A stretch of 64,000 bases of DNA from contig NZ_CP058986.1 of assembly GCF_019278525.1 (NCBI RefSeq), forward strand, positions 3,859,001 to 3,923,000, written 5' to 3'. The notes under the pieces were generated by a model. That model saw only the letters and a program-made list of their open reading frames with translations, was not told the origin of the DNA and made no database searches. Positions 1-64,000 of this stretch are shown piece by piece; within the stretch, counting starts at the first letter, position 1; each line of letters starts with the position of its first letter. The position numbers and the translations under genes were made by a program. Source of the DNA: Polaribacter sp. HaHaR_3_91 (GTDB lineage Bacteria > Bacteroidota > Bacteroidia > Flavobacteriales > Flavobacteriaceae).

Positions 1-419
1 TTTATATTATGGTTTTAGGCTATTTACAAGACATAGCGCAATCTATTAGTTATATTTCTAGAGCAAGCTACAAACATGTAAATAACAATCATAAAAACTT
101 AAAGAAAGGTCAAATAAAAGATTTAAAAACTATTGATGTTGCTTTATCTGCTTTATTAACTAAAGAAGCGGCTATTTTCGAAAATAGAGAATTAGACAAT
201 TTAAACAGCCTATTAATAGAAAAGAATGAGTTGTTACAAAGCGTAAGATCTTCTATTGAAAAACAAGTTGCAAGAATTAGAACAGATGAAACTAGTCCTA
301 AAAACACAACTTTATACTTTAGTGTATTGTTAGAAACAAAAGATTTAATTAAAGCTTTAATGAGCTTATTAGAAACGTATGAAGAGTTTCACTTAAGCAC
401 AAAACAAGTAAAATTATAA
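1..419 (+). CDS. Na/Pi cotransporter family protein, C-terminal end (partial)
   Basis: The reading frame is open to the left edge, so the Met at position 9 is internal and the gene starts outside the window. The visible ~138 residues are helical. The stretch GYLQDIAQSISYISRASYKH followed by VNNNHKNL resembles the PhoU-like cytoplasmic tail of bacterial Na+/phosphate symporters (NptA/YjbB type) in Bacteroidota. In the whole protein an N-terminal membrane part would move phosphate, and this tail would be the regulatory helical bundle. A strong terminator follows the stop codon. The family call rests on the tail only, so a free-standing PhoU-like protein is possible. Confidence 0.6.
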   Translation, partial: YIMVLGYLQDIAQSISYISRASYKHVNNNHKNLKKGQIKDLKTIDVALSALLTKEAAIFENRELDNLNSLLIEKNELLQSVRSSIEKQVARIRTDETSPKNTTLYFSVLLETKDLIKALMSLLETYEEFHLSTKQVKL

Positions 420-435
420 TCTATTTATAAGTAAC

Positions 436-472
436 AAAAAAAACCATGAAGAGTGCTTCATGGTTTTTTTTT
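436..472 (+). terminator. Rho-independent terminator
   Basis: An 11-bp stem (aaaccatgaag / cttcatggttt) with a short loop is followed by a run of nine T. It lies 20 bases after the stop of the Na/Pi cotransporter gene. Confidence 0.85.
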
Positions 473-785
473 GCTATTTACTTTATAGCTTTCTAAATAC
501 AATTGTTCTTAAGTATAGTGAATAGAAAGCAAACAGTATCAACGTATAAGTTAAAGATGTTTAAAAGCATAACTACACACAAATAACAGTAAGCCTTATA
601 CTTCTTATTCCATAATGAAATTCTTTATTATGAGGTTTTAAAACCCAGACACGTTTAATATCCATGTCTATTTCGTTTAGTATACAATGGAGTAATTACA
701 AAAGATAAATCTAGTATTATAATAATATTAACAGGTAATAAAAGTTAATTTTAGAAGGGTATTACTAATATTTATAGCCTTATTT
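473..785. other. Intergenic stretch without recognisable gene
   Basis: About 310 AT-rich bases lie between the terminator and the end of the minus-strand patatin gene. I see no convincing ORF, tRNA or promoter. A short inverted repeat (cataatgaaa / tttattatg, about 610-635) is the only structure. Confidence 0.5.
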
Positions 786-2987
786 CTAAAACCAAAAACC
801 TAAATTAAACAACCAATATTGTTCTTTGTTATCTGGAGACCAAGTATATTTTATTTCTAAAGGACCAACAAAAGAATTAAAACTATACCCAACAGCGTAA
901 CCAGATTTAACATCAGTAAAAAGGTCTATGTTTTTAAAAACATTTTCATCTAAACGTCCGTAATTGGCTATAAATATTGCATAATGTTTACTAGCAAAAG
1001 CATATCTTAAATTAAACTCGGTTTTTATATAAGTATTATCTGAAAGCTCCCCAAACTCATAGCCGTAGAAAGGCACAAAAGTGTTAATATAGTTCTGGTT
1101 ATATCCTCCCAAATAAAAATCAAAAACATCAGAATCTACATCGTTTAATGTAAAACCAGCTTCACTTGTTACTTGTAGCGTAAGTTTATCTAAAAAAGTA
1201 GTAGCAAAACCTAGAGTTCCTTTTGTTTGGGCAAATTGCGAGAAATCATCATTATGATCTGATGAAACCATGTACCACTTAAAGTTTAAGTCTGCAAAAT
1301 ATCCTTTTGTAGGAAAATATTTTTTATCATAAGAATCTAACTTTAAATAGCCAAAAGAATTAAAATAGTTACTATTATCAAAAACAGTAGCTTCATTAGT
1401 TTCAGAAGCAATTGTTTCTGTAGTTGCCTTTACATATTTATACTCTACACCTAAACCTAGAGCAAATCTTCTATTAAAAGTTGTTTGCAGAAAAAATTGA
1501 TTGGTAATATCTGTATATTTTAAATTAATACTGCTAACAGTAGGAAACTGAGATATAATGGAATTAAACTTAGAGTTTGTTCTAAAATGATTGTACCTAG
1601 ATCTAAAACCATAACTAACATAAAATCCATTATCTACAAAATAATCTAAATTATACCTTAAATTATCTCCTAAAACAAGGTTCAAAGAAAGCATATCATT
1701 ATTCAATAGAAAGTGTTTCTTATTATAATTTGCCAAAAGACCAGACTTATATAAATAATCATAATGGACACCTAATTTTAGATTAGCACTCCCACTTGAT
1801 TCGTTTAAATTCAATTTTAAGTTATACGTATTATCTTCTTTTTTAATTAAATTATACGTTATTCGTTCGTAATTTTTTGTAGCAGATAAGAGGTGAATTC
1901 TTTTTGTAATTTCCTTTCTTGTTAAACTATCTCCTTTTTTTATCTTTATTTTACCTAAAACAAATGCTCTTGTATAGATATTACTACCAGACAAATTAAT
2001 ATCCGTAATTGAAAATTTCTCTTTATCAAAATTTAACTTTTTACGTTCTCTTTTATGTACTTGCTTTTCTGCTAATTTTTTAAAAACATTGCTAAATTTC
2101 TTTCCTTCTTTAATTCCTATTTCTAAAATATTTTGTTTGTCATCAAAACTAACCACATTATAATCATTGACAACGGGATGAATATAAACGTCTAATTTTT
2201 CTTTTTCTATATCTGTAGTTTTATACATCTGATAACTAACTATCTGATTTAAAAGAGCCACAATAGAATTAAGATTCTCTTTTTCATATAAATTACCTTC
2301 CACATCAACTCCTATCACAACATCAACTCCTTTAGATTTCATGATACTAATAGGAAAATTATTAGCTATCCCGCCATCTACTAATAATTTATCATCTACA
2401 ACAACCGGATTTAATAACGTAGGGAAAGATCCACTAGCCCTTAAAGCCAAAGGCAAAGAACCCTTTTCTAATAAGACAGGACTCCCATTTTCTACATCTG
2501 TAGCAATACAAAAGAAAGGAATAGGAAATTTTTTAAAATCATTAATAAGTTCTACTGATGATAATAATTCTGTTAAAAAATTTAATACATTCTGACCTTT
2601 AGAAACGGCCACCGGAAAACCTATGGAACCTTTGTTAACAGGCAAAGTAATTACTGTTTTTTCGCCAAATTCTTTTTCAAAAAAAGGTTCAGAATTTCGA
2701 GGCAACTTATCTTGTAAAAGTGTCATAAAATCGGTTTCTAAAACAATCTGCTCTATCTGGTCACCAGAATATCCTATTGAATATAAACCTCCAATAATTG
2801 CCCCCATACTGGTACCACCTATATAATCTATTTGTAAACCAGCTTTATCAATTTCTTTTAAAACCCCAATATGAGCAAAACCTTTTGCGCCTCCTCCACT
2901 TAGAACCAAACCTACTTTTGGTTGCTTTTCTTGACTATTTAGAGTTATAGAAAGCAACAATAAAAATGCTAATATTTGTTTTTTCAT
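786..2987 (-). CDS. Patatin-like phospholipase with Omp85-type beta barrel
   Basis: The protein has 733 residues and a signal peptide (about 1-19). The patatin domain (about 24-215) has the oxyanion loop SGGGAKG at 30-36, the nucleophile motif GTSMG (Ser60) and the dyad Asp in DGG (Asp204), so it is probably catalytically competent. A POTRA-like segment follows (about 325-395). The C-terminal ~330 residues are rich in alternating aromatic beta strands and end in Phe, as in an outer-membrane barrel. This is the architecture of PlpD-like (type Vd) secreted or surface phospholipases. In Bacteroidota the patatin part probably stays attached to the barrel. The ATG overlaps the uvrC stop by four bases, which suggests translational coupling. 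Confidence 0.9.
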   Translation of the reverse strand: MKKQILAFLLLLSITLNSQEKQPKVGLVLSGGGAKGFAHIGVLKEIDKAGLQIDYIGGTSMGAIIGGLYSIGYSGDQIEQIVLETDFMTLLQDKLPRNSEPFFEKEFGEKTVITLPVNKGSIGFPVAVSKGQNVLNFLTELLSSVELINDFKKFPIPFFCIATDVENGSPVLLEKGSLPLALRASGSFPTLLNPVVVDDKLLVDGGIANNFPISIMKSKGVDVVIGVDVEGNLYEKENLNSIVALLNQIVSYQMYKTTDIEKEKLDVYIHPVVNDYNVVSFDDKQNILEIGIKEGKKFSNVFKKLAEKQVHKRERKKLNFDKEKFSITDINLSGSNIYTRAFVLGKIKIKKGDSLTRKEITKRIHLLSATKNYERITYNLIKKEDNTYNLKLNLNESSGSANLKLGVHYDYLYKSGLLANYNKKHFLLNNDMLSLNLVLGDNLRYNLDYFVDNGFYVSYGFRSRYNHFRTNSKFNSIISQFPTVSSINLKYTDITNQFFLQTTFNRRFALGLGVEYKYVKATTETIASETNEATVFDNSNYFNSFGYLKLDSYDKKYFPTKGYFADLNFKWYMVSSDHNDDFSQFAQTKGTLGFATTFLDKLTLQVTSEAGFTLNDVDSDVFDFYLGGYNQNYINTFVPFYGYEFGELSDNTYIKTEFNLRYAFASKHYAIFIANYGRLDENVFKNIDLFTDVKSGYAVGYSFNSFVGPLEIKYTWSPDNKEQYWLFNLGFWF

Positions 2988-4780
2988 TTTTTCTTAGGTT
3001 GAAAATATTCATATACTTTTATAGCTCTTGCGTTTCCTATAACTTCTTTTAGTTCTTCTAAAGTAGCTTCTTTAACACGTTTTGCCGACTTAAATTTACG
3101 CAATAAGGTTGTAATGGTTTGCTCACCAACATCTGGTATTTGTTCTAACTCAGATTTTATAGCACTTTTACTTCGTTTATTTCTGTGAAAGGTAATTCCG
3201 AATCTGTGTGCCTCGTTTCTTAGATATTGCGTAATCTTTAGTGTTTCAGATTTTTTATCTAAATATAAAGGTATTGGATCTCCTGGATAATAAATTTCTT
3301 CTAATCTTTTTGCAATTCCTATAATGGCTATTTTGCCCCTTAAACCTAAACTTTCTAACGCTTTTAAACCAGATGATAATTGTCCTTTTCCACCATCCAC
3401 AATAATTAATTGTGGCAAAGGTTGTTCTTCTTCTAACAAACGCTTGTATCTTCTGTAAACAACCTCTTCCATAGATGCAAAATCATCTGGTCCATCAACT
3501 GTTTTAATATTGTAATGTCTGTAATCTTTTTTACTTGGTTTTCCGTCTTTAAAAACTACACAAGCTGCAACAGGATTTGTTCCCTGAATGTTAGAGTTAT
3601 CGAAACACTCTATATGACGTGGCTCTACAGATAAACGCAAATCTTTTTTCATTTGCGACATAATTCTTTTTACATGTCTGTCTGGATCTACAATCTGTAC
3701 CTGCTTAAATTGTTCTTGTCGATAATATTTTGCATTTCTTTCAGACAATTCTACAATACGCTTTTTATCGCCTAATTTTGGTACGGTAACTTTTAATGTT
3801 TCACCTAAATCTACTTTAAAAGGTACATAAATTTCTGGCGATTGAGAATCGAAACGTTGTCTAATTTCAACAATAAACAATTCTAATAACTCTTTATCCG
3901 TTTCATCTAACTTTTTCTTAATTTCTGTAGTGTGAGACTGAATAATAGATCCGTTAGAAATTTTTAAGAAATTAGCATATCCATGTGTTTCATCAGAAAT
4001 AATAGAAAAAACATCTACATTATTTATAGACGGATTTATAATGGTACTTTTAGATTGATAATTGCTTAATAGATGAAGTTTCTCTTTAATTTTCTGTGCT
4101 TCTTCAAACTCCATGTTTTCAGCAAAATTTAACATCATTTCGTTAAACTTCTCTAAGCTTTCTTTAAAGTTACCTTTAATAATATTTCTAATTTCTACGA
4201 TAGAATTATTGTAATGACTCTCGGTTTCTAAGCCTTCGCAAGCACCTTTACAATTTTTTAAATGATACTCTAAACATACTTTATACTTTCCTTCATTTAT
4301 ATTTTGATGGCTTAAATCGTATTTACAGGTTCTTAGCGGATACAACTCCTTAATTAAATCTAACAGAACCCTAACCGTTTTTATAGAAGTATACGGACCA
4401 AAATATTCCGAACCATCTTTTATAACTCTTCGGGTCATAAAAACTCTAGGAAAACGTTCTTTTTTAATGCAAAGCCAAGGATACGATTTATCATCCTTTA
4501 GTAAAACATTGTAACGCGGTTTGTATTTTTTAATTAAATTGTTCTCTAACAATAAGGCATCTGTTTCTGTATTTACAACAATATGCTTTATACGAACAAT
4601 CTTTTTTACTAAAACTCTCGTCTTGCCGTTCTCATGATTCTTATTAAAATAAGAAGCCACTCTTTTCTTTAAATTTTTAGCTTTACCAACATAAATAATA
4701 ACGTCTTCTTTATCAAAATACTGATAAACTCCGGGTTCATTTGGTAACGTTTTAATTTGTAGTTCTAAGGGTGTAGGCAT
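2984..4780 (-). CDS. uvrC: Excinuclease ABC subunit C
   Basis: UvrC makes the two incisions around bulky DNA lesions in nucleotide excision repair, after UvrA/UvrB. The 598 residues match the family length. The N-terminal GIY-YIG nuclease is visible (GVYQY ... IIYVGKAKNL). A UVR motif (about 205-235) binds UvrB. The central RNase H-like nuclease is recognised by IECFDNSNIQG and VVFKDGKPSKKDYRHYNIKT. A C-terminal helix-hairpin-helix pair (IPDVGEQTITTLLRKF) closes the protein. The gene is first in a two-gene unit with the patatin gene, joined by a TGA/ATG overlap. A TAATTTCG box only a few bases before the ATG suggests a very short leader. Confidence 0.97.
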   Translation of the reverse strand: MPTPLELQIKTLPNEPGVYQYFDKEDVIIYVGKAKNLKKRVASYFNKNHENGKTRVLVKKIVRIKHIVVNTETDALLLENNLIKKYKPRYNVLLKDDKSYPWLCIKKERFPRVFMTRRVIKDGSEYFGPYTSIKTVRVLLDLIKELYPLRTCKYDLSHQNINEGKYKVCLEYHLKNCKGACEGLETESHYNNSIVEIRNIIKGNFKESLEKFNEMMLNFAENMEFEEAQKIKEKLHLLSNYQSKSTIINPSINNVDVFSIISDETHGYANFLKISNGSIIQSHTTEIKKKLDETDKELLELFIVEIRQRFDSQSPEIYVPFKVDLGETLKVTVPKLGDKKRIVELSERNAKYYRQEQFKQVQIVDPDRHVKRIMSQMKKDLRLSVEPRHIECFDNSNIQGTNPVAACVVFKDGKPSKKDYRHYNIKTVDGPDDFASMEEVVYRRYKRLLEEEQPLPQLIIVDGGKGQLSSGLKALESLGLRGKIAIIGIAKRLEEIYYPGDPIPLYLDKKSETLKITQYLRNEAHRFGITFHRNKRSKSAIKSELEQIPDVGEQTITTLLRKFKSAKRVKEATLEELKEVIGNARAIKVYEYFQPKKK

Positions 4781-4784
4781 GGAA

Positions 4785-4792
4785 CGAAATTA
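4785..4792 (-). promoter_or_regulatory. Possible -7 box of uvrC
   Basis: TAATTTCG on the minus strand ends four bases before the uvrC ATG. It fits the Bacteroidota -7 consensus (TAnnTTTG) with one change. I see no clear -33 TTTG, and the transcript would be almost leaderless. Confidence 0.3.
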
Positions 4793-4949
4793 CACATTTT
4801 TAAACATCCGGAATATAAAAAGAAGTTTAAAAAAAAGAGGAAAACTGTTTTTTATATTTAAAATTACGTATTAATAGGGCATCTTAGTTATTTTCTATAC
4901 TTTTAAAACCTAACTAAAATTATTTATTAACTACCGATACAAACTAATC

Positions 4950-5312
4950 ATGGCAAAAAAAAACACTATTTCATTAAAAACAGCTAAAAAATGGACCAAA
5001 AGATGGCGCAAAATGGAAGGCACCTATAATGCACACCGAGATTGCAGAGCTTTTAACATTCCTTTAGAAGATTTAAAAGGAGTAATTGCAGAGGGAGCCG
5101 TAACAGTAAGAGCCTATTTAGGGGTGCATAAACGCAAAATTGAAGGAGAAACTGTTTTTGAAGAAAAATTAATTATTGTGGGTGTAGATGCTGAAGGAAA
5201 AGATATGATTTCTTCTAAGGATGGTGAAAATTTAGATCCTGAGAGTGATTTTATTTATGATTTGACGACTCCTTGTCCGGATAAATGTGACACTGAAAGT
5301 CCTTTAAATTAA
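4950..5312 (+). CDS. Conserved hypothetical protein (120 aa)
   Basis: I do not assign a function. It is a soluble protein with a basic N-terminus (KTAKKWTKRWRKME), a central mixed part with an AYLG.H motif and a beta-rich part (EEKLIIVGVDAEGKD). The tail ends in TTPCPDKCDTE, a CPxxC-like pair that could bind metal or form a disulfide, and there is a third Cys in RDCRAF. No signal peptide or membrane helix is seen. Proteins of this look are common and unnamed in Flavobacteriaceae. The next gene starts 10 bases after the stop, so the two may be co-transcribed. Confidence 0.8.
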   Translation: MAKKNTISLKTAKKWTKRWRKMEGTYNAHRDCRAFNIPLEDLKGVIAEGAVTVRAYLGVHKRKIEGETVFEEKLIIVGVDAEGKDMISSKDGENLDPESDFIYDLTTPCPDKCDTESPLN

Positions 5313-5322
5313 GCTACCTAAT

Positions 5323-5991
5323 ATGACTTTTGATAATTTTGTAATAAATGCTGGCTATACTGTATTAGCTTTAAATACACTAGTTTTTATTATAAGCTAT
5401 AATAAAAAATACAAAGCACTAAAATACTTTATTATGTATTTATTGCTTTGTCTTTTTATTCAGTTTTTATCTAACATTTTAAATTCGTTAAACAATTACA
5501 ACCTTTTTTTAAGTCATTATTTTTTTATTGGTCAGTTTATTTTTTTAAGCCTATTCTTTTCCTCTCTTATTGATTTTAAAAAATATAAGCCCTTCATTTT
5601 TTTTTTAACGTTTATAACAGCAGCATCTTTTATTATATATCTTTATAATTTTCCTGAAAATCTAAATAGATGGAGTGTTTTAGAAATTGCAACCACATCA
5701 ATACCGTTATTATTTTACAGCTTTTTCTTTTTTCTAAAAAAAATAGATGATAATAAAAATAGAAAATACATTTATTTTAACTCTGGTTTCTTTGTCTATA
5801 CGTTGTGTAGTACACTAATCTTCACATTAGGAAATATAGGTTCTAGGGAGTTAAAGTTTTATGTTTGGCAGTTTAATTCTATTTTATACCTAATTTTTCA
5901 GATAATGATTTTTGTAGAATGGTATAAAAACTTTAGAAAACCAATTCGTAAAGAACACAACCAACTATTTGCATCAAAAAATACAGATTAA
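5323..5991 (+). CDS. Multi-pass membrane protein, possible sensor partner of the following kinase
   Basis: This is a protein of 222 residues with about six or seven hydrophobic helices (for example 10-27, 35-52, 64-85, 90-110, 120-140, 150-170, 182-198) and a short basic tail. I recognise no catalytic motif. It sits just before a histidine kinase that has only one membrane helix and no sensing domain. The layout of seven-helix protein, kinase and regulator suggests that it could detect the signal, but that is inference from position. Alternatively it is an unrelated small membrane protein. Confidence 0.75.
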   Translation: MTFDNFVINAGYTVLALNTLVFIISYNKKYKALKYFIMYLLLCLFIQFLSNILNSLNNYNLFLSHYFFIGQFIFLSLFFSSLIDFKKYKPFIFFLTFITAASFIIYLYNFPENLNRWSVLEIATTSIPLLFYSFFFFLKKIDDNKNRKYIYFNSGFFVYTLCSTLIFTLGNIGSRELKFYVWQFNSILYLIFQIMIFVEWYKNFRKPIRKEHNQLFASKNTD

Positions 5992-6030
5992 ATTTATAGA
6001 TAGTTCTATTACAAAGTAATAAAACGACAA

Positions 6031-6063
6031 TTTTGAAAATAAAATTATTTTTATGTAACTTCG
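6031..6063 (+). promoter_or_regulatory. Candidate promoter of the two-component genes
   Basis: TTTTG at 6031-6035 and TAACTTCG at 6056-6063 are separated by 20 bases, matching the Bacteroidota pattern TTTG-N19/20-TAnnTTTG with one change. The kinase ATG follows at 6088. Confidence 0.45.
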
Positions 6064-6087
6064 TTTTCTTTGATTTAAACCCCCCAA

Positions 6088-6879
6088 ATGAAAAAACTCC
6101 TTATTCAAGAAAACCAAGTGATACTTATCGCTTTAATAGGAGTTTTATTACTTCTATTTATGGGAGTTGCGCTCTTACTATTTTTCTTCTCCTCAAGAAA
6201 AAAAATTGTAGACAAAGAACTAGAGAAAAAGAATTTAGAAGTAACACATCAAAAAGAAATTATACAATCTATCATCATAACTCAAGAAGAAGAGCGCAAA
6301 CGTATTGCACAAGATTTACATGATGATATTAGTTCTAAACTAAATGTTATTAACTTAAATGCAAACCTTTTAAAAGACGGAGATCTGTCTCCAGAAGAAT
6401 ACCTTATAGTTAACAATGGTATTTTAGAAGCTACAGATAAAACCTTAGAAAGTGCTCGTAAAATTGCACATAATTTACTACCACCAATTTTAGAAGAATT
6501 CGGGCTTAAAGATGCCATAGAAGAACTTGCAGACTCTTTTAATAATAGTAGAAAAATTAATATAATTTACAATATAAAATACACTAAGCAACATTTAAAC
6601 CCACAAAATGAATTACATCTCTTTAGAATTACTCAAGAATTAATTAATAATTCTATAAGACATGGTAAGGCAAAAAAGAGTACTTTAAATATTTCTCATA
6701 AAGACAACAACCTTATTTTTAGCTATACAGACAACGGTATTGGTTTTAATTCTGATAAAAAAGAAAATAAAAAAGGCCTTGGTATGAAAAATATAGAAAG
6801 TAGGGTTTCTTTATTAAATGGACGATATAGTATTGGAAGTGAAGTAGGTAAAGGATTTAATATCTTAATTGTAATATAA
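6088..6879 (+). CDS. Sensor histidine kinase, NarL/DegS (HisKA_3) type
   Basis: The protein has 263 residues with one N-terminal membrane helix (about 11-34), a short coiled coil (about 38-70), and then the dimerisation/phospho-acceptor helix ERKRIAQDLHDDISSKL with His78. The ATPase domain has an N box (ELINNSIRHG) and a G1 box (DNGIGF). There is no periplasmic or PAS/TPR sensing domain, so the signal must come from a partner or the membrane. The multi-pass protein upstream is a candidate. The response regulator starts seven bases after the stop codon, and phosphotransfer to its Asp59 is expected. An overlapping frame at 6033-6323 is a shadow. Confidence 0.92.
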   Translation: MKKLLIQENQVILIALIGVLLLLFMGVALLLFFFSSRKKIVDKELEKKNLEVTHQKEIIQSIIITQEEERKRIAQDLHDDISSKLNVINLNANLLKDGDLSPEEYLIVNNGILEATDKTLESARKIAHNLLPPILEEFGLKDAIEELADSFNNSRKINIIYNIKYTKQHLNPQNELHLFRITQELINNSIRHGKAKKSTLNISHKDNNLIFSYTDNGIGFNSDKKENKKGLGMKNIESRVSLLNGRYSIGSEVGKGFNILIVI

Positions 6880-6886
6880 CCCCCAA

Positions 6887-7570
6887 ATGATGAATAAAAT
6901 TAATATCATAATTGCAGATGATGAAGAACTTTTTAGAAAAGGTATCCGATTTTTATTAGAAAGAGAAAATAACTTTAGCATTACTTATGAAGCAGAAAAT
7001 GGTAAAGAATTAATTGATTTTCTATCTTATACAGAACATACTCCAGATATTATTTTAATGGATTTAAAAATGCCAGAAATAAATGGTGTAGAAGCTACTA
7101 AAAAAATTCATAAGACACACCCAAACATTAAGATAATTGCTTTAACTAGTTTTGATGGAAAATCCTTTATAACCAATATGATTGATGTTGGCGCCTCTTC
7201 TTACCTACTTAAAAACACAAGTCCTAAAATGGTAATTCACACCATTAATGAAGTATTTAATAAAGGTTTTTATTATGATGAAAAAGTTTTAAAAATTATT
7301 CAAGAAAATATTAATTCATCTAGTGGAAAACGCATAAAAATCGATTTAGATAAAAAATTACTTTCTAAAAGAGAAATTGATGTTTTAGAATTAATTTGTG
7401 ACCAATGTACTACTGCAGAAATTGCAGATAAACTTTTTATTAGCCCCAGAACCGTAGAAGGTCATAGAAACAACTTATTACTTAAAACGCATTCTAAAAA
7501 CGTTGCAGGTTTAGTTATTTACGGTATTCAGAAGAAATTAATAGAAGTTACTCCAGATTTTAATATCTAA
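6887..7570 (+). CDS. Response regulator, NarL/FixJ family
   Basis: The protein has 227 residues. The receiver domain has the acidic pair IIADDEE, the phospho-acceptor Asp59 in IILMDLKMP and the conserved Lys in YLLKNTSP. The C-terminal LuxR-type helix-turn-helix is clear (LSKREIDVLELICDQCTTAE then IADKLFISPRTVEGHR). It would be phosphorylated by the kinase just upstream and bind DNA as a dimer. The start is ATGATG; either Met may be used. A terminator about 115 bases downstream closes the unit. Its targets cannot be read from the window. Confidence 0.93.
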   Translation: MMNKINIIIADDEELFRKGIRFLLERENNFSITYEAENGKELIDFLSYTEHTPDIILMDLKMPEINGVEATKKIHKTHPNIKIIALTSFDGKSFITNMIDVGASSYLLKNTSPKMVIHTINEVFNKGFYYDEKVLKIIQENINSSSGKRIKIDLDKKLLSKREIDVLELICDQCTTAEIADKLFISPRTVEGHRNNLLLKTHSKNVAGLVIYGIQKKLIEVTPDFNI

Positions 7571-7685
7571 AAGACGGTTAAGTTTATAATAAACTATGGT
7601 AAATATGCAGCTTTAAAGGCTCAAGTTTCAAGTCTCTAAAGAGCTAAGGATAGATTTTAATAAAAAAGGATCATAAACACAATGT

Positions 7686-7719
7686 AAAAGCTCTCAAATT
7701 TATTTTTGAGGGCTTTTTT
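7686..7719. terminator. Terminator between convergent genes
   Basis: The stem agctctcaaa / tttgagggct has a loop of about seven bases, an A-run on the left and six T on the right. It lies between the response regulator (+) and the DUF4230 gene (-) and could serve both directions. Confidence 0.75.
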
Positions 7720-7723
7720 AAAC

Positions 7724-8323
7724 TTAATTTTTAAAATTACTTAAAAATCCAGAATTGGTATTGTCTATAACTTGCCAATTATAAACTGCAGAAAGTTGAT
7801 AGATTTTAGACAACTCCTCTAACAATCTTATTTTTGCTTTTTCTTTTAAATCTGTAACTTCAATAGTTTCTTTAATCTTTTCGATACTTGTTTTGTTAAT
7901 TTTATTCAAATCGTACTTAGAAAAAGTATTAAACTGACTTTGTTGTAAATCGAAATATTTTATATCAGGAGAAATTACAACCTCTTCTTTCGGTATTTTA
8001 TTGATGTAAATTTTCTTACCTACAGAATCTATCTGAATTTCTAATTTAGATAAATCATAACCAACCTCTACAGTCGCATTTACAGTTACGATAGCTTTTT
8101 TATCAAAAGAAAGATAATCGTAAAAGTATTTTTTAGAGTCTGAGTAATTATAAACTTCAGAAAAAGTTCCTTTAGAAACAACAAGCTTACTCAAATTCTT
8201 AATAGAAGTTACGACTACTTGTATTTCTTCTTGTTTATGATTCCTCTCTTTTTTATCGTACCAAAATTTGGCGATAAAAAAACCAAAAAGAAAAACAGCC
8301 AGGTATTTTAGAAAGCTATTCAT
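7724..8323 (-). CDS. DUF4230 domain-containing protein
   Basis: The protein has 199 residues with an N-terminal membrane anchor (about 6-22) followed by the DUF4230 pattern: a beta-rich part with KAIVTVNATVEVGYDLSKLE and a helical C-terminal part with KIRLLEELSKIYQ. The family is widespread in bacteria and its biochemical role is unknown. The domain is probably outside the inner membrane. It follows lspA by 31 bases on the same strand and probably shares its promoter. Confidence 0.85.
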   Translation of the reverse strand: MNSFLKYLAVFLFGFFIAKFWYDKKERNHKQEEIQVVVTSIKNLSKLVVSKGTFSEVYNYSDSKKYFYDYLSFDKKAIVTVNATVEVGYDLSKLEIQIDSVGKKIYINKIPKEEVVISPDIKYFDLQQSQFNTFSKYDLNKINKTSIEKIKETIEVTDLKEKAKIRLLEELSKIYQLSAVYNWQVIDNTNSGFLSNFKN

Positions 8324-8354
8324 ATTCTTAAACTTTCTTTAAAGATATAAAAGA

Positions 8355-8975
8355 TTATTCTTTTAAAGAAACTCTCTCTTCTTTAGGAAAAGCTTGTTTG
8401 CTAAAAATAAACAACAAAGCCACACCAATACTTATAAAAGCATCTGCAGGATTAAATATATATTGAAAAAAAGTAAACATTTCTCCACCCATAACAGGAA
8501 TCCAATCTGGCAGAACACCTTGCCATAAAGGAAAATAAAACATATCTACCACTCTACCATGAAATAATTCTCCATAAGGTTTATCTGCAAATAGTGTTGC
8601 TATTTTGTGGTTAGATCCATCAAAAATAATTCCGTAAAAAACAGAATCGATGATATTACCAACTGCTCCAGAAAAGATTAAAGCAATCGCTATAATTACG
8701 GCATTGTGTACCTTCTTTTTAATGTTTTGTATTAACCAATAGATAATTCCAGATACTGCAATCAATCTAAATAAGGTTAAAAAGAGTTTTCCTCCTTTGC
8801 CTCCAAACTCAAACCCCATTGCCATACCATTGTTTTCTGTAAAATGGATTCTAAACCAATCGAAAACAACCACTTCTTCACCTAAAATAAAATGTGTTTT
8901 AACATAAATTTTAATTACTTGATCTAAAATAATTGCGATAAAAATAATTAGAATAGCAAGACTCTTTTTTGACAT
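8355..8975 (-). CDS. lspA: Lipoprotein signal peptidase (signal peptidase II)
   Basis: LspA removes the signal peptide of diacylglyceryl-modified prolipoproteins in the inner membrane. The two catalytic aspartates are visible in VVDMFYFP (Asp144) and NPADAF (Asp178), with the conserved GNIID motif (Asp110) and ENNGMAMGF near residue 50. Four membrane helices are evident. At 206 residues it is longer than the ~165-residue enterobacterial enzyme, because of inserts around 113-140 and 150-170, which is usual in Bacteroidota. Several predicted lipoproteins in this window would be its substrates. Confidence 0.95.
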   Translation of the reverse strand: MSKKSLAILIIFIAIILDQVIKIYVKTHFILGEEVVVFDWFRIHFTENNGMAMGFEFGGKGGKLFLTLFRLIAVSGIIYWLIQNIKKKVHNAVIIAIALIFSGAVGNIIDSVFYGIIFDGSNHKIATLFADKPYGELFHGRVVDMFYFPLWQGVLPDWIPVMGGEMFTFFQYIFNPADAFISIGVALLFIFSKQAFPKEERVSLKE

Positions 8976-8995
8976 CTGTTTTTAATTTGTGTTCA

Positions 8996-9003
8996 CAAAA
9001 ATA
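8996..9003 (-). promoter_or_regulatory. -7 box upstream of lspA
   Basis: TATTTTTG on the minus strand fits TAnnTTTG exactly and lies 20 bases before the lspA ATG. I see no clear -33 element. Confidence 0.45.
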
Positions 9004-9018
9004 ACAATAATATTGCGT

Positions 9019-9675
9019 TTATTCGGCTGTTAAGAAAATATTAGCTTTTGCAGAGTTTATACGAATTTCTTTCATAGATTTTGCTACTCTTTTCTGATAT
9101 GTTTTTTCAACTAAAACATCGTTAATTACTATTTTACCCATATTAGAAACAATATCAATACTAGTGTTATTTGAACTCGCATATAAATTTCCGGCATACA
9201 TTTTTACTGCTAAATTCTCAATAATTGTATGCAATTTTAAAATTCCTTTTTCAATAAAAATATTTAAATCTCCTTTATAGCTTTTAGATTCAATATTTAT
9301 TTCATCTCCAAAAACAGTAATCTTTTTATTGCCTGGAACTTTAAGAACTACACTTGCTCTTTGTAATCGTTCTGTTATAAATTTTCTAAACACCTTATCT
9401 TCTGGTAAACTTTCTGGTATTTCAAATTGAATCTTTAAGGTGTTAAACTCTTCCTTGTAAAGAATATGTTGTTTTGTTATATTTTCTGCAATTAAATAGA
9501 CTTCTATAAAGTTAGAGTCAGAATTTTCTATTACAAAACTATCTAAACCATGTGTAGAAATTTCTATTTCTTTTAATTGAGTTTCAAACTTTTTCACCAC
9601 TTTCTTTTGAGATAAAATGTGGGTAGAAATCAATAAAAAGAAAAACACTATTTTCAGATGCCTTCTATTAAACAT
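9019..9675 (-). CDS. Secreted hypothetical protein, beta-rich
   Basis: The protein has 218 residues with a signal peptide (about 1-22, cleaved near LSQKK). The rest is a series of short beta strands (FGDEINIESKSYKGDLNIFI, AVKMYAGNLYASSNNTSIDI) like the repetitive beta-solenoid of DUF4097-type periplasmic proteins. No catalytic residues are recognised. It stands alone between lspA and the DksA-like gene. A terminator for the upstream gene lies in its promoter region. Confidence 0.75.
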   Translation of the reverse strand: MFNRRHLKIVFFFLLISTHILSQKKVVKKFETQLKEIEISTHGLDSFVIENSDSNFIEVYLIAENITKQHILYKEEFNTLKIQFEIPESLPEDKVFRKFITERLQRASVVLKVPGNKKITVFGDEINIESKSYKGDLNIFIEKGILKLHTIIENLAVKMYAGNLYASSNNTSIDIVSNMGKIVINDVLVEKTYQKRVAKSMKEIRINSAKANIFLTAE

Positions 9676-9694
9676 AATCGTAAAGTTATAAAAA

Positions 9695-9724
9695 CAAAAA
9701 AAGCTTCCCTAAAGAAGCTTTTTA
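9695..9724 (-). terminator. Terminator of the ileS-dksA unit
   Basis: The stem aaaaagcttc / gaagcttttt has a six-base loop, followed on the minus strand by a T-run. It lies 19 bases past the DksA-like gene. Confidence 0.8.
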
Positions 9725-9742
9725 ATTATGATAAGTAATTTA

Positions 9743-10120
9743 TTATTGTTTGCGTTTAGCTTCTATGCTTAAAGTAGCATGAGGTACTATTCTTAAACGT
9801 TCTTTCTGTATTAATTTACCTGTTACTCTACAAACACCATACGTCTTGTTTTCTATACGTAACAAAGCATTTTTTAAGTCTCTAATAAACTTTTCTTGTC
9901 TAATAGCTAGCTGAACATTTGCTTCTTTGTTCATCACTTCAGAACCTTCATCAAAAGACTTAAATGAATGTGAAGTATCATTTGTACCGTTATCTGAATC
10001 ATTTTTATAAGCAGCTTTTAACAACGCTAAATCTTCATTTGCTCTTGCTATCTTCTTGTCTATAATTGCTTTAAACTCTTGTAAGTCTTCCGCTGAATAT
10101 TTTTGTTTTACGTCTGACAT
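9743..10120 (-). CDS. TraR/DksA-family protein without a full zinc site
   Basis: The protein has 125 residues: an N-terminal coiled coil (about 8-75) and a C-terminal globular part, the plan of DksA, which binds the RNA polymerase secondary channel with ppGpp. The zinc-finger region reads YGVCRVTGKLIQKERLRIVP, with one Cys where DksA has four, so zinc binding is probably lost while the fold is kept. I recall this as common in Bacteroidota homologues. It starts five bases after ileS ends and is followed by a terminator, so it is the last gene of a two-gene operon. Confidence 0.88.
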   Translation of the reverse strand: MSDVKQKYSAEDLQEFKAIIDKKIARANEDLALLKAAYKNDSDNGTNDTSHSFKSFDEGSEVMNKEANVQLAIRQEKFIRDLKNALLRIENKTYGVCRVTGKLIQKERLRIVPHATLSIEAKRKQ

Positions 10121-10125
10121 AAATC

Positions 10126-13100
10126 TTACATTTTTTCTATTAATATTCTACTTTTTATGGTATCAAATTCAATTTCTGTACCATTATTTAACTCATCTAC
10201 AAAAACCAATTCCTTAGTTAATGTTTCACTCATTATGTAGTCTTTATTATCCGTGATAGATTTTTGTAAGTTCTCGAAATTTAAAACCGTTAATTTTATT
10301 CTATCTGTTACTTCTAAACCTGTGTCTTTACGTGCATTTTGGATTCTATTTACCAATTCTCTGGCAACTCCTTCTTTACGCAAATCTTCTGTTATGGTAA
10401 CATCTAAAGCAACTGTTAACGCCCCTTCATTTGCAACTAACCACCCTTCTATGTCTTTAGATGATATCTCTACGTCTGAGAGTTCTAAAATAATATTTTT
10501 TCCATTAACCTCAAGAGAAATGTTTTTATCTTTTTCTATTTTGTTAATATCTTCTTGGTTAAACTTTTGCACCTCAGCAGCAATAAAACGCATGTCTTTT
10601 CCAAACTTAGGCCCTAAAGTTTTAAAATTAGGTTTTATTTGTTTGATTAAAATATCTGAAGCATCATCTAAAATCTGAATTTCTTTAATGTTTACTTCAT
10701 TTTTGATAAGATTTGCAACCGCTAAAATTTCTTCTTTCTGTTGTTCATTATCAACAGGAATCATAATTTTTTGTAATGGTTGACGCACTTTAATCTTTTC
10801 TTTTGCTCTAAGTGATAAAACTAAAGAAGATATAATTTGTGCATTTTCCATTTTACGCTCTAAGCTCTTATCTACAAAACTTGCATCATATACAGGGAAA
10901 TCTGATAAGTGAATACTTTCTGATGTTTCTTTACCCGTTACAGAATTTAAATCTTGATACAATCTGTCCATAAAGAACGGCGCAATTGGCGACGCTAATT
11001 TTGCAATTGTATTCATACAAGTGTACAACGTTTGATATGCAGAAATTTTATCTGTTTGATAATCTCCTTTCCAAAAACGTCTTCTACTTAAACGCACATA
11101 CCAGTTACTTAAGTAATCTTGTGTAAAGTCACTTATTGCTCTAGCAGCTCTTGTTGGTTCGTATTCTTCGTAGAACTTATCTACTTTTGCAATTAAAGTA
11201 TGTAATTCTGATAAAACCCAACGGTCTATTTCTGGTCTTTTTTCTAAAGGAACATCTGCTTCTTCATAAGAAAAACCATCTAAATTTGTATATAAAGTAA
11301 AGAAAGAATAGGTATTATATAAAGTTCCGAAGAATTTACGTTTTACCTCTTCAATTCCGTCTAAATCGAATTTTAAATTGTCCCAAGGATTTGCATTTGC
11401 AATCATGTACCAACGTGTTGCATCTGCACCATAGGTAGATAATGTTGTAAAAGGATCTGTTGCATTTCCTAAACGTTTAGACATTTTATGTCCGTTTTTA
11501 TCTAAAACTAAACCGTTAGAAACAACGTTTTTATACGCTACAGAATCGAAAACCATCGTTGCAATTGCGTGTAAAGTATAAAACCAACCTCTGGTTTGAT
11601 CTACTCCTTCTGCAATAAAATCTGCAGGAAAAGATTCATTTCCATCAATTTTTTGTTTGTTTTCAAAAGGGTAATGCCATTGTGCATACGGCATAGAACC
11701 AGAATCGAACCACACATCAATTAAATCGCTTTCACGTTTCATTAGTTGTCCACTTGCAGAAACTAATACTATTTCATCCACAATGTTTTTATGTAAATCT
11801 ATTTTTGCATAGTTTTCTTCTGAGTTGTTATCAACCTCAAAATCTTCAAAAATATCTTTTGCTAAAACGCCAGCTGATACAGCCTTTGCCATTTCTTCTT
11901 TTAATTCTTTAACAGAACCAATACAAATTTCTTCTTTACCATCTTCTGTTCTCCAGATTGGTAATGGAATTCCCCAGTAACGAGAACGAGATAAATTCCA
12001 ATCGTTTGCATTTGCCAACCAGTTTCCAAAACGACCAGTTCCTGTAGATTCAGGTTTCCAGTTAATGGTTTTGTTTAAACCGTGCATTCTATCTTTAACA
12101 TCAGTTACTTTAATAAACCAAGAATCTAATGGATAATATAAAATTGGCTTATCAGTTCTCCAACAATTTGGATAACTGTGCTTGTATTTTTCTACCTTAA
12201 AGGCTTTATTTTCTGTCTTTAACTTAATAGCCAACTCAACATCAATAGATCTTTCTGGCGCTTCACCATCAGGATAATATTCGTTCTTTACATATTTACC
12301 TGCAAATTCGCCCATTTCTGGTCTAAATTTACCTTGTAAATTTACTAGAGGAACTAAATTATCATTTTCATCTTTTACCAACATTGGCGGAATTGGTGGT
12401 ACCGCTTGTTTTGCAACCAAAGCATCATCTTGACCGAAAGTTGGTGCTGTATGTACAATTCCTGTTCCGTCTTCTGTTGTTACAAAATCTCCTAAAATTA
12501 CTCTAAAAGCATCCTCTGGATTGTCATTTGGCAAACAGTAATTTAAAACTGGTTCGTATTTAATATTTACTAAATCTTTACCAACAAATTCTTTTATAAC
12601 GTGATAAGGTATTTTTTTATCACCAGAATTATATGTTGATAATTCTTCTGTAGTTCCTACTTCAACATTATTTTTACCTGCAAATTGTTTTCCAACTAAT
12701 TTCTTAGCAAGAATTACTTTGATTGGTTCAAAGGTATATTGATTAAAAGTTTCTACTAAAACATATTCAATTTTAGGTCCAACTGTTAATGCAGTATTAG
12801 ATGGCAACGTCCAAGGAGTTGTTGTCCAAGCGATAAAATAAACCGTTCCTTCATTCTGTAAAAAGTCTGGAAGCGTATTTTCTACAGCTTTAAATTGTGC
12901 AACAATTGTAGTATCAGTTACATCTTGATATGTTCCTGGTTGATTTAATTCGTGAGAACTTAAACCTGTACCCGCTTTTGGCGAATAAGGCTGAATTGTA
13001 TATCCTTTGTAAATTAATTTTTTATTGTAAATTTCTTTTAGCAACCACCAAACAGACTCCATATATTTAGGTTCGTAGGTAATGTATGGATCTTCCATAT

Positions 13101-13533
13101 CTACCCAATACCCCATTTTATTGGTTAAGTCATTCCAAATATCGGTATAACGCATTACTGCTTTTCTACAAGCTGCATTATAATCTTCTACAGAAATAGT
13201 TTTTCCAATATCTTCTTTGGTAATTCCTAATTCTTTTTCTACACCCAATTCTATAGGTAAACCATGTGTATCCCAACCAGCTTTACGCTTTACTTGGTAA
13301 CCTTTCATAGTTTTATAACGTGGAAAAATATCTTTAATAGCTCTTGCTAAAACATGGTGAACTCCAGGAAGTCCGTTTGCAGAAGGAGGGCCCTCAAAAA
13401 ATACAAAAGGTTTTGCATTTTCTCTAGAAGATACACTCTTTTCGAAGATGTTATTTTCTTGCCAATAGCTTAAGATTTCTTCTGCTACTTTTGGTAAGTC
13501 AAGTCCTTTATACTCAGGAAATTTCGCTTTCAT
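10126..13533 (-). CDS. ileS: Isoleucine-tRNA ligase
   Basis: This is a class I aminoacyl-tRNA synthetase of 1135 residues. The ATP-binding HIGH-like signature appears as GLPGVHHVLARA (about 54-65) and the KMSKS loop as KMSKRLGNATD. The editing insert (CP1) and the anticodon-binding domain are present. The length and the PG-HH form of the signature match the eukaryote-like IleS2 type found across Bacteroidota, which is often less sensitive to mupirocin. It heads an operon with the DksA-like gene. Confidence 0.97.
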   Translation of the reverse strand: MKAKFPEYKGLDLPKVAEEILSYWQENNIFEKSVSSRENAKPFVFFEGPPSANGLPGVHHVLARAIKDIFPRYKTMKGYQVKRKAGWDTHGLPIELGVEKELGITKEDIGKTISVEDYNAACRKAVMRYTDIWNDLTNKMGYWVDMEDPYITYEPKYMESVWWLLKEIYNKKLIYKGYTIQPYSPKAGTGLSSHELNQPGTYQDVTDTTIVAQFKAVENTLPDFLQNEGTVYFIAWTTTPWTLPSNTALTVGPKIEYVLVETFNQYTFEPIKVILAKKLVGKQFAGKNNVEVGTTEELSTYNSGDKKIPYHVIKEFVGKDLVNIKYEPVLNYCLPNDNPEDAFRVILGDFVTTEDGTGIVHTAPTFGQDDALVAKQAVPPIPPMLVKDENDNLVPLVNLQGKFRPEMGEFAGKYVKNEYYPDGEAPERSIDVELAIKLKTENKAFKVEKYKHSYPNCWRTDKPILYYPLDSWFIKVTDVKDRMHGLNKTINWKPESTGTGRFGNWLANANDWNLSRSRYWGIPLPIWRTEDGKEEICIGSVKELKEEMAKAVSAGVLAKDIFEDFEVDNNSEENYAKIDLHKNIVDEIVLVSASGQLMKRESDLIDVWFDSGSMPYAQWHYPFENKQKIDGNESFPADFIAEGVDQTRGWFYTLHAIATMVFDSVAYKNVVSNGLVLDKNGHKMSKRLGNATDPFTTLSTYGADATRWYMIANANPWDNLKFDLDGIEEVKRKFFGTLYNTYSFFTLYTNLDGFSYEEADVPLEKRPEIDRWVLSELHTLIAKVDKFYEEYEPTRAARAISDFTQDYLSNWYVRLSRRRFWKGDYQTDKISAYQTLYTCMNTIAKLASPIAPFFMDRLYQDLNSVTGKETSESIHLSDFPVYDASFVDKSLERKMENAQIISSLVLSLRAKEKIKVRQPLQKIMIPVDNEQQKEEILAVANLIKNEVNIKEIQILDDASDILIKQIKPNFKTLGPKFGKDMRFIAAEVQKFNQEDINKIEKDKNISLEVNGKNIILELSDVEISSKDIEGWLVANEGALTVALDVTITEDLRKEGVARELVNRIQNARKDTGLEVTDRIKLTVLNFENLQKSITDNKDYIMSETLTKELVFVDELNNGTEIEFDTIKSRILIEKM

Positions 13534-13602
13534 TTTCTGTCTTTTCTAATAAGATTGCGAATTTACTGAAATTCTTCTAATTTTTAAGTTTGTTTCTAAA
13601 GA

Positions 13603-13698
13603 AGTTACAAAGCATAAAAAAAGTTACAAAATTGAGAAGAAACGAAATGCCAAACTTCGTAAACGCTGCAACTTTGTAACTCTTTAATTTTGTTACTT
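13603..13698. repeat. Two interleaved inverted repeats
   Basis: agttacaaag (13603-13612) pairs with ctttgtaact (13672-13681), and aagttacaaaatt (13621-13633) pairs with aattttgttactt (13686-13698, one mismatch). The order A-B-A'-B' means that both stems cannot form as simple nested hairpins. It lies between ileS and the TerB/DnaJ gene and may act as a terminator, a regulatory RNA or protein-binding sites. Confidence 0.6.
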
Positions 13699-13716
13699 TA
13701 AAACTTAAAATGATAT

Positions 13717-14481
13717 CTACATACCTCTCTCGTTTTTTATCTTTTCATACGCAGCTTGTATGCTTTGGAATTTTTCATTCGCACCTTTTAAATGCTCTTC
13801 TCCTAAGCCTTGTAATTTATCTGGATGGTATTTTTTTACCATTTTTCTATAACCACTTTTTACTTCTGCATCTGTAGCTGTCTTTTCTAGATCTAAAATT
13901 TTATAAGCGTTTTCTGAAGCATCATGAAACATTGCTTTTATAGACTCAAAATCGTTTTGGTTGATGTACAAATAACCTGCCATCTTTCTAATTTCTTCTA
14001 TTTCAGACGCTGCTACAAAGCCGTCTGCTTTTGCAATACCGAATAAGAAATGTAATAATTGTAAACGAGATGCGTGAGACATATTTTGTCTAATCTGTAT
14101 ACAAACTTGACGCGCAGAAACTTCCTTTTTTATAATTCCGCTAAAAAGCTTAAAGGCATTGTTAGCTCTTTCTTTACCATACATCCCAACAAATTGAGAA
14201 CGTACAAAGTCTAATTCTCGCTGATCTACTTTTCCGTCAGATTTTATAACTATGGATGCTAAAACCAATAAACTCATTTCAAAATCTCCAGATTGTGTAT
14301 CTGCAGCACTACTTCTACCACTAGATTGTCTGGTTCTTTCGTAATCTAGTTGTTCTTGTGTAAGGTCTTTTATAGAAAAACCATCTACAAAACTACCTAC
14401 TGCAAAACCAATGGCTGCACCTATTGGACCTCCAAAAGTAAATCCTAATCCTGCTCCTAACCATTTTGTAAAACTTCCCAT
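13717..14481 (-). CDS. TerB-like / DnaJ-domain protein (DjlA-like)
   Basis: The protein has 254 residues. The N-terminus is glycine-rich and hydrophobic (LGAGLGFTFGGPIGAAIGF), like the membrane-associated start of DjlA. The middle (about 65-185) has the TerB fold (SLLVLASIVIKSDGKVDQRE). The C-terminal ~65 residues are a J domain with the HPD triad in KKYHPDKLQG. It probably recruits DnaK to the membrane as a co-chaperone. The gene is monocistronic, with a TATCTTTG box upstream. Confidence 0.9.
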   Translation of the reverse strand: MGSFTKWLGAGLGFTFGGPIGAAIGFAVGSFVDGFSIKDLTQEQLDYERTRQSSGRSSAADTQSGDFEMSLLVLASIVIKSDGKVDQRELDFVRSQFVGMYGKERANNAFKLFSGIIKKEVSARQVCIQIRQNMSHASRLQLLHFLFGIAKADGFVAASEIEEIRKMAGYLYINQNDFESIKAMFHDASENAYKILDLEKTATDAEVKSGYRKMVKKYHPDKLQGLGEEHLKGANEKFQSIQAAYEKIKNERGM

Positions 14482-14512
14482 TATTTATTTTTTATTTGAA
14501 GCTACAAAGTTA

Positions 14513-14520
14513 CAAAGATA
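14513..14520 (-). promoter_or_regulatory. -7 box of the TerB/DnaJ gene
   Basis: TATCTTTG on the minus strand matches TAnnTTTG exactly, 31 bases before the ATG. Confidence 0.45.
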
Positions 14521-14559
14521 TTTAGTTGAAATTTAAAAGGTTTTAAATTTTATGTAATT

Positions 14560-14720
14560 GGCAAGTACTCCTTTGCATGAAGGATTGAAGCATTTGTTTG
14601 AGCTCTTTTTTGTTTTTCTCAAAAAAAGCGAGTGCTGAAAGCCTGACGATTTTTAAAAAAAGTGCAGTGTAAACGGAACTTTGTTTTAAAAATGGGCATG
14701 CCCAAAGAATAGACAATCAT
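14560..14720. repeat. Possible dispersed intergenic element with palindrome
   Basis: This stretch is less AT-rich than the neighbouring gaps and lies in a 354-base gap between divergent genes. It contains the block gcgagtgctgaaagcctgac, runs of A/T, and the perfect palindrome gggcatgccc (14694-14703). It has no ORF. It resembles non-coding elements I have seen repeated in Flavobacteriaceae genomes, but it occurs once here, so its repeat status is unproven. Confidence 0.35.
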
Positions 14721-14785
14721 TTCTATTGATATAAAAAGGCATCAATTTTATTGATATTTCTATTGAGACAACTATTTTTATAAAG

Positions 14786-14816
14786 TTGACTTTTCTTTAA
14801 CTTATACCTATCTTTG
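14786..14816 (+). promoter_or_regulatory. Promoter of the bacilliredoxin gene
   Basis: TTG at 14786-14788 and TATCTTTG at 14809-14816 are spaced by 20 bases, matching the Bacteroidota consensus. The ATG is 20 bases downstream. Confidence 0.65.
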
Positions 14817-14835
14817 CATTTTAAAATTAGAAAAT

Positions 14836-15246
14836 ATGTATCCAGAAGAATTAGTAAAACCAATGCGCGATGAGTTAATTAACGCAGGTTTTGAAGCATT
14901 ATATACAAGTGAAGACGTTGAAAACGCAATGTCTAAAAAAGGAACTACTTTGGTAGTGGTAAACTCTGTTTGTGGTTGTGCTGCAGGTACGGCAAGACCA
15001 GGTGCTATTGCTTCTTTAGGAGCAGATAAAACACCAACAAACTTAACAACTGTTTTTGCAGGTGTAGAAAAAGAATCTACACAAAAAGCACGTGAGTTTA
15101 TGATTCCTTTTCCAGCATCATCTCCAGCAATGGCTTTGTTTAAAGATGGTAAATTGGTGCACATGTTAGAGCGCCATCATATTGAAGGAAGATCTGCACA
15201 AATGATTGCACAGAATTTAGCACAGGCTTACGAAGAGTTTTGCTAG
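14836..15246 (+). CDS. BrxA/BrxB-family bacilliredoxin
   Basis: The protein has 136 residues. The family signature VNSVCGCAAGTARPG holds the CGC active site (CxC), and the start MYPEELVKPMR and the tail AQAYEEFC are also typical of the YphP/YqiW family. In Firmicutes these proteins remove bacillithiol from oxidised proteins. Many Bacteroidota carry the family, and it probably acts as a low-molecular-weight thiol disulfide reductase here. It is a single gene with its own promoter and terminator. Confidence 0.93.
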   Translation: MYPEELVKPMRDELINAGFEALYTSEDVENAMSKKGTTLVVVNSVCGCAAGTARPGAIASLGADKTPTNLTTVFAGVEKESTQKAREFMIPFPASSPAMALFKDGKLVHMLERHHIEGRSAQMIAQNLAQAYEEFC

Positions 15247-15267
15247 GCTTCTAAAATTATATTATAC

Positions 15268-15307
15268 AAAAAAAATCCACTTAATAATATAGGTGGATTT
15301 TTTTTTC
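15268..15307 (+). terminator. Terminator after the bacilliredoxin gene
   Basis: The stem aaatccac / gtggattt has an AT-rich loop of about 12 bases and ends in a run of nine T. Confidence 0.8.
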
Positions 15308-15323
15308 AATAACATTACTTATT

Positions 15324-15563
15324 ATGGCTTCAGAATTTTCTACATACACCAAAGAAGAACTTATAACGAAACTAAAAAAGCAAAAAAACTTTTTTATTAT
15401 TAAAATAGTTGTCATTCTTTTAATGGTGGTATTTGCTGTTTTTTCTACCATTGAAAACGGTACTTCTTTTCATACCTTTTTACCTTTGTTTTTTATACCG
15501 ATGTCTATTTATATGTATGTTGATATCAAAAACATAAAAAAGGAACTGGCTTTAAGAAAATAA
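15324..15563 (+). CDS. Small membrane protein (79 aa)
   Basis: I do not recognise a family. The N-terminal ~20 residues are charged and helical (YTKEELITKLKKQK), then two hydrophobic helices (about 23-41 and 48-66) flank a short polar loop, and the C-terminus is lysine-rich. It is probably an inner-membrane protein with both ends in the cytoplasm. It lies alone between a terminator and the phosphate-transport genes. Confidence 0.7.
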   Translation: MASEFSTYTKEELITKLKKQKNFFIIKIVVILLMVVFAVFSTIENGTSFHTFLPLFFIPMSIYMYVDIKNIKKELALRK

Positions 15564-15665
15564 CTTCTACTACCCCAAACTTTATAGTATAATAATAATT
15601 ACTTAACATTTACTGTTTTGTAATAGTATTCCTTTGAGTTAAATTATAACTAATTTAATTTACCT

Positions 15666-16622
15666 ATGGAATTAACAGTAATGTATTTAGGGTTTTTCTT
15701 AGCAGCTTATTCTGTTGTAGGAAATGACACCATACAAACATTAGGAACCTTTTTAAGTTCTAACGAACGTAAAAAATGGTGGGTTCTATGGCTTTTTGCT
15801 GGTGGTATACTTGCTGTAACATTAATCTACGGTTACGTTACTCATAATGGGGATGTTTCTTACGGAAGGTTGGCAAAATATCCTTTACCACAACCATTTG
15901 CTTGGTACTACATTCTACCTCCTATTGTTTTAATGCTGTTAACACGTACTGGAATACCGGTAAGTACCTCTTTTTTAATTCTTACATTTTTTAATGCAAA
16001 GAATTTAGAAGATATGGTTACAAAATCTGTTTCTGGTTATTTACTTGCGCTAACAGCATCTATTGTTTTATACCTAATTATCTCTAAATCGGTTGAAAAG
16101 AAATTTATTGAAAACCCAATTACAGAAAAACAAAGAAATATTTGGACAGCCTTACAATGGTTATCTACAGGTTTTTTATGGTCGCAATGGCTAATTCAAG
16201 ACTTTGCTAATATTTATGTGTACTTACCAAGACAATTAAGTGTTTGGGAGTTAATAGGTTCTTTAGTTATTATTTTAGGTCTTTTGGCTTACATTATAAA
16301 ATCTAAAGGAGGTGCAATACAAAGCATCATTCGCTCTAAAACAAATACAGTAGATATAAGATCTGCTACATTAATAGACTTTACGTATGGTATTGTTTTA
16401 TTCTACTTTAAAGAACTAAACAATGTACCAATGAGCACAACTTGGGTGTTTATAGGAATTTTAGCAGGTAGAGAAATTGCCTTAAACTTTGTATTGCGTA
16501 AAAACGAAGCTCGTAGAGATATGTTTAAAAGTTTAGGAGTAGATTTATTTAAGGTATTAATAGGCCTTATAGTAAGTATTGCACTTGTGTATGGTGTAAA
16601 ATTTATAGCAACTTCAATTTAA
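15666..16622 (+). CDS. PiT/PHO4-related permease
   Basis: The protein has 318 residues with about eight membrane helices. Two separated segments look like the inverted repeat signature of PiT phosphate transporters: VVGNDTIQTLGTFLSSN near the start (compare GxND) and NNVPMSTTWVFIGILAGRE near the end. It is shorter and more divergent than classical PitA, so the substrate is uncertain; phosphate or another oxyanion is likely. A beta-barrel porin gene starts 22 bases after the stop and a universal stress protein follows, suggesting one operon. Confidence 0.7.
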   Translation: MELTVMYLGFFLAAYSVVGNDTIQTLGTFLSSNERKKWWVLWLFAGGILAVTLIYGYVTHNGDVSYGRLAKYPLPQPFAWYYILPPIVLMLLTRTGIPVSTSFLILTFFNAKNLEDMVTKSVSGYLLALTASIVLYLIISKSVEKKFIENPITEKQRNIWTALQWLSTGFLWSQWLIQDFANIYVYLPRQLSVWELIGSLVIILGLLAYIIKSKGGAIQSIIRSKTNTVDIRSATLIDFTYGIVLFYFKELNNVPMSTTWVFIGILAGREIALNFVLRKNEARRDMFKSLGVDLFKVLIGLIVSIALVYGVKFIATSI

Positions 16623-16644
16623 CAATCATTCTAAATTAAAACCA

Positions 16645-17796
16645 ATGTATTTTAAATTTAAAACTTGCATTATATTAGTTTGTCTACTTTCTTTTACGAA
16701 TTTAACAATGGCACAAAGCCAAAAAAACGGAATAGATACCGATGAAAAAGGAATCACTATTGCAGATTTTCTTCAAATGTCTGGTAATTGGTTTATCGCT
16801 TATAGAGATGGTATTTCTCAAACACAGGCAGATGACGAAATAGGTATTACAAACGATCATCAGAGTGCTTTTGTTTTAAAAAGGAGTTATTTCACCTTAA
16901 AAAAAGACCTAAACAAAACCTATTCGGTACGTTATACGATGGATTTAACTGTTGATAGAGATGGACCCGATGCCGGAAATATAGAAACGCGTTTAAAATA
17001 TTTATATGTAAAAGCAAAACCAAATTTTAATAGTGATGTTTTTACAGGAAACTGGGTAGAAGTTGGTATGGTACATACACCTTGGTTAGATTTTGAACAA
17101 AAAATAAATACCTACAGAGTACAAGACAATATGTTTATTGAAAGAAATAGAATTTTTAATTCTGCTGATTTCGGTATCACCTACGGAGGAAATATTGGTC
17201 CTGCAATGGATAAGGAGTTTCTAAAAGAAGTAAACGGTGCTATGCCTGGTAAATACGTAAGTTATGTAGTAGGTTTGTTTAATGGTGGAGGATATTCAGG
17301 TGAAGAGAATAACAATAATAAAGTGTTTTCGGGACGTTTAACTGTTAGACCGTTTGCCAATAAATTACCAGAATTACATATAAGTGGTTATTTTAATGTT
17401 GGAAGAGGAAATAGTGAGTACAATCCTCAATTTAATCAGGTATTAGGGTTTATTGCCTATACAGGAAAACAATTAACTTTAACAGGACAAATGCACAGCG
17501 GTATAGGTGATTTTAGAGGAGAATATGTAGATGAAAACGATTTTAGTAAAGCAATTGAAAATGATGGATATAGTTTTTTTGGAGAATATAAAATTAAAAA
17601 ATCACCTTTAGCTCTTTGGGCAAGATATGACTCCTTTCATTTAGAAACTTTAGACGATGCGAATACAAAACGTTTTATTGGAGGGCTTTCTTATACTGTA
17701 AACAAATATCTAAGATTGGTACTAAATGCAGAACATAACAACAAAACATCAAACGAAAATAATATTTACGAATTAAATCTCGAAGTATCTTTCTAA
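16645..17796 (+). CDS. Outer-membrane porin, OprP/phosphate-selective-like
   Basis: The protein has 383 residues with a signal peptide (about 1-23, cleaved after MAQ). The mature part is made of alternating strands with the usual porin features: KRSYFTLKK, WVEVGMVHTPWLDFEQ, KSPLALWARYD, and a C-terminal Phe (NLEVSF). The pattern resembles OprO/OprP-type porins in Bacteroidota. Its place between the PiT-like permease and a stress protein suggests that it lets the same solute, perhaps phosphate, through the outer membrane. Confidence 0.8.
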   Translation: MYFKFKTCIILVCLLSFTNLTMAQSQKNGIDTDEKGITIADFLQMSGNWFIAYRDGISQTQADDEIGITNDHQSAFVLKRSYFTLKKDLNKTYSVRYTMDLTVDRDGPDAGNIETRLKYLYVKAKPNFNSDVFTGNWVEVGMVHTPWLDFEQKINTYRVQDNMFIERNRIFNSADFGITYGGNIGPAMDKEFLKEVNGAMPGKYVSYVVGLFNGGGYSGEENNNNKVFSGRLTVRPFANKLPELHISGYFNVGRGNSEYNPQFNQVLGFIAYTGKQLTLTGQMHSGIGDFRGEYVDENDFSKAIENDGYSFFGEYKIKKSPLALWARYDSFHLETLDDANTKRFIGGLSYTVNKYLRLVLNAEHNNKTSNENNIYELNLEVSF

Positions 17797-17807
17797 AAAT
17801 AAAAATT

Positions 17808-18650
17808 ATGAAAAACATATTATTTCCAACAGACTTTTCAGAAATTTCTTTAAATGCCTTTGCGTATGCAATGGAATACGCACAAAAGCTAGATGCTACC
17901 TTAATTATATATCATGCCTATCATGAAGACATATCGGTAGATGAAAAAACACAATCTATTTACGAAAAAATTGACATTGATAATTTTAGAAATAAAAAAG
18001 ATAAATTTCCGCCTTTTCAAAAGCTGATAAAAGCAAGTAAAAAAGGAGACTTAAAAGTAAAATACATTGTTGATGAAGGTGTTTTTTCCGATTCTCTATT
18101 TAAATATGTTGCCAAACGTGATGACAAAATTGACATCATTATAATGGGAACTAGCAAAGGAAAAAATAGCAGCCTTTTTAATATTTTTATGGAAACCAAT
18201 ACCATTAAAATTTTAGAAGAAATAGACAAACCTGTAATCGCAGTTCCAGAAAACGCAAAATTTGATGGTTCTCTAGACAATATTATGTTCTTGGTAGATT
18301 ATAGAGATGAAGAAATTGAACCTTTAGAGAAAATAACCAAAGTTGTTAAAGAGTTTAGTGCTCAATTACACGTTGTACATTTCGATTTAGCTCATGGTGA
18401 ATCTATTTCTCCATTAATGGATAACTTTAGACAGAACTTAACTTTAAAACATAAAAAAACCAAATTTGTGTCTATTGATACTTTACATTTAAAAACATCT
18501 TTAACAGATTATTGTACCGAAAATAAAATAGACATGGTTTGCTTATTAAATCAAGAACGCAACTTATACCAACGTTTATTTACCTTTAGTTTAGCAGAAG
18601 ATTTAATCAATCATATTGATATCCCTGTAATGGCTATTTATAAAAAGTAA
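17808..18650 (+). CDS. Universal stress protein, tandem-domain
   Basis: The protein has 280 residues and two UspA-like halves (about 1-145 and 150-280). The first starts with the typical NILFPTDFSE and ends with an IIMGTSKG loop near the ATP-binding region. The second lacks a clear G-x2-G-x9-G motif. It is cytoplasmic. It starts 11 bases after the porin stop codon and is followed by a terminator, so it closes the permease-porin-Usp unit. Confidence 0.92.
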   Translation: MKNILFPTDFSEISLNAFAYAMEYAQKLDATLIIYHAYHEDISVDEKTQSIYEKIDIDNFRNKKDKFPPFQKLIKASKKGDLKVKYIVDEGVFSDSLFKYVAKRDDKIDIIIMGTSKGKNSSLFNIFMETNTIKILEEIDKPVIAVPENAKFDGSLDNIMFLVDYRDEEIEPLEKITKVVKEFSAQLHVVHFDLAHGESISPLMDNFRQNLTLKHKKTKFVSIDTLHLKTSLTDYCTENKIDMVCLLNQERNLYQRLFTFSLAEDLINHIDIPVMAIYKK

Positions 18651-18676
18651 TAGATACAAGTATCTAGTTTAAAATT

Positions 18677-18712
18677 TAAAATCTCAGGTTCATGTTAATC
18701 TGAGATTTTTTA
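18677..18712 (+). terminator. Terminator after the Usp gene
   Basis: The stem aaatctcag / ctgagattt has a 12-base loop and a short T-run. Confidence 0.75.
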
Positions 18713-18718
18713 CTTTTG
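18711..18718 (+). promoter_or_regulatory. -7 box of the HD hydrolase gene
   Basis: TACTTTTG fits TAnnTTTG and ends five bases before the ATG at 18723. Transcription from it would give an almost leaderless message. Confidence 0.4.
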
Positions 18719-18722
18719 TAAC

Positions 18723-19382
18723 ATGGATAAAGACAACATCATACTAAATACTATAAAATTTGTAAAAGAAACCTTAAAAGATGCCGAAGGCGGACATGAT
18801 TGGTTTCACATAGAACGTGTCTATAAAAATGCAGTTTTAATTTCTAAGGATGAACATGTAAATGCTTTTATAGTTTCTTTAGGTGCGCTATTGCATGATA
18901 TTGCAGATCCTAAATTTTATGATGGAGACGAATCTGTTGGTCCTAAAATAGCAACAAAATTTTTAGAAGAACAAAACGTTTCTAAAGACATAATAGGGCA
19001 TGTTATAAATATAATAAAACACATATCTTTTAAAAACTCTTTAGAAACTAGTGGTAAAAAATTTACTTCTAAAGAATTAGAAGTTGTGCAAGATGCAGAC
19101 AGATTAGATGCTATTGGAGCCATTGGTATTGCGCGTTGTTTTAATTATGGTGGATTTAAAAACAGGGCTTTGTATAACCCAGAAATTCCACCAAATCTAA
19201 ATATGACTAAAGAAGAGTATAAAAACTCTTCCGCTCCAACAATCAATCATTTCTACGAAAAATTATTGCTATTAAAAAATAAAATGAATACTGTTACTGG
19301 ACAGCAAATTGCTGCAGAAAGACATTCTTTTATGGAATTATTTCTGAAGCAATTTGATGATGAATGGAATGGAGTGAAGTAA
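18723..19382 (+). CDS. HD-domain phosphohydrolase
   Basis: The protein has 219 residues. The metal-binding HD superfamily residues are visible: GGHDWFHIERV (His25, His29), LLHDIAD (His58-Asp59) and VQDADRLDAIGAIGIAR. The arrangement is that of the YedJ/YfbR-like uncharacterised phosphohydrolases. The substrate is unknown, with nucleotides or phosphate esters likely. It is single, converges with the AraC gene, and its promoter box sits directly before the ATG. Confidence 0.9.
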   Translation: MDKDNIILNTIKFVKETLKDAEGGHDWFHIERVYKNAVLISKDEHVNAFIVSLGALLHDIADPKFYDGDESVGPKIATKFLEEQNVSKDIIGHVINIIKHISFKNSLETSGKKFTSKELEVVQDADRLDAIGAIGIARCFNYGGFKNRALYNPEIPPNLNMTKEEYKNSSAPTINHFYEKLLLLKNKMNTVTGQQIAAERHSFMELFLKQFDDEWNGVK

Positions 19383-19392
19383 TTAGAAAAGC

Positions 19393-20265
19393 TTAATTCT
19401 GAATTAAACTCATCATTTCACTTCTATATTTTGAAGCAGATTTACCTGTAAACTCTTTAAACAATTTATTAAAGTGAGAAAAGTTATTAAAACCACATTC
19501 AAAACAAATATCTGTAATACTCGTTTGGCTTTCAGATAATAATTTAGTTGCATGTACAACTCTATATTCATTTACCAATTTAGTAAACGTTCTACCTGTT
19601 GTTTTCTTAAAAAACCTACAAAACGCAGGAACCGTCATACTTACAAGATCAGAAATTTCATCTAAACTAATATGTTGGTTAAAGTTTTCGTTTATATGTT
19701 TAAAGATTACATCTATTTTACTACTGTCTTGTGGTTGCGTCTCAAAAGCATAACCATCTGCATTCAATAAAGTATAATCATCTGATTTAGAAAGTGTATG
19801 CAAAATTTCTAACAAAATCAACACTTGTTTAAAACCTTCTTTTTCAGATAATTTTTCAATTTTTGGACCTAATTTTTGTTTTGTTTTTACACCAAAAAGA
19901 ATTCCTTTTTTGGCTTTTTCAAATAAAATACTAATAGGTTTCATTTCAGGAACTTCAAAAAACTCATTTCCTAAAAAGTCTGGTTTAAATTGTACCAAGG
20001 TTTCAGAACCATTGGTTGTTAGTCTATCTGTAAAACCATTATGTGGCAAATTAGATCCTATTAATAATAACTGACTATTATTAAAGTAAGACAAATGATT
20101 ACCAATATGTCTTTTACCCTTTCCCTTATTCACATAAACTAATTCGATTTCTGGGTGAAAATGCCAGAATGCTTTTATTTGCTTCAAAAACTCTGTATGT
20201 TTTTTTACAAGTATTGAGCTTCCAAAATCGGGACTAATTTTCTCTAAAGTAGGTTTAACGTTCAT
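19393..20265 (-). CDS. AraC-family transcriptional regulator
   Basis: The protein has 290 residues. The N-terminal part (about 20-130) is cupin-like (FWHFHPEIELVYVNKGKGKR), a likely ligand-sensing domain. The C-terminal ~100 residues hold two helix-turn-helix motifs (ISLDEISDLVSMTVPAFCRF and TSITDICFECGFNNFSHFNK). It is transcribed away from the five-copy secreted protein array, whose first promoter is about 170 bases from its start. Control of that array is possible but only by position. Confidence 0.93.
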   Translation of the reverse strand: MNVKPTLEKISPDFGSSILVKKHTEFLKQIKAFWHFHPEIELVYVNKGKGKRHIGNHLSYFNNSQLLLIGSNLPHNGFTDRLTTNGSETLVQFKPDFLGNEFFEVPEMKPISILFEKAKKGILFGVKTKQKLGPKIEKLSEKEGFKQVLILLEILHTLSKSDDYTLLNADGYAFETQPQDSSKIDVIFKHINENFNQHISLDEISDLVSMTVPAFCRFFKKTTGRTFTKLVNEYRVVHATKLLSESQTSITDICFECGFNNFSHFNKLFKEFTGKSASKYRSEMMSLIQN

Positions 20266-20284
20266 AAATAGTACTATTTAACGG

Positions 20285-20292
20285 CAAATTTA
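20285..20292 (-). promoter_or_regulatory. -7 box of the AraC gene
   Basis: TAAATTTG on the minus strand fits TAnnTTTG exactly, 19 bases before the ATG. Confidence 0.5.
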
Positions 20293-20433
20293 CGACACTT
20301 AACACTAAAAAGCTGTATAAAATTAACAAAATTATAGACTAAATTATCTTTACTTTCTTTTAACATAAAAATAACAGTTAATCTAGTACATAAACCCACC
20401 AATTTAGATGTTTTCTAAACAGAATTGCTGCCA

Positions 20434-20441
20434 TAAATTTG
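20434..20441 (+). promoter_or_regulatory. -7 box, array unit 1
   Basis: TAAATTTG is followed by cagtgttattaatcat, the same leader as in units 2 and 3. A TTTTC stands about 19 bases upstream at the -33 position. Confidence 0.6.
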
Positions 20442-20473
20442 CAGTGTTATTAATCATATAAATGACAAATAAA

Positions 20474-21040
20474 ATGAAGAAAATTATATTAGTTGCTTTA
20501 ATGTTCGGAACATTAATTAGTTATGCAAACGAAAACATCAATACTGAAGACGCAAAGAAAACTGTAAAGGTTGAATTTAATAATGTAAAAAAAGGTCAGA
20601 CTTTAACCATTAAAAATAGTAACGGTTTAACTGTTTACAATAATGAAATTCAAAATTCTGGAGACTATTCTAAAACATTTGATTTTTCTGCTTTAGAAAA
20701 TGGAATTTACTCTGCTGAGTTAAATAAAGACTTCGAAATTGTTATTAAACAATTTAATGTTGAAAATGGATTGGTAACATTTTTAAACAATAAAGATCAA
20801 AAAATATTTAAACCAATCATTAGAACTGAAGGTGAATTATTATTAATATCAAAAATTAATTTTAACAATGAACCTTTAAAAGTTTCTCTTTACTATAATG
20901 ATGAAGCTGTACTTTCTGAAACCTTATCTGGGGACAAAATTTTAAAAAGAGTTTACAAATTGTCTCAAAAAGAAACTGGTGTTTATAAAGTAGTTATTAG
21001 TTCTGATGAAAGAACTTATTCAAAAGAATTTAAAATATAA
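20474..21040 (+). CDS. Secreted array protein 1
   Basis: The protein has 188 residues from the second in-frame ATG. An ATG at 20462 is also in frame, but units 4 and 5 have ATA at the matching position, so I prefer 20474. The signal peptide is MKKIILVALMFGTLISYA. The mature part seems to hold two related beta-sandwich-like segments (about 25-95 and 98-188), each with a pattern of strand, NxxG, polar turn, and GxYxxE/V (LENGIYSAEL; KETGVYKVVI). I do not know the family; it recalls DUF3244 or T9SS-tail-like Ig folds. There is no Cys in the mature protein. The function is unknown. Confidence 0.85.
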   Translation: MKKIILVALMFGTLISYANENINTEDAKKTVKVEFNNVKKGQTLTIKNSNGLTVYNNEIQNSGDYSKTFDFSALENGIYSAELNKDFEIVIKQFNVENGLVTFLNNKDQKIFKPIIRTEGELLLISKINFNNEPLKVSLYYNDEAVLSETLSGDKILKRVYKLSQKETGVYKVVISSDERTYSKEFKI

Positions 21041-21086
21041 AAATTTAGTTAATTGTTTCGTCAAATTACTGCTATAGTTTGATGGT

Positions 21087-21116
21087 AAAAGCGAGTCCAA
21101 AAGGACTCGCTTTTTA
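21087..21116 (+). terminator. Terminator, array unit 1
   Basis: The 12-bp stem aaaagcgagtcc / ggactcgctttt has an aaaa loop and a T-run. Confidence 0.88.
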
Positions 21117-21267
21117 TGTTTATAAAACATCTAGACAAAACCTTTATTGCATAAATTAACATAAACCTACACTATATTAACATGTGTAAATCTACCAAAC
21201 AAACACACTTGTTAATATAACATATAAAAACACCAATTATGATGTTTTCTAAACAAAACTTCTATCA

Positions 21268-21275
21268 TAAATTTG
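21268..21275 (+). promoter_or_regulatory. -7 box, array unit 2
   Basis: TAAATTTG sits in a block (gatgttttctaaac ... cagtgttattaatcat) nearly identical to unit 1. Confidence 0.6.
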
Positions 21276-21307
21276 CAGTGTTATTAATCATATAAATGAT
21301 ATATAAA

Positions 21308-21886
21308 ATGAAAATAAAGAAAATTATATTAGTTGCTTTAATGTTCGGAACATTAATAACTAACGCAAACGAAAAAGACAATACCAATTATAAAGAAGCA
21401 AAAAAAACTGTTAAGGTTGAATTTAATAATGTAAAAAAAGGTCAGACTTTAACTATTAAAAATAGTAACGGTTTAACTGTTTATAATAATGAAATTCAAA
21501 ATTCTGGAGACTATTCTAAAACTTTTGATTTTTCTGCTTTAGAAAACGGAATTTACTCTGCTGAATTAAATAAAGACTTCGAAATTGTTATTAAACAATT
21601 TTATGTTGAAAATGGATTGGTTACTTTTTTAAATAATAAAGATGAAAAAATATTTAAACCAATCATTAGAACTGAAGGTGAATTATTATTAATATCAAAA
21701 ATTAATTTTAACAATGAACCTTTAAAAGTTACTCTTTACTATAATGATGAAGCTGTACTTTCTGAATCCATATCTGGAGACAAACTTTTAAAAAGAGTTT
21801 ACAAATTATCTGAAAAGGAAGTTGGTGCTTATAAAGTAGTTATTAATTCTGATCAAAGAACTTATACAAAAGAATTTAAAATATAA
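21308..21886 (+). CDS. Secreted array protein 2
   Basis: The protein has 192 residues from the ATG aligned with units 4 and 5; an upstream ATG at 21296 is less likely. Signal peptide MKIKKIILVALMFGTLITNA. It is nearly the same protein as unit 1 between the signal peptide and residue ~165, with changes such as YVENG for NVENG and SISGDKLL for TLSGDKIL. A small linker after the signal peptide (EKDNTNYKEA) differs from unit 1. It has its own promoter and terminator and is not part of an operon. Confidence 0.85.
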   Translation: MKIKKIILVALMFGTLITNANEKDNTNYKEAKKTVKVEFNNVKKGQTLTIKNSNGLTVYNNEIQNSGDYSKTFDFSALENGIYSAELNKDFEIVIKQFYVENGLVTFLNNKDEKIFKPIIRTEGELLLISKINFNNEPLKVTLYYNDEAVLSESISGDKLLKRVYKLSEKEVGAYKVVINSDQRTYTKEFKI

Positions 21887-21932
21887 AAATTTAGTTAATT
21901 GTTTCGTCAAATTACTGCTATAGTTTGATGGT

Positions 21933-21962
21933 AAAAGCGAGTCCAAAAGGACTCGCTTTTTA
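21933..21962 (+). terminator. Terminator, array unit 2
   Basis: The stem and loop are the same as in unit 1 (aaaagcgagtcc / ggactcgctttt). Confidence 0.88.
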
Positions 21963-22115
21963 TGTTTATAAACATATAGACTAAAAATCTTTATTGTATA
22001 AAATTAACACAAACATATTCAATATTAACATACCTAAATTCAATACAGAAATACGATTGTTAATATAACACACAAAAACACCAATTACGATGTTTTATAG
22101 ACAAAACTTCTGTCA

Positions 22116-22123
22116 TAAATTTG
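22116..22123 (+). promoter_or_regulatory. -7 box, array unit 3
   Basis: TAAATTTG is in the same leader context as units 1 and 2. Confidence 0.6.
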
Positions 22124-22155
22124 CAGTGTTATTAATCATATAAATGATATATAAA

Positions 22156-22734
22156 ATGAAAATAAAGAAAATTATATTAGTTGCTTTAATGTTCGGAACA
22201 TTAATAACTAACGCAAACGAAAAAGACAATAGCAATTATAAAGAAGCAAAGAAAACTGTTAAGGTTGAATTTAATAATGTAAAAAAAGGTCAGACTTTAA
22301 CTATTAAAAATAGTAACGGTTTAACTGTTTACAATAATGAAATTCAAAATTCTGGAGACTATTCTAAAACATTTGATTTTTCTGCTTTAGAAAATGGAAT
22401 TTACTCTGCTGAGTTAAATAAAGACTTCGAAATTGTTATTAAACAATTTAATCTTGAAAATGGATTGGTTACATTTTTAAATAATAAAGATGAAAAAATA
22501 TTTAAACCAATCATTAGAACTGAAGGTGAATTATTATTAATATCAAAAATTAATTTTAACAATGAACCTTTAAAAGTTACTCTTTATTATAATAATGAAG
22601 CTGTACTATCTGAAACCATATCTGGAGACAAACTTTTACAAAGAGTTTACAAATTATCTGAAAAGGAAGTTGGTGCTTATAAAGTAGTTGTTAGTTCTGA
22701 TGAAAGAACTTATACAAAAGATTTTACAATATAA
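22156..22734 (+). CDS. Secreted array protein 3
   Basis: The protein has 192 residues from the preferred second ATG (an alternative lies at 22144). It is the closest match to unit 2 at the N-terminus (EKDNSNYKEA) and to unit 1 in the middle, a mosaic that suggests gene conversion between copies. Its C-terminus reads TYTKDFTI, like units 4 and 5 rather than KEFKI of units 1 and 2. Signal peptide, two Ig-like segments and lack of Cys are as in the other copies. Confidence 0.85.
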   Translation: MKIKKIILVALMFGTLITNANEKDNSNYKEAKKTVKVEFNNVKKGQTLTIKNSNGLTVYNNEIQNSGDYSKTFDFSALENGIYSAELNKDFEIVIKQFNLENGLVTFLNNKDEKIFKPIIRTEGELLLISKINFNNEPLKVTLYYNNEAVLSETISGDKLLQRVYKLSEKEVGAYKVVVSSDERTYTKDFTI

Positions 22735-22780
22735 AAATTTAGTTAATTGTTTCGTCAAATTACTGCTATAATTTGATGGT

Positions 22781-22810
22781 AAAAGCGAGTCCAATAGGAC
22801 TCGCTTTTTA
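22781..22810 (+). terminator. Terminator, array unit 3
   Basis: The stem aaaagcgagtcc / ggactcgctttt has an aata loop and a T-run. Confidence 0.88.
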
Positions 22811-22951
22811 TTTGAAATACTTTTTTACAGAAAATAAAATTAACATAAATATACTCTATATTAACTTAACGATTAATTAACATCAATCAAACATGATAAA
22901 ATAACACATAAATACAGCAATTATGATGTTTTTAAAACTCAACTACCATTG

Positions 22952-22959
22952 TACATTTG
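22952..22959 (+). promoter_or_regulatory. -7 box, array unit 4
   Basis: TACATTTG fits the consensus. The leader (agcgttactaacctttaaat) differs from units 1-3 but matches unit 5. Confidence 0.55.
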
Positions 22960-22989
22960 TAGCGTTACTAACCTTTAAATAAGAAGATA

Positions 22990-23574
22990 ATGAAAACAAT
23001 AATTAAAACAATTTTAGTAGTAACATTAATGTTTGGAACATTAATTAGTTATGCAAACGACAACACGAAATCTACTAATTCAGTAGCCGTTAAAAAAGTT
23101 AAAGTAGAATTTAAAGATGTAAAAAAAGGGAATGCTTTAACTATTAAAAATGAATACGGAATAACGATATATAAACAAGTACTACAAAGTTCTGGAAACT
23201 TTACTAAGAATTTCGATTTAACAAATTTAGAAGATGGTTTATATACTACCGAACTAGAAAAAGACTTCGAAATTATTATTAAGAAACTTGAAATTAAAGA
23301 TGGTTTTGTAACTTTCTATAAAAAAGAAAAGGAAGTAATTTTTAAACCAGTAATTAGAACAGAAGGAAATTTAATTTTGATTTCTAAAATTGAATTTGAC
23401 AACCAACCTTTAAATGTAACTTTATACTACAATAATGACATTATTTTTTCTGATAAAGTAGAAGGAGAAAAAATCTTAAATAGAGTTTATAAATTATCTG
23501 AAACGGAAGAAGGAGCATACAAAGTTGTTATTAACTCAGACGACAGAACTTACATTAAAGATTTTACATTATAA
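22990..23574 (+). CDS. Secreted array protein 4
   Basis: The protein has 194 residues with signal peptide MKTIIKTILVVTLMFGTLIS. It shares the family pattern (KPVIRTEGNLILISKIEFDN; YYNNDIIFSDKV) but is clearly diverged from units 1-3, with an acidic/lysine-rich surface (KKEKEVIFKP). An A/G-rich aagaaga lies just before the ATG, unlike units 1-3. No Cys is present in the mature protein. It forms a subfamily with unit 5. Confidence 0.87.
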   Translation: MKTIIKTILVVTLMFGTLISYANDNTKSTNSVAVKKVKVEFKDVKKGNALTIKNEYGITIYKQVLQSSGNFTKNFDLTNLEDGLYTTELEKDFEIIIKKLEIKDGFVTFYKKEKEVIFKPVIRTEGNLILISKIEFDNQPLNVTLYYNNDIIFSDKVEGEKILNRVYKLSETEEGAYKVVINSDDRTYIKDFTL

Positions 23575-23620
23575 AAATTTAGTTAATTGTTTCGTTAAAT
23601 TACTGCTATAATTTGATGAT

Positions 23621-23650
23621 AAAAGCGAGTCCAAAAGGGCTCGCTTTTTA
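23621..23650 (+). terminator. Terminator, array unit 4
   Basis: The stem aaaagcgagtcc / gggctcgctttt has one G-T wobble position and a T-run. Confidence 0.85.
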
Positions 23651-23792
23651 TTTTAAAACACTTTTTTATAGAAAATAAAATTAACACAAATATATTCTAT
23701 TTTAACCTTACAATTTATTAACACTAACTTAAACTGATAAAATAACATACAAATATACCAATTATGATGTTTTAGGAGCTTAACTTCCATCT

Positions 23793-23800
23793 TACCTTTG
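23793..23800 (+). promoter_or_regulatory. -7 box, array unit 5
   Basis: TACCTTTG fits TAnnTTTG. The leader matches unit 4. Confidence 0.55.
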
Positions 23801-23830
23801 CAGTGTTACTAACCTTTAAATAAGAAAAAA

Positions 23831-24415
23831 ATGAAAACAGTAATTAAAACAATTTTAGTAGTAACATTAATGTTTGGAACATTAATTAGTTACGCAAACG
23901 ACAACACAAAACCTACAAATTCAGTAGCTGTTGAAAGAGTTAAAGTTGAGTACAAAGCCGTAAAGAAAGGCGATGCTTTAACAATAAAAAATGAATATGG
24001 AATAACAATATATAAACAGGTATTACAAAGTTCTGGAAACTATACTAAAACTTTCGATTTAACGAATTTAGAAGATGGCTTATACACAACAGAACTAGAA
24101 AAAGACTTCGAAATTCTTGTTAAGAAGCTTGAGGTAAAAGATGGTTTTGTTACTTTTCATAAAAATGAAAATGAAATAATCTTTAAACCAGTAATTAGAA
24201 CAGAAGGAAATTTAGTTTTAATTTCTAAAATTGAATTTGATAACATTCCTTTAAATGTAACTTTATATTACAACAATAAAATTATCCTTTCTGATAAAGT
24301 GACTGGAGAAAAAGTATTAAATAGAGTTTACAAATTGTCTGAAACTGAAAAAGGAGCTTATAAGGTGATTATTAATTGTAATAACAGAACATACAAAAAA
24401 GATTTTACAATATAA
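23831..24415 (+). CDS. Secreted array protein 5
   Basis: The protein has 194 residues and is the closest relative of unit 4, with the same signal peptide type (MKTVIKTILVVTLMFGTLIS). It differs at scattered surface positions (VERVKVEYKAVKKGDALTI; HKNENEIIFKP) and has a single Cys near the C-terminus (INCNNRTYKKDFTI), where the other copies have Ser-Asp. As the last copy it carries the most altered 3' region and terminator. Function unknown. Confidence 0.87.
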   Translation: MKTVIKTILVVTLMFGTLISYANDNTKPTNSVAVERVKVEYKAVKKGDALTIKNEYGITIYKQVLQSSGNYTKTFDLTNLEDGLYTTELEKDFEILVKKLEVKDGFVTFHKNENEIIFKPVIRTEGNLVLISKIEFDNIPLNVTLYYNNKIILSDKVTGEKVLNRVYKLSETEKGAYKVIINCNNRTYKKDFTI

Positions 24416-24460
24416 GAGTAATTAATTTTATCATCAATCTACTGCCATACTTTGATGCTT

Positions 24461-24490
24461 AAAGCGAGTCTAATTTAGACTCGCTTTTTT
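24461..24490 (+). terminator. Terminator, array unit 5
   Basis: The stem aaagcgagtcta / tagactcgcttt keeps the core of the other units, with compensating changes on both sides (tcta/taga), followed by six T. Confidence 0.88.
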
Positions 24491-24651
24491 TATAATAAAT
24501 AGATATAAAAAATAAAACCTCAACAACATCCGTAATTCTATTTATAAAACATGAACTTTTTTTTTACCAATAAAAGAAAGTACAAAAAGAAAAAAATAAT
24601 TTAAAAATCGATACATTTTAATTGAAATATCCATTATTTTGGTAAAAATTT

Positions 24652-24659
24652 TATTTTTG
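24652..24659 (+). promoter_or_regulatory. -7 box upstream of the ECF sigma gene
   Basis: TATTTTTG fits the consensus, 48 bases before the ATG. No clear -33 element is seen. Confidence 0.4.
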
Positions 24660-24707
24660 TTCTCTTATTACCTATTTCAACGAAATTGGTTAATTTAGGT
24701 ATTCCCC

Positions 24708-25316
24708 ATGAAAGATTATAGTAAACTCGAAATACGGCATTTTAAAAATTTTCAACTTGGTAACGAGAAGGCCTTTGAGTATTTTTTTAATAAACACCAT
24801 AGTCATATTTTAGGGTTTTGCATACAATTCATTTATGACAAATCACAATCTTCAAGCATTACACAAGAAGCTTTTCTAAACCTATGGCTTAATAGAGCTA
24901 AAATTGAAAAAATAAACGGTATTGAATCTTTTTTGTACACCTTTGCTAAATCTAAATGCCTTAATACAATTAGACACAACAAAGTAAAAGAACGTTTTAA
25001 AAGTAAAACTTTAAACGATAAAGAACGTGCATTAGATCTTGATGTATTAAATGCTATTAATTTTGACAGCCTAACCTTAATGGAGTTAGAAAATTTGATT
25101 TCTGATTCTATAAAAGATTTACCAGAGAAGACAAGAGTTATTTTCTTAAAAAAAAGATTTGAAAGCAAAAAAAATCAGGAGATTGCTGATGAATTAAATA
25201 TTACCCTAAAAACAGTAGAAGCGCATATGACCAAAGCTTTAAAAATTTTAAGAGTAAAACTATCTGATTACCTACCACTTATACTAGTTAGCATCATCCT
25301 TGCTAACCAACAATAG
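24708..25316 (+). CDS. ECF RNA polymerase sigma factor, FecI-like
   Basis: The protein has 202 residues. Region 2 (about 14-85: FFNKHHSHILGFCIQFIYDK, ITQEAFLNLW) and region 4 (about 130-185: LPEKTRVIFLKKRF, NQEIADELNITLKTVEAHMT) are both clear. Such sigma factors in Bacteroidota are controlled by a membrane FecR anti-sigma protein and a TonB-dependent transducer, both encoded next. The end LPLILVSIILANQQ is hydrophobic, which is common in this subgroup. The fecR gene follows after 187 bases and has its own possible promoter. Confidence 0.94.
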   Translation: MKDYSKLEIRHFKNFQLGNEKAFEYFFNKHHSHILGFCIQFIYDKSQSSSITQEAFLNLWLNRAKIEKINGIESFLYTFAKSKCLNTIRHNKVKERFKSKTLNDKERALDLDVLNAINFDSLTLMELENLISDSIKDLPEKTRVIFLKKRFESKKNQEIADELNITLKTVEAHMTKALKILRVKLSDYLPLILVSIILANQQ

Positions 25317-25370
25317 CCACTATTCTTTAAAACATTTTAGTAATTCATAGTTCTAATTACAAAAACAGAA

Positions 25371-25378
25371 TACTTTTG
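25371..25378 (+). promoter_or_regulatory. -7 box upstream of fecR
   Basis: TACTTTTG fits the consensus. It would give a leader of about 120 bases before the FecR start at 25504. Confidence 0.4.
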
Positions 25379-25503
25379 TCTTTATTTTTAATTAATCTAA
25401 ATAACTATAATATTATATCATAGGGTTATCTAAAACTGAAGTGTACTAACTTATATGCAACAAAAAGAAAGAAACACCAACATTAAATCAACATTACTTT
25501 AAA

Positions 25504-26616
25504 ATGATTTCGAATTTAATAACAAAATATTTAAATAACGAAGCTTCCGAAAAAGAAGTTGAATTGATTTTTAAATGGATTGAAGCATCAAATGCTAACA
25601 AAAAAGAATTTATTGCCTTAAAAAAAACATGGGTATTAACTTCTGTATCAGCAAACACAGAGAAAAAAGATTGGCAAGAAGTCCAAAAGAAAATAAGAAG
25701 CACAAAAACATTTACATATAAAAAATGGCTTAAATATGCTGCCGCAATAATAATTTTTATAAGCATTGGAAAATATTACTATCACACAAGCAGTGTTAAC
25801 AACAACCTAATAGAAGAAAATAGTATTGTTTTACAAACTGAAGACAAAGATAATAGCATTAAAATAAAATATGATCATGAGAATATTATAAATTCTTCTG
25901 GCCAAGTTATCGCTGAACATAATAAAGACGAAATCATTTATAAAAAAACTTCTACTACAAGTCCTACACTTTATCATACCCTAAATATCCCTTTAGGAAA
26001 AACTTTTAAAGTAAAACTTTCAGACGGAACAACAGTACACTTAAACTCTGGTACTACGTTTAAATACCCTAAACAATTTAGTACAGCTGGTAACAGACTT
26101 GTTTATTTAGAAGGTGAAGCATTTTTTGAAGTTGAAAAAGACGCTACTAGACCTTTTATAGTAAACATAGCCGATGTTGATGTGAAAGTTTTAGGTACCA
26201 AGTTTAATATAAGTGCTTATTCTAATACTACAAATTATAGTTGTGTTTTAGTAGAGGGTTCTGTAGATGTGTCTAATGAAAATTACAACTCTTTATTAAT
26301 TCCTAATCAAAAAGCTAGCTGGAATAACGAAAATATACCATTTAAAATCGAAGAGGTAAATACAGATCTTTATACTTCATGGGTTTATGGAGAATATATT
26401 TTAGATGCTTCACATTTCAGCGAAATATCTAAAAAACTTGAGCGTGCATTTAATGTAAGAATCATTAATAATAACAAGCTATTAGAATCTCAAGAATTTA
26501 GCGGAACCATCAACTTTAAAACTTCAACAATAGAAAACATTTTAGACTTACTAAAATTCGATACCTATTTTGAGTACACTATTAAAGACAACCAAATAAT
26601 AATTAGTAGCAATTAA
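25504..26616 (+). CDS. FecR-family anti-sigma factor
   Basis: The protein has 370 residues. A short cytoplasmic part (about 1-70) should bind the sigma factor. One membrane helix follows (about 77-92, YAAAIIIFISIG). The periplasmic FecR domain (about 155-270) has LPLGKTF-like and DGTTVHLNSGTTFKYP motifs, and a C-terminal DUF4974-like segment (about 300-370) is present. The periplasmic part is expected to touch the STN domain of the SusC-like protein encoded one base downstream. That tight spacing suggests a single operon. Confidence 0.94.
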   Translation: MISNLITKYLNNEASEKEVELIFKWIEASNANKKEFIALKKTWVLTSVSANTEKKDWQEVQKKIRSTKTFTYKKWLKYAAAIIIFISIGKYYYHTSSVNNNLIEENSIVLQTEDKDNSIKIKYDHENIINSSGQVIAEHNKDEIIYKKTSTTSPTLYHTLNIPLGKTFKVKLSDGTTVHLNSGTTFKYPKQFSTAGNRLVYLEGEAFFEVEKDATRPFIVNIADVDVKVLGTKFNISAYSNTTNYSCVLVEGSVDVSNENYNSLLIPNQKASWNNENIPFKIEEVNTDLYTSWVYGEYILDASHFSEISKKLERAFNVRIINNNKLLESQEFSGTINFKTSTIENILDLLKFDTYFEYTIKDNQIIISSN

Positions 26617-26617
26617 T

Positions 26618-29600
26618 ATGAAGCATATTTTTACTCCCCATATAAAAAAACTAATTCTCTCCTTAGGAATTATATTATTTTATCAAAATGCCTTTGCGCA
26701 AACAAAACCAATTTCTATCAACATAAAAGAACAACCACTAAGTACTGTTCTAAAAACAATCGAAGATCAAACATCTTATCGCGTTATTTATAATATCGCT
26801 AAAATAGACACGAATCAAAAAGTTAGTTTGGTAGCAATCAACAACAGCTTAGAAGAAGTTTTATCAAAATTATTAAAAGATACAACGCTGACATATGTAA
26901 TTAAAAATAAGCAGATTTTACTTATTGAAAAACAAGCTGCTAAACCTCAAAAAACAACAAGAATCATAAAAGGAATTGTGTATACAGCAGAAGACAATTT
27001 ACCACTTCCAGGAGCTAGCATTTTAATTAAAGATTCTAGAATTGGAGCAATCACAAATATGGATGGTCAATTCACTTATTTATTAAAGGGAAATGATATT
27101 GCAAACATTGTCTTAGAAGTTTCTTACTTAGGTATGAAAACAAAAACCGTTGTAGTAGCAGACCAATCTCAATTTACTTTTTATTTAGAAGAATCTAGAA
27201 ATACTTTAGAGGAGGTTGTCATTACATCTTCTTATGGAACAAAAAAACTAAGAGAGGAAGTTGTTGGAAGTATAGAAACCTTAAATTCTAAAGACATTGC
27301 TATAGAACAGGCCTCTGAAAGTATTGATAAAATGGTAGACGGACAAATAGCGGGTGTTTATATAGAAAACACATCTGGTATTGGCGGCCCAGTAAGTATT
27401 AACATTCGAGGTCAAGGTAGTTTAACCCCTCTAAATGGTGCTATATACGGTACTTCTACACAACCACTTATTATTATTGATGGTGTTATTATGGCCGAAG
27501 AAATGGCGATAGATAATGACTTTTTTGACGCTAACGGAAGTTCTTCCGAAGATTTATCGAACCCTTTATCTCAAATTTCTCCAGAAAACATAGAAAGTTT
27601 TACTGTCTTAAAAGATGCCGCTGCAGTTAGTATTTATGGAGCTGATGCGGCCAATGGTGTTATTTTAATTACTACCAAGCAAGGGAAAAAAGGACCTGCA
27701 AAATTTGGTTTCTCATCACAATTAGGAGTTTCCTCTGCAATTAATCAAATTAAATACTTAAGTGGATCTCAATACAACGAACTGCGAAATGAGTATTTAA
27801 AAAACACAACAGTAGGCTACACTCCTATAGCTTATAATGGTGTAGATACCGATTGGTTTAATTTATTAAATGGTACAGGAATTTATAATAAATACAATTT
27901 TAGTGTTTCTGGAGCTTCAGAATCCTTTTCATACCGCACAAGTTTATCTTTTAAAAAAATAGATGAGCCTCAAAAAGGAAACACCAACAAACAACTAAAT
28001 GCGAATATAAATTTAGGATATAAACATAAGAAATTCGACCTAAATTTAACACTAAGTCCAAGCTTCGTATCAAAAAACGCTCCAAACATATATTACAGCT
28101 ATGCTTTTGCACCAAACTTATCTCCTTATAACGAAGACGGTTCTTATGCCAATGTTGGGATTACTGGCTTAGGAAATCCATTAGCAGCCATTGACCAAAA
28201 CAAAAACATTTCAAACACTTATAGTATTTTAGGAAGTCTACAAGCTTCCTATCATATAACAGAAGACTTAAATATTTCCTCTTTATTTGGTCTTTCATAT
28301 AGTGATAAAGAACAAGACCGCTATTTCTCGGGAGAAAATGAAAGTGGTCAAGTTAATGGTAGTTTTACACTAAATGGTACGTCGTATCCAATCTATGGCC
28401 GTCGTTTAATAAATAATAGGCACACCAATAAGTGGAACTGGCAAACACGCGCACTTTACAATAAACAAATAGACGAAAACAATGCTTTCGACGGTATCTT
28501 TGGTATTGAACTTACAAAAGAAAATGTAGACTTTAATTATGCTTCCGGACGAGGATTTGTAAACCCAAACATTATAAACGAGGTTACCGATGCCCTTCAG
28601 GATGACGCCCCATCCACAACCGAGAATGAATCTACAGGAAATCAAACTTACAGCTCGGATATTAGCAACAACTCTAAAGTTTCACTCTTTTCGCAACTTA
28701 ATTACAATTACAAAAAACGCTATTTTATTCTAGCAAATTTTAGACGTGACCAAAGTTCTGTTTTCGGAGACGACACCAATGTGGCCTACACAGGAGGCGC
28801 TGGGGTAAGCTGGATTTTATCTAACGAGAATTTTTTAGAAGCTAATAATTGGATTGATTTATTAAAACTTAAACTAAGTTACGGAACTACAGGAAACTCT
28901 AGAATAGGATCTTATCGCTCTAAAGGCTTATACACCATTAATGATAATGGTTATAATAACTTAGATATCGCCTACCCATCGGCTGCTCCTAACGGTGAAT
29001 TGAGTTGGGAAAAGAATAAAAAATTTAATGCGGGTTTAAACTTCAACTTTTTAAACACGGTGAGTTTAACGCTTGAATATTATTACGACGATATTCAAGA
29101 TCTTATTACAAGTAGAAGTATACCTTCTGAAACCGGATATAACTCTATACAAATTAATGCTGCAAGCATGTACAACAAAGGCCTAGAGCTATCAACAAAT
29201 TTTAAATGGTTTCAAAAAGAAAATTTTAAATGGACTACCTCGTTTAACATCTCTACATTACAAAGTGAAGTTACAGAACTGAAAGGATTGGGTAATGAAT
29301 TTTCAGTTTCAGAAATTGCCTTAGCACAAAAAGTAGGCTACAGCACTTCTACTATTTGGGGTATTAAATGGGCAGGTATCGATCCTGCTACAGGGCGTGA
29401 CTTACTTAAAAAAGATGGCGAAATTTACGACGCCATAACTTACAACAGTTTGTTTACCAGTGCCGATTGGGTTCCAATAGGTGATTATCAACCCGATGCC
29501 TACGGAGGGTTCAATAACACGTTTACCTTCAACAATAATATAAGCTTATCCATTCGAGGAAGCTTTCAAATAGGCGGTGATTATTTAGCAGAAGATGAAC

Positions 29601-29962
29601 TTATTGCCAAATACAATATTACTTCAAACAGAAATCTATCTGTAAATGCGTACGATTATTGGAGAACTCCAGGAGATGTTGCTCTTAACCCAATTGTAAC
29701 CAGCAATAACCCAACCATTTCTAACTACGATAAATACTTGTACGACGCTACGTCTTTAAGAATAAGTAACGTGAATTTAAACTATAGCTTTCCTAAAAAT
29801 AGTCTAAGTTTTTTAGATGGCTTATCTGTATATACAGATGTTTCTAATGTCCTTTACTGGTACAAAGAAAAAAGTTTAAATGGCAGAAATGGTATTAATG
29901 AATTTAGATTTACCTACCCACAAGCGAGAACAATTTCAATAGGAGTAAATGCAAAATTTTAA
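26618..29962 (+). CDS. SusC/RagA TonB-dependent transporter with STN signalling domain
   Basis: The protein has 1114 residues. After the signal peptide (about 1-27) comes an STN domain (about 32-104, ISINIKEQPLSTVLKTIED) that can signal to FecR. It is followed by a carboxypeptidase-regulatory-like Ig domain (about 115-195), the plug (about 200-330, VDGQIAGVYIEN and SINIRGQGS), and a beta barrel ending in the aromatic tail ARTISIGVNAKF. With SusD it forms a lidded outer-membrane importer driven by TonB. The substrate is not readable. The neighbours include a di-haem peroxidase and no glycoside hydrolase, which argues against a simple polysaccharide locus. Confidence 0.96.
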   Translation: MKHIFTPHIKKLILSLGIILFYQNAFAQTKPISINIKEQPLSTVLKTIEDQTSYRVIYNIAKIDTNQKVSLVAINNSLEEVLSKLLKDTTLTYVIKNKQILLIEKQAAKPQKTTRIIKGIVYTAEDNLPLPGASILIKDSRIGAITNMDGQFTYLLKGNDIANIVLEVSYLGMKTKTVVVADQSQFTFYLEESRNTLEEVVITSSYGTKKLREEVVGSIETLNSKDIAIEQASESIDKMVDGQIAGVYIENTSGIGGPVSINIRGQGSLTPLNGAIYGTSTQPLIIIDGVIMAEEMAIDNDFFDANGSSSEDLSNPLSQISPENIESFTVLKDAAAVSIYGADAANGVILITTKQGKKGPAKFGFSSQLGVSSAINQIKYLSGSQYNELRNEYLKNTTVGYTPIAYNGVDTDWFNLLNGTGIYNKYNFSVSGASESFSYRTSLSFKKIDEPQKGNTNKQLNANINLGYKHKKFDLNLTLSPSFVSKNAPNIYYSYAFAPNLSPYNEDGSYANVGITGLGNPLAAIDQNKNISNTYSILGSLQASYHITEDLNISSLFGLSYSDKEQDRYFSGENESGQVNGSFTLNGTSYPIYGRRLINNRHTNKWNWQTRALYNKQIDENNAFDGIFGIELTKENVDFNYASGRGFVNPNIINEVTDALQDDAPSTTENESTGNQTYSSDISNNSKVSLFSQLNYNYKKRYFILANFRRDQSSVFGDDTNVAYTGGAGVSWILSNENFLEANNWIDLLKLKLSYGTTGNSRIGSYRSKGLYTINDNGYNNLDIAYPSAAPNGELSWEKNKKFNAGLNFNFLNTVSLTLEYYYDDIQDLITSRSIPSETGYNSIQINAASMYNKGLELSTNFKWFQKENFKWTTSFNISTLQSEVTELKGLGNEFSVSEIALAQKVGYSTSTIWGIKWAGIDPATGRDLLKKDGEIYDAITYNSLFTSADWVPIGDYQPDAYGGFNNTFTFNNNISLSIRGSFQIGGDYLAEDELIAKYNITSNRNLSVNAYDYWRTPGDVALNPIVTSNNPTISNYDKYLYDATSLRISNVNLNYSFPKNSLSFLDGLSVYTDVSNVLYWYKEKSLNGRNGINEFRFTYPQARTISIGVNAKF

Positions 29963-29966
29963 GGTG

Positions 29967-31448
29967 ATGATGACACAAAAAAAACAACTAAAACAACTTT
30001 CTAAATACTTCTTAACAGTGTTAATTGCAACCTTTTATAACTGCAGTGGTTTTTTAGAACAAGAACCAGGATCTCAAACTTCTATTACCGAATTATTAAA
30101 TACTACGGACGGTGTGGTAACCGCACTAAATGGTGCTTACGATAATTTAGAATCCAACGTGAGAGGCGAGCGCTATGCTACTTACGCCGATATGCAATCT
30201 GGCAATATCACCTTTACACCAACAGAAACCGGAAGTAATACTGGACAAATTACGGTGCCTTTTAATATAGAAAACGTTTACAACTTTACAGATTTAGCAG
30301 ATGACAGTAATTTAGACGGGTTTTATGATGACTGCTACGATATTATAAACCAAACAAACCTTATTCTAGAATATGTGGATGCACTAACAGATTCTAATGA
30401 TAATATAAAAAATCAAATAAGAGCCGAAGCCCTAACCATTAGAGCTTATGTTCACTTTATATTATCTCAAATATATGCGCAAAATTATGGTTTTACTGCA
30501 GATGCTAGTCATTTAGGCATTGTTTATAATAAAACCACTTTAACCAATGGCATCACCTACCCATCTAGAGAAACATTAGCAACAACCTATACTTTAATTA
30601 TTGCCGATTTAACTTCAGCAATAAACAACTACTCCAACACTTTACTTTTAGATGGACCAACATATTCTTATTTCAATAAAGTAAGTACTCAAGCTTTACT
30701 TGCTCGAGTTTACGTTTCTCAATACGATTGGCAAAATGCTTACGATTTGGCAAATGAAGTGATTTTCAATTCAGGAAAAACACTAACACCTTCGGATGAT
30801 TATATAACAGAATGGGAAAAACCAGATTTACCTATTTCTGAAGTATTATTAGAGTTTTCAATTCCGAGAGACAATGGTGGTACGGTAGGAGGCTCACTGT
30901 CGAGTTCCTATGGTTTTACCTCAACAGCAGATTATGGGGATTATGTAGCCTCGGAAGATTTATTAAACCTTTTTGAACCTAATGATTTACGTAGACAGCT
31001 ATTTCTTGAAGCTAATTTACCAACCTTAATTGGTGGTGAACTAGAAGACCGCCCATATTATTTTACTAAAAAATTTCAAGATAACCCAGGCTTTATAGCT
31101 ATCAGATTAAGTGAAATGTATTTAATAAGAGCCGAAGCCTCATTAGGACTTGAAAATCTAGAAGCTTGTAAAGACGACATTAATATATTACGAAGCAGAG
31201 CAAATGCCACGCTACTTACAGAGACGACAGATTTACAGGGTATTCTTCTACAAGAACGCCGAAAAGAAATGTGCTTTGAAACTCAATACTTATTCGACTT
31301 AGCAAGATTTCAACAAAATATAATACGAGGTGCAGACTGCGTATCGCAAACTTGTAACTTAAATTATCCTTCAGGAAAATATATACTTCCAATACCAAAT
31401 AGTAACATTGAACTTAACTCTAATTTACAGCAAAATGAAACATACTAA
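29967..31448 (+). CDS. SusD/RagB-family outer-membrane lipoprotein
   Basis: The protein has 493 residues from the ATG at 29967; an ATG at 29949 inside the susC end gives 499. The later start puts the lipobox Cys (IATFYNC) about 26 residues in, as expected. The typical SusD features are visible: SGFLEQEPGSQTSITE at the start, IRAEALTIRAYVHFILSQIYA (TPR region), and IRLSEMYLIRAEASLG with RRKEMCFE in the C-terminal half. It forms the lid over the SusC barrel and binds the ligand. It overlaps the following gene by 14 bases. Confidence 0.94.
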   Translation: MMTQKKQLKQLSKYFLTVLIATFYNCSGFLEQEPGSQTSITELLNTTDGVVTALNGAYDNLESNVRGERYATYADMQSGNITFTPTETGSNTGQITVPFNIENVYNFTDLADDSNLDGFYDDCYDIINQTNLILEYVDALTDSNDNIKNQIRAEALTIRAYVHFILSQIYAQNYGFTADASHLGIVYNKTTLTNGITYPSRETLATTYTLIIADLTSAINNYSNTLLLDGPTYSYFNKVSTQALLARVYVSQYDWQNAYDLANEVIFNSGKTLTPSDDYITEWEKPDLPISEVLLEFSIPRDNGGTVGGSLSSSYGFTSTADYGDYVASEDLLNLFEPNDLRRQLFLEANLPTLIGGELEDRPYYFTKKFQDNPGFIAIRLSEMYLIRAEASLGLENLEACKDDINILRSRANATLLTETTDLQGILLQERRKEMCFETQYLFDLARFQQNIIRGADCVSQTCNLNYPSGKYILPIPNSNIELNSNLQQNETY

Positions 31449-32910
31449 AACCATATTAGCCATAGCAACTGTTTTTGCGATACTGTTTTCATGCTCTAAA
31501 AATGATGACAATACAGTTAATGACGTTCCAAGTTTTGTTCGGTTTAATTTTTTAACCAACAGCAATAATGAACCACTCGAATACCCACAAGTAAGTAGCG
31601 CCATTATACCAAGTATTAATTATATAAACACAAGCATTAACACCTTAAAAGTACCTGTAACCTTAACATCTTACACATTAGAAAATGAGGTAACCGTAAA
31701 TTACAGCGTTACATCTTCCTCTAATGAAGATCTATTTACCATAAGCCCATTAAATCAAGTTTCATTTCAAAACAATCAATTAACCGATACTATTTATATT
31801 AACTTCGGCAAACGTTGGTCTAGTAACGAAAGCATTGTTCTAAATCTAGAATCGGTATCAGATTCTTCTATAAATTTAGGCAACTTAAATTCAAATGAAA
31901 CTAATACGGAATTCACTATTAACTTAGAACCTATTACAACCACCTATACATTTCTAGAGAACAGAATTGAAATTACAGGTACACCAGGTGAACAAATTGA
32001 CTTTGCCGTAAATTTCCCTAACGGATATATTCCTTCAGAAATAGAAAATTTAGATATTTTTAGTTTTTTAGACGGATTTGATTACACTTTAACTACTTTA
32101 AATTTAGGCGAAAATAAAACATCAATTACGTATCGTTTAACGTTAAATGAAGCTATTAATAATGATGATGTTCTTTACCAAACAATCATCACATTAAATG
32201 ATACAGATAATTACAATGCAACCGGAAACAAAAATTTACAAATTGTAAAACCAATTAAAACCGCTAGAGACAACTCCGTAAATATTGCCGCAAATTTTTA
32301 TAATTTATCAGACAGTTTTTACAGAACTTACCTAGAACATTGGAGCGATTTTAATGAAGATGGTATTTGTGTTTGGCAATCTACATTTGCATTTACCTAC
32401 CCAATTGTTGTAGATGCAACCAACCCAAATGCGGTACTTTATGATGATAAAGGAACTACAGATACTTCGGATGATATTTATCATCATGCCTTTCAAATAG
32501 GTTTCGACAGTCCTATTTCAAGCACTACAACAAACTCTTTTAATCTAAAAAGATATTTTACAAATGAAGGTACAGATCGTGTAAACTCTCCTGGTTTTAA
32601 CGTAACACCGGCAATAGAATTTTTTCCAGAAAACGGAACAAGTACAACTAACGGCTCCATTTTAATAATCCCTCAATTTTTAACAATCTCTGGTACAAAT
32701 GGCAATAGCTATGCTTTTGCCATTTCTGGAGAAGGTACTTACCAAGAAATTGGTGATGGAATTTTTGAACTAAAATTTAAACTAAACCTTACAAATGAGG
32801 AAGTTTTTGGAGGTACCATTACTTCTGAATATCGTTTATATAATACAGCCAATTATACGGTTCCTGAAGATTTAACTACTAACAATTGCGTTACTGAATA
32901 CACACTATAA
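31435..32910 (+). CDS. Unknown surface lipoprotein of the SusCD locus
   Basis: The protein has 491 residues. The start at 31435 gives a clean lipoprotein signal (MKHTKTILAI ... LFSCSKNDD); an upstream in-frame ATG at 31408 lies deeper in susD. After an Asp/Asn-rich linker the sequence is beta-rich and Thr/Asn/Ser-rich, suggesting several Ig-like domains (about 35-130, 150-260) and a C-terminal domain (about 270-491) with DFNEDGICVWQS and EGTYQEIGDGIFELKF. I recognise no family. Only two Cys remain in the mature part besides the lipid-anchored one. It probably binds the ligand at the cell surface, like SusE/SusF, but that is inference from position. Confidence 0.85.
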   Translation: MKHTKTILAIATVFAILFSCSKNDDNTVNDVPSFVRFNFLTNSNNEPLEYPQVSSAIIPSINYINTSINTLKVPVTLTSYTLENEVTVNYSVTSSSNEDLFTISPLNQVSFQNNQLTDTIYINFGKRWSSNESIVLNLESVSDSSINLGNLNSNETNTEFTINLEPITTTYTFLENRIEITGTPGEQIDFAVNFPNGYIPSEIENLDIFSFLDGFDYTLTTLNLGENKTSITYRLTLNEAINNDDVLYQTIITLNDTDNYNATGNKNLQIVKPIKTARDNSVNIAANFYNLSDSFYRTYLEHWSDFNEDGICVWQSTFAFTYPIVVDATNPNAVLYDDKGTTDTSDDIYHHAFQIGFDSPISSTTTNSFNLKRYFTNEGTDRVNSPGFNVTPAIEFFPENGTSTTNGSILIIPQFLTISGTNGNSYAFAISGEGTYQEIGDGIFELKFKLNLTNEEVFGGTITSEYRLYNTANYTVPEDLTTNNCVTEYTL

Positions 32911-32915
32911 TAACC

Positions 32916-34061
32916 ATGAAAAACAACCTTATTTTAACCCTATTTATTTGCATTATTATATGTTCTTGTAAAACAGAACATAAAGAAGAGTACACCAATA
33001 TTGCTAACCTAAAAGCTATTTATTCCAATGGAGACAATACTAAATGGCCTACTCCAAATTTAGATAGTACCGTAGACAAAAAAGCTTTTAAAGATATTGG
33101 AGCTTTACCAAAGTTGCAACATCCAGAATACAACCCTTTTAGTAAAGAGAAATCAAAGCTAGGAAAAACACTCTTTTTCGATCCAAGATTATCCGTTAGC
33201 GGACAAATAGCGTGTGCTTCTTGCCATAATCCAGAATTAGCTTGGACTGATAATTCTACCCGTTCTTTTGGTCACGATCGCCAGACAGGAGCAAGAAACT
33301 CTATGACTATTTTAAATGTTGGTTTTGCACACAGTTTGTTTTGGGATGGTCGTGCTTCTAGCTTAGAAGATCAGGCTAGATTTCCTATTGGAGATCCTTT
33401 AGAGATGAATGAAAAACTGAATATTGCTGTAGATAAAATAGCAAAAATAGAAGGATACAAACCTTTATTTAAAGCCGCTTTTGGTAATGATACCATTTCA
33501 TTACAACGTATTCAGTATGCCATAGCAACCTTTGAACGCACCGTAAACAGCTACAAAACAAAGTTCGATAAGTTTGTTGAAGGAGATTCTACCAAACTTA
33601 ACAATCAAGAAGTTTTAGGCTTACACTTATTCCGCACAAAAGCAAGATGTATCAATTGCCATAACACCCCTTATTTTTCAGACAACCAATTTCACAACGA
33701 CGGACAAACCTTGTTTGGCACCAAAGATGAAGATTTTGGTCGCTACAACGTTACCAAAAACATGGATGATATTGGAAAAATTAGAACTCCAACATTAAGA
33801 GAAGTTGCCAGAACTGGTCCTTGGATGCATAATGGACACTTCCCTAGTTTATTAGATGTTGTTCAATTTTACAACCTTGGAAACCCTGCGGTTGTTCAGA
33901 AAAAATACTTAGGTAAAGGGCGAGACTCTTTAATACCTACAAACTCACCTATCTTAAAAAAATTAAATCTAGAAAAAAATGAAATTGAAGCCTTAATTGC
34001 CTTCATGGAAACCTTGTCTTCTAGCAGAGGGAGAACTTTAATACCTAACCTTCCTAAGTAA
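32916..34061 (+). CDS. Di-haem cytochrome c peroxidase / MauG-family lipoprotein
   Basis: The protein has 381 residues with a lipoprotein signal (lipobox Cys18). There are two c-type haem sites: CASCH (100-104) and CINCH (245-249). The family motifs LGKTLFFDPRLS, GARNSMTILNVG, FWDGRASSLEDQA and KIRTPTLREVARTGPWMHNG are present. Members either reduce hydrogen peroxide or, like MauG and MbnH, oxidise a partner protein. It is unusual that the gene sits five bases after a SusCD-linked lipoprotein gene. Its job may be redox chemistry on the imported ligand or on the neighbouring lipoprotein. Cytochrome c maturation genes are not in the window. Confidence 0.95.
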   Translation: MKNNLILTLFICIIICSCKTEHKEEYTNIANLKAIYSNGDNTKWPTPNLDSTVDKKAFKDIGALPKLQHPEYNPFSKEKSKLGKTLFFDPRLSVSGQIACASCHNPELAWTDNSTRSFGHDRQTGARNSMTILNVGFAHSLFWDGRASSLEDQARFPIGDPLEMNEKLNIAVDKIAKIEGYKPLFKAAFGNDTISLQRIQYAIATFERTVNSYKTKFDKFVEGDSTKLNNQEVLGLHLFRTKARCINCHNTPYFSDNQFHNDGQTLFGTKDEDFGRYNVTKNMDDIGKIRTPTLREVARTGPWMHNGHFPSLLDVVQFYNLGNPAVVQKKYLGKGRDSLIPTNSPILKKLNLEKNEIEALIAFMETLSSSRGRTLIPNLPK

Positions 34062-34089
34062 TATTAATCAATTTTAAACACTCACAATT

Positions 34090-35535
34090 ATGAAAAAACA
34101 ATTACTCTTATTTACTGCTCTTATCAGCGCAATTGCGTTAAACGCACAAATTACACTTGTAAAAGAAATTAATAATAACGGAGCTTCTAGCTCTAATCCT
34201 GCATATCTTACTGTTTTAGATGGAAAAATATTTTTTTCTGCAGATGATTCTAACGGTTCTAATACTCCCGGTGGAGAAGATTTAGGAAAAGAACTTTGGA
34301 TAACAGATGGTACAACAGACGGTACAAATTTTCTAAAAGATATTAAACCAGGTTCTGATAGTGGAAATCCATTTGCTTACTTCATCTTTAATAATAAACT
34401 TTACTTTACAGCAAATGACGGTAGTGCTGAACTTTGGACATCAGACGGAACAGAAGCTGGTACAACAAAAGCAGATATTATGCCAACTATTACAGGAGAA
34501 GCACCTCAACGTTTTACAGAACTAAACGGAATGGCTTATTTTACTGTTGGAGGACAACCAGGTAATACAAGTGCAGAAACAGCAAATAAATTAGTGCAAT
34601 GGGATGGAGAAAACGACGCTGTACAAGTTGCTGATGTAGGAGATGGTTTCGAATCTATTTTTGCTGAAATGGTTGCTTATAAAGATGCGCTTTATATCTA
34701 TATGAATTATTCTACACAAGATGCATCTTATGGTAACGAACTTTATAAATATTCACCAACTACAGATACCTTTACATTAGTTAAAGATATAGATGCAGGA
34801 ACTGGAGATTCTAGTATTAGTAATTTTACAATAGTTAATGACATTTTATATTTTGAAGCAGACAATGCTCTTTGGCAAACAGACGGTACAGAAACTGGTA
34901 CAATAACTGTAGCAGCTGCTACAAACTTAGCAGGAATAGCAGATCTATTTGCATGGAATGATCAATTATTTTTTGCTGGTGATGATGGTACTAATGATGA
35001 TCAACTTTATGTTTTAAACCCAACAACAAATACTATAAAAAACATCAGTAATATTTCTGGTAAAAACCATGATCCTTCCAATTATGCTGCTTATAATGGG
35101 TATTTATATTACAGTGGTGAAGATGCTACAAGTACCAACCAATATTTATTTAGAACGAATGGAACTTCTATTGAACAACTAGACAATACTATTAAAGATA
35201 TTGATGAAATTACTGTATTAAACGATATCTTATATTTTGAAGGTGACAATGGAGATACTGGGAACGAACTTTACAGCTTAAACCCTACTACGTTAGCTAC
35301 AGAGAGTGTAACTGCAGAAATAATTAAAGTATTTCCTAACCCAGCATCAGAATATATTATGGTACCACAAAGTCTTTTAAAATCTGCATATGTTATTTAT
35401 GACATTTCAGGAAAAAGCGTAAGTGGAGGTATTATTTCTTCTGAAAAAATTGACTTAGACTTAAACAGTGGTTTATACATATTACAAGTACAAACAAACT
35501 TAAACACCATCTCTAAAAAAATAATTGTAAAATAA
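34090..35535 (+). CDS. ELWxxDGT-repeat protein with T9SS sorting tail
   Basis: The protein has 481 residues with a signal peptide (about 1-19). Repeats of the ELWxxDGT type are visible (KELWITDGTTDGT, AELWTSDGTEAGT, ALWQTDGTETGT), with further degenerate copies (NELYKYSPTTDT, NELYSLNPTT), compatible with a beta propeller. The last ~70 residues (VFPNPASEYIMV ... NTISKKIIVK) are a type A sorting domain for type IX secretion, so the protein is exported through the outer membrane and probably kept at the surface. It is the last gene of the SusCD locus and is closed by a terminator. Ligand unknown. Confidence 0.92.
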   Translation: MKKQLLLFTALISAIALNAQITLVKEINNNGASSSNPAYLTVLDGKIFFSADDSNGSNTPGGEDLGKELWITDGTTDGTNFLKDIKPGSDSGNPFAYFIFNNKLYFTANDGSAELWTSDGTEAGTTKADIMPTITGEAPQRFTELNGMAYFTVGGQPGNTSAETANKLVQWDGENDAVQVADVGDGFESIFAEMVAYKDALYIYMNYSTQDASYGNELYKYSPTTDTFTLVKDIDAGTGDSSISNFTIVNDILYFEADNALWQTDGTETGTITVAAATNLAGIADLFAWNDQLFFAGDDGTNDDQLYVLNPTTNTIKNISNISGKNHDPSNYAAYNGYLYYSGEDATSTNQYLFRTNGTSIEQLDNTIKDIDEITVLNDILYFEGDNGDTGNELYSLNPTTLATESVTAEIIKVFPNPASEYIMVPQSLLKSAYVIYDISGKSVSGGIISSEKIDLDLNSGLYILQVQTNLNTISKKIIVK

Positions 35536-35552
35536 ATCAATTTACAACTAGA

Positions 35553-35590
35553 AAAAAAGCCTCATAGTCTTGCGATTATGAGGTTTTTAT
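35553..35590. terminator. Terminator closing the SusCD locus
   Basis: The stem gcctcata / tatgaggt has an A-run before it and T-rich sequence after it. It lies between convergent genes and may serve both strands. Confidence 0.75.
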
Positions 35591-35626
35591 TTGACCAAAA
35601 TTGGAGTTACTATTTTATTTTAACCG

Positions 35627-36403
35627 CTACTTAAAATTTGGTTTTCTTTTATTTAAAAATGCATCAGTACCTTCTATAAAATCATCTGTTCCAAAACATT
35701 CTCCAAATTCATCTACTTCAACATCAAAACCATTAACACCATCTTCAAAACCTGCATTAACTGCTCTAATAGCAGCGCTTATTGCTTCCGAAGAATTTCT
35801 TATAATCTTACTTGCTATTTTCTCGGCTAATGACAATAACTCCTCTGGAGGAGTAACGTGGTTTACCAAGCCATATTCTTTTGCCTCTTCAGCAGATATC
35901 ATACCAGCTGTCATAATCATTTCCATCGCCTTTCCTTTACCAACCAATTGCGGCAAACGTTGTGTACCTCCATAACCTGGAATAACCCCTAAAGAAACTT
36001 CTGGTAAGCCCATTTTTGCATTATCAGATGCTATTCTAAAATGACAAGACATTGCCAACTCTAATCCACCACCTAAAGCAAAACCATTTACGGCTGCAAT
36101 AACAGGTGTAGACAAATTTTCTACATAATCGAATAAAGTATCGTGCCCTAATTTAGATAATTTGGTTCCTTCATCTACAGAAAAATCTGCAAATTCAGAG
36201 ATATCTGCTCCTGCAACAAAAGCTTTCTCTCCGCTACCCGTTAAAATAATTACCCTAATATTAGCATCATCTTCTAATTCTTCAAAAGCTTCATTCAGTT
36301 CTATAATTGTAGCCTTATTAAGAGCATTTAATTTTTTGGGTCTGTTGATAGTAATTTTAGCCAAACTATCTTTTTTCTCAATTAAAATATTCTCGAATTT
36401 CAT
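35627..36403 (-). CDS. Enoyl-CoA hydratase/isomerase (crotonase) family protein
   Basis: The protein has 258 residues, the usual length. The oxyanion-hole segments are clear (AFVAGADISEF and NGFALGGGLELAMSCH), and the hydratase Glu region LPEVSLGVIPGYGGTQRLP carries the acidic residues expected for hydration of enoyl-CoA. It is probably the short-chain enoyl-CoA hydratase of fatty-acid or butanoate metabolism. Substrate preference cannot be read. It stands at the end of a long minus-strand run and has a candidate promoter of its own. Confidence 0.93.
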   Translation of the reverse strand: MKFENILIEKKDSLAKITINRPKKLNALNKATIIELNEAFEELEDDANIRVIILTGSGEKAFVAGADISEFADFSVDEGTKLSKLGHDTLFDYVENLSTPVIAAVNGFALGGGLELAMSCHFRIASDNAKMGLPEVSLGVIPGYGGTQRLPQLVGKGKAMEMIMTAGMISAEEAKEYGLVNHVTPPEELLSLAEKIASKIIRNSSEAISAAIRAVNAGFEDGVNGFDVEVDEFGECFGTDDFIEGTDAFLNKRKPNFK

Positions 36404-36409
36404 TTTTTA

Positions 36410-36439
36410 TAAATTTAGTTACCTATCCTTCACATTCAA
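36410..36439 (-). promoter_or_regulatory. Candidate promoter of the crotonase gene
   Basis: On the minus strand TTG, 19 bases, then TAAATTTA (one change from TAnnTTTG) precede the ATG by six bases. Confidence 0.4.
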
Positions 36440-36452
36440 GGCAATGATTATA

Positions 36453-37910
36453 TTAACTTTTTGGTAATACCACAGTAAACACAGTACCTAATCCTTCTTT
36501 AGAAGTAAAAGAAATAGTTCCTTTATAAGCTTCAATAATATTTCTTATCATACCTAAACCTAACCCCATTCCACTTGATTTTGTAGTAAATTTAGGTTCA
36601 AAAATTAAGTCTTTTAGGTCGTCAGAGATTCCCTTTCCATTATCAGAAACTGTAATTTTTATATTTATATCTTCAGAAAAAACTTTTACTTCAATTAAAG
36701 GGTTTTCCTCAACATTTACCGCCTGAATTGCATTTTTAACTAAGTTTGTAATCACTCTAATTAATTGAGTTTTATCTAAATTAGCATGCAGTTCTTTTTC
36801 TTGCGGATAGTATTTAATATAACGCTCCGAAAAAATATCTAGAGCAAACTTTACAACACTAATTACATCTAATTGTTCTTTCTTTTGAGTTGGCATTTTA
36901 GCAAAATCGGAAAAAGCAGATGCTATAGAACTCATAACATCTATCTGCTGAATTAAAGTCTGGCTAAATTCTTTTAACTTCTCTTTTGCTTTTTCGTCTG
37001 TAGGATCAAACCTTCTCTCAAAACTTTGCACTGTTAAACGCATTGGAGTTAAAGGATTTTTAATTTCGTGCGCTACTTGTTTTGCCATTTCACGCCACGC
37101 CTGTTCTCGCTCACTTTTAGCTAATTTAGCAGCACTTTCTCCCAATTCATCAATCATATGATTGTATGCTTCCACCAAAATTTCTATTTCTGAACTTGCC
37201 TTATCTAAAATAATCTTTTCATTCCGTTTATTAAGACGTGTCTGCTGCATTTTATCAGAAATCGATTTAATAGACCTTGTAATATAACTTGATAAGAAAT
37301 ATGCTATTGCAATTGCAATTAGAAACATTAATATATAAACCACACCCAATCGCAACATAAACTCTCTCAATTCGTGTTCTATCTCAGAATTATCTTGTGT
37401 AAACTGTAGCTCAATAATACCAATTCTTTTAAATTTCGGATCATGTATAAACGAGTACGAAGATTGATAACCTGTTCCATTTTCTACACTTGTTTTTAAT
37501 ATTTTATGATTAGAATTTTGCGATAATTCTTTTAAAACATTTATCGGAAGCGGTTTTATATCTACCTTTTCAAAAGCATTTGCCGTAGAAGATTTTAGTA
37601 AATTCCCCTTTAAGTCGTAAAACGAGATATTTAACTTATTAATAGATGATATTTCAAAAATACGTTCTTGAAATATTTTAGCTAAATTTTCAGTATTTAC
37701 CGGGTAGGTTGTTTTGTTTTTAAGCTCTAATTCTATAATTTCTTTGGTAGTAGCTTCTTTACGTTCAAAACGCTGAATATTGTAGTCTTTTGTCTGTTCA
37801 TCATATTGATAAATAGTAACCACCAAGATTAATACAGATGCCAATAACACCAATAAAATCATTGATAAAAAGATACGTATTCTTAAGGATATTTTTTTAA
37901 AACTCACCAA
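36453..37910 (-). CDS. Membrane sensor histidine kinase, NtrY-like
   Basis: The protein has 485 residues. Two membrane helices (about 11-35 and 187-208) flank a periplasmic sensing domain of about 150 residues. A HAMP linker follows (about 209-262), then the HisKA helix VAHEIKNPLTPMRLT with His281 and the ATPase domain (NLVKNAIQAV, DNGKGI, GMGLGLGMIRNIIEA). The KNPLTP form of the H box is typical of NtrY/NtrB-like kinases. No response regulator gene is adjacent, so the partner is elsewhere. The gene ends a run of genes from moaA, with a lipoprotein gene three bases upstream. Confidence 0.93.
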   Translation of the reverse strand: MVSFKKISLRIRIFLSMILLVLLASVLILVVTIYQYDEQTKDYNIQRFERKEATTKEIIELELKNKTTYPVNTENLAKIFQERIFEISSINKLNISFYDLKGNLLKSSTANAFEKVDIKPLPINVLKELSQNSNHKILKTSVENGTGYQSSYSFIHDPKFKRIGIIELQFTQDNSEIEHELREFMLRLGVVYILMFLIAIAIAYFLSSYITRSIKSISDKMQQTRLNKRNEKIILDKASSEIEILVEAYNHMIDELGESAAKLAKSEREQAWREMAKQVAHEIKNPLTPMRLTVQSFERRFDPTDEKAKEKLKEFSQTLIQQIDVMSSIASAFSDFAKMPTQKKEQLDVISVVKFALDIFSERYIKYYPQEKELHANLDKTQLIRVITNLVKNAIQAVNVEENPLIEVKVFSEDINIKITVSDNGKGISDDLKDLIFEPKFTTKSSGMGLGLGMIRNIIEAYKGTISFTSKEGLGTVFTVVLPKS

Positions 37911-37912
37911 AT

Positions 37913-38377
37913 CTAATCTAATTTAATTCTCTTTGTCTTCATGGTTAACAGGTCATCAAAGTTTCCATCCTCATCCCAATCATACTTACTTGTCCCTATA
38001 AAACCTTCTGTAGTTCTTTCAATAAAGTAGCTTACTTTCTTATCTTTTCCTCCATAGTTAAAAGCTACTTTTAAAGAATCTCCAACTACATCCCATTCTC
38101 CAATAGCTTTAGATATTTGCTCTCCTTTTGTGTTTTTAAACCAAGCAGAAAAGGTACCATCATTATTATATTGAGATTGTGCTACTAATTCTGGATTATC
38201 ATCAAATTTGTCTTCGTAAACTTGCAAAGAATCTGTATTATTAACCGTATACATTTCTATTTTTAGGTAAGTAGTTTCCCAATTATCTACCATAAATTCT
38301 TTTGTAGAAAGTTCCGGTTTACAACTAGCAAAAAGTATTCCGAAAAGAAGAATAAAAAAATAAGATTTTGTTTTCAT
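37913..38377 (-). CDS. Hypothetical lipoprotein, lipocalin-like
   Basis: The protein has 154 residues. The signal sequence ends in a lipobox (ILFASCKPE). The mature part alternates short strands (GTFSAWFKN, IGEWDVVGDSLKVAFNY, KVSYFIERTTEGFIGTSKYD) like the small lipocalin-like lipoproteins of Bacteroidota. No catalytic motif is seen. It lies directly before the histidine kinase gene (three bases) and might be a ligand-binding partner of its periplasmic domain, by position only. Confidence 0.8.
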   Translation of the reverse strand: MKTKSYFFILLFGILFASCKPELSTKEFMVDNWETTYLKIEMYTVNNTDSLQVYEDKFDDNPELVAQSQYNNDGTFSAWFKNTKGEQISKAIGEWDVVGDSLKVAFNYGGKDKKVSYFIERTTEGFIGTSKYDWDEDGNFDDLLTMKTKRIKLD

Positions 38378-38420
38378 AATAAAAGTGAGATTACATAAAT
38401 TTAAACATTCTAATTTACAA

Positions 38421-39524
38421 CTAATTTAGCTCTTTTTTAGCTTCATTAAACTCTTCTGGAGTATTTATATTTCTAATATAATCATCATCAATTTCAACAA
38501 TTTCTACATCAGAATTAATTAACATTTTACGCGGACAAGAATATCCTTGCGCTAAATATTGTAATAAAATAGCGTATGCTTTCGGCTCATAAATAGTAAT
38601 TAAAGGTTCCGGAAAATCTTTACCTTTCCCCTTAATTGCCGTTGCTGCCTTACTCGGATTTCTGTATTTTAAAACTAACTGAATAATTTCTTCATTTACA
38701 AAAGGAACATCTGTTGCCAACACAAACCAAGCTGCATTTGGGTCTTTTTGAAACGCAGAACAAATCCCTCCAAAAGGACCTAAATTGATAAATTTATCTG
38801 AAATTTCATCTTTTTTTTCTGATGAATTCTGAACAGAATAAAAGGTTTCTAACTTATTATTTTCTAACAATTCTTTTACCACTTTTTTCTGTGGTTTTCC
38901 AAAATAATCGAGTTCAGATTTATCCGTTCCCATTCTTGTACTTTTACCACCAACCAAAACCAAACCTTTTACAGGAGCAATTTTTTCTAGAATTAAATTA
39001 TGAATATGATTAGAAATCGCATCGATTTCATGAATAGTATAACAAGTGATATTTTTTATCTGCGGATATTTCTCTTCTAAAAAGTTAAAATATTCAGTTT
39101 CTGATCTCAACTTAACTATAAACTGAATACGATCTAACTGATCTAATCTTTTTAAAACAGAAGCTTCTTTTGCTTCATCTAAAATTAAAATTTGTTTTGC
39201 TCCTTGATAATGATTTCCGTTGATAAAAACATAATCAAACTTAGCAAAATCTAATCGCTGCTGAAATTTATTGATATTCCCAGATGTGGTTATTTGCAAA
39301 TTTCCTTCGTGATGAAACACATATTCTGACAAGTTATTTTTCACGACTTCCTTAGCATGAGAAGCATCAAAATAAGCCAATTTATAATCTGATAAATTTT
39401 GAGAGACTTTATGAACTAAATCTGAAATAACCCCACAATTTGTGCCCAAAATTGCAATTTCATTCGGAGCAAAATTATCGTTATCTCTTCTTTCTAAATT
39501 GGTATGTTTACTGTGTTTTTTCAT
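38421..39524 (-). CDS. MobA-like guanylyltransferase fused to a MobB-like domain without P-loop
   Basis: The protein has 367 residues. The C-terminal half (about 185-367) is a nucleotidyltransferase with the MobA signature VGGKSTRMGTDK (191-202), LGPFGGICSAF and the metal Asp in VLATDVPFV. It would add GMP to molybdopterin. The N-terminal ~180 residues follow the MobB order (IAILGTNCGVISDLV, then FDYVFINGNHYQGAKQILI) but lack a GxxxxGKS/T Walker A motif, so GTP binding there is doubtful. The gene follows moaC in the Moco cluster after a 137-base gap that holds a folded repeat. Confidence 0.85.
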   Translation of the reverse strand: MKKHSKHTNLERRDNDNFAPNEIAILGTNCGVISDLVHKVSQNLSDYKLAYFDASHAKEVVKNNLSEYVFHHEGNLQITTSGNINKFQQRLDFAKFDYVFINGNHYQGAKQILILDEAKEASVLKRLDQLDRIQFIVKLRSETEYFNFLEEKYPQIKNITCYTIHEIDAISNHIHNLILEKIAPVKGLVLVGGKSTRMGTDKSELDYFGKPQKKVVKELLENNKLETFYSVQNSSEKKDEISDKFINLGPFGGICSAFQKDPNAAWFVLATDVPFVNEEIIQLVLKYRNPSKAATAIKGKGKDFPEPLITIYEPKAYAILLQYLAQGYSCPRKMLINSDVEIVEIDDDYIRNINTPEEFNEAKKELN

Positions 39525-39550
39525 ATTATTATTCTATTGTTTCTAAAACA

Positions 39551-39658
39551 ATTGTCATTTCGAAACGTGCTTTTTTTTAAGCGATTGAGAAATCTCATCA
39601 TGTAGAATTCCAAAATTTTGTAACTTTATGTGATTTCTCCTAAGATCGGAATGATAGA
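39551..39658. repeat. Imperfect intergenic palindrome between mobA-like and moaC
   Basis: tgtcatttcga at the left pairs with tcggaatgata at the right, and gagaaatc with gatttctc inside. The whole can fold into a long interrupted hairpin. The edges resemble the dispersed cgcaatgac-type repeats of Bacteroidota; a related element lies at 59534-59629. Confidence 0.6.
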
Positions 39659-39661
39659 AAG

Positions 39662-40138
39662 TTATTTATTATTAATATCAGATTTTCCTCCGGTTTTTTT
39701 CAACAGCTTCACTTCTTTAATCACCATTTCTTGACTAATACTTTTACACATATCATAAATGGTTAAACAAGTAATATTTGCGCCTGTTAAAGCCTCCATT
39801 TCTACTCCTGTTTTCCCTGTAATAGTAACTTCACAAAAAACTTCTATATTTTCTGAATCTATAATATTGATATCAACATCTACACCGTTAATCAACAACG
39901 GATGACACATTGGTATTAATTCTGATGTCTTTTTTACACCTTGAATTCCAGCAATAATTGCCGTTTGAAAAACAGGTCCTTTTTTAGTAAATAACTCATC
40001 ATTTGTAAAGTGAGCAATTACTTCTTCTCCTAAAAACATGGTTGCTTTTGCAATTGCCGTTCTTTTGGTAATTTTCTTATCAGAAACATTTACCATTTTA
40101 GGGTTATTTTTTTCGTTTAAATGACTAAAGTCTGACAT
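39662..40138 (-). CDS. moaC: Cyclic pyranopterin monophosphate synthase
   Basis: MoaC converts the MoaA product to cyclic pyranopterin monophosphate, the second half of the first Moco step. The protein has 158 residues, the usual length. Conserved segments include KTSELIPMCHPLLI, VEMEALTGANITCLTIYDMCK (with the active-site Asp and Lys in the YDMCK part) and KKTGGKSD at the C-terminus. It lies nine bases after an unknown gene that separates it from moeA. Translation probably starts at MSDFSHLN. Confidence 0.96.
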   Translation of the reverse strand: MSDFSHLNEKNNPKMVNVSDKKITKRTAIAKATMFLGEEVIAHFTNDELFTKKGPVFQTAIIAGIQGVKKTSELIPMCHPLLINGVDVDINIIDSENIEVFCEVTITGKTGVEMEALTGANITCLTIYDMCKSISQEMVIKEVKLLKKTGGKSDINNK

Positions 40139-40147
40139 ATTATTAAT

Positions 40148-40666
40148 TTATTGTAAAAATTTTTTATCTTTAAAAACATCAATTAGAATTTCACCCACCT
40201 CTTCTGTTAAATTTCCCAATCCAATATCAACAAGTTTTCCTTTTAAGATTTGTTTCCAATTCTTTTTATTTAAAATAGAAAGCAATGGTTTGAGTTCAGA
40301 TATTTCATCAGATAAATCGTCATAAATAATTTCTTGACCCTTTTCTAACCTATCAAGCTGGACAGATAACCCATCTAATCTTTTAGTAATGTCTATTTTC
40401 TCTTCACTTGTAAAAAATTCATTATCATCTGATAAACTTTCTTCAATAAATTCTATACCACGTGAATTAATTTTCAAATAAACACCATCTTTAGTAGCAA
40501 TAGCTTTAACAAAGTCATCTTTTTTCAAAGATTCGGCAAGTTCAAAAGCTTCTTCTTTACTGATTTCAAATTCTTTAAGTAATTCAAAAGCATTATAATC
40601 TTTGCCATCAAATTTTCTTTCATATAATGAATTCAATAAACTCCTCTTTTTCTCTTTAAATTTCAT
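40148..40666 (-). CDS. Unknown protein with winged-helix-like N-terminus, inside the Moco cluster
   Basis: The protein has 172 residues. Residues ~15-75 look like a small winged-helix domain (AFELLKEFEISKEEAFELAE ... DGVYLKINSRGIEFIEE). The middle (about 85-130) is a predicted coiled coil (SVQLDRLEKGQEIIYDDLSD). The C-terminal part is helical (LVDIGLGNLTEEVGEILIDV). No signal peptide or membrane helix is seen. It sits four bases after moeA and nine before moaC, so it is co-transcribed with Moco genes. Any link to Moco is inferred from position alone. Confidence 0.8.
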   Translation of the reverse strand: MKFKEKKRSLLNSLYERKFDGKDYNAFELLKEFEISKEEAFELAESLKKDDFVKAIATKDGVYLKINSRGIEFIEESLSDDNEFFTSEEKIDITKRLDGLSVQLDRLEKGQEIIYDDLSDEISELKPLLSILNKKNWKQILKGKLVDIGLGNLTEEVGEILIDVFKDKKFLQ

Positions 40667-40670
40667 TTTA

Positions 40671-41915
40671 CTATCGATATCTAATTATCGGAAAAACTTC
40701 TCCTTTTTTAAATTCTATTTTATCACTTGATAACTGAATAAAAGCATCTGTTTTTACCAAACTAGCTAAATCTCCAGAACCATTTCCTGTAATTGGAGTT
40801 GCAATTAAATGTCCAAACCTTGAACTTAATTTTACTTGTAAAAAGTACGTTAAGTTAGGTTTAAATGAAACATCAGCATTTAAAATTGCCGTTTCTTCTT
40901 CCAATTTTATGCCTACAGATTTATAATACCAAGGGTAAAAATAGGCTAAGCAATTTACAAAAGTAGAAATTGGATTCCCAGGAAATCCGAACACAATTGT
41001 GTTCTTTTTGTATTTATCATTTGTATGATTATCAGAATTTAAATCATTTTCTTTAAGAAAAGATCTTCTTCCAAACCAGAATGGCTTCCCAGGTCTTTGT
41101 GTAACTTTATGAAACAATTTCTCTACCCCTAATTCATCAAAAACTTCTGGTAAAAAATCATACTTCCCTTTACTTACGGCGCCACTAAAAAGTAACACAT
41201 CATATTCTTGCAAGTAGCTTTCTATTTTCGATTTTAAAATTGGCTTATCATCCGTAATATGTGCTGTTTCCGATGGAATACTTAAACGTTCTAACAAAGA
41301 CACTAACGTAAATACGTTGCTCCTTCTAATTTGATGTTCTAACGGAATTTCAGCTACACCAACCAATTCATCACCCGTAGAAACAATCATTACTTTAGGT
41401 TGTATTGCAACTTTTACTGTTGATTTACCAACCGTTGCTAAAACACCAATTTCTGCAGCAGAAATTATTTTATTTTCTTCAATTAATACATCTCCTTTTT
41501 GTCCATCTTTTCCTCTCGGATGAACATTTTGAGCATCGTTAATTACATCAATATTTATGGTTGCAATTTCATCTATTATCGTTACATCTTCATATCTAAT
41601 AACTGTGTTTGCATTGTTAGGCAAAACAGCTCCAGTCATAACTTCAATACAGTTTTCAGGATTTTTAAGCGAGATCTGTTCACTTCCCGCAGCTTGAATT
41701 CCTTCTATTTTAAAATCTCTTTGTCCATTTTTAAATGCAGGATAATCAATTGCAATTCCATCCATAGAAACTCTATTAAATGGCGGAAAATCTCTATCTG
41801 CAAGAATCTCTTCTTTTAGAATTCTACCTACAGATTTTATAAACGGAACTTCTTCAATTCCAAGTTCTTGACTTGAATTTAAAACGGTTTGCAAAGCTTT
41901 TTCTACTGAAATCAT
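40671..41915 (-). CDS. moeA: Molybdopterin molybdotransferase
   Basis: MoeA inserts molybdate into adenylylated molybdopterin. The protein has 414 residues, slightly longer than the ~400 usual. It has the expected order: an N-terminal domain with DRDFPPFNRVSMDGIAI, the domain with IEVMTGAVLPNNANTVIRYE, the MPT-binding fold with VSTGDELV and LFSGAVSKGKYDF, and TQRPGKPFWFG with VFGFPGNPISTFVNCLAYF. A C-terminal beta domain closes it. A stretch of about 15 residues (LKENDLNSDNHTNDK) between these last two motifs is a lineage-specific insertion. Confidence 0.96.
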   Translation of the reverse strand: MISVEKALQTVLNSSQELGIEEVPFIKSVGRILKEEILADRDFPPFNRVSMDGIAIDYPAFKNGQRDFKIEGIQAAGSEQISLKNPENCIEVMTGAVLPNNANTVIRYEDVTIIDEIATINIDVINDAQNVHPRGKDGQKGDVLIEENKIISAAEIGVLATVGKSTVKVAIQPKVMIVSTGDELVGVAEIPLEHQIRRSNVFTLVSLLERLSIPSETAHITDDKPILKSKIESYLQEYDVLLFSGAVSKGKYDFLPEVFDELGVEKLFHKVTQRPGKPFWFGRRSFLKENDLNSDNHTNDKYKKNTIVFGFPGNPISTFVNCLAYFYPWYYKSVGIKLEEETAILNADVSFKPNLTYFLQVKLSSRFGHLIATPITGNGSGDLASLVKTDAFIQLSSDKIEFKKGEVFPIIRYR

Positions 41916-41922
41916 TATTCGT

Positions 41923-42135
41923 TTAATTAAGCAATTTATTAATTTGATATATTAATGCAATGAAACTTGCAATAATAATTCCAACATTTCTAATATAAAT
42001 ATTAAACTCTATATAGTTTTTTGACTTTTTATATTCTAAATAATCACTTTTAATATTTACACAACTGTATATTCCATAGACAATGAAAGCAAAAATAAAA
42101 ATATCAAAACTGTCCATATTTTTTTTATCCTCCAA
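41923..42135 (-). CDS. Small membrane protein between moaA and moeA (70 aa)
   Basis: The predicted protein has two hydrophobic helices (about 9-25 and 48-65) separated by a charged loop (KSDYLEYKKSKNYIE). The ATG at 42135 lies in the end of moaA (11-base overlap). A second Met six codons later (42117) has a GGAGG about 11 bases upstream and is an alternative start. The family is not recognised. It is either a real, translationally coupled small protein or a chance ORF; its membrane topology and tight fit favour the first. Confidence 0.6.
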   Translation of the reverse strand: MEDKKNMDSFDIFIFAFIVYGIYSCVNIKSDYLEYKKSKNYIEFNIYIRNVGIIIASFIALIYQINKLLN

Positions 42136-43117
42136 TAGTACTCATACTCTCTGAAGCTCCACCATCTTTTCTATTTGCTTCTGCTATAAATCCATTTTCT
42201 GGCTTTTCTTTTACAAGACCTAAAAACAATTCTTTTAAATCGTCATTAGAAGCGCCTTTTCTAATAAAATCTCTTAAATTAAAAACACCATCATCAAACA
42301 AACAGTTTTTAAATGTACCAGTACTTGTAATTCTAATTCTATTACAATCGTTACAAATAGTTCTTGTAAAGGCGGGAATAATTCCGAAAGTTCCTAAATG
42401 ATTGTCTACTTTATAATTTCTAGAAGTTGATGATTTTTCTGACTGAACTTCGGTAACATCAAACTCCGTTTTTACTTCATTTAAAATCTTATTGAAAGTC
42501 CAATTTTCTTTCATATCACGCTGTCCTTTTCCGTTAAAAGGCATTTCTTCAATAAAACGAACCGCAACATTTTTATCTTTTGTCAATCGTACAAAGTCTA
42601 CAATTTCATCGGTATTAAAACCAGATTGCACTACTACGTTTAGCTTTAAATCTAAACTACTTTTCTCTAGTAATTCAAAGGTTTTATAAACCTCAGGAAA
42701 AACATCTCTTCTTGTAATTTTCGCAAACTTTTCTCGATCTAAACTATCAATACTTAAATTGATTTTTTTTACTTTTTCTAATTGTTCAATCTTAGAAATA
42801 TGATGAGAAATTAACGCACCGTTTGTAGTAATATTAATTTCATCTAATAAATCATTAAAAGACAACATCTCTAAAAACCTAACAAAATCTTTACGTACAA
42901 AAGGTTCTCCACCGGTTAAACGGACTTTATTTACCCCTAATTCGGTTAATACACGAATTAAACGATACATTTCTTTAAAGGTAAGTAATTCTTGTCTCGG
43001 AACAATATCTATACCATGCGCAGGCATACAATATTGGCAACGCAAATTACAACGATCTGTAACTGCTAGTCGCACATATTCCATTTGTCTACCAAAACCG
43101 TCTACTAATTTGCTCAT
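42125..43117 (-). CDS. moaA: GTP 3',8-cyclase
   Basis: MoaA is a radical SAM enzyme that starts Moco synthesis from GTP. The protein has 330 residues. The N-terminal cluster motif DRCNLRCQYC holds Cys23, Cys27 and Cys30, and RLTGGEPFVRKD follows. The second [4Fe-4S] cluster is indicated by TICNDCNRIRI and a later FKNCLF. The C-terminus ends in Gly-Gly, which is needed for activity in known MoaA. It starts directly after the upstream YeeE/YedE-like gene. moaD and moaE are not in the window. Confidence 0.97.
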   Translation of the reverse strand: MSKLVDGFGRQMEYVRLAVTDRCNLRCQYCMPAHGIDIVPRQELLTFKEMYRLIRVLTELGVNKVRLTGGEPFVRKDFVRFLEMLSFNDLLDEINITTNGALISHHISKIEQLEKVKKINLSIDSLDREKFAKITRRDVFPEVYKTFELLEKSSLDLKLNVVVQSGFNTDEIVDFVRLTKDKNVAVRFIEEMPFNGKGQRDMKENWTFNKILNEVKTEFDVTEVQSEKSSTSRNYKVDNHLGTFGIIPAFTRTICNDCNRIRITSTGTFKNCLFDDGVFNLRDFIRKGASNDDLKELFLGLVKEKPENGFIAEANRKDGGASESMSTIGG

Positions 43118-43531
43118 TTAATTTGGTAGTTTTTTACTTAAAACGCCATAAAGCAACGTTCCTAAAAGCGATCCGAACAATAAAATTAAAGCCGGAATTA
43201 ATTCGAAACCAAGAATTACAAAAATAGGAGCTGCACAAGCACCAGAAATACCCCAACCTAAACCAAAAAAAGTTCCTCCTAAAAGTGTTCTTACAAAACC
43301 TTTTTCTTTCGGTTTTGGTATTATTTTATTTCCGTGAATGTCTTTTATTTTTCCACTTTTAAAAAGCTGCATAAAAATCATAGAAATTACAACTGCTCCT
43401 CCAATTATTCCAAACATATGAAAAGATTGAAACTTAAACATTTCGTAAAATCGATACCAACTAATTGCTTGCGTTTTGCTTAAAACGATTGCGAAAAAGA
43501 TTCCTAATATTAAAAATTTGATGTTTTTCAT
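43118..43531 (-). CDS. YeeE/YedE-family (DUF6691-like) membrane protein, second half
   Basis: The protein has 137 residues with four membrane helices. The conserved motif GTFFGLGWGISGACAAPIF resembles the Cys-containing repeat of YeeE/YedE transporters. With the next gene upstream it makes a split version of the single-chain permease, which in other bacteria imports thiosulfate (TsuA). Its stop codon touches the moaA start, so sulfur transport and Moco genes are in one run. Confidence 0.85.
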   Translation of the reverse strand: MKNIKFLILGIFFAIVLSKTQAISWYRFYEMFKFQSFHMFGIIGGAVVISMIFMQLFKSGKIKDIHGNKIIPKPKEKGFVRTLLGGTFFGLGWGISGACAAPIFVILGFELIPALILLFGSLLGTLLYGVLSKKLPN

Positions 43532-43620
43532 TGAATTATATTTTTAAATTTCCAACGAACTTGTTGACTATATTCGAAGTGAAAATTTTTAATTATTTTT
43601 TTATTTAATGCCAAACCTTG

Positions 43621-44178
43621 CTAAAATAAAATTGGAATTATAAACCACGTAGCAATAATACCACCAATAAAAAAACCAACTACCGCCAATAAAGAAGGCA
43701 ACTCTAAATTACTTAAACCTGTAATTGCGTGACCAGAAGTACAACCACCAGCATAACGGGTTCCGAAACCAATTAAAACTCCAGAAATAATTAAAATTAA
43801 AAACCCTTTTAAAGAAAAGACAACATCTTCACTAAAAATTTCATCAGGAAAATATTCGCTTCCAACATTAGAAAAACCTAAATCTGTTAATTCTTGCACT
43901 GTCTTTGGATTTAAATCTATTGCTTGATTTGGCGTTAGAAAATTTGCAGAAATAAAGCCACCAATTATTAAACCAACTACAAACATCAATGCAAAATCTC
44001 TGTCTTTCCAATCTTTCTTAAAATAATCCGACACTTTATCTGCACCTGCAATGGTACACAATGTTTCAAAATTTGTTGATGCTCCAAAATTTTTACCAAA
44101 GTAAAAATATAAGAGTAATGATATTGCTATTAAAGGGCCACCAACATACCAAGCCCAAGGTTGTAATATAAAATCCAT
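43621..44178 (-). CDS. YeeE/YedE-family membrane protein, first half
   Basis: The protein has 185 residues with about five membrane helices. The signature FGTRYAGGCTSGHAITGLSN contains the conserved Cys in GGCTSGH, thought to relay sulfur in the TsuA family. The pair with the following 137-residue protein is common in Flavobacteria, often near rhodanese or metallo-beta-lactamase sulfur genes, which are not seen here. A 3-base gap separates it from waaA. Confidence 0.87.
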   Translation of the reverse strand: MDFILQPWAWYVGGPLIAISLLLYFYFGKNFGASTNFETLCTIAGADKVSDYFKKDWKDRDFALMFVVGLIIGGFISANFLTPNQAIDLNPKTVQELTDLGFSNVGSEYFPDEIFSEDVVFSLKGFLILIISGVLIGFGTRYAGGCTSGHAITGLSNLELPSLLAVVGFFIGGIIATWFIIPILF

Positions 44179-44180
44179 TA

Positions 44181-45413
44181 TTAAATCTTCTCTTTTAAAT
44201 AATTCATAATTAATTTTGTTGCTCCAAGATTATCTTCAATATATCTGTTATTAATGACTCCTGTTAACTTTCTAAAGTTTTCATCCTTTTTTAGACTGAT
44301 AAGATTAGATGTAAATTCTTCTTGATTTGCAATTGAAATACAGCCACCAATTTTTACCAAATCTACGGCTTCTTTAAATTTGTCGTAATTATTACCAATC
44401 ACAACAGGAATCCCAAAAGTTGCTGGTTCTAAAATATTATGTAACCCTGTTTTTAAACCTCCACCAACATAAGCCAAATCTGCTGCGGCATAAATCTTAG
44501 TTAAAATACCAATCGTATCAATAATAAAAACTTGGTATTCAGCGAGGTTTTTATCCGCTTTAGTGGAAAATAAAACTGTTTTTTTGTTGATGGAATTCTG
44601 TAATTCTAAAATTGCATCATGTTTAATATTATGTGGAGCAATAATAAACTTCTCATCTTCTGTAGCATTATTATTTATGTAATTTACCAACAACGCTTCA
44701 TCTTCTTGCCAAGTACTTCCAGCAACAATTGTATAATTATTGTCTTTAAACTGATTGATAAAACCTAACAAATTATCTTGTTCTAATATTTTAGAAACTC
44801 TATCAAAACGAGTATCACCAGCAATGGTAACGTTTTTAAAGTTGATAGATTCTAGTAAATTTTTAGAATTTTCATCTTGTACAAAAAAGTGATGAAAAGC
44901 TTCTAAAGATTTTCTCATAAAACCTCCGTAACTCTTAAAGAACAATTGTTTTTCCCTTAAAATACCTGAAACTAAAATTGTAGGAATTTCTTTTGATTTT
45001 AATTCATTTAAAATATTTGGCCAAAATTCATATTTTACAAAAACGGCAAATTTAGGATTTACAGTTTCTACAAATTTTCTTGCTTTTGCTTTAGAATCTA
45101 AAGGTAAATAACAAATAACATCTGCTAAATTATAATCTTTTCTAATTTCATATCCCGAAGGAGAAAAAAATGTGACTAAAATTTTATATGATGGGTATTC
45201 TTTTTTAATTGCTTCTATAATTGGCCTTGCTTGTTCAAACTCGCCTAAAGAAGCTGCATGAAACCAAATAACTTCTGAATTCTTTAAGGCTAATATTTTA
45301 GAAAATGTTTGATTTCTACCAGATACAAAAAGTTTTATTTTTTTATTAAATAAAGCAATTATTGGCAGTAACAGAGCTGCTATAAAAACGACAAAGTTGT
45401 ATAAAAATTTCAT
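44181..45413 (-). CDS. waaA: 3-deoxy-D-manno-octulosonic acid (Kdo) transferase
   Basis: The enzyme transfers Kdo to lipid A in the inner membrane during lipopolysaccharide synthesis. I chose the ATG at 45413 (410 residues, MKFLYNFVVFIAALLLP, an N-terminal membrane anchor); an in-frame ATG at 45440 adds nine residues. The GT-30 N-terminal domain is visible (VIWFHAASLGEFEQARP, with the catalytic Glu region), followed by the nucleotide-binding half (AGSTWQEDEALLV, YVGGGLKTGLHNILEPATFG). It heads the long minus-strand run. A hairpin and a possible leader ORF lie upstream. Confidence 0.93.
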   Translation of the reverse strand: MKFLYNFVVFIAALLLPIIALFNKKIKLFVSGRNQTFSKILALKNSEVIWFHAASLGEFEQARPIIEAIKKEYPSYKILVTFFSPSGYEIRKDYNLADVICYLPLDSKAKARKFVETVNPKFAVFVKYEFWPNILNELKSKEIPTILVSGILREKQLFFKSYGGFMRKSLEAFHHFFVQDENSKNLLESINFKNVTIAGDTRFDRVSKILEQDNLLGFINQFKDNNYTIVAGSTWQEDEALLVNYINNNATEDEKFIIAPHNIKHDAILELQNSINKKTVLFSTKADKNLAEYQVFIIDTIGILTKIYAAADLAYVGGGLKTGLHNILEPATFGIPVVIGNNYDKFKEAVDLVKIGGCISIANQEEFTSNLISLKKDENFRKLTGVINNRYIEDNLGATKLIMNYLKEKI

Positions 45414-45464
45414 AGCCGTAAAAATACGAAATAGTAACAACTAAGCTTCTACATAATTAACTAG

Positions 45465-45495
45465 ATAAAAAAAAAAGCTACCCTAAGAGTAGCTT
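45465..45495 (-). terminator. Hairpin with T-run upstream of waaA
   Basis: On the minus strand the stem aagctac / gtagctt is followed by about ten T. It is placed 50-80 bases before the waaA ATG, past a 17-codon ORF, and not behind any long minus-strand gene. It could terminate a small transcript or attenuate waaA. Confidence 0.6.
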
Positions 45496-45522
45496 ATTTT
45501 TATTTATGAAAAATAACTATTA

Positions 45523-45576
45523 TTAATAACATTCATATTCCCCCGAAAAAAATGTTACAAGTAAATTAAATTTCAT
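45523..45576 (-). CDS. Possible 17-codon leader ORF upstream of waaA
   Basis: ATG to TAA encodes MKFNLLVTFFSGEYECY. It is directly followed by a terminator-like hairpin and then waaA. I see no clear promoter box. Such a short ORF may be chance; the placement before a terminator is the only support. Confidence 0.25.
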   Translation of the reverse strand: MKFNLLVTFFSGEYECY

Positions 45577-45819
45577 GTTAAATATACAACTATAAAATGA
45601 CTAGCAGTTGTAAACACCAAAAAAACAGCTATAATAATCTAAAAAACATGTATTTACACCCATCCCCTACTACAACAACTTGCTTTTATTCTTATTATGA
45701 AATTTATTTAATAAGCTCAATCTATACTCATTTATCACCTGAATTACCTTTATTAAAACATAAAACGATTTATTTTAGTAATCTAAAAAGCAATTAATTT
45801 ACTCGTAATAATTTCTAAA
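45577..45819. other. Intergenic stretch without recognisable gene
   Basis: This AT-rich stretch belongs to the ~470-base gap between waaA and rpmA. A 66-codon frame (45597-45797, +) has no protein-like composition and I do not accept it as a gene. No tRNA or other structured RNA was recognised. Confidence 0.5.
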
Positions 45820-45858
45820 AACAGAAACGCTCAAACATTTTCATGTTTGAGCGTTTCT
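45820..45858 (-). terminator. Terminator of the rplU-rpmA operon
   Basis: A 16-bp perfect stem (agaaacgctcaaacat / atgtttgagcgtttct) with a 4-base loop lies 24 bases past the rpmA stop and is followed by T-rich sequence on the minus strand. Confidence 0.88.
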
Positions 45859-45881
45859 AATAATTTTAAAACTTAAATAGA

Positions 45882-46142
45882 CTAAGCTTCAAATGGAGTA
45901 ATAGATACATAAGATCTGTTATCCTTTTTCTTACGGAATTCTACAACACCGTCAACTTTTGCATGTAAAGTATGATCTTTACCCATGTAAACGTTTTCTC
46001 CCGGATTGTGAGTTGTTCCTCTTTGACGAACAATAATATTTCCTGCAATTGCAGCTTGTCCTCCAAATATTTTTACTCCTAGTCGTTTCGATTCTGATTC
46101 TCTACCATTCTTCGAACTACCTACACCTTTTTTATGTGCCAT
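45882..46142 (-). CDS. rpmA: 50S ribosomal protein L27
   Basis: The protein has 86 residues of normal length: [20 protein letters not shown] followed by LGVKIFGGQ and [11 protein letters not shown]27 sits near the peptidyl transferase centre. The N-terminus starts with AHKKG directly after Met, so there is no cleaved leader as in Firmicutes. It is 40 bases downstream of rplU in the usual rplU-rpmA order and is followed by a strong terminator. Confidence 0.98.
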
Positions 46143-46182
46143 GTTATTGAGTTTTTATAGGTTAAAGTTAAATTTTTAGGAA

Positions 46183-46806
46183 TTATTTTTCAATACCTCC
46201 GTCTAATCTATCTTGTAATTCTTTTAATTCATCCCACTTACCTTCTGCAGCTAAACCAGCTTGTTTAGGCCAAGTAGTTGTTACTAAATGAGATAATCTA
46301 GAACTAGCTTCAGTTAAGATTTCACTCAATTTTGCTGGATCTGCTTTTGCTACTTTTGCAAAAGTATCTAAACCTGCATTAACTAAAGCTTCTGCAGCTT
46401 TAGGTCCTGCACCTTCAATTTTCTTTAAGTCGTCTGCTTTTGCAGATTTCTTTGGAGCAGCTTTAGTTGCCTTAGGAGCAGCTTTTGTGCTACCAGAAGC
46501 AGCAATAGATTCAATAAGAATCTCGCTTAAAAATTGTCTGTGTCCGTTTTTCTTAATGTAACCTTTTCTTCTTTTCTTCTTGAAAACGATTACTTTATCA
46601 CCTTTTAAGTGACTTAAAATTTGAGCTGTTACTGAAGCTCCTTCTATAGCTGGGGCGCCAATAGTTACATTTCCTTTTTCATCAAGTAAAAGAACGTTAT
46701 CAAAAGTAACTTTTGATCCTACTTCTCCTTGTAAACGGTGAACGTATACTTTTTGGTCTTTTGCAACTTTAAACTGCTGCCCTGCCATCTCTACGATTGC
46801 GTACAT
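46183..46806 (-). CDS. rplU: 50S ribosomal protein L21 with C-terminal helix-hairpin-helix extension
   Basis: The first ~103 residues are a normal L21 ([36 protein letters not shown]). A basic Ala/Lys linker (about 107-128) leads to a ~75-residue extension with a helix-hairpin-helix ([20 protein letters not shown]) and an acidic helical tail. The total is 207 residues, twice the usual. Such extensions occur in Bacteroidota L21 and might bind rRNA or DNA; the role is unknown. A TATATTTG promoter box lies upstream. Confidence 0.96.
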
Positions 46807-46866
46807 ACTATTTGTTTTGCGTTTATTACTAATTATTTGTGCACAATCCTAATGAAAATGCGGGTG

Positions 46867-46874
46867 CAAATATA
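46867..46874 (-). promoter_or_regulatory. -7 box of rplU-rpmA
   Basis: TATATTTG on the minus strand matches TAnnTTTG exactly, 60 bases before the rplU ATG. Confidence 0.55.
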
Positions 46875-46974
46875 CATCTTTTTTAATACTCTACAATATC
46901 TTTTAATAAAAAATAATCACATCAAAATCAAGTAAATAAAACCTTATTCACTAAGAATTCTATAATTAAATTTT

Positions 46975-46982
46975 TATTTTTG
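46975..46982 (+). promoter_or_regulatory. -7 box of the M16 peptidase operon
   Basis: TATTTTTG matches TAnnTTTG, 90 bases before the first M16 ATG. Confidence 0.4.
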
Positions 46983-47072
46983 GTAGATCTATAAAATGTT
47001 TGAATAAATACTGTAACATATTTAAGGTGCCAGCGTCAAACAAATATCAATTAATAACTTAAAAATTAATAC

Positions 47073-48383
47073 ATGAAGAAAAGTATTTTATCTCTTACTT
47101 CTGCTTTTTTAATCGCATTTTCTATAAATGCACAACAAGTAGAATTTGAAGAGTATGACTTAAATAACGGAATGCACGTTATTTTACATCAAGACAAATC
47201 TGCACCCGTAGTTACAACTGCAGTAATGTACCATGTTGGTGCAAAAGACGAACAACCAGACAGAACTGGTATGGCTCACTTTTTTGAACATTTGTTATTT
47301 GAAGGAACAGAAAATATTGATAAAGGAGAATGGTTTAAAATAGTTGCGGCAAATGGTGGAAAAAACAATGCCAATACAACTGATGATAGAACTTATTATT
47401 ATGAAATATTTCCTTCTAACAATCTAGAATTAGGTTTATGGATGGAATCTGAGCGTTTATTACATCCTATTATTGGTCAAGATGGTGTAGATACTCAAAA
47501 CGAAGTTGTAAAAGAAGAAAAAAGATTAAGAGTAGATAACCAACCTTATTCTCGTTTTTTAGAATATGTAAAAAAAGAAATCTTTAAAAAACATCCATAT
47601 AAAGGAACAACAATTGGAGAAATGCAACACTTAGATGATGCTACTTTAGAAGATTTTTTAGCATTTAATAAAAAATTCTATGTACCAAATAATGCAACTT
47701 TAGTTGTTGCAGGAGACATTGACGTTGCAAATGCAAAAAGTTTAATTGAAGCTTATTTTGGACCAATTCCTCGTGGAGCAGATATTGAAAGAACTGTAAT
47801 AGAAGAAGAACCTATTACTGCACCAATAGCAGCAAAAGGTTACGACCCTAACATTCAAATTCCAGCGATTATGACAGCGTACAGAACGCCGTCTATGAAA
47901 ACAAAAGATTCTAGAGTATTAGATATGATTTCTTCTTATTTAAGTACAGGAAAAAGTTCTGTGTTATATAAAAAGTTAGTAGATACTAAAAAAATGGCAT
48001 TACAAGCTGGTGCTATTAACTTAAGTCAAGAAGATTACGGAACGTATATTATTTTTGGATTACCACAAGGTGATACTAAATTAGCAGACATAGTTACAGA
48101 AATTGATGAAGAAATTGTAACGTTACAAACAGAATTAATTTCAGAAAAAACATACCAAAAACTTCAAAATCAATTCGAAAATCAATTTGTAAACTCTAAC
48201 TCTAGTGTAGAGGGAATTGCAAACTCTTTGGCACGATACAATGTATTATACGGAGATACAAATTTAATTAATACAGAAATTGAAATTTATCGTTCTATTA
48301 CTCGTGAAGATATTAGAGAAGTTGCTAAAAAATATCTAAACCCAAATCAAAGAGTAACTTTAGAATATTTACCTAAAAAATAA
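47073..48383 (+). CDS. M16-family zinc peptidase (active subunit)
   Basis: The protein has 436 residues with a signal peptide (about 1-20, cleaved near NAQQ). The inverted zinc motif HFFEH (His69, Glu72, His73) and the downstream Glu in NEVVKEEKR show an active pitrilysin-type site. Two M16 half-domains are present (about 25-225 and 230-430). It is exported to the periplasm or beyond. The next gene, 20 bases downstream, encodes a larger M16 protein without the zinc motif, so the two probably form a heterodimer. Confidence 0.94.
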   Translation: MKKSILSLTSAFLIAFSINAQQVEFEEYDLNNGMHVILHQDKSAPVVTTAVMYHVGAKDEQPDRTGMAHFFEHLLFEGTENIDKGEWFKIVAANGGKNNANTTDDRTYYYEIFPSNNLELGLWMESERLLHPIIGQDGVDTQNEVVKEEKRLRVDNQPYSRFLEYVKKEIFKKHPYKGTTIGEMQHLDDATLEDFLAFNKKFYVPNNATLVVAGDIDVANAKSLIEAYFGPIPRGADIERTVIEEEPITAPIAAKGYDPNIQIPAIMTAYRTPSMKTKDSRVLDMISSYLSTGKSSVLYKKLVDTKKMALQAGAINLSQEDYGTYIIFGLPQGDTKLADIVTEIDEEIVTLQTELISEKTYQKLQNQFENQFVNSNSSVEGIANSLARYNVLYGDTNLINTEIEIYRSITREDIREVAKKYLNPNQRVTLEYLPKK

Positions 48384-48402
48384 TTAACAAAAGACATATA
48401 CA

Positions 48403-50451
48403 ATGAAAAAACAGATAATATCACTTATCGCACTTATAGCAATGTCTTTTGCTACAACTGCACAAATAGATAGAAGCCAACAACCTAAACCAGGACCAGC
48501 ACCAAAGGTTCAATTAGGTAAATCAGAAAAATTTACTTTATCAAATGGCTTACAAGTAATTATGGTAGAAAACCATAAATTACCAAGAGCATCTGCTAGT
48601 TTAACTATAGACAACAAACCTGTTGTAGAGGGAGACAAGGCAGGAGTTTCTAGCATAATGGGAAGTTTATTAGGAAGAGGAACAAAAAATATTACCAAAG
48701 ATGAATTTAATGAGAAAGTAGATTTCTTAGGAGCTGGAGTTAATTTTTACAGTTCTGGTGCTTCTGCAAGGTCATTAACAAAATATTTCCCGGAGATATT
48801 AGAATTAATGGCAGACGGAGTTATAAACTCTCAATTTACGCAAGAAGAATTCGATAAAGAAATTAAAATTACTTTAGACGGATTAAAATCTGACGAAAAA
48901 AATGTTACTAGTACTGCAAGAAGAGTAGAAAGCGCTTTATTGTATGGTAAAAACCATCCTTATGGAGAGTTTATCTCTAAAGAAACTGTAAACAACATTA
49001 CTTTAGATGATGTTAAAACTAACTACAATACTTATTATAAGCCAAACAATGCTTATTTAATTATTGTTGGAGACATCAATATAAAAGCTACTAAAAAATT
49101 AGTAAAAAGTTTATTCAAAAAATGGGTAAAAAGTGATATTCCAGAAGTTACTTTCAAAAAACCAGAGAATGTTTCTAAAACAGAAATCAATTTTATCAAT
49201 ATGCCAAACGCAGTGCAATCAGAAGTTGTAGTTGCTAACAATATCGATTTAAAATTAGGCGACAAAGATTATTATGCAGCTTTATTAGCAAGCAATATTC
49301 TTGGTGGTGGTGGAACTGCACGTTTATTTATGAATTTACGTGAAGACAAAGGATACACTTATGGTTCTTATTCTAGCCTTAGACAGAGTAAAGTAGCGGC
49401 AACTTTTAGAGCATCTGCAAGTGTTCGTAACGTAGTTACAGACAGTTCTATAGTAGAAATTAAAAAGGAAATCGATAAAATTCGTACTGAAAAAGTTACC
49501 GAAGAAGAATTAAAAAATGCAAAAGCACAATATGTTGGTAACTTTGTTATAGATGTACAAAAACCTGCAACTGCGGCTAGTTTTGCTTTAAATATTGCTC
49601 GTTATAATTTACCAACAGATTTTTACGAAAACTATTTAACTAACATAAATGCTGTTACTGCAGAAGATGTTCAAAATGCAGCTTTAAAATACTTTAAAAG
49701 TGATGAAGCTCGTATAATTGTTACTGGTAAAGCAATTGATGTTTTAGATAATTTAGAAAAAACAGGGTACACCATCAACTACTTTGATAAAAATGGTAAT
49801 GCTACTGAAAAGCCAGAGATGACTATAGCAATTCCAGAAGGCGTTACTGCAAGTTCTGTTATTGATTCTTACATTGATGCTATTGGAGGAGAAGATAAAT
49901 TGATGGCAATTGAATCTGTGTCAATTACTTCTGCGGCAAAAGTACAAGGAATGGATATTTCTTTAGTAACAAAAACTGCTGCACCTAATAAAAGTGTTGT
50001 TATTGTTTCTGGAATGGGACAAGTTTTACAAAAAATGGTTTTTGATGGTGAAACAGGATACCAAGAAGCACGAGGTAACAAAAAAGAAATGACAGCAGAA
50101 GAAATTACAAAATCAAAAGCTAAAAATACAATTATAGGAGAATTAGCATATAAAGAAGGAGAACTTTTAAGAATTGAACCTTTAGAAGGCACCAAAGCTT
50201 ACGTTATTAAATATGATGATAAAGAAATATTTTTTGATATAAAATCTGGATTAAAATTACAAGAAGTTCAAGTTGTAAAAACTCCAGATGGAAAAGAAGT
50301 AAGAGTACCTTCTACTTTTTCTAATTACAAAGAAGTAAAGGGTGTCAAATTTCCATTTTCAATGGGACAAAAAATGGGACCTATGGATATAAAATTTGAG
50401 GTTACAGAAATTAAAATTAACGAAGGTGTTACTGACGAAGATTTTAAATAA
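48403..50451 (+). CDS. M16-family protein without zinc motif, with LolA-like tail
   Basis: The protein has 682 residues with a signal peptide (about 1-20). The M16 fold covers about 35-460 (LSNGLQVIMVENHKLPRASA, GGGTARLFMNLREDKGYTYG), but the place of HxxEH reads GVSSIMGSLLGRGT, so this subunit is not catalytic. The R/Y pair (RLFMNLREDKGYTYG) that helps bind substrate in inactive partners is kept. Residues ~480-682 (DAIGGEDKLMAIESVSITSA onwards) are a beta-rich domain like LolA/LolB-type lipoprotein-binding folds. It works with the active M16 upstream. Confidence 0.92.
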   Translation: MKKQIISLIALIAMSFATTAQIDRSQQPKPGPAPKVQLGKSEKFTLSNGLQVIMVENHKLPRASASLTIDNKPVVEGDKAGVSSIMGSLLGRGTKNITKDEFNEKVDFLGAGVNFYSSGASARSLTKYFPEILELMADGVINSQFTQEEFDKEIKITLDGLKSDEKNVTSTARRVESALLYGKNHPYGEFISKETVNNITLDDVKTNYNTYYKPNNAYLIIVGDINIKATKKLVKSLFKKWVKSDIPEVTFKKPENVSKTEINFINMPNAVQSEVVVANNIDLKLGDKDYYAALLASNILGGGGTARLFMNLREDKGYTYGSYSSLRQSKVAATFRASASVRNVVTDSSIVEIKKEIDKIRTEKVTEEELKNAKAQYVGNFVIDVQKPATAASFALNIARYNLPTDFYENYLTNINAVTAEDVQNAALKYFKSDEARIIVTGKAIDVLDNLEKTGYTINYFDKNGNATEKPEMTIAIPEGVTASSVIDSYIDAIGGEDKLMAIESVSITSAAKVQGMDISLVTKTAAPNKSVVIVSGMGQVLQKMVFDGETGYQEARGNKKEMTAEEITKSKAKNTIIGELAYKEGELLRIEPLEGTKAYVIKYDDKEIFFDIKSGLKLQEVQVVKTPDGKEVRVPSTFSNYKEVKGVKFPFSMGQKMGPMDIKFEVTEIKINEGVTDEDFK

Positions 50452-50470
50452 GCTACTTTAAAAAAGTATA

Positions 50471-50504
50471 AAAGGTTGAAGATTTCGGTTTTCAACCTTT
50501 TTTT
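50471..50504 (+). terminator. Terminator of the M16 operon
   Basis: The stem aaaggttgaa / ttcaaccttt has a ten-base loop and ends in a T-run. Confidence 0.82.
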
Positions 50505-50558
50505 ATTTAAAATTAGTACAAAAATCTATAAAAATTTAAAAGTCAAGGCTTTTATTAA

Positions 50559-50566
50559 TAAATTTG
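50559..50566 (+). promoter_or_regulatory. -7 box of the heavy-metal lipoprotein gene
   Basis: TAAATTTG matches the consensus, 25 bases before the ATG. Confidence 0.45.
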
Positions 50567-50591
50567 TAAAATAATTTTATAACTTATAATA

Positions 50592-51080
50592 ATGAAAATT
50601 CAAAAAATATTATTTTCTTTCGCACTTGCTTGTTTCCTTTTAATAGGATGTAAAAGTGAAGTTAAAAAAGAAAAACTACCCGTACAAAAAGAGAACGTTT
50701 CTTTAGCTATCTCTGGTATGACTTGCGAAATTGGTTGTGCTAAAACGATTCAATCTAAATTATCTAAAAAAGAAGGTGTTATAGATGCTAAAGTTGTTTT
50801 TACAGATAGCATTGCAAACATTGCCTTTGATGCAAACACAACTTCTAAAGAAGATTTAGTTGCTTTTGTTAGCGGTATTGCTGGCGGAGAACTTTATAAA
50901 GCTTCTATTGCTCCTAAAAAAGTAGCACATACTTGTACAGAAGATTGTAAAGAAACTTGCCAAAACAAAACTACTACTACAGCAGCAGAGAAAGCTTGTT
51001 GCTCTGTTAATGAAGATGGAACAACCTTTTGTAAAGAAGACTGTAAAATGGCTTGTTGTGCAGACAAAATAGCAGCATAA
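50592..51080 (+). CDS. HMA-domain lipoprotein with Cys-rich tail
   Basis: The protein has 162 residues with lipobox Cys20 (LLIGCKS). A heavy-metal-associated domain covers about 35-105. Its metal loop reads GMTCEIGC (Cys45, Cys49), a CxxxC in place of the usual CxxC. After it, the tail (about 112-160) holds nine Cys in pairs and CxxxC patterns (CTEDCKETC, ACC, CKEDCKMACC). It may bind soft metals such as Cu, Zn or Hg outside the inner membrane. It is a single gene between terminators, so the partner is not known. Confidence 0.88.
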   Translation: MKIQKILFSFALACFLLIGCKSEVKKEKLPVQKENVSLAISGMTCEIGCAKTIQSKLSKKEGVIDAKVVFTDSIANIAFDANTTSKEDLVAFVSGIAGGELYKASIAPKKVAHTCTEDCKETCQNKTTTTAAEKACCSVNEDGTTFCKEDCKMACCADKIAA

Positions 51081-51102
51081 CACTTATTTTAAAAGCAAAA
51101 AA

Positions 51103-51137
51103 AAGCTGAATCTCAATTGAGATTCAGCTTTTTTTTT
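51103..51137. terminator. Bidirectional terminator
   Basis: The perfect palindrome aagctgaatctcaa / ttgagattcagctt has A- and T-runs on its two sides and lies between the convergent HMA gene and glyS. Confidence 0.88.
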
Positions 51138-51150
51138 GCTTAAAATTTAA

Positions 51151-52692
51151 TTACATTTTCTGTAACCAAGTTTTTACATCTACTTCTGCTTTAATAATTT
51201 CTTTTAAATCGGCTATTGCAACACGTTTTTGCTCCATAGTATCTCTATGTCTTATAGTAACACATTTATCTTCTAAAGTGTCATGATCTACAGTAATACA
51301 AAATGGTGTTCCTGCTGCATCCTGACGTCTATAACGTTTACCAACGGCATCTTTTTCATCGTAAAAAACGTTGAAATCCCATTTTAAATCGTCCATAATT
51401 TCACGCGCTACTTCTGGCAAACCATCCTTTTTAACTAAAGGAAAGATAGCTGCTTTAAAAGGCGCTAAGACTGCAGGTAATTTTAAAACAGTTCTTGTAG
51501 TTCCATTTTCTAACGCTTCCTCTTGTAAAGAGTTAGAAAAAACCGCCAAAAACATTCTATCTAAACCAATAGAAGTTTCTACTACATAAGGTGTGTAACT
51601 TTTATTTTCTTCATGATCGAAATACTGTAATTTCTTACCAGAAAATTCTTCATGCGCTTTTAAATCGAAATCTGTACGAGAATGAATACCTTCTAATTCT
51701 TTAAATCCGAAAGGGAAGTTAAATTCAATATCTGCTGCTGCATCTGCATAATGAGCTAATTTATCGTGGTCATGAAAGCGGTAGTTCTCCGCTCCCATTC
51801 CTAAAGATAAATGCCATTTTAAACGTGTTTCTTTCCAAGCATCATACCATTCTTTTTGAGTTCCTGGTTTTACAAAAAATTGCATTTCCATTTGTTCAAA
51901 CTCACGCATTCTAAAAATAAATTGTCTTGCAACAATCTCATTTCTAAAAGCCTTACCGGTTTGTGCAATTCCGAAAGGAATTTTCATTCTACCCGTTTTT
52001 TGCACGTTTAAGAAATTTACAAAAATTCCTTGTGCAGTTTCTGGACGCAAATATAAATCCATTGCAGTTTCTGCAGAAGCACCTAATTTAGTACCAAACA
52101 TTAAATTAAACTGTTTTACATCCGTCCAATTTCTAGAACCTGTTAAAGGATCTGCAATTTCTAACTCTTCAATTAATAACTTTACGTCAGCTAAGTCTTC
52201 TTTTTCTAAAGAAGAACCCATTCTTGCTAAAATTGTATTTATTTTTTCTTGATACCCAACAACTCTTCCATTGGTCGCTAAAAATTCTTCTTTATTAAAA
52301 GCATCACCAAAACGTTTTTCTGCTTTAGCAACTTCTTTATTTATTTTACCTTCAATTTTAGCACAATATTCTTCAATTAAAACATCAGCTCTGTAACGTT
52401 TTTTAGAATCTTTGTTATCAATTAATGGATCGTTAAAAGCATCTACGTGTCCAGAAGCTTTCCAAGTTGTAGGATGCATTAATATTGAAGCATCTATACC
52501 TACAATGTTTTCGTGCATTTGCACCATTGCTTTCCACCAATAATCTCTAATATTTTTCTTTAGCTCAACTCCGTTTTGAGCATAATCGTAAACCGCACTT
52601 AATCCGTCATAAATTTCAGAAGACTGAAAAACATAACCATATTCTTTAGCGTGCGATAATACTTTCTTAAATTGATCTTCTTGTTTTGCCAT
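51151..52692 (-). CDS. glyS: Glycine-tRNA ligase, dimeric (eukaryote/archaeal type)
   Basis: The protein has 513 residues and is a single-chain class II synthetase, not the alpha/beta type of many bacteria. The motifs include RPETAQGIFVNFLNVQ (motif 2 region), KAFRNEIVARQFIFRMREFE, and GLDRMFLAVF (motif 3), with a C-terminal anticodon-binding domain (LAPFKAAIFPLVKKDGLPEV). The N-terminal insert lacks a clear zinc site. A TATTTTTG box lies just before the ATG. The gene diverges from the DUF3857 protein gene by 70 bases. Confidence 0.97.
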   Translation of the reverse strand: MAKQEDQFKKVLSHAKEYGYVFQSSEIYDGLSAVYDYAQNGVELKKNIRDYWWKAMVQMHENIVGIDASILMHPTTWKASGHVDAFNDPLIDNKDSKKRYRADVLIEEYCAKIEGKINKEVAKAEKRFGDAFNKEEFLATNGRVVGYQEKINTILARMGSSLEKEDLADVKLLIEELEIADPLTGSRNWTDVKQFNLMFGTKLGASAETAMDLYLRPETAQGIFVNFLNVQKTGRMKIPFGIAQTGKAFRNEIVARQFIFRMREFEQMEMQFFVKPGTQKEWYDAWKETRLKWHLSLGMGAENYRFHDHDKLAHYADAAADIEFNFPFGFKELEGIHSRTDFDLKAHEEFSGKKLQYFDHEENKSYTPYVVETSIGLDRMFLAVFSNSLQEEALENGTTRTVLKLPAVLAPFKAAIFPLVKKDGLPEVAREIMDDLKWDFNVFYDEKDAVGKRYRRQDAAGTPFCITVDHDTLEDKCVTIRHRDTMEQKRVAIADLKEIIKAEVDVKTWLQKM

Positions 52693-52696
52693 AAAG

Positions 52697-52704
52697 CAAA
52701 AATA
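52697..52704 (-). promoter_or_regulatory. -7 box of glyS
   Basis: TATTTTTG on the minus strand fits the consensus and ends four bases before the ATG, giving a nearly leaderless transcript. Confidence 0.4.
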
Positions 52705-52738
52705 AATTATTTATATCAATTTTTTATATATTAAAAAT

Positions 52739-52746
52739 TACTTTTG
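52739..52746 (+). promoter_or_regulatory. -7 box of the DUF3857 gene
   Basis: TACTTTTG fits the consensus, 16 bases before the ATG; the divergent glyS box lies 34 bases away. Confidence 0.45.
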
Positions 52747-52762
52747 TTAAAACTTTTATAAC

Positions 52763-55279
52763 ATGTTAAAAAGCCTTTTTACGGTTGTTTTCTCCTTCTT
52801 ATTTGTCTCTTTAAATTTTGCTCAGATTAAAAAAACATCAACACCTAATTGGGTTGAAGTTCAAACCTATGCCAGCGAGCCAGATATTAATTTTGATGAA
52901 ATAACACAGGGAACTTTAATTCTCTTATACGATCAACAAACACAAGTAGATAGCGAAGAAAATTATTTTAAAGTTGTCACTAAAATTACGGAAAATGTAG
53001 GTATACAAGAAGCATCGAGTATTAATATTTCTTTTGATCCAAGTTATCAAAACCTTAGTTTTCATGAAATTGATATTATAAGAAATGGACAAACCATCAG
53101 TAAACTCAACAATTCAGAATTTCAAACCATAAGACAAGAGTTAGATGCAGAAAATTATATCTATGATGGTAGTTTGTCTGCAGTAACTCATATTAGCGAT
53201 GTAAGAGTTGGAGATATTATAGCTTATAGTTTTACACGAAAGGGATACAACCCTATTCATAAAAATTATTTTGCAGAGTATTATAATTTAGACAATTCAC
53301 ATCCGATAGGTAAAATAAATGTAAGAATTAACTCTAAAAACAAACTTGAAGTAAAGTCATTTAAAAACCAATTAAAGTTTAACGAAACTTTTAATAACAA
53401 CAAATACACGTATACTTTATTAGAAGAAAATATTAGTGCCACCCATTTTGAAGACAATACGCCTTCGTGGTTTTTAGATGCTAACTTTATAGAAATAGGT
53501 AATTACAAATCTTGGGAAAATTTAATTGATTGGGGTGTTCAACTTTTTAAAGTTAAAAACAATCTATCTAACAGTTTATTAAAAAAAATTAAAGAAATTG
53601 ATAAAGAAAACAATACTAAAGGTCTAAAAATAGAAGCTACATTAAGGTTTGTGCAAGATGAAGTAAGATATTTAGGGTTAGAAAACGGAATTAGCGCTTA
53701 CAAACCTTCGTCTCCTAACAAGGTTTATAACCAACGATTTGGTGACTGTAAAGACAAAAGTCTATTATTAGTAACCATGCTTAATCAAATGAACATTGAA
53801 GCGTATCCTGTTTTAGTGAGTACTTATCTAAAGAAAACTGTTACCAATTTATTGCCAAATCCTGCTCATTTTAATCATTGTGTAGTTAAAGTTATCGATG
53901 GTAATGAAGGTGAGCGTTGGTATGACCCAACAATCACAAATCAAGGTGGTACTTTTAATAAAGTTGTTTTTCCTGATTATAGATTTGGATTAGTTCTTAA
54001 AAAAGGAAATAAAGATTTCGAAGAAATTTTTCCGTTTGCAGAAAACACCATCGATATAACAGATAATTATATTTTAGAGGAAGTTGGCAAAGGTGCAATC
54101 TTAAAAATAACTAGTATTTACAGTGAAGCAGAGGCTGATAATATTCGTTTTTATTTTAAAAACAATAGTATTATCAACATCCAAAAAGAGTTTGAAAAAT
54201 TTTACTCAGACTATCATGCGAATATAAAAAGTTTAGGCAAACCAGAATATACAGACAATCTTAAAACAAACACATTTACAATAAACGAAACTTATAAGAT
54301 TGATAGTATTTGGCAACCATCATACATGGAAAACCAGATTGGTGTAGATTTTACACCGTACACAATAACAAATGTACTATCAATGCCTTCTAAAATTGAA
54401 AGAGAAACACCTTTCGAACTTAGTTATCCTATTACAAGAAGCCACACCATTAATGTAGAGTTACCAGAAGAATGGAATGTTGATGAAGACAATTTTAACT
54501 TGAACTCTCCAAATATTTTTTACGATTTTGATGTATTATATAATAAATCTAAAAATATATTAACTTTAAAACATTTACTTAAAATACAAAAGGACTTTGT
54601 AAGTGTAGCCGAATTTCCAGCATTTTATAATGACTTAAAAAAACTAGATAGCGAGTTAAACTACAACATTTCCTATAATACAGGAGGTAGTTCTACCTCA
54701 ACTGGTTCAGCATTAAAATACTTAGGCATTTTTATATTTATTTGTTTTTTAATATTTTTTACTTGGTTAGCTTTTAAACTTTATCACTACGATGTAACAC
54801 CAAAAATTGAATCTTATTATCAAGAAAATAAACCTATTGGTGGTTGGTTAATTTTAATTGGTATTGGACTCTGTATCTCACCAATAAGGGTTTTTATGGA
54901 TTTATTAAATACAGAAGTATATTTAAATGGAGATTGGTTAGTCTATTTTGGTGGCACAGACTTTAGTTTATCTATAGGGCTATTATTAATTATTGAAACA
55001 ATATTTAACGCAGCAGTTTTAGTCTTTTTACCACTAATTATTGTTTTATTTATAAAAAAGAGAAGTAGTTTCCCTAGAGTATATGCTATCTTTTTAATCG
55101 TTTATTTGGTATTTATAGTAGCGGATTCATTTTTAGCAACAGCCATAACAGGTGTTAATAATTTAACAAGTGTAGAGGAAAATCAACTACTAAAAAGTTT
55201 TATTTCTACAGGAATTATTGTTCCTTATTTATTATTATCAGAAAGAGTTAAAGAAACTTTTGTAAAAATATATCAATAA
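52763..55279 (+). CDS. DUF3857 / transglutaminase-like protein with C-terminal membrane domain
   Basis: The protein has 838 residues with a signal peptide (about 1-20). A DUF3857 domain follows (about 55-240, beta-rich). The transglutaminase-like core has the triad Cys329 (FGDCKDKS), His (HFNHCVVKV) and Asp (WYDPT), so it may be an active cysteine protease or cross-linking enzyme in the periplasm. A further beta domain leads to a membrane helix near 655. The last ~150 residues hold a DUF2569-like four-helix membrane unit (PIGGWLILIGIGLC). The fusion of a periplasmic enzyme-like part to a DUF2569 module is uncommon. Confidence 0.9.
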   Translation: MLKSLFTVVFSFLFVSLNFAQIKKTSTPNWVEVQTYASEPDINFDEITQGTLILLYDQQTQVDSEENYFKVVTKITENVGIQEASSINISFDPSYQNLSFHEIDIIRNGQTISKLNNSEFQTIRQELDAENYIYDGSLSAVTHISDVRVGDIIAYSFTRKGYNPIHKNYFAEYYNLDNSHPIGKINVRINSKNKLEVKSFKNQLKFNETFNNNKYTYTLLEENISATHFEDNTPSWFLDANFIEIGNYKSWENLIDWGVQLFKVKNNLSNSLLKKIKEIDKENNTKGLKIEATLRFVQDEVRYLGLENGISAYKPSSPNKVYNQRFGDCKDKSLLLVTMLNQMNIEAYPVLVSTYLKKTVTNLLPNPAHFNHCVVKVIDGNEGERWYDPTITNQGGTFNKVVFPDYRFGLVLKKGNKDFEEIFPFAENTIDITDNYILEEVGKGAILKITSIYSEAEADNIRFYFKNNSIINIQKEFEKFYSDYHANIKSLGKPEYTDNLKTNTFTINETYKIDSIWQPSYMENQIGVDFTPYTITNVLSMPSKIERETPFELSYPITRSHTINVELPEEWNVDEDNFNLNSPNIFYDFDVLYNKSKNILTLKHLLKIQKDFVSVAEFPAFYNDLKKLDSELNYNISYNTGGSSTSTGSALKYLGIFIFICFLIFFTWLAFKLYHYDVTPKIESYYQENKPIGGWLILIGIGLCISPIRVFMDLLNTEVYLNGDWLVYFGGTDFSLSIGLLLIIETIFNAAVLVFLPLIIVLFIKKRSSFPRVYAIFLIVYLVFIVADSFLATAITGVNNLTSVEENQLLKSFISTGIIVPYLLLSERVKETFVKIYQ

Positions 55280-55283
55280 AATT

Positions 55284-55847
55284 TTAACTTACCTTTTTAC
55301 AATGATAAACAAAAGCTGGAGGGAAATTTAAGGGCTCAAAACCTAAAGATATAGATTGATTAAACACATTTTTAAGTTTTTTAAAATATGTTAAACTATA
55401 CTGAAACTGAATAAAGGTTCCATTATCTACTAAAGCACGAAAAGATTTTTCTAAAATTTCATCTGCAACTTCCTCCGGAATGATGGTTAAAGGCAAACTA
55501 GAAATAATGTGACACGTTTTATTTAAGTTGAGTTTTTTTAGTTCTTCTTCAATTTTTTCTGCGGATGATTTTACAACAATAAGTTGCTTGTTTTTTATTT
55601 CAGATAGTTCATTGTAAAAACAATCATTAATTTCAAAACAAATTAGAGTTGCATTAATGGGTAACTTCTCTAAAATAAGTTTGGTTATCGCTCCGTTTCC
55701 AGGACCAAATTCTACTAAAACTTCTACTTTAGAAAAATCTATTTTCTTTAACATTCTTTCTGCTAAAAATCGAGAACTCGGTGTAACAGTTCCTAAGGTC
55801 TTTAAGTTCTTTATTGACTCTTTAAAAAAATTTATTCTGTTGTTCAA
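55284..55847 (-). CDS. SAM-dependent methyltransferase, PmtA/rRNA-adenine-methyltransferase-like
   Basis: The protein has 187 residues. The opening LKTLGTVTPSSRFLAERML is typical of phospholipid N-methyltransferases of the PmtA kind. The SAM-binding motif is LVEFGPGNGAITKLIL, followed by the acidic CFEIND and the motif-IV-like SSLPLTIIP. The real substrate could be a phospholipid, an ornithine lipid or rRNA. It is single and convergent with the DUF3857 gene (four bases apart). Confidence 0.85.
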   Translation of the reverse strand: MNNRINFFKESIKNLKTLGTVTPSSRFLAERMLKKIDFSKVEVLVEFGPGNGAITKLILEKLPINATLICFEINDCFYNELSEIKNKQLIVVKSSAEKIEEELKKLNLNKTCHIISSLPLTIIPEEVADEILEKSFRALVDNGTFIQFQYSLTYFKKLKNVFNQSISLGFEPLNFPPAFVYHCKKVS

Positions 55848-55900
55848 ATCTTATTCTTAAATTATAATCTTATCTTTCTAAAAAAAAAGGCTTTGTAAAA

Positions 55901-56587
55901 ATGCGAATTTTAAAAGACTTATTCAATCTTTTTTACCCCAAATTATGTGCAAATTGCGATAATCAACTCACTAAGAATGAAAATGCAATATGTACATTTT
56001 GCAGGCACGACTTACCTTTAACTAATTTTACAAACTATTCTGAAAATAAAATAACTAAAACATTCTATGGAAGAATTACCATAGAAAAAGCATATTCTTT
56101 ATTATTTTACAGAAAAATAGGGATAACCAAAAAATTAATTCACGAATTAAAATACAAAGGAAATGAAGAAGTAGGTGTGTTTTTCGGAAATTGGCTGGGA
56201 GAGATGTTAATAGAAAATAATGAATTTTCTGCTATTGATGTTATTGTTCCCGTTCCGTTGCATCCTAAAAAACGAAGGGAAAGAGGTTATAATCAAGTTT
56301 CAAAATTTGGAGAATCCTTAAGTAATCACCTAAATAAAACCTTTGTAGAAGATATTTTATTAAGAACTTCCTCCTCAAAAACTCAAACTTTTAAAGCTCG
56401 TTTTGAGCGTTTTAATAATAACGATACAAAATTTCAGTTATCTAACATAACAGCCTTAAAAAATAAACACATTTTACTAATTGATGATGTTATTACAACT
56501 GGTGCAACTTTAGAAGCTTGTGCAAAAGAGCTGCAAAAAACCGAAGGTGTAAAAATTAGTATTTTAACAATGGCATACACCGAATAA
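55901..56587 (+). CDS. ComF family protein
   Basis: The protein has 228 residues. An N-terminal zinc ribbon has LCANCDNQL and ICTFCRHDLP (two CxxC pairs, about 15-43). A type I phosphoribosyltransferase fold carries the PRPP loop HILLIDDVITTGATLEAC near the C-terminus, with PVPLHPKKRRERGYNQ typical of ComF. The protein supports DNA uptake during transformation in competent bacteria; in others the role is unclear. It has its own start 54 bases from the divergent methyltransferase gene. No other competence genes are in the window. Confidence 0.94.
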   Translation: MRILKDLFNLFYPKLCANCDNQLTKNENAICTFCRHDLPLTNFTNYSENKITKTFYGRITIEKAYSLLFYRKIGITKKLIHELKYKGNEEVGVFFGNWLGEMLIENNEFSAIDVIVPVPLHPKKRRERGYNQVSKFGESLSNHLNKTFVEDILLRTSSSKTQTFKARFERFNNNDTKFQLSNITALKNKHILLIDDVITTGATLEACAKELQKTEGVKISILTMAYTE

Positions 56588-56643
56588 ACTTTATGATTTT
56601 TAAGTCAAAAATATATTGTTAATTTGTATAAAATTTACTTTTT

Positions 56644-58266
56644 GTGAGACACTTTTTTAGATTAATTTTTTTTAGCATTTCAATTGTAATTTTAACTAAC
56701 TGCGCAAGAACAGGAAACCCAGAAGGTGGTCCTAAAGACGAAGACGCCCCTTTGTTCGTGACCTCTAAACCAGCATATGAAACCATTAATTTTGATGCAA
56801 AAGAGATAGAATTAAACTTTAACGAGTATATAAAATTAAAGGACCTAAACAAACAACTAATTGTTTCTCCTCCTCTAAAAACACCTTTATTGGTTACACC
56901 ACAAAGTACGGCTAGTAAATTTTTAAACATCAAAATACTTGATACTTTACAAGAAAACACTACCTATATTATAAACTTTGGTAATGCTATTGAAGATAAT
57001 AATGAAGGAAACAAGTTAGAAAGTTTTAAATATGTTTTTTCTACTGGTAAATATATAGACTCACTTTCTACTTCTGGTAAAATTAAAGATGCTTATTTAG
57101 ACGAAAGTCAAAAAAACATCAATGTTTTATTATATAAAATAGATAGTTCTTTTACAGATTCCATCGTTTTTAAAAAGAAACCAAATTATGTAACAAGTTC
57201 TTTAGACACTTCTCTTTTTAACCTTACAAACTTAAAAGAAGGTAAGTATTTAATGGTTGCTTTAAAAGAAACTGTCAACGATTACCTTTTTAATCCAAGG
57301 GAAGATAAAATAGGTTTTTTTACAGATACCATAACTTTACCTAGAGATAGTATTATAAAAAAACCAATAATATTATTTAAAGAAACTCAACCTTATTCAT
57401 TTAAACGTGGTAAAGAAATTACAAGAGGTAAAATTGAATTTGGTTATGAAGGTGTCATAAAAGATCTAAAAGTTCAAATTATCTCTGATACTCCAGAAGA
57501 CTTTAGAAGTGTTTCTAAGCTAGAAATAGATAAAGACACACTAAATTACTGGTACAAACCTTTTGAAGCGGATTCTTTAAATTTTATAGTTACAAACGAT
57601 AGATTTATAGATACAGTTACTGTAAATCTTCGTAAGAAAAAAACAGACTCGTTAATTTTAAGTTCTTCTGTAAGCGGAACACTACAACTTAGGGATACTT
57701 TTTTTATAAAAGGAAACAACCCGCTTGTAAAAATTGATACGAGCAAGATTACCTTGGTAGATAAAGATACATTATCAGTTCCTTTTGTTAGTATAATTTC
57801 TAACATAGAAAATAAAATAGCCTTTATTTTTGATAAAGAACCACAACAGAAATATGCTTTTAAGATGATGCCAGACGCTATTTCTGATATCTTTGAACAA
57901 AAAAACGATACTTTAAACTTCAAATTTACTACAAAAGAAATTGAAGATTACGGAAGAATTACCATGGATATTGTAAACGAAACTTCTAATCATTTAATTA
58001 TTGAACTTTTAGAAGGAAAAAACAAAGACAAACTTATAGAAAGACGCTTTATTACAGGTTCTGGGCAAATACGATACAATCTATTAGAACCAAAAACATA
58101 TTTTATTAGAGCCATTATTGATGAAAATAAAAACAATAAATGGGACACTGGTAATTACTTGTTAAAACAACAACCGGAAAGCATTATTTATTATCCTCAG
58201 GAATTAAAATTACGTGCAAACTACTACTTAGACGGAAATGTCTTTACTGTTAAAAATCCGGAATAA
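56644..58266 (+). CDS. Ig-like (Big_5) domain lipoprotein, GTG start
   Basis: The protein has 540 residues and starts with GTG. The signal peptide ends in a lipobox (VILTNCARTG), followed by GNPEGGPKDEDAP. The first domain (about 35-140) is a Big_5-like Ig fold (YETINFDAKEIELNFNEYIK, NTTYIINFGNAIEDNNEG), common in Bacteroidota surface proteins. The rest is beta-rich, including a carboxypeptidase-regulatory-like end (LLEPKTYFIRAIIDENKNNK). I see no enzyme motif. It follows comF by 56 bases and is closed by a strong terminator. Confidence 0.88.
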   Translation: MRHFFRLIFFSISIVILTNCARTGNPEGGPKDEDAPLFVTSKPAYETINFDAKEIELNFNEYIKLKDLNKQLIVSPPLKTPLLVTPQSTASKFLNIKILDTLQENTTYIINFGNAIEDNNEGNKLESFKYVFSTGKYIDSLSTSGKIKDAYLDESQKNINVLLYKIDSSFTDSIVFKKKPNYVTSSLDTSLFNLTNLKEGKYLMVALKETVNDYLFNPREDKIGFFTDTITLPRDSIIKKPIILFKETQPYSFKRGKEITRGKIEFGYEGVIKDLKVQIISDTPEDFRSVSKLEIDKDTLNYWYKPFEADSLNFIVTNDRFIDTVTVNLRKKKTDSLILSSSVSGTLQLRDTFFIKGNNPLVKIDTSKITLVDKDTLSVPFVSIISNIENKIAFIFDKEPQQKYAFKMMPDAISDIFEQKNDTLNFKFTTKEIEDYGRITMDIVNETSNHLIIELLEGKNKDKLIERRFITGSGQIRYNLLEPKTYFIRAIIDENKNNKWDTGNYLLKQQPESIIYYPQELKLRANYYLDGNVFTVKNPE

Positions 58267-58280
58267 GTTTTAAATTAAAA

Positions 58281-58318
58281 GCATAAAAAAAAGAGCCAAT
58301 TGGCTCTTTTTTTTATGC
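58281..58318. terminator. Bidirectional palindromic terminator
   Basis: The perfect palindrome gcataaaa... agagccaattggctct ...ttttatgc (38 bases) lies between convergent genes. It overlaps the stop codon of the minus-strand trans-sulfuration gene. Confidence 0.9.
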
Positions 58319-59461
58319 TTTTAAGGCTTGTTCTAAATCAGTAAGTATATCTTCTATATCTTCAATACCTACACTTAAACGAATTAAGGAATTTGTAATT
58401 CCCATTCGCTCTTTTTCTGGAGCAGGAATAGAACCATGAGACATGCTAATTGGATGATTAGATAAACTTTCTACGCCGCCTAAAGATTCTGCAAGCGTAA
58501 ATATTTTAGTGTTTTTTAAAAATGCATATGCTGCTTCTTGTGTCTCCTCTTTTAGTCGGAAAGAAACCATTCCTCCAAAACCATTCATTTGACTTTTTGC
58601 CAATTCGTAGTTTGGATGATTTTCTAAACCAGGATAATAAACTTGACTAACTTTTGGATGCTTTTCTAAAAATTTAGCCACTACAATTCCGTTTTCACAA
58701 TGTCGTTGCATTCTTATATGTAACGTTTTTATACCCCTTAATGCTAAAAAAGAGTCCATTGGTCCAGAAATTGCGCCTGCTGCGTATTGAATAAAATGAA
58801 TATCTTCTGCCAGCTTTTTATCTTTTACAACCAAAGCGCCCATAATTAAATCGCTATGGCCTCCTAAATATTTTGTTGCAGAATGCATTACAATATCAGT
58901 TCCTAAATCTAAAGGTTGCTGTAAATATGGCGTTGCAAACGTATTGTCTACTCCTATTAAAATAGTAGCATCAATATCTTTTACTGCTGATGAAATTGCT
59001 TTAATATCGGCAATTTTCATCAATGGATTGGTTGGTGTTTCTATCCAAACTAGCTTTGTATTTTCCGTAATGGCATTTGTAATGTTTGCAACATCGTCCA
59101 TATTTACAAAAGAAAACTCTAATCCGTATTTTTGAAATAACTTGGTAAACATTCTATAACTTCCACCATATAAATCGTCTCCTGCAATAATTTCATCTCC
59201 AGGATTTAATAAACGTAAAACAGCATCTATTGCTGCCAAACCCGATGCAAATGCAAATCCGTGAGTTCCATTTTCTAAAGATGCTAAACTATTTTCTAAG
59301 GCAGCCCTTGTTGGGTTTCCTCCTCTAGAATATTCGAATCCTTTGTGTTTCGTAGGACTCGTTTTAGCAAAAGTAGATGTTAAAAAAACTGGAGGCATTA
59401 CTGCTCCGGTAGTTTCTTCTGGTTTTTGACCTCCGTGAATTGTTTTGGTATTGAATTTCAT
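58313..59461 (-). CDS. metB: Trans-sulfuration PLP enzyme (cystathionine gamma-synthase/lyase)
   Basis: The protein has 382 residues of the Cys/Met metabolism PLP family. The PLP-binding Lys197 lies in HSATKYLGGHSD. YSRGGNPTR (45-53), ETPTNPLMKI and SLGGVESLSNHPISMSHGSI are family hallmarks. It either builds cystathionine from an activated homoserine (MetB) or cleaves it (cystathionine gamma-lyase); sequence alone does not settle this. The last codons run into the terminator palindrome. No methionine riboswitch is seen upstream. Confidence 0.88.
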   Translation of the reverse strand: MKFNTKTIHGGQKPEETTGAVMPPVFLTSTFAKTSPTKHKGFEYSRGGNPTRAALENSLASLENGTHGFAFASGLAAIDAVLRLLNPGDEIIAGDDLYGGSYRMFTKLFQKYGLEFSFVNMDDVANITNAITENTKLVWIETPTNPLMKIADIKAISSAVKDIDATILIGVDNTFATPYLQQPLDLGTDIVMHSATKYLGGHSDLIMGALVVKDKKLAEDIHFIQYAAGAISGPMDSFLALRGIKTLHIRMQRHCENGIVVAKFLEKHPKVSQVYYPGLENHPNYELAKSQMNGFGGMVSFRLKEETQEAAYAFLKNTKIFTLAESLGGVESLSNHPISMSHGSIPAPEKERMGITNSLIRLSVGIEDIEDILTDLEQALKA

Positions 59462-59533
59462 CTTTAAAAATGTATTGATAATTTTATATTACTATAAGTT
59501 AGCAAACTAGTTTAGCCCAGATTGAAGTGGCAT

Positions 59534-59629
59534 CCTTTTTATAGCCTATAAAGAGGAGAATCTATTTTAAGCTATGAGATTGCGAATCTCAAAGAAAAAG
59601 TGTGATTCGCAATGACAGCTATAAAAAGA
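59534..59629. repeat. Nested imperfect palindrome
   Basis: The outer arms ctttttatagc and gctataaaaag enclose the inner arms attgcgaatc and gattcgcaat. The block lies between the metB-like and DinB genes. The inner cgcaatgaca motif is typical of dispersed intergenic repeats of Bacteroidota and resembles tcggaatgata at 39646-39656. Confidence 0.6.
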
Positions 59630-59663
59630 TATAACGAAAAGCTGGAAACAGCTTCTAATAAAC

Positions 59664-60119
59664 CTATAAAAATTTCTTGATAGATCTTATAATTCCATAG
59701 TGAATTCCTTCGTGAAAATTGTTAAAAGAAATAGCAACCTCTATAGAATTAAGTACAAAACCAGTACTTGTTGGGTATTCTACAAAATTCTCAAAAATAC
59801 CTGCTTCGTAATCTTCTTGTAAAGTGTCTGGCAAACCTAAAAGCAACTCTTTTACTTCTTCAAACTCTTCTTCTGTAAAGGTTTTTGTTGGTACGGTTCC
59901 TTTTTTATAATCTTCGATTAACTCATCTGGACATAAACAGTTTAAACCTGCTAATTTGTAGTTTAAAAGCTGCTGCGTAACCACTAAATGTGCCACATTC
60001 CAAGCAATGTTATTTTTAAAACCAGCTGGTGTAGTATGGATTTGTTCTAAAGTTAAGCCCTCTAATTCTTTTAAAACTAGTGTGCGAGATGTTCTTAAAA
60101 GATCGAATTGTATGTTCAT
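59664..60119 (-). CDS. DinB-family protein
   Basis: The protein has 151 residues of the four-helix DinB/YfiT fold. The start with LLRTSRTLVLKELEGLTLEQ, the metal-site NIAWNVAHLVVTQQLL with a His in the second helix, and the late NFHEGIHYGIIRSI with two more His are typical of DinB_2. The three His would bind a divalent metal. Members act as thiol-dependent transferases or are uncharacterised. It diverges from the ArsC-like gene by 41 bases. Confidence 0.9.
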   Translation of the reverse strand: MNIQFDLLRTSRTLVLKELEGLTLEQIHTTPAGFKNNIAWNVAHLVVTQQLLNYKLAGLNCLCPDELIEDYKKGTVPTKTFTEEEFEEVKELLLGLPDTLQEDYEAGIFENFVEYPTSTGFVLNSIEVAISFNNFHEGIHYGIIRSIKKFL

Positions 60120-60128
60120 TTTTTTGTG

Positions 60129-60136
60129 TAATTTTG
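60129..60136 (+). promoter_or_regulatory. -7 box of the ArsC-like gene
   Basis: TAATTTTG fits the consensus, 24 bases before the ATG, in the short gap between divergent genes. Confidence 0.4.
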
Positions 60137-60160
60137 GAGATGTAAATATAATCTATAAAA

Positions 60161-60508
60161 ATGAAGAAAGTCTATTTTTTACAAACTTGTGATACTTGCC
60201 GAAGAATTTTAAAAGAGGTAAATACCGATGGTTTTGAACGACAGGAAATTAAAACAAACAACCTTACTGCAGATCAATTAGAAGAAATGTATGCCATTTC
60301 TGGCAGTTATGAAGCACTTTTTAATAAACGTGCAAAGTTGTATAAATCTATGGATTTAAAAAACCAAACGTTGTCTGAGGCTGATTATAGACAGTTTCTT
60401 TTGGATGAATACACGTTTTTAAAGCGTCCGGTTTTTATAGTTGATGAAGAATTTTTTATTGGAAATAGTAAAAAAGTAATTGAAGCTTTAAAAGAGAAGA
60501 TTGGTTAA
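60161..60508 (+). CDS. ArsC/Spx-family reductase-like protein
   Basis: The protein has 115 residues and a thioredoxin-like fold. The N-terminal QTCDTCRRIL carries a CxxC (Cys10, Cys13) as in ArsC/Spx/YffB proteins, and LKRPVFIVDEEFFIGN has the cis-Pro loop. It lacks clear arsenate-specific Arg residues, so it may be a glutathione- or thiol-dependent reductase instead of a true arsenate reductase. No arsenic genes are nearby. A terminator hairpin starts within the last codons. Confidence 0.88.
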   Translation: MKKVYFLQTCDTCRRILKEVNTDGFERQEIKTNNLTADQLEEMYAISGSYEALFNKRAKLYKSMDLKNQTLSEADYRQFLLDEYTFLKRPVFIVDEEFFIGNSKKVIEALKEKIG

Positions 60509-60522
60509 AACCTTCTCTTTTT
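60491..60522 (+). terminator. Terminator overlapping the end of the ArsC-like gene
   Basis: The stem aaagagaag / cttctcttt has the stop codon TAA inside its loop, followed by T-rich sequence. Confidence 0.75.
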
Positions 60523-60533
60523 ATTCTTGTTTT

Positions 60534-61010
60534 TTAATTTGATGAATACTTTACATCCGAAGAAGAAATCATTGCGGCTAATTCATCGTGTGTAATTTTA
60601 GTTTTTACCCCAAACAGCACCATTTTTTCTGAATCGCTGTTTGCTCTAATAATTATTTCTCTAATGTAGCTACCTTTCTCTATAAAAAATAATTCGGCTT
60701 TACTTCCGTTTTCTTTTACTCGAGCAAGCGTTTTTAGATTGTTTTTTCTGCCGAATTTTCTAAAATCCTTAGAGAGATTATTGTCTTTATTATCAAAAAT
60801 CATTAATTTAAAATCGCTCGATTTTCTAATGATGTTCATTAAATCGTCATCGTCTTCATTATCTAAAAATGAACCTGCTAATGAAGCTGATAAATTGATA
60901 GAGAACGTAGATTTTTCTTTATTTGAATTGTAGAAATTTTGAAATGCCGCATCTTGTGCAGAAATAGCTGTTATAAAAAGTGTGAATAAAATTGTTGCTA
61001 AATGTTTCAT
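60534..61010 (-). CDS. DUF4252 domain-containing protein
   Basis: The protein has 158 residues from the ATG at 61010, which gives a clean signal peptide (MKHLATILFTLFITAISA); an upstream in-frame ATG at 61040 adds ten non-signal residues. The mature protein follows the DUF4252 pattern: an acidic DNEDDDDLMNIIRKSSDFKL, IREIIIRANSDSEKMVLFGV and a C-terminal AAMISSSDVKY. The family is found mainly in Bacteroidota and its function is unknown, probably periplasmic. It is a single gene, convergent with the ArsC-like gene. Confidence 0.88.
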   Translation of the reverse strand: MKHLATILFTLFITAISAQDAAFQNFYNSNKEKSTFSINLSASLAGSFLDNEDDDDLMNIIRKSSDFKLMIFDNKDNNLSKDFRKFGRKNNLKTLARVKENGSKAELFFIEKGSYIREIIIRANSDSEKMVLFGVKTKITHDELAAMISSSDVKYSSN

Positions 61011-61094
61011 GTTAGTAGGTTTTAAATTAAAGACGACCACGAACTACATTTGTTACAATTGCTATTCTTACAGCTTATTTTACAGCATCTAAAC

Positions 61095-62078
61095 CTATGT
61101 TGTTTTATAAACTGCCATTAAGTTTTCTGCTTCTTTTTTTGCACTCCAGTTTTTTAGAATTTCTTCTCGTGCTTCTTTTCCTAAAAGAGGAATTTCATTC
61201 TTTAATGACTTAGATAAAAGTGTTTCTAATTCTGAGGTAGCCCCTGCTTCAAATAAATAACCATTCTTTTGATTATCTATTAATGAAGAATGGACTCCCA
61301 CATTTTTAGTTGCAATTACAGAACATCCACAAGACATAGCTTCTGCAGTTACTAAAGAAAATCCTTCCGAAAAACTAGGCACAACAGCAATTTTTGAAGC
61401 TTGATAATAAGAAACAATATCTGATGTTTCACCTACAAAATATATTTGATCTGCAATATGATGCTTTTTTGCAATCTTTTTTAATTCCTCTAAAAAAGCA
61501 GGTTTATCTATTTTACCAACAATTACCAAAGCCCAATTTTTATGTTCTTTTAAAACCTTAGCTGCTTCTAATAAAACTACTTGCCCTTTTGCTTTACGAA
61601 CTCTTCCTGCACATAAAATTACATTTTCTTGCTGAATATTTTCTAAAGCGACATCCTTTTTAGGAGAAAACAAATCAACATTTACTCCATGACCAACAAT
61701 GGTATTTTTTATACCTAAGTTTTCACTCATACTTTCTATGAGTGTTACCACTTTATCGGCTTTTTTTAATAATTTTAAAGTTAATCCAGACGGAGTCGTT
61801 TCTGCGTGACGTGTTGCAATTAACTTAAACTTTGCTCCTAAAAAACGTAGAAATAACATTCTCATTATTTCATTATTTCTATGACAATGCACAACAACCT
61901 CTCGATCAGAAAAAAGAAGTTTCTTTAATTTTGAAGTCGTAATTTTATCTCCTTCAACATTATAACCATAAACATAAGTCTCATACTCCTTATTAAAAAA
62001 AGGTAGCACATTTTCTATACTTCTAGTAACTCCGGTTCTTCGTTTATGAAAATGCGTATGTATTAAAATTGGTTTCAA
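61095..62078 (-). CDS. Glycosyltransferase family 4 protein
   Basis: The protein has 327 residues with a GT-B fold. The C-terminal half carries ILCAGRVRKAKGQVVLLEAA, IYFVGETSDIVSYYQAS and the acidic donor-binding motif PSFSEGFSLVTAEAMSCGC. It uses an NDP-sugar for a cell-surface glycan, probably lipopolysaccharide or exopolysaccharide. The first residues include THFHKRRTGVTRSIEN. There are no other polysaccharide genes next to it. Substrate unknown. Confidence 0.92.
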   Translation of the reverse strand: MKPILIHTHFHKRRTGVTRSIENVLPFFNKEYETYVYGYNVEGDKITTSKLKKLLFSDREVVVHCHRNNEIMRMLFLRFLGAKFKLIATRHAETTPSGLTLKLLKKADKVVTLIESMSENLGIKNTIVGHGVNVDLFSPKKDVALENIQQENVILCAGRVRKAKGQVVLLEAAKVLKEHKNWALVIVGKIDKPAFLEELKKIAKKHHIADQIYFVGETSDIVSYYQASKIAVVPSFSEGFSLVTAEAMSCGCSVIATKNVGVHSSLIDNQKNGYLFEAGATSELETLLSKSLKNEIPLLGKEAREEILKNWSAKKEAENLMAVYKTT

Positions 62079-62113
62079 GAGTTATTCTATTTTCTAGGGT
62101 TAATAAAATATAA

Positions 62114-62155
62114 AGCAGTAAATAATTCTGTTATTCCATTAAATTATTTACTGCT
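62114..62155 (-). terminator. Long hairpin after the acidic protein gene
   Basis: The 14-bp stem agcagtaaataatt / aattatttactgct lies 17 bases past the stop of the acidic protein gene. The T-tract is weak (ctttatatttta), so it may be a terminator or an mRNA end-protecting hairpin. Confidence 0.55.
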
Positions 62156-62171
62156 CTAAATTTAAATAGTT

Positions 62172-63056
62172 TTATGCAAATTTACGCTCTACAATTTCTA
62201 TAAAACGAGTCTCTAATTCTTGTTGAGAAGACCAGTCGTAATCTGGTTTTACCATTTTATTGATAAATTTTAAAGCTTCCTTTTCTGTTCCGTATGTATT
62301 TAATTGAGAAACTACTCTATTAAAATCTTCTTGACTTCCATCAAACAAATTCTTTACAAAGGCAATTCTATCATTTAAACCTATTTGAATATTAGCAGAA
62401 AACCTATCATTTAATGATTTTGGTGCAGCAGCAGGAATATCAAATAAAGTAGCCATTTGATCTACAGAAATAGTGTCTTGCAACTCTTCTTCTAAAGACA
62501 AAGTCTTACTTTCTTCAATTTTAACTTCTTCCTTTACTTCAACTGGGGTTGGTTCTGCAAATATAATATCTTCTATTTCATCAAAAGGTTGTTCTATAAT
62601 TTCTTCAACTACAACCTTCACTTCTTCTTTCACATCCTCTTCAATCTCTTCTTCAATTTCCTCTTCGGCATCTTCTTCTGCTTCTTCTATCACTAACTCC
62701 TCTGCCAATTCTTCCTCAATTTGGTCTTCAACAGGTAAAGTTACTCCCTCTTCTTCTATTTCATAAAGGGTTACTGTTTCTTCTTCAATATCTTCTTTAA
62801 CCGGCTCAATATCAACCGCAAAAACTTCTTGTTTTTCTTTTAATGCGATTCCTTTTTCTACATTTTCAATTAATTCCTCTTTTGTTACTTCTAAATTGGG
62901 TGTTGTATTTATATATTCTTCTACAAAAGCTAATAAAGATAATTTTTCATAAATTTCTTTCGATTTTTCTTTTAAAGCAAACACATCCTCTTTATTTTTT
63001 AATTGCAAAATGCTGTGTGCTAAACTCATTAAATCGGCTTCTAATTTTTTGTGCAT
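62172..63056 (-). CDS. Conserved protein with long acidic low-complexity middle
   Basis: The protein has 294 residues. The N-terminal ~95 residues are helical (AHSILQLKNKEDVFALKEKS). The middle (about 97-190) is strongly enriched in Glu with Val/Ile (runs such as EEAEEDAEEEIEEEIEEDVK), probably disordered or coiled coil. The C-terminal ~80 residues (SLNDRFSANIQIGLNDRIAF, VVSQLNTYGTEKEALKFINK) form a conserved-looking domain. I do not recognise a family. Its location, divergent from tdk, gives no clue. An antisense Ser-rich frame at 62473-62766 is a shadow. Confidence 0.82.
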   Translation of the reverse strand: MHKKLEADLMSLAHSILQLKNKEDVFALKEKSKEIYEKLSLLAFVEEYINTTPNLEVTKEELIENVEKGIALKEKQEVFAVDIEPVKEDIEEETVTLYEIEEEGVTLPVEDQIEEELAEELVIEEAEEDAEEEIEEEIEEDVKEEVKVVVEEIIEQPFDEIEDIIFAEPTPVEVKEEVKIEESKTLSLEEELQDTISVDQMATLFDIPAAAPKSLNDRFSANIQIGLNDRIAFVKNLFDGSQEDFNRVVSQLNTYGTEKEALKFINKMVKPDYDWSSQQELETRFIEIVERKFA

Positions 63057-63096
63057 AAGTTGTAAGTTGAAGTTATTTTTTACTCGTAAATATTCA

Positions 63097-63104
63097 TAAA
63101 TTTG
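63097..63104 (+). promoter_or_regulatory. -7 box of tdk-alr
   Basis: TAAATTTG fits the consensus, 52 bases before the tdk ATG. Confidence 0.45.
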
Positions 63105-63156
63105 TTGAAATTCAAAGTAACATCAAATTTAATATTCTAACGCCTAAAATTACAAA

Positions 63157-63777
63157 ATGTTTCTCGAAAATACAGTAAATCATTCAGAACAATTTGGCTG
63201 GATTGAAGTAGTTTGTGGTTCTATGTTCTCTGGTAAAACAGAAGAATTGATTAGAAGATTAAAACGTGCTCAATTTGCAAAACAACGTGTAGAAATCTTC
63301 AAACCTGAGGTTGATACACGCTATGATGAAGAAGAAGTAGTTTCTCATAATGATAATAGAATTCGCTCTACACCTGTGCCTGTTGCCTCTAACATTCGCT
63401 TATTAGCAACTGATGTTGATGTTGTTGGTATTGATGAAGCTCAGTTTTTTGACGATGAAATTGTTGCCGTTTGTAACGACCTTGCCAACCGAGGTGTTCG
63501 AGTAATTGTTGCGGGGTTAGATATGGATTTTAAAGGAAAACCATTTGGTCCAATGCCTGCTTTAATGGCAACTGCAGAATACGTTACAAAAGTACATGCA
63601 GTATGCACACATACAGGAAACTTGGCAAATTACAGTTTTAGAAAAACCCAAAATGAGGATTTAGTACTATTAGGAGAAACCCAAGAATATGAGCCTTTAA
63701 GTAGAGCTGCATATTACAAGGCACTCCAAAAACAAAAAATGTTAACACAAAAAGATGTTGATTCAACTAAGGAATAA
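63157..63777 (+). CDS. tdk: Thymidine kinase
   Basis: The protein has 206 residues. The P-loop [10 protein letters not shown] (about 21-30), [10 protein letters not shown] and [18 protein letters not shown] mark a type II thymidine kinase for thymidine salvage. The usual structural zinc site is altered: [15 protein letters not shown] keeps one of the first Cys pair, and the second pair appears as SRAAYY, so zinc is probably not bound. This seems common in Bacteroidota. The next gene, alr, starts directly after the stop. Confidence 0.96.
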
Positions 63778-64000
63778 ATGAATAACCATGTTACAGTTTT
63801 AGAAATTGATGGAGATGCACTATTGCATAACCTAAATTATTTTAAAGGCAAATTACAACCAGAAACAAAAGTTCTAGCGGTTGTTAAAGCTTTTGCCTAT
63901 GGTAGTGATGCCGTACAAATTGCTAAATTTTTAGAAAATAAGGTAGATTATTTTGCCGTAGCTTATGTTCATGAAGGAATAGCTTTGCGTGAAGCTGGTG
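63778..64000 (+). CDS. alr: Alanine racemase, N-terminal end (partial)
   Basis: The first ~74 residues are in the window; the frame is open at the right edge. The PLP-binding Lys37 lies in VLAVVKAFAYGSD, and FAVAYVHEGIALREAG is also typical. Alanine racemase makes D-alanine for peptidoglycan. The ATG follows the tdk stop codon directly, so the two are in one operon. Confidence 0.93.
   Translation, partial: MNNHVTVLEIDGDALLHNLNYFKGKLQPETKVLAVVKAFAYGSDAVQIAKFLENKVDYFAVAYVHEGIALREAG

Follow-up and report, generated by a model that had tools for sequence, protein, structure and literature searches.

A divergent AraC-family gene faces five tandem genes for a predicted exported protein

The window, that is, the whole 64,000-nucleotide stretch of Polaribacter sp. 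HaHaR_3_91 DNA that was analysed, holds a tandem array of five intact genes on the forward strand (20462–24415), in a genome of one contig of 4,208,346 bases. The array unit repeats with a period of 834–848 bases from start codon to start codon, and a gene for an AraC-family regulator lies divergently from copy 1 (Table 1). A sequence-only reading had described a five-copy array encoding a secreted protein, and the array is borne out: family searches of the strain's own genome, at E ≤ 10 and at E ≤ 1e-6, return the same five members and nothing further. As all five copies differ and the genome is a single contig, an assembly artefact is unlikely. The products fall into type A (copies 1–3) and type B (copies 4–5), the two groups already suggested by that reading, with protein identities of 89% (copies 1 and 2), 88% (1 and 3), 94% (2 and 3) and 85% (4 and 5) inside a type and 55–58% between types.

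The regulator scores 74 bits against HTH_18 (cut-off 33.6) and 48.8 bits against HTH_AraC (cut-off 26.6). This divergent gene, the promoter module private to each copy and the deep conservation of the gene pair did not figure in the sequence-only reading.

Table 1. Features of the array and the adjoining regulator gene, in window positions.
Feature	Position	Strand	Basis
Gene for an AraC-family transcriptional regulator, divergently oriented to copy 1; proposed to activate the five copies	19393..20265	-	Pfam HTH_18; genus neighbourhood
Control module and promoter, copy 1: distal TTA[AT]C repeats, proximal TAA...CAAT..GATGTTTT element, TAnnTTTG box	20320..20441	+	sequence, conservation; core 20400-20441 by pattern match
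Copy 1, type A, 192 aa, predicted exported protein	20462..21040	+	sequence, domain search, identity, tree
Copy 1 3' region: hairpin, then terminator-like hairpin (AAAGCGAGTC at 21088)	21059..21116	+	identity comparison, pairing alignment
Control module and promoter, copy 2	21153..21275	+	sequence; core 21234-21275 by pattern match
Copy 2, type A, 196 aa	21296..21886	+	sequence, domain search, identity, tree
Copy 2 3' hairpin and terminator-like hairpin (AAAGCGAGTC at 21934)	21905..21962	+	identical to the 3' region of copy 1
Control module and promoter, copy 3	22000..22123	+	sequence; core 22082-22123 by pattern match
Copy 3, type A, ends TKDFTI, 196 aa	22144..22734	+	sequence, domain search, identity, tree, relatives' proteins
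Copy 3 3' hairpin and terminator-like hairpin (AAAGCGAGTC at 22782)	22753..22810	+	identity comparison, pairing alignment
Control module and promoter, copy 4	22836..22959	+	sequence; core 22918-22959 by pattern match
Copy 4, type B, 194 aa	22990..23574	+	sequence, domain search, identity, tree
Copy 4 3' hairpin and terminator-like hairpin (AAAGCGAGTC at 23622)	23593..23650	+	identity comparison, pairing alignment
Control module and promoter, copy 5	23677..23800	+	sequence; core 23759-23800 by pattern match
Copy 5, type B, 194 aa	23831..24415	+	sequence, domain search, identity, tree
Copy 5 3' hairpin and terminator-like hairpin (AAAGCGAGTC at 24461), sequence diverged from that of copies 1-4	24432..24490	+	identity comparison, pairing alignment

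Each unit carries a conserved control module and its own transcript end

A TAnnTTTG box, the Bacteroidota promoter element, precedes all five copies; across the family its typical distance to the start codon is about 30 bases (median over 96 units). The earlier description of conserved boxes separated by drifted spacers holds for the boxes but understates the conservation, since about 120 bp upstream of every copy form a module that is joined to this promoter and conserved between species too. The promoter pattern has five matches in the whole 4.2 Mb genome, one ahead of each copy, against none for the reversed pattern. Across the genus it has 103 sites, of which 95 precede family genes and 8 lie elsewhere (reversed control, 16); of the 80 genus genomes carrying both the family and the regulator, 30 have no strict match. 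With a module position matrix built from 37 sites, the TAnnTTTG box being left out of it, 138 of 144 held-out units exceed the top of 308 random pieces and 133 exceed the top of 507 other upstream regions. The box follows the module at the expected offset in 135 of these 144 units, and in none of them in the two neighbouring offset windows.

AraC proteins bind half-sites arranged as direct repeats with a spacing of about 21 bp, close to the promoter of the target. In line with this spacing, 53 of 95 units contain a pair of TTA[AT]C elements separated by exactly 21 bp (shuffle mean 0.15, maximum 2); a spacing of 16 is also frequent (37/95). A direct repeat was also looked for in the proximal element, where no 21-bp repeat was found. 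One genome (G179) has its regulator gene at a distance of about 267 kb, and there too each of the five units exceeds the matrix threshold; the dispersed copies L102 and L112 are without the module.

Downstream, a stem-loop and then a run of T's follow each copy. The 78 bases past the stop are 94–100% identical among copies 1–4, unlike the coding parts of types A and B, which are only about 70% identical at the DNA level; the same 78 bases of copy 5 are 71–75% identical to those of the other copies. In the hairpin alignment of 26 rows (A4), one row (L115:2012-2096) is coding sequence and was scored broken at most pairs. An Rfam search over 19300–24800 gave a single chance-level match (E 0.95), inside the coding sequence of copy 2. 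Because the promoter pattern and the terminator-like hairpin are private to each copy, an operon is not favoured, and the copies appear to be separate transcription units, as had been claimed.

The regulator and the family gene form a conserved divergent pair

Among 166 genomes of the genus, 80 carry both the family and the AraC gene, one the family only, five the AraC gene only and 80 neither. In 78 of the 80 with both, the two genes are divergent within 1.5 kb; in the other two they lie on different contigs. A family-level scan of 397 genomes gave 159, 5, 57 and 176 in the same order. Both scans scored a limited number of candidates per genome, and their co-occurrence P-values overstate independence because the genomes share ancestry. 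Eighteen AraC-only genomes were opened, namely G066 from the genus scan and 17 of the 57 from the family-level scan, these taken from genomes with coordinates among the matches listed. Fifteen of them have a diverged family gene at the same divergent place, and in three the divergent gene is outside the array protein family: the regulator faces a membrane peptide of 41 residues in L077 and of 33 in L081, and an unrelated 81-aa frame in L078. At two of 20 further loci (L178, L179) there is no family gene on the divergent side. The regulator is thus not tied to the array protein alone. Among the loci opened, regulators at least 44% identical to the window's protein mostly face a family member, and three looser relatives (36–38% identity) face other genes.

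Further families of the class Bacteroidia have the pair as well. The same kind of protein beside the same regulator in so many relatives looks like an old regulator-and-target pair. It resembles the AraC–araBAD type, in which an AraC-family regulator has a divergent target, in orientation and possibly in the 21-bp direct repeats upstream of the promoter in 53 of 95 units; it differs in its target, which is a predicted exported protein instead of a catabolic operon and has been duplicated in tandem along with the control region.

Other origins and partners were rejected. Copy 4 as query had no match in 72,556 plasmid and 50,697 phage records, and PADLOC, queried with copy 1, copy 4 and the regulator, gave no match to a defence system at E ≤ 0.1. 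The downstream ECF/FecR/SusC/SusD cassette was rejected as a partner because the last unit is followed within 200 bp by the ECH gene in 29 of 46 named loci.

A proposed AraC switch with an amplified target

Judging from sequence, we propose that the array is probably the amplified target of a dedicated AraC one-component switch, with the copies activated separately and tandem copying raising the dose of the exported protein. The AraC protein would bind the module ahead of each copy and activate that copy's own promoter; its role as an activator is suggested by a conserved TGTTTT located where the −33 box is expected. Each transcript would contain one gene and end at its own terminator. The product would be exported via its Sec signal peptide as a small protein of two Ig-like β-sandwich domains (the fold is presumed, the homology of the domains computed) and may act as an abundant structural or binding protein in the envelope or outside the cell. 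Since promoter, gene and terminator are present in every unit, recombination between units would add or remove whole regulated doses and leave the regulation unchanged, and types A and B would have been held apart since before the split of several related species.

More tentatively, the regulator, its private promoter module and the double-domain product may together constitute one ancient, undescribed envelope-response system of the class Bacteroidia. The target would vary, being in some cases a protein of two domains and in others one of a single domain or a membrane peptide of 33–41 residues, and lineages would tune output by copying whole regulated units, up to six in the genus. An uncharacterised gene family is given a candidate regulator, together with a predicted site for its binding and a record of the family's evolution. 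In several families of the class the regulator has stayed next to a single small exported protein, which suggests a basic envelope function that the current labels "hypothetical protein" and "T9SS tail" hide.

The product contains two DUF3244-like, T9SS-tail-like domains

The family had gone unrecognised in the sequence-only reading, and its identity is resolved in part: each copy encodes a signal peptide and two homologous domains that resemble DUF3244 and T9SS tails at scores near or below the curated cut-offs. In particular, domains 1 and 2 align with a probability of 93.9 (hhalign, E 1.6e-7; reversed control 0.4, E 0.15). Copy 1 reaches 26.6 bits against DUF3244 (PF11589), above the gathering cut-off of 25, and copies 2–5 score below it (24.0, 24.3, 20.4 and 21.4 bits). 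At E ≤ 0.01, PF11589 matches 55 of the 64 members of the family alignment (A2), and these 55 include four window copies. In combining a signal peptide with a short domain of unknown function the array proteins are like secreted DUF3244 proteins of Bacteroidota, from which they differ in having two domains each and in that only copy 1 exceeds the cut-off. A profile search of PDB sequences gave a sole match at E 1.7.

Similarity to the type A sorting domain of T9SS falls in either of the two domains. PF18962 matches all five copies weakly (best 24.6 bits, cut-off 27) and 43 of the 64 alignment members at E ≤ 0.01, and TIGR04183 matches four of the five (best 18.7 bits, cut-off 23). The proteins could be free-standing T9SS tails, type IX cargo or tail mimics consisting of tail-like domains alone. 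They would then arrive at the cell surface or engage the export machinery, with the array adjusting type IX traffic, as the small tail-bearing protein PorA influences T9SS gene expression in Porphyromonas. We consider this unlikely: no copy reaches either curated cut-off, no cargo domain precedes the tail-like domains, and no T9SS machinery gene is found among the annotated conserved neighbours.

PorA of Porphyromonas gingivalis, as described in excerpts of one account (PMC7712824), is a small exported protein with an Ig-like, FimH-resembling first domain and a tail-like domain, with homologs reported in Porphyromonas only. By this description it is like the predicted array products in being small and exported, with an Ig-like and a tail-like domain; those excerpts give it no AraC partner and no array. 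The same excerpts describe Fjoh_0547 (112 aa) as secreted without SprA, and the adjoining Fjoh_0546 is listed under a PhoBR operon in an excerpt of PMC8115612; by description, Fjoh_0547 is a possible relative, to which an excerpt of PMC7807042 adds nothing. Excerpts of an iron study list DUF3244 genes of Bacteroides (PMC10434189), and those of a Flavobacterium columnare biofilm transcriptome list an AraC gene (PMC6610971), with no link from either to the array pair found there. A literature search largely confined to papers outside subscription did not find the family described together with its AraC gene.

Copies are under purifying selection and vary in number

Alignment of the five units gives dN/dS of 0.14–0.51 in all ten copy pairs, in agreement with the suggested purifying selection on every copy. 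The A and B clades have supports of 98/97 and 95/93 in the tree, and both types are present in several relatives. Exchange or unequal crossover between copies, previously suspected as gene conversion, is supported by the common 3' ends and by a relative (G086) in which copies 1 and 3 are nearly identical and copies 2 and 4 have identical proteins. Copy number changes as had been anticipated, from one to six per genome; the genus counts, which reach six, are match rows, and split matches (G050, G105, G122) inflate a few of them. High dosage is not generally needed, given that 58 of the 81 family-bearing genus genomes have a single match. Ordered by codon adaptation, the 54 window genes have the copies at ranks 1 to 7, level with ribosomal-region genes, which agrees indirectly with the dosage role considered earlier.

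The prevalence of single matches and the nearly identical 3' ends, which are ready recombination substrates, would also fit an array that is a passive by-product of recombination beside a conserved regulator, its extra copies bringing no advantage. This seems improbable, as all five copies are intact, with low dN/dS, codon bias and a conserved control module each, and as A and B have been retained in several relatives. Known antigenic-variation systems have silent cassettes and a single expression site; a repertoire of antigenic, adhesive or phage-receptor variants kept diverse by recombination, which two diverged types, one to six copies and exchange might suggest, is very improbable here and was dismissed on dN/dS, which reveals no excess of amino-acid change, and the promoter pattern at each copy speaks against silent cassettes and a single expression site.

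For the proposed AraC-switched array, the series of one to six copies in related species provides natural strains for asking what benefit a marine bacterium draws from regulated gene dosage. The TKDFTI end noticed earlier in copy 3 is present and is a stable trait, since a protein with this end also occurs in two closely related assemblies (P0130 and P0055).

Organization of the array and its products

The five genes of the array are complete, lie head to tail with a start-to-start spacing of 834-848 bases, and no sixth member was found elsewhere in the genome's single 4,208,346-base contig. The copies fall into type A (copies 1-3) and type B (copies 4-5), with protein identities of 85-94% within a type and 55-58% between A and B, and the closest named proteins, among the best 120 of 253 matches listed, are from Polaribacter, which probably places the organism in or near that genus. 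dN/dS ranges from 0.14 to 0.51 in all ten copy pairs, showing that purifying selection acts on the copies. Both the five-copy array and the selection on every copy, proposed in the sequence-only reading, are thus borne out.

Features of the array region (window positions)
Feature	Position	Strand	Remark
Three genes	15666-18650		between disulphide-isomerase-like gene and HD gene
AraC-family regulator gene	19393-20265	-	divergent from copy 1
Five-copy array	20462-24415	+	
Hairpin with conserved ACTGCYATA-like loop	21059-21085, equivalents in copies 2-5		precedes terminator
ECF sigma, FecR, SusC-like, SusD, di-haem peroxidase, T9SS-tail protein	24708-35535		between array and ECH gene

The array proteins begin with a signal peptide, predicted by reading the sequence. 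Behind it come two mutually homologous domains (hhalign probability 93.9, E 1.6e-7; reversed control probability 0.4, E 0.15). DUF3244 is the top Pfam match of all five copies, its cut-off being passed by copy 1 only, and none of the five reaches the cut-off of the T9SS tail models. In the family alignment of 64 members, which include four window copies, 55 match DUF3244 and 43 match Por_Secre_tail (E <= 0.01); on the basis of these profile matches, a beta-sandwich fold of the domains is likely. Codon adaptation of the copies is 0.70-0.78, compared with an average of 0.72 for 23 reference frames, not individually identified, from 15 kb of sequence surrounding the ribosomal L2 gene, and 0.63 for other window genes. 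Copies 1-5 rank 2, 1, 2, 5 and 7, each against 53 other window genes. Such reference-level codon usage suggests that the copies may be highly expressed.

The family is paired with a divergent AraC-family regulator

In a scan of 166 genomes from the genus, the family (E <= 1e-6) occurs in 81 and the AraC ortholog (E <= 1e-80) in 85, with both genes in 80 and neither in 80 (Fisher P 5e-40, shared ancestry of the genomes ignored). One genome, G105, has the family without the regulator; G052, G066, G072, G096 and G130 have the regulator without the family. The two genes are divergent and at most 1.5 kb apart in 78 of the 80 genomes that have both, and lie on different contigs in the remaining two. 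Likewise, in 44 of 46 named loci the AraC gene is divergent from the first family gene and at most 1.5 kb away, the largest gap being 699 bases; the two exceptions, L017 and L039, both begin at contig ends. Because almost half of the genus is without both genes, the pair appears to have been lost or gained jointly.

A family-level scan of 397 genomes, in which a limited number of candidates was scored per genome, found both genes in 159, the family alone in 5, the regulator alone in 57 and neither in 176. When 18 regulator-only genomes were opened (G066 from the genus scan and 17 of the 57), 15 carried, at the divergent position, a diverged relative with one or two domains. This position holds only a membrane peptide in L077 and L081 (41 and 33 residues, respectively) and an 81-aa frame in L078, each with an upstream control module recognised by eye. 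In 18 of 20 further both-positive loci the family gene is on the divergent side; it was not found there in L178 and L179. At the order level, where three of the 29 loci come from another family, all 29 have a relative (28 directly, and L158 once its gene further upstream is counted); the locus sets partly overlap in genomes (e.g., L142 is the place of L096, and L144 that of L092). A class-level scan gave matches in 12 of 247 genomes, and eight new loci were opened. Family members were recognised by profile in all five loci with an AraC identity of 44-55% (L168-L172; best E 2e-33 to 6e-19), that of L171 being broken by a frame break, and in none of the three with 36-38% identity (L173-L175), which argues for an orthologous pair rather than a general habit of AraC genes. 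In locus L165, a family gene split over two frames (2533-3129) adjoins an intact AraC gene.

A private control module precedes each unit

Each unit carries about 120 conserved upstream bases ending in a TAnnTTTG box, which lies a median of 30 bases from the start codon (96 units). The pattern CAAWWNNGRTGTTTT-N18-22-TANNTTTG has five matches genome-wide, one per copy, and from sequence this upholds the earlier proposal that every unit has its own promoter. Since the pattern was derived from these copies, the five matches are expected; the informative result is its absence elsewhere in the genome (reversed control, 0 matches). Across the genus, 103 sites occur in 53 genomes, 95 upstream of family genes and 8 elsewhere, with 16 sites for the reversed pattern (counted from the table of matches); a strict site is missing from 30 of the 80 genomes that carry both genes.

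With a position matrix built from 37 sites, 138 of 144 held-out units outscored every one of 308 random pieces (highest, -17.8), and 133 of 144 outscored all of 507 other upstream regions (highest, -11.7). The -7 box was excluded from the matrix, so the offset of TAnnTTTG is an independent check: the box is where it is expected in 135 of the 144 held-out units, and in two neighbouring offset windows it occurs in 0 of 144. Further upstream, TTA[AT]C pairs spaced by exactly 21 bp are present in 53 of the 95 units, against a shuffle mean of 0.15 and a shuffle maximum of 2, and pairs at 16-bp spacing in 37 of 95. In genome G179 the regulator is about 267 kb from the array, all five units retain the module, and the array still adjoins ECH-like and kinase-like genes, assigned by sequence and by analogy to the usual order.

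Two genomes hold dispersed family copies that are closely similar (L102 and L112); by matrix score these copies are clearly without the module, and for this reason are possibly under different control. Membrane peptides of 33-41 residues lie immediately downstream of the same promoter module in L027, L049, L077 and L081, standing alone behind it in the last two; they are a possible second kind of module target.

The array, its conservation, its pairing with the regulator, its private module and the purifying selection are most simply accounted for by a regulator that acts mainly on a single type of target. That target would be an abundant exported protein, and tandem copies would raise its dose. 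The AraC protein would bind the module and activate the promoter of the copies, the family protein would be exported and abundant, and the higher dose from extra copies would be advantageous. The components belong to known kinds (tandem arrays, AraC regulators and DUF3244-like proteins); a description of this conserved combination was not found in the literature searched.

Evolution of the array and its surroundings

In a tree built from the proteins of 54 copies in 15 arrays, types A (20 rows, support 98/97) and B (22 rows, 95/93) form clades that each cover several species, and the other 12 rows, outside both clades, come from four further arrays. In genome G086, copies 1 and 3 are almost identical and the proteins of copies 2 and 4 are identical, as would be expected from a duplicated two-gene block. 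The 78 bases after the stop codon are 94-100% identical among window copies 1-4, A versus B included, and those of copy 5 are 71-75% identical to them. A similarly odd last copy occurs in L115, L116, L118, L119, L120 and L042, and was not seen in L117, L122, L123 and L044. Near-identical 3' ends across types, together with the odd last copy, fit unequal crossover or conversion at common 3' ends. The copy with the TKDFTI end is also present in two other closely related assemblies, and the three A copies of genome G051 all have the SKEFNI end; for TKDFTI, both conversion and retained ancestry are compatible with this pattern. Over the two 3' hairpins together, 7 of 20 predicted pairs have a sequence changed on both sides with pairing kept, although the energy term for covariation is close to zero.

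The ECH gene follows the last unit within 200 bp in 29 of 46 named loci, so the gene block that separates them here is probably a lineage-specific insertion. On the other side of the array, two of the three genes between the disulphide-isomerase-like and HD genes have no Pfam match and no counterpart in the fetched loci (E <= 1e-10); the third encodes a universal stress protein, for which two loci have matches of only 21%.
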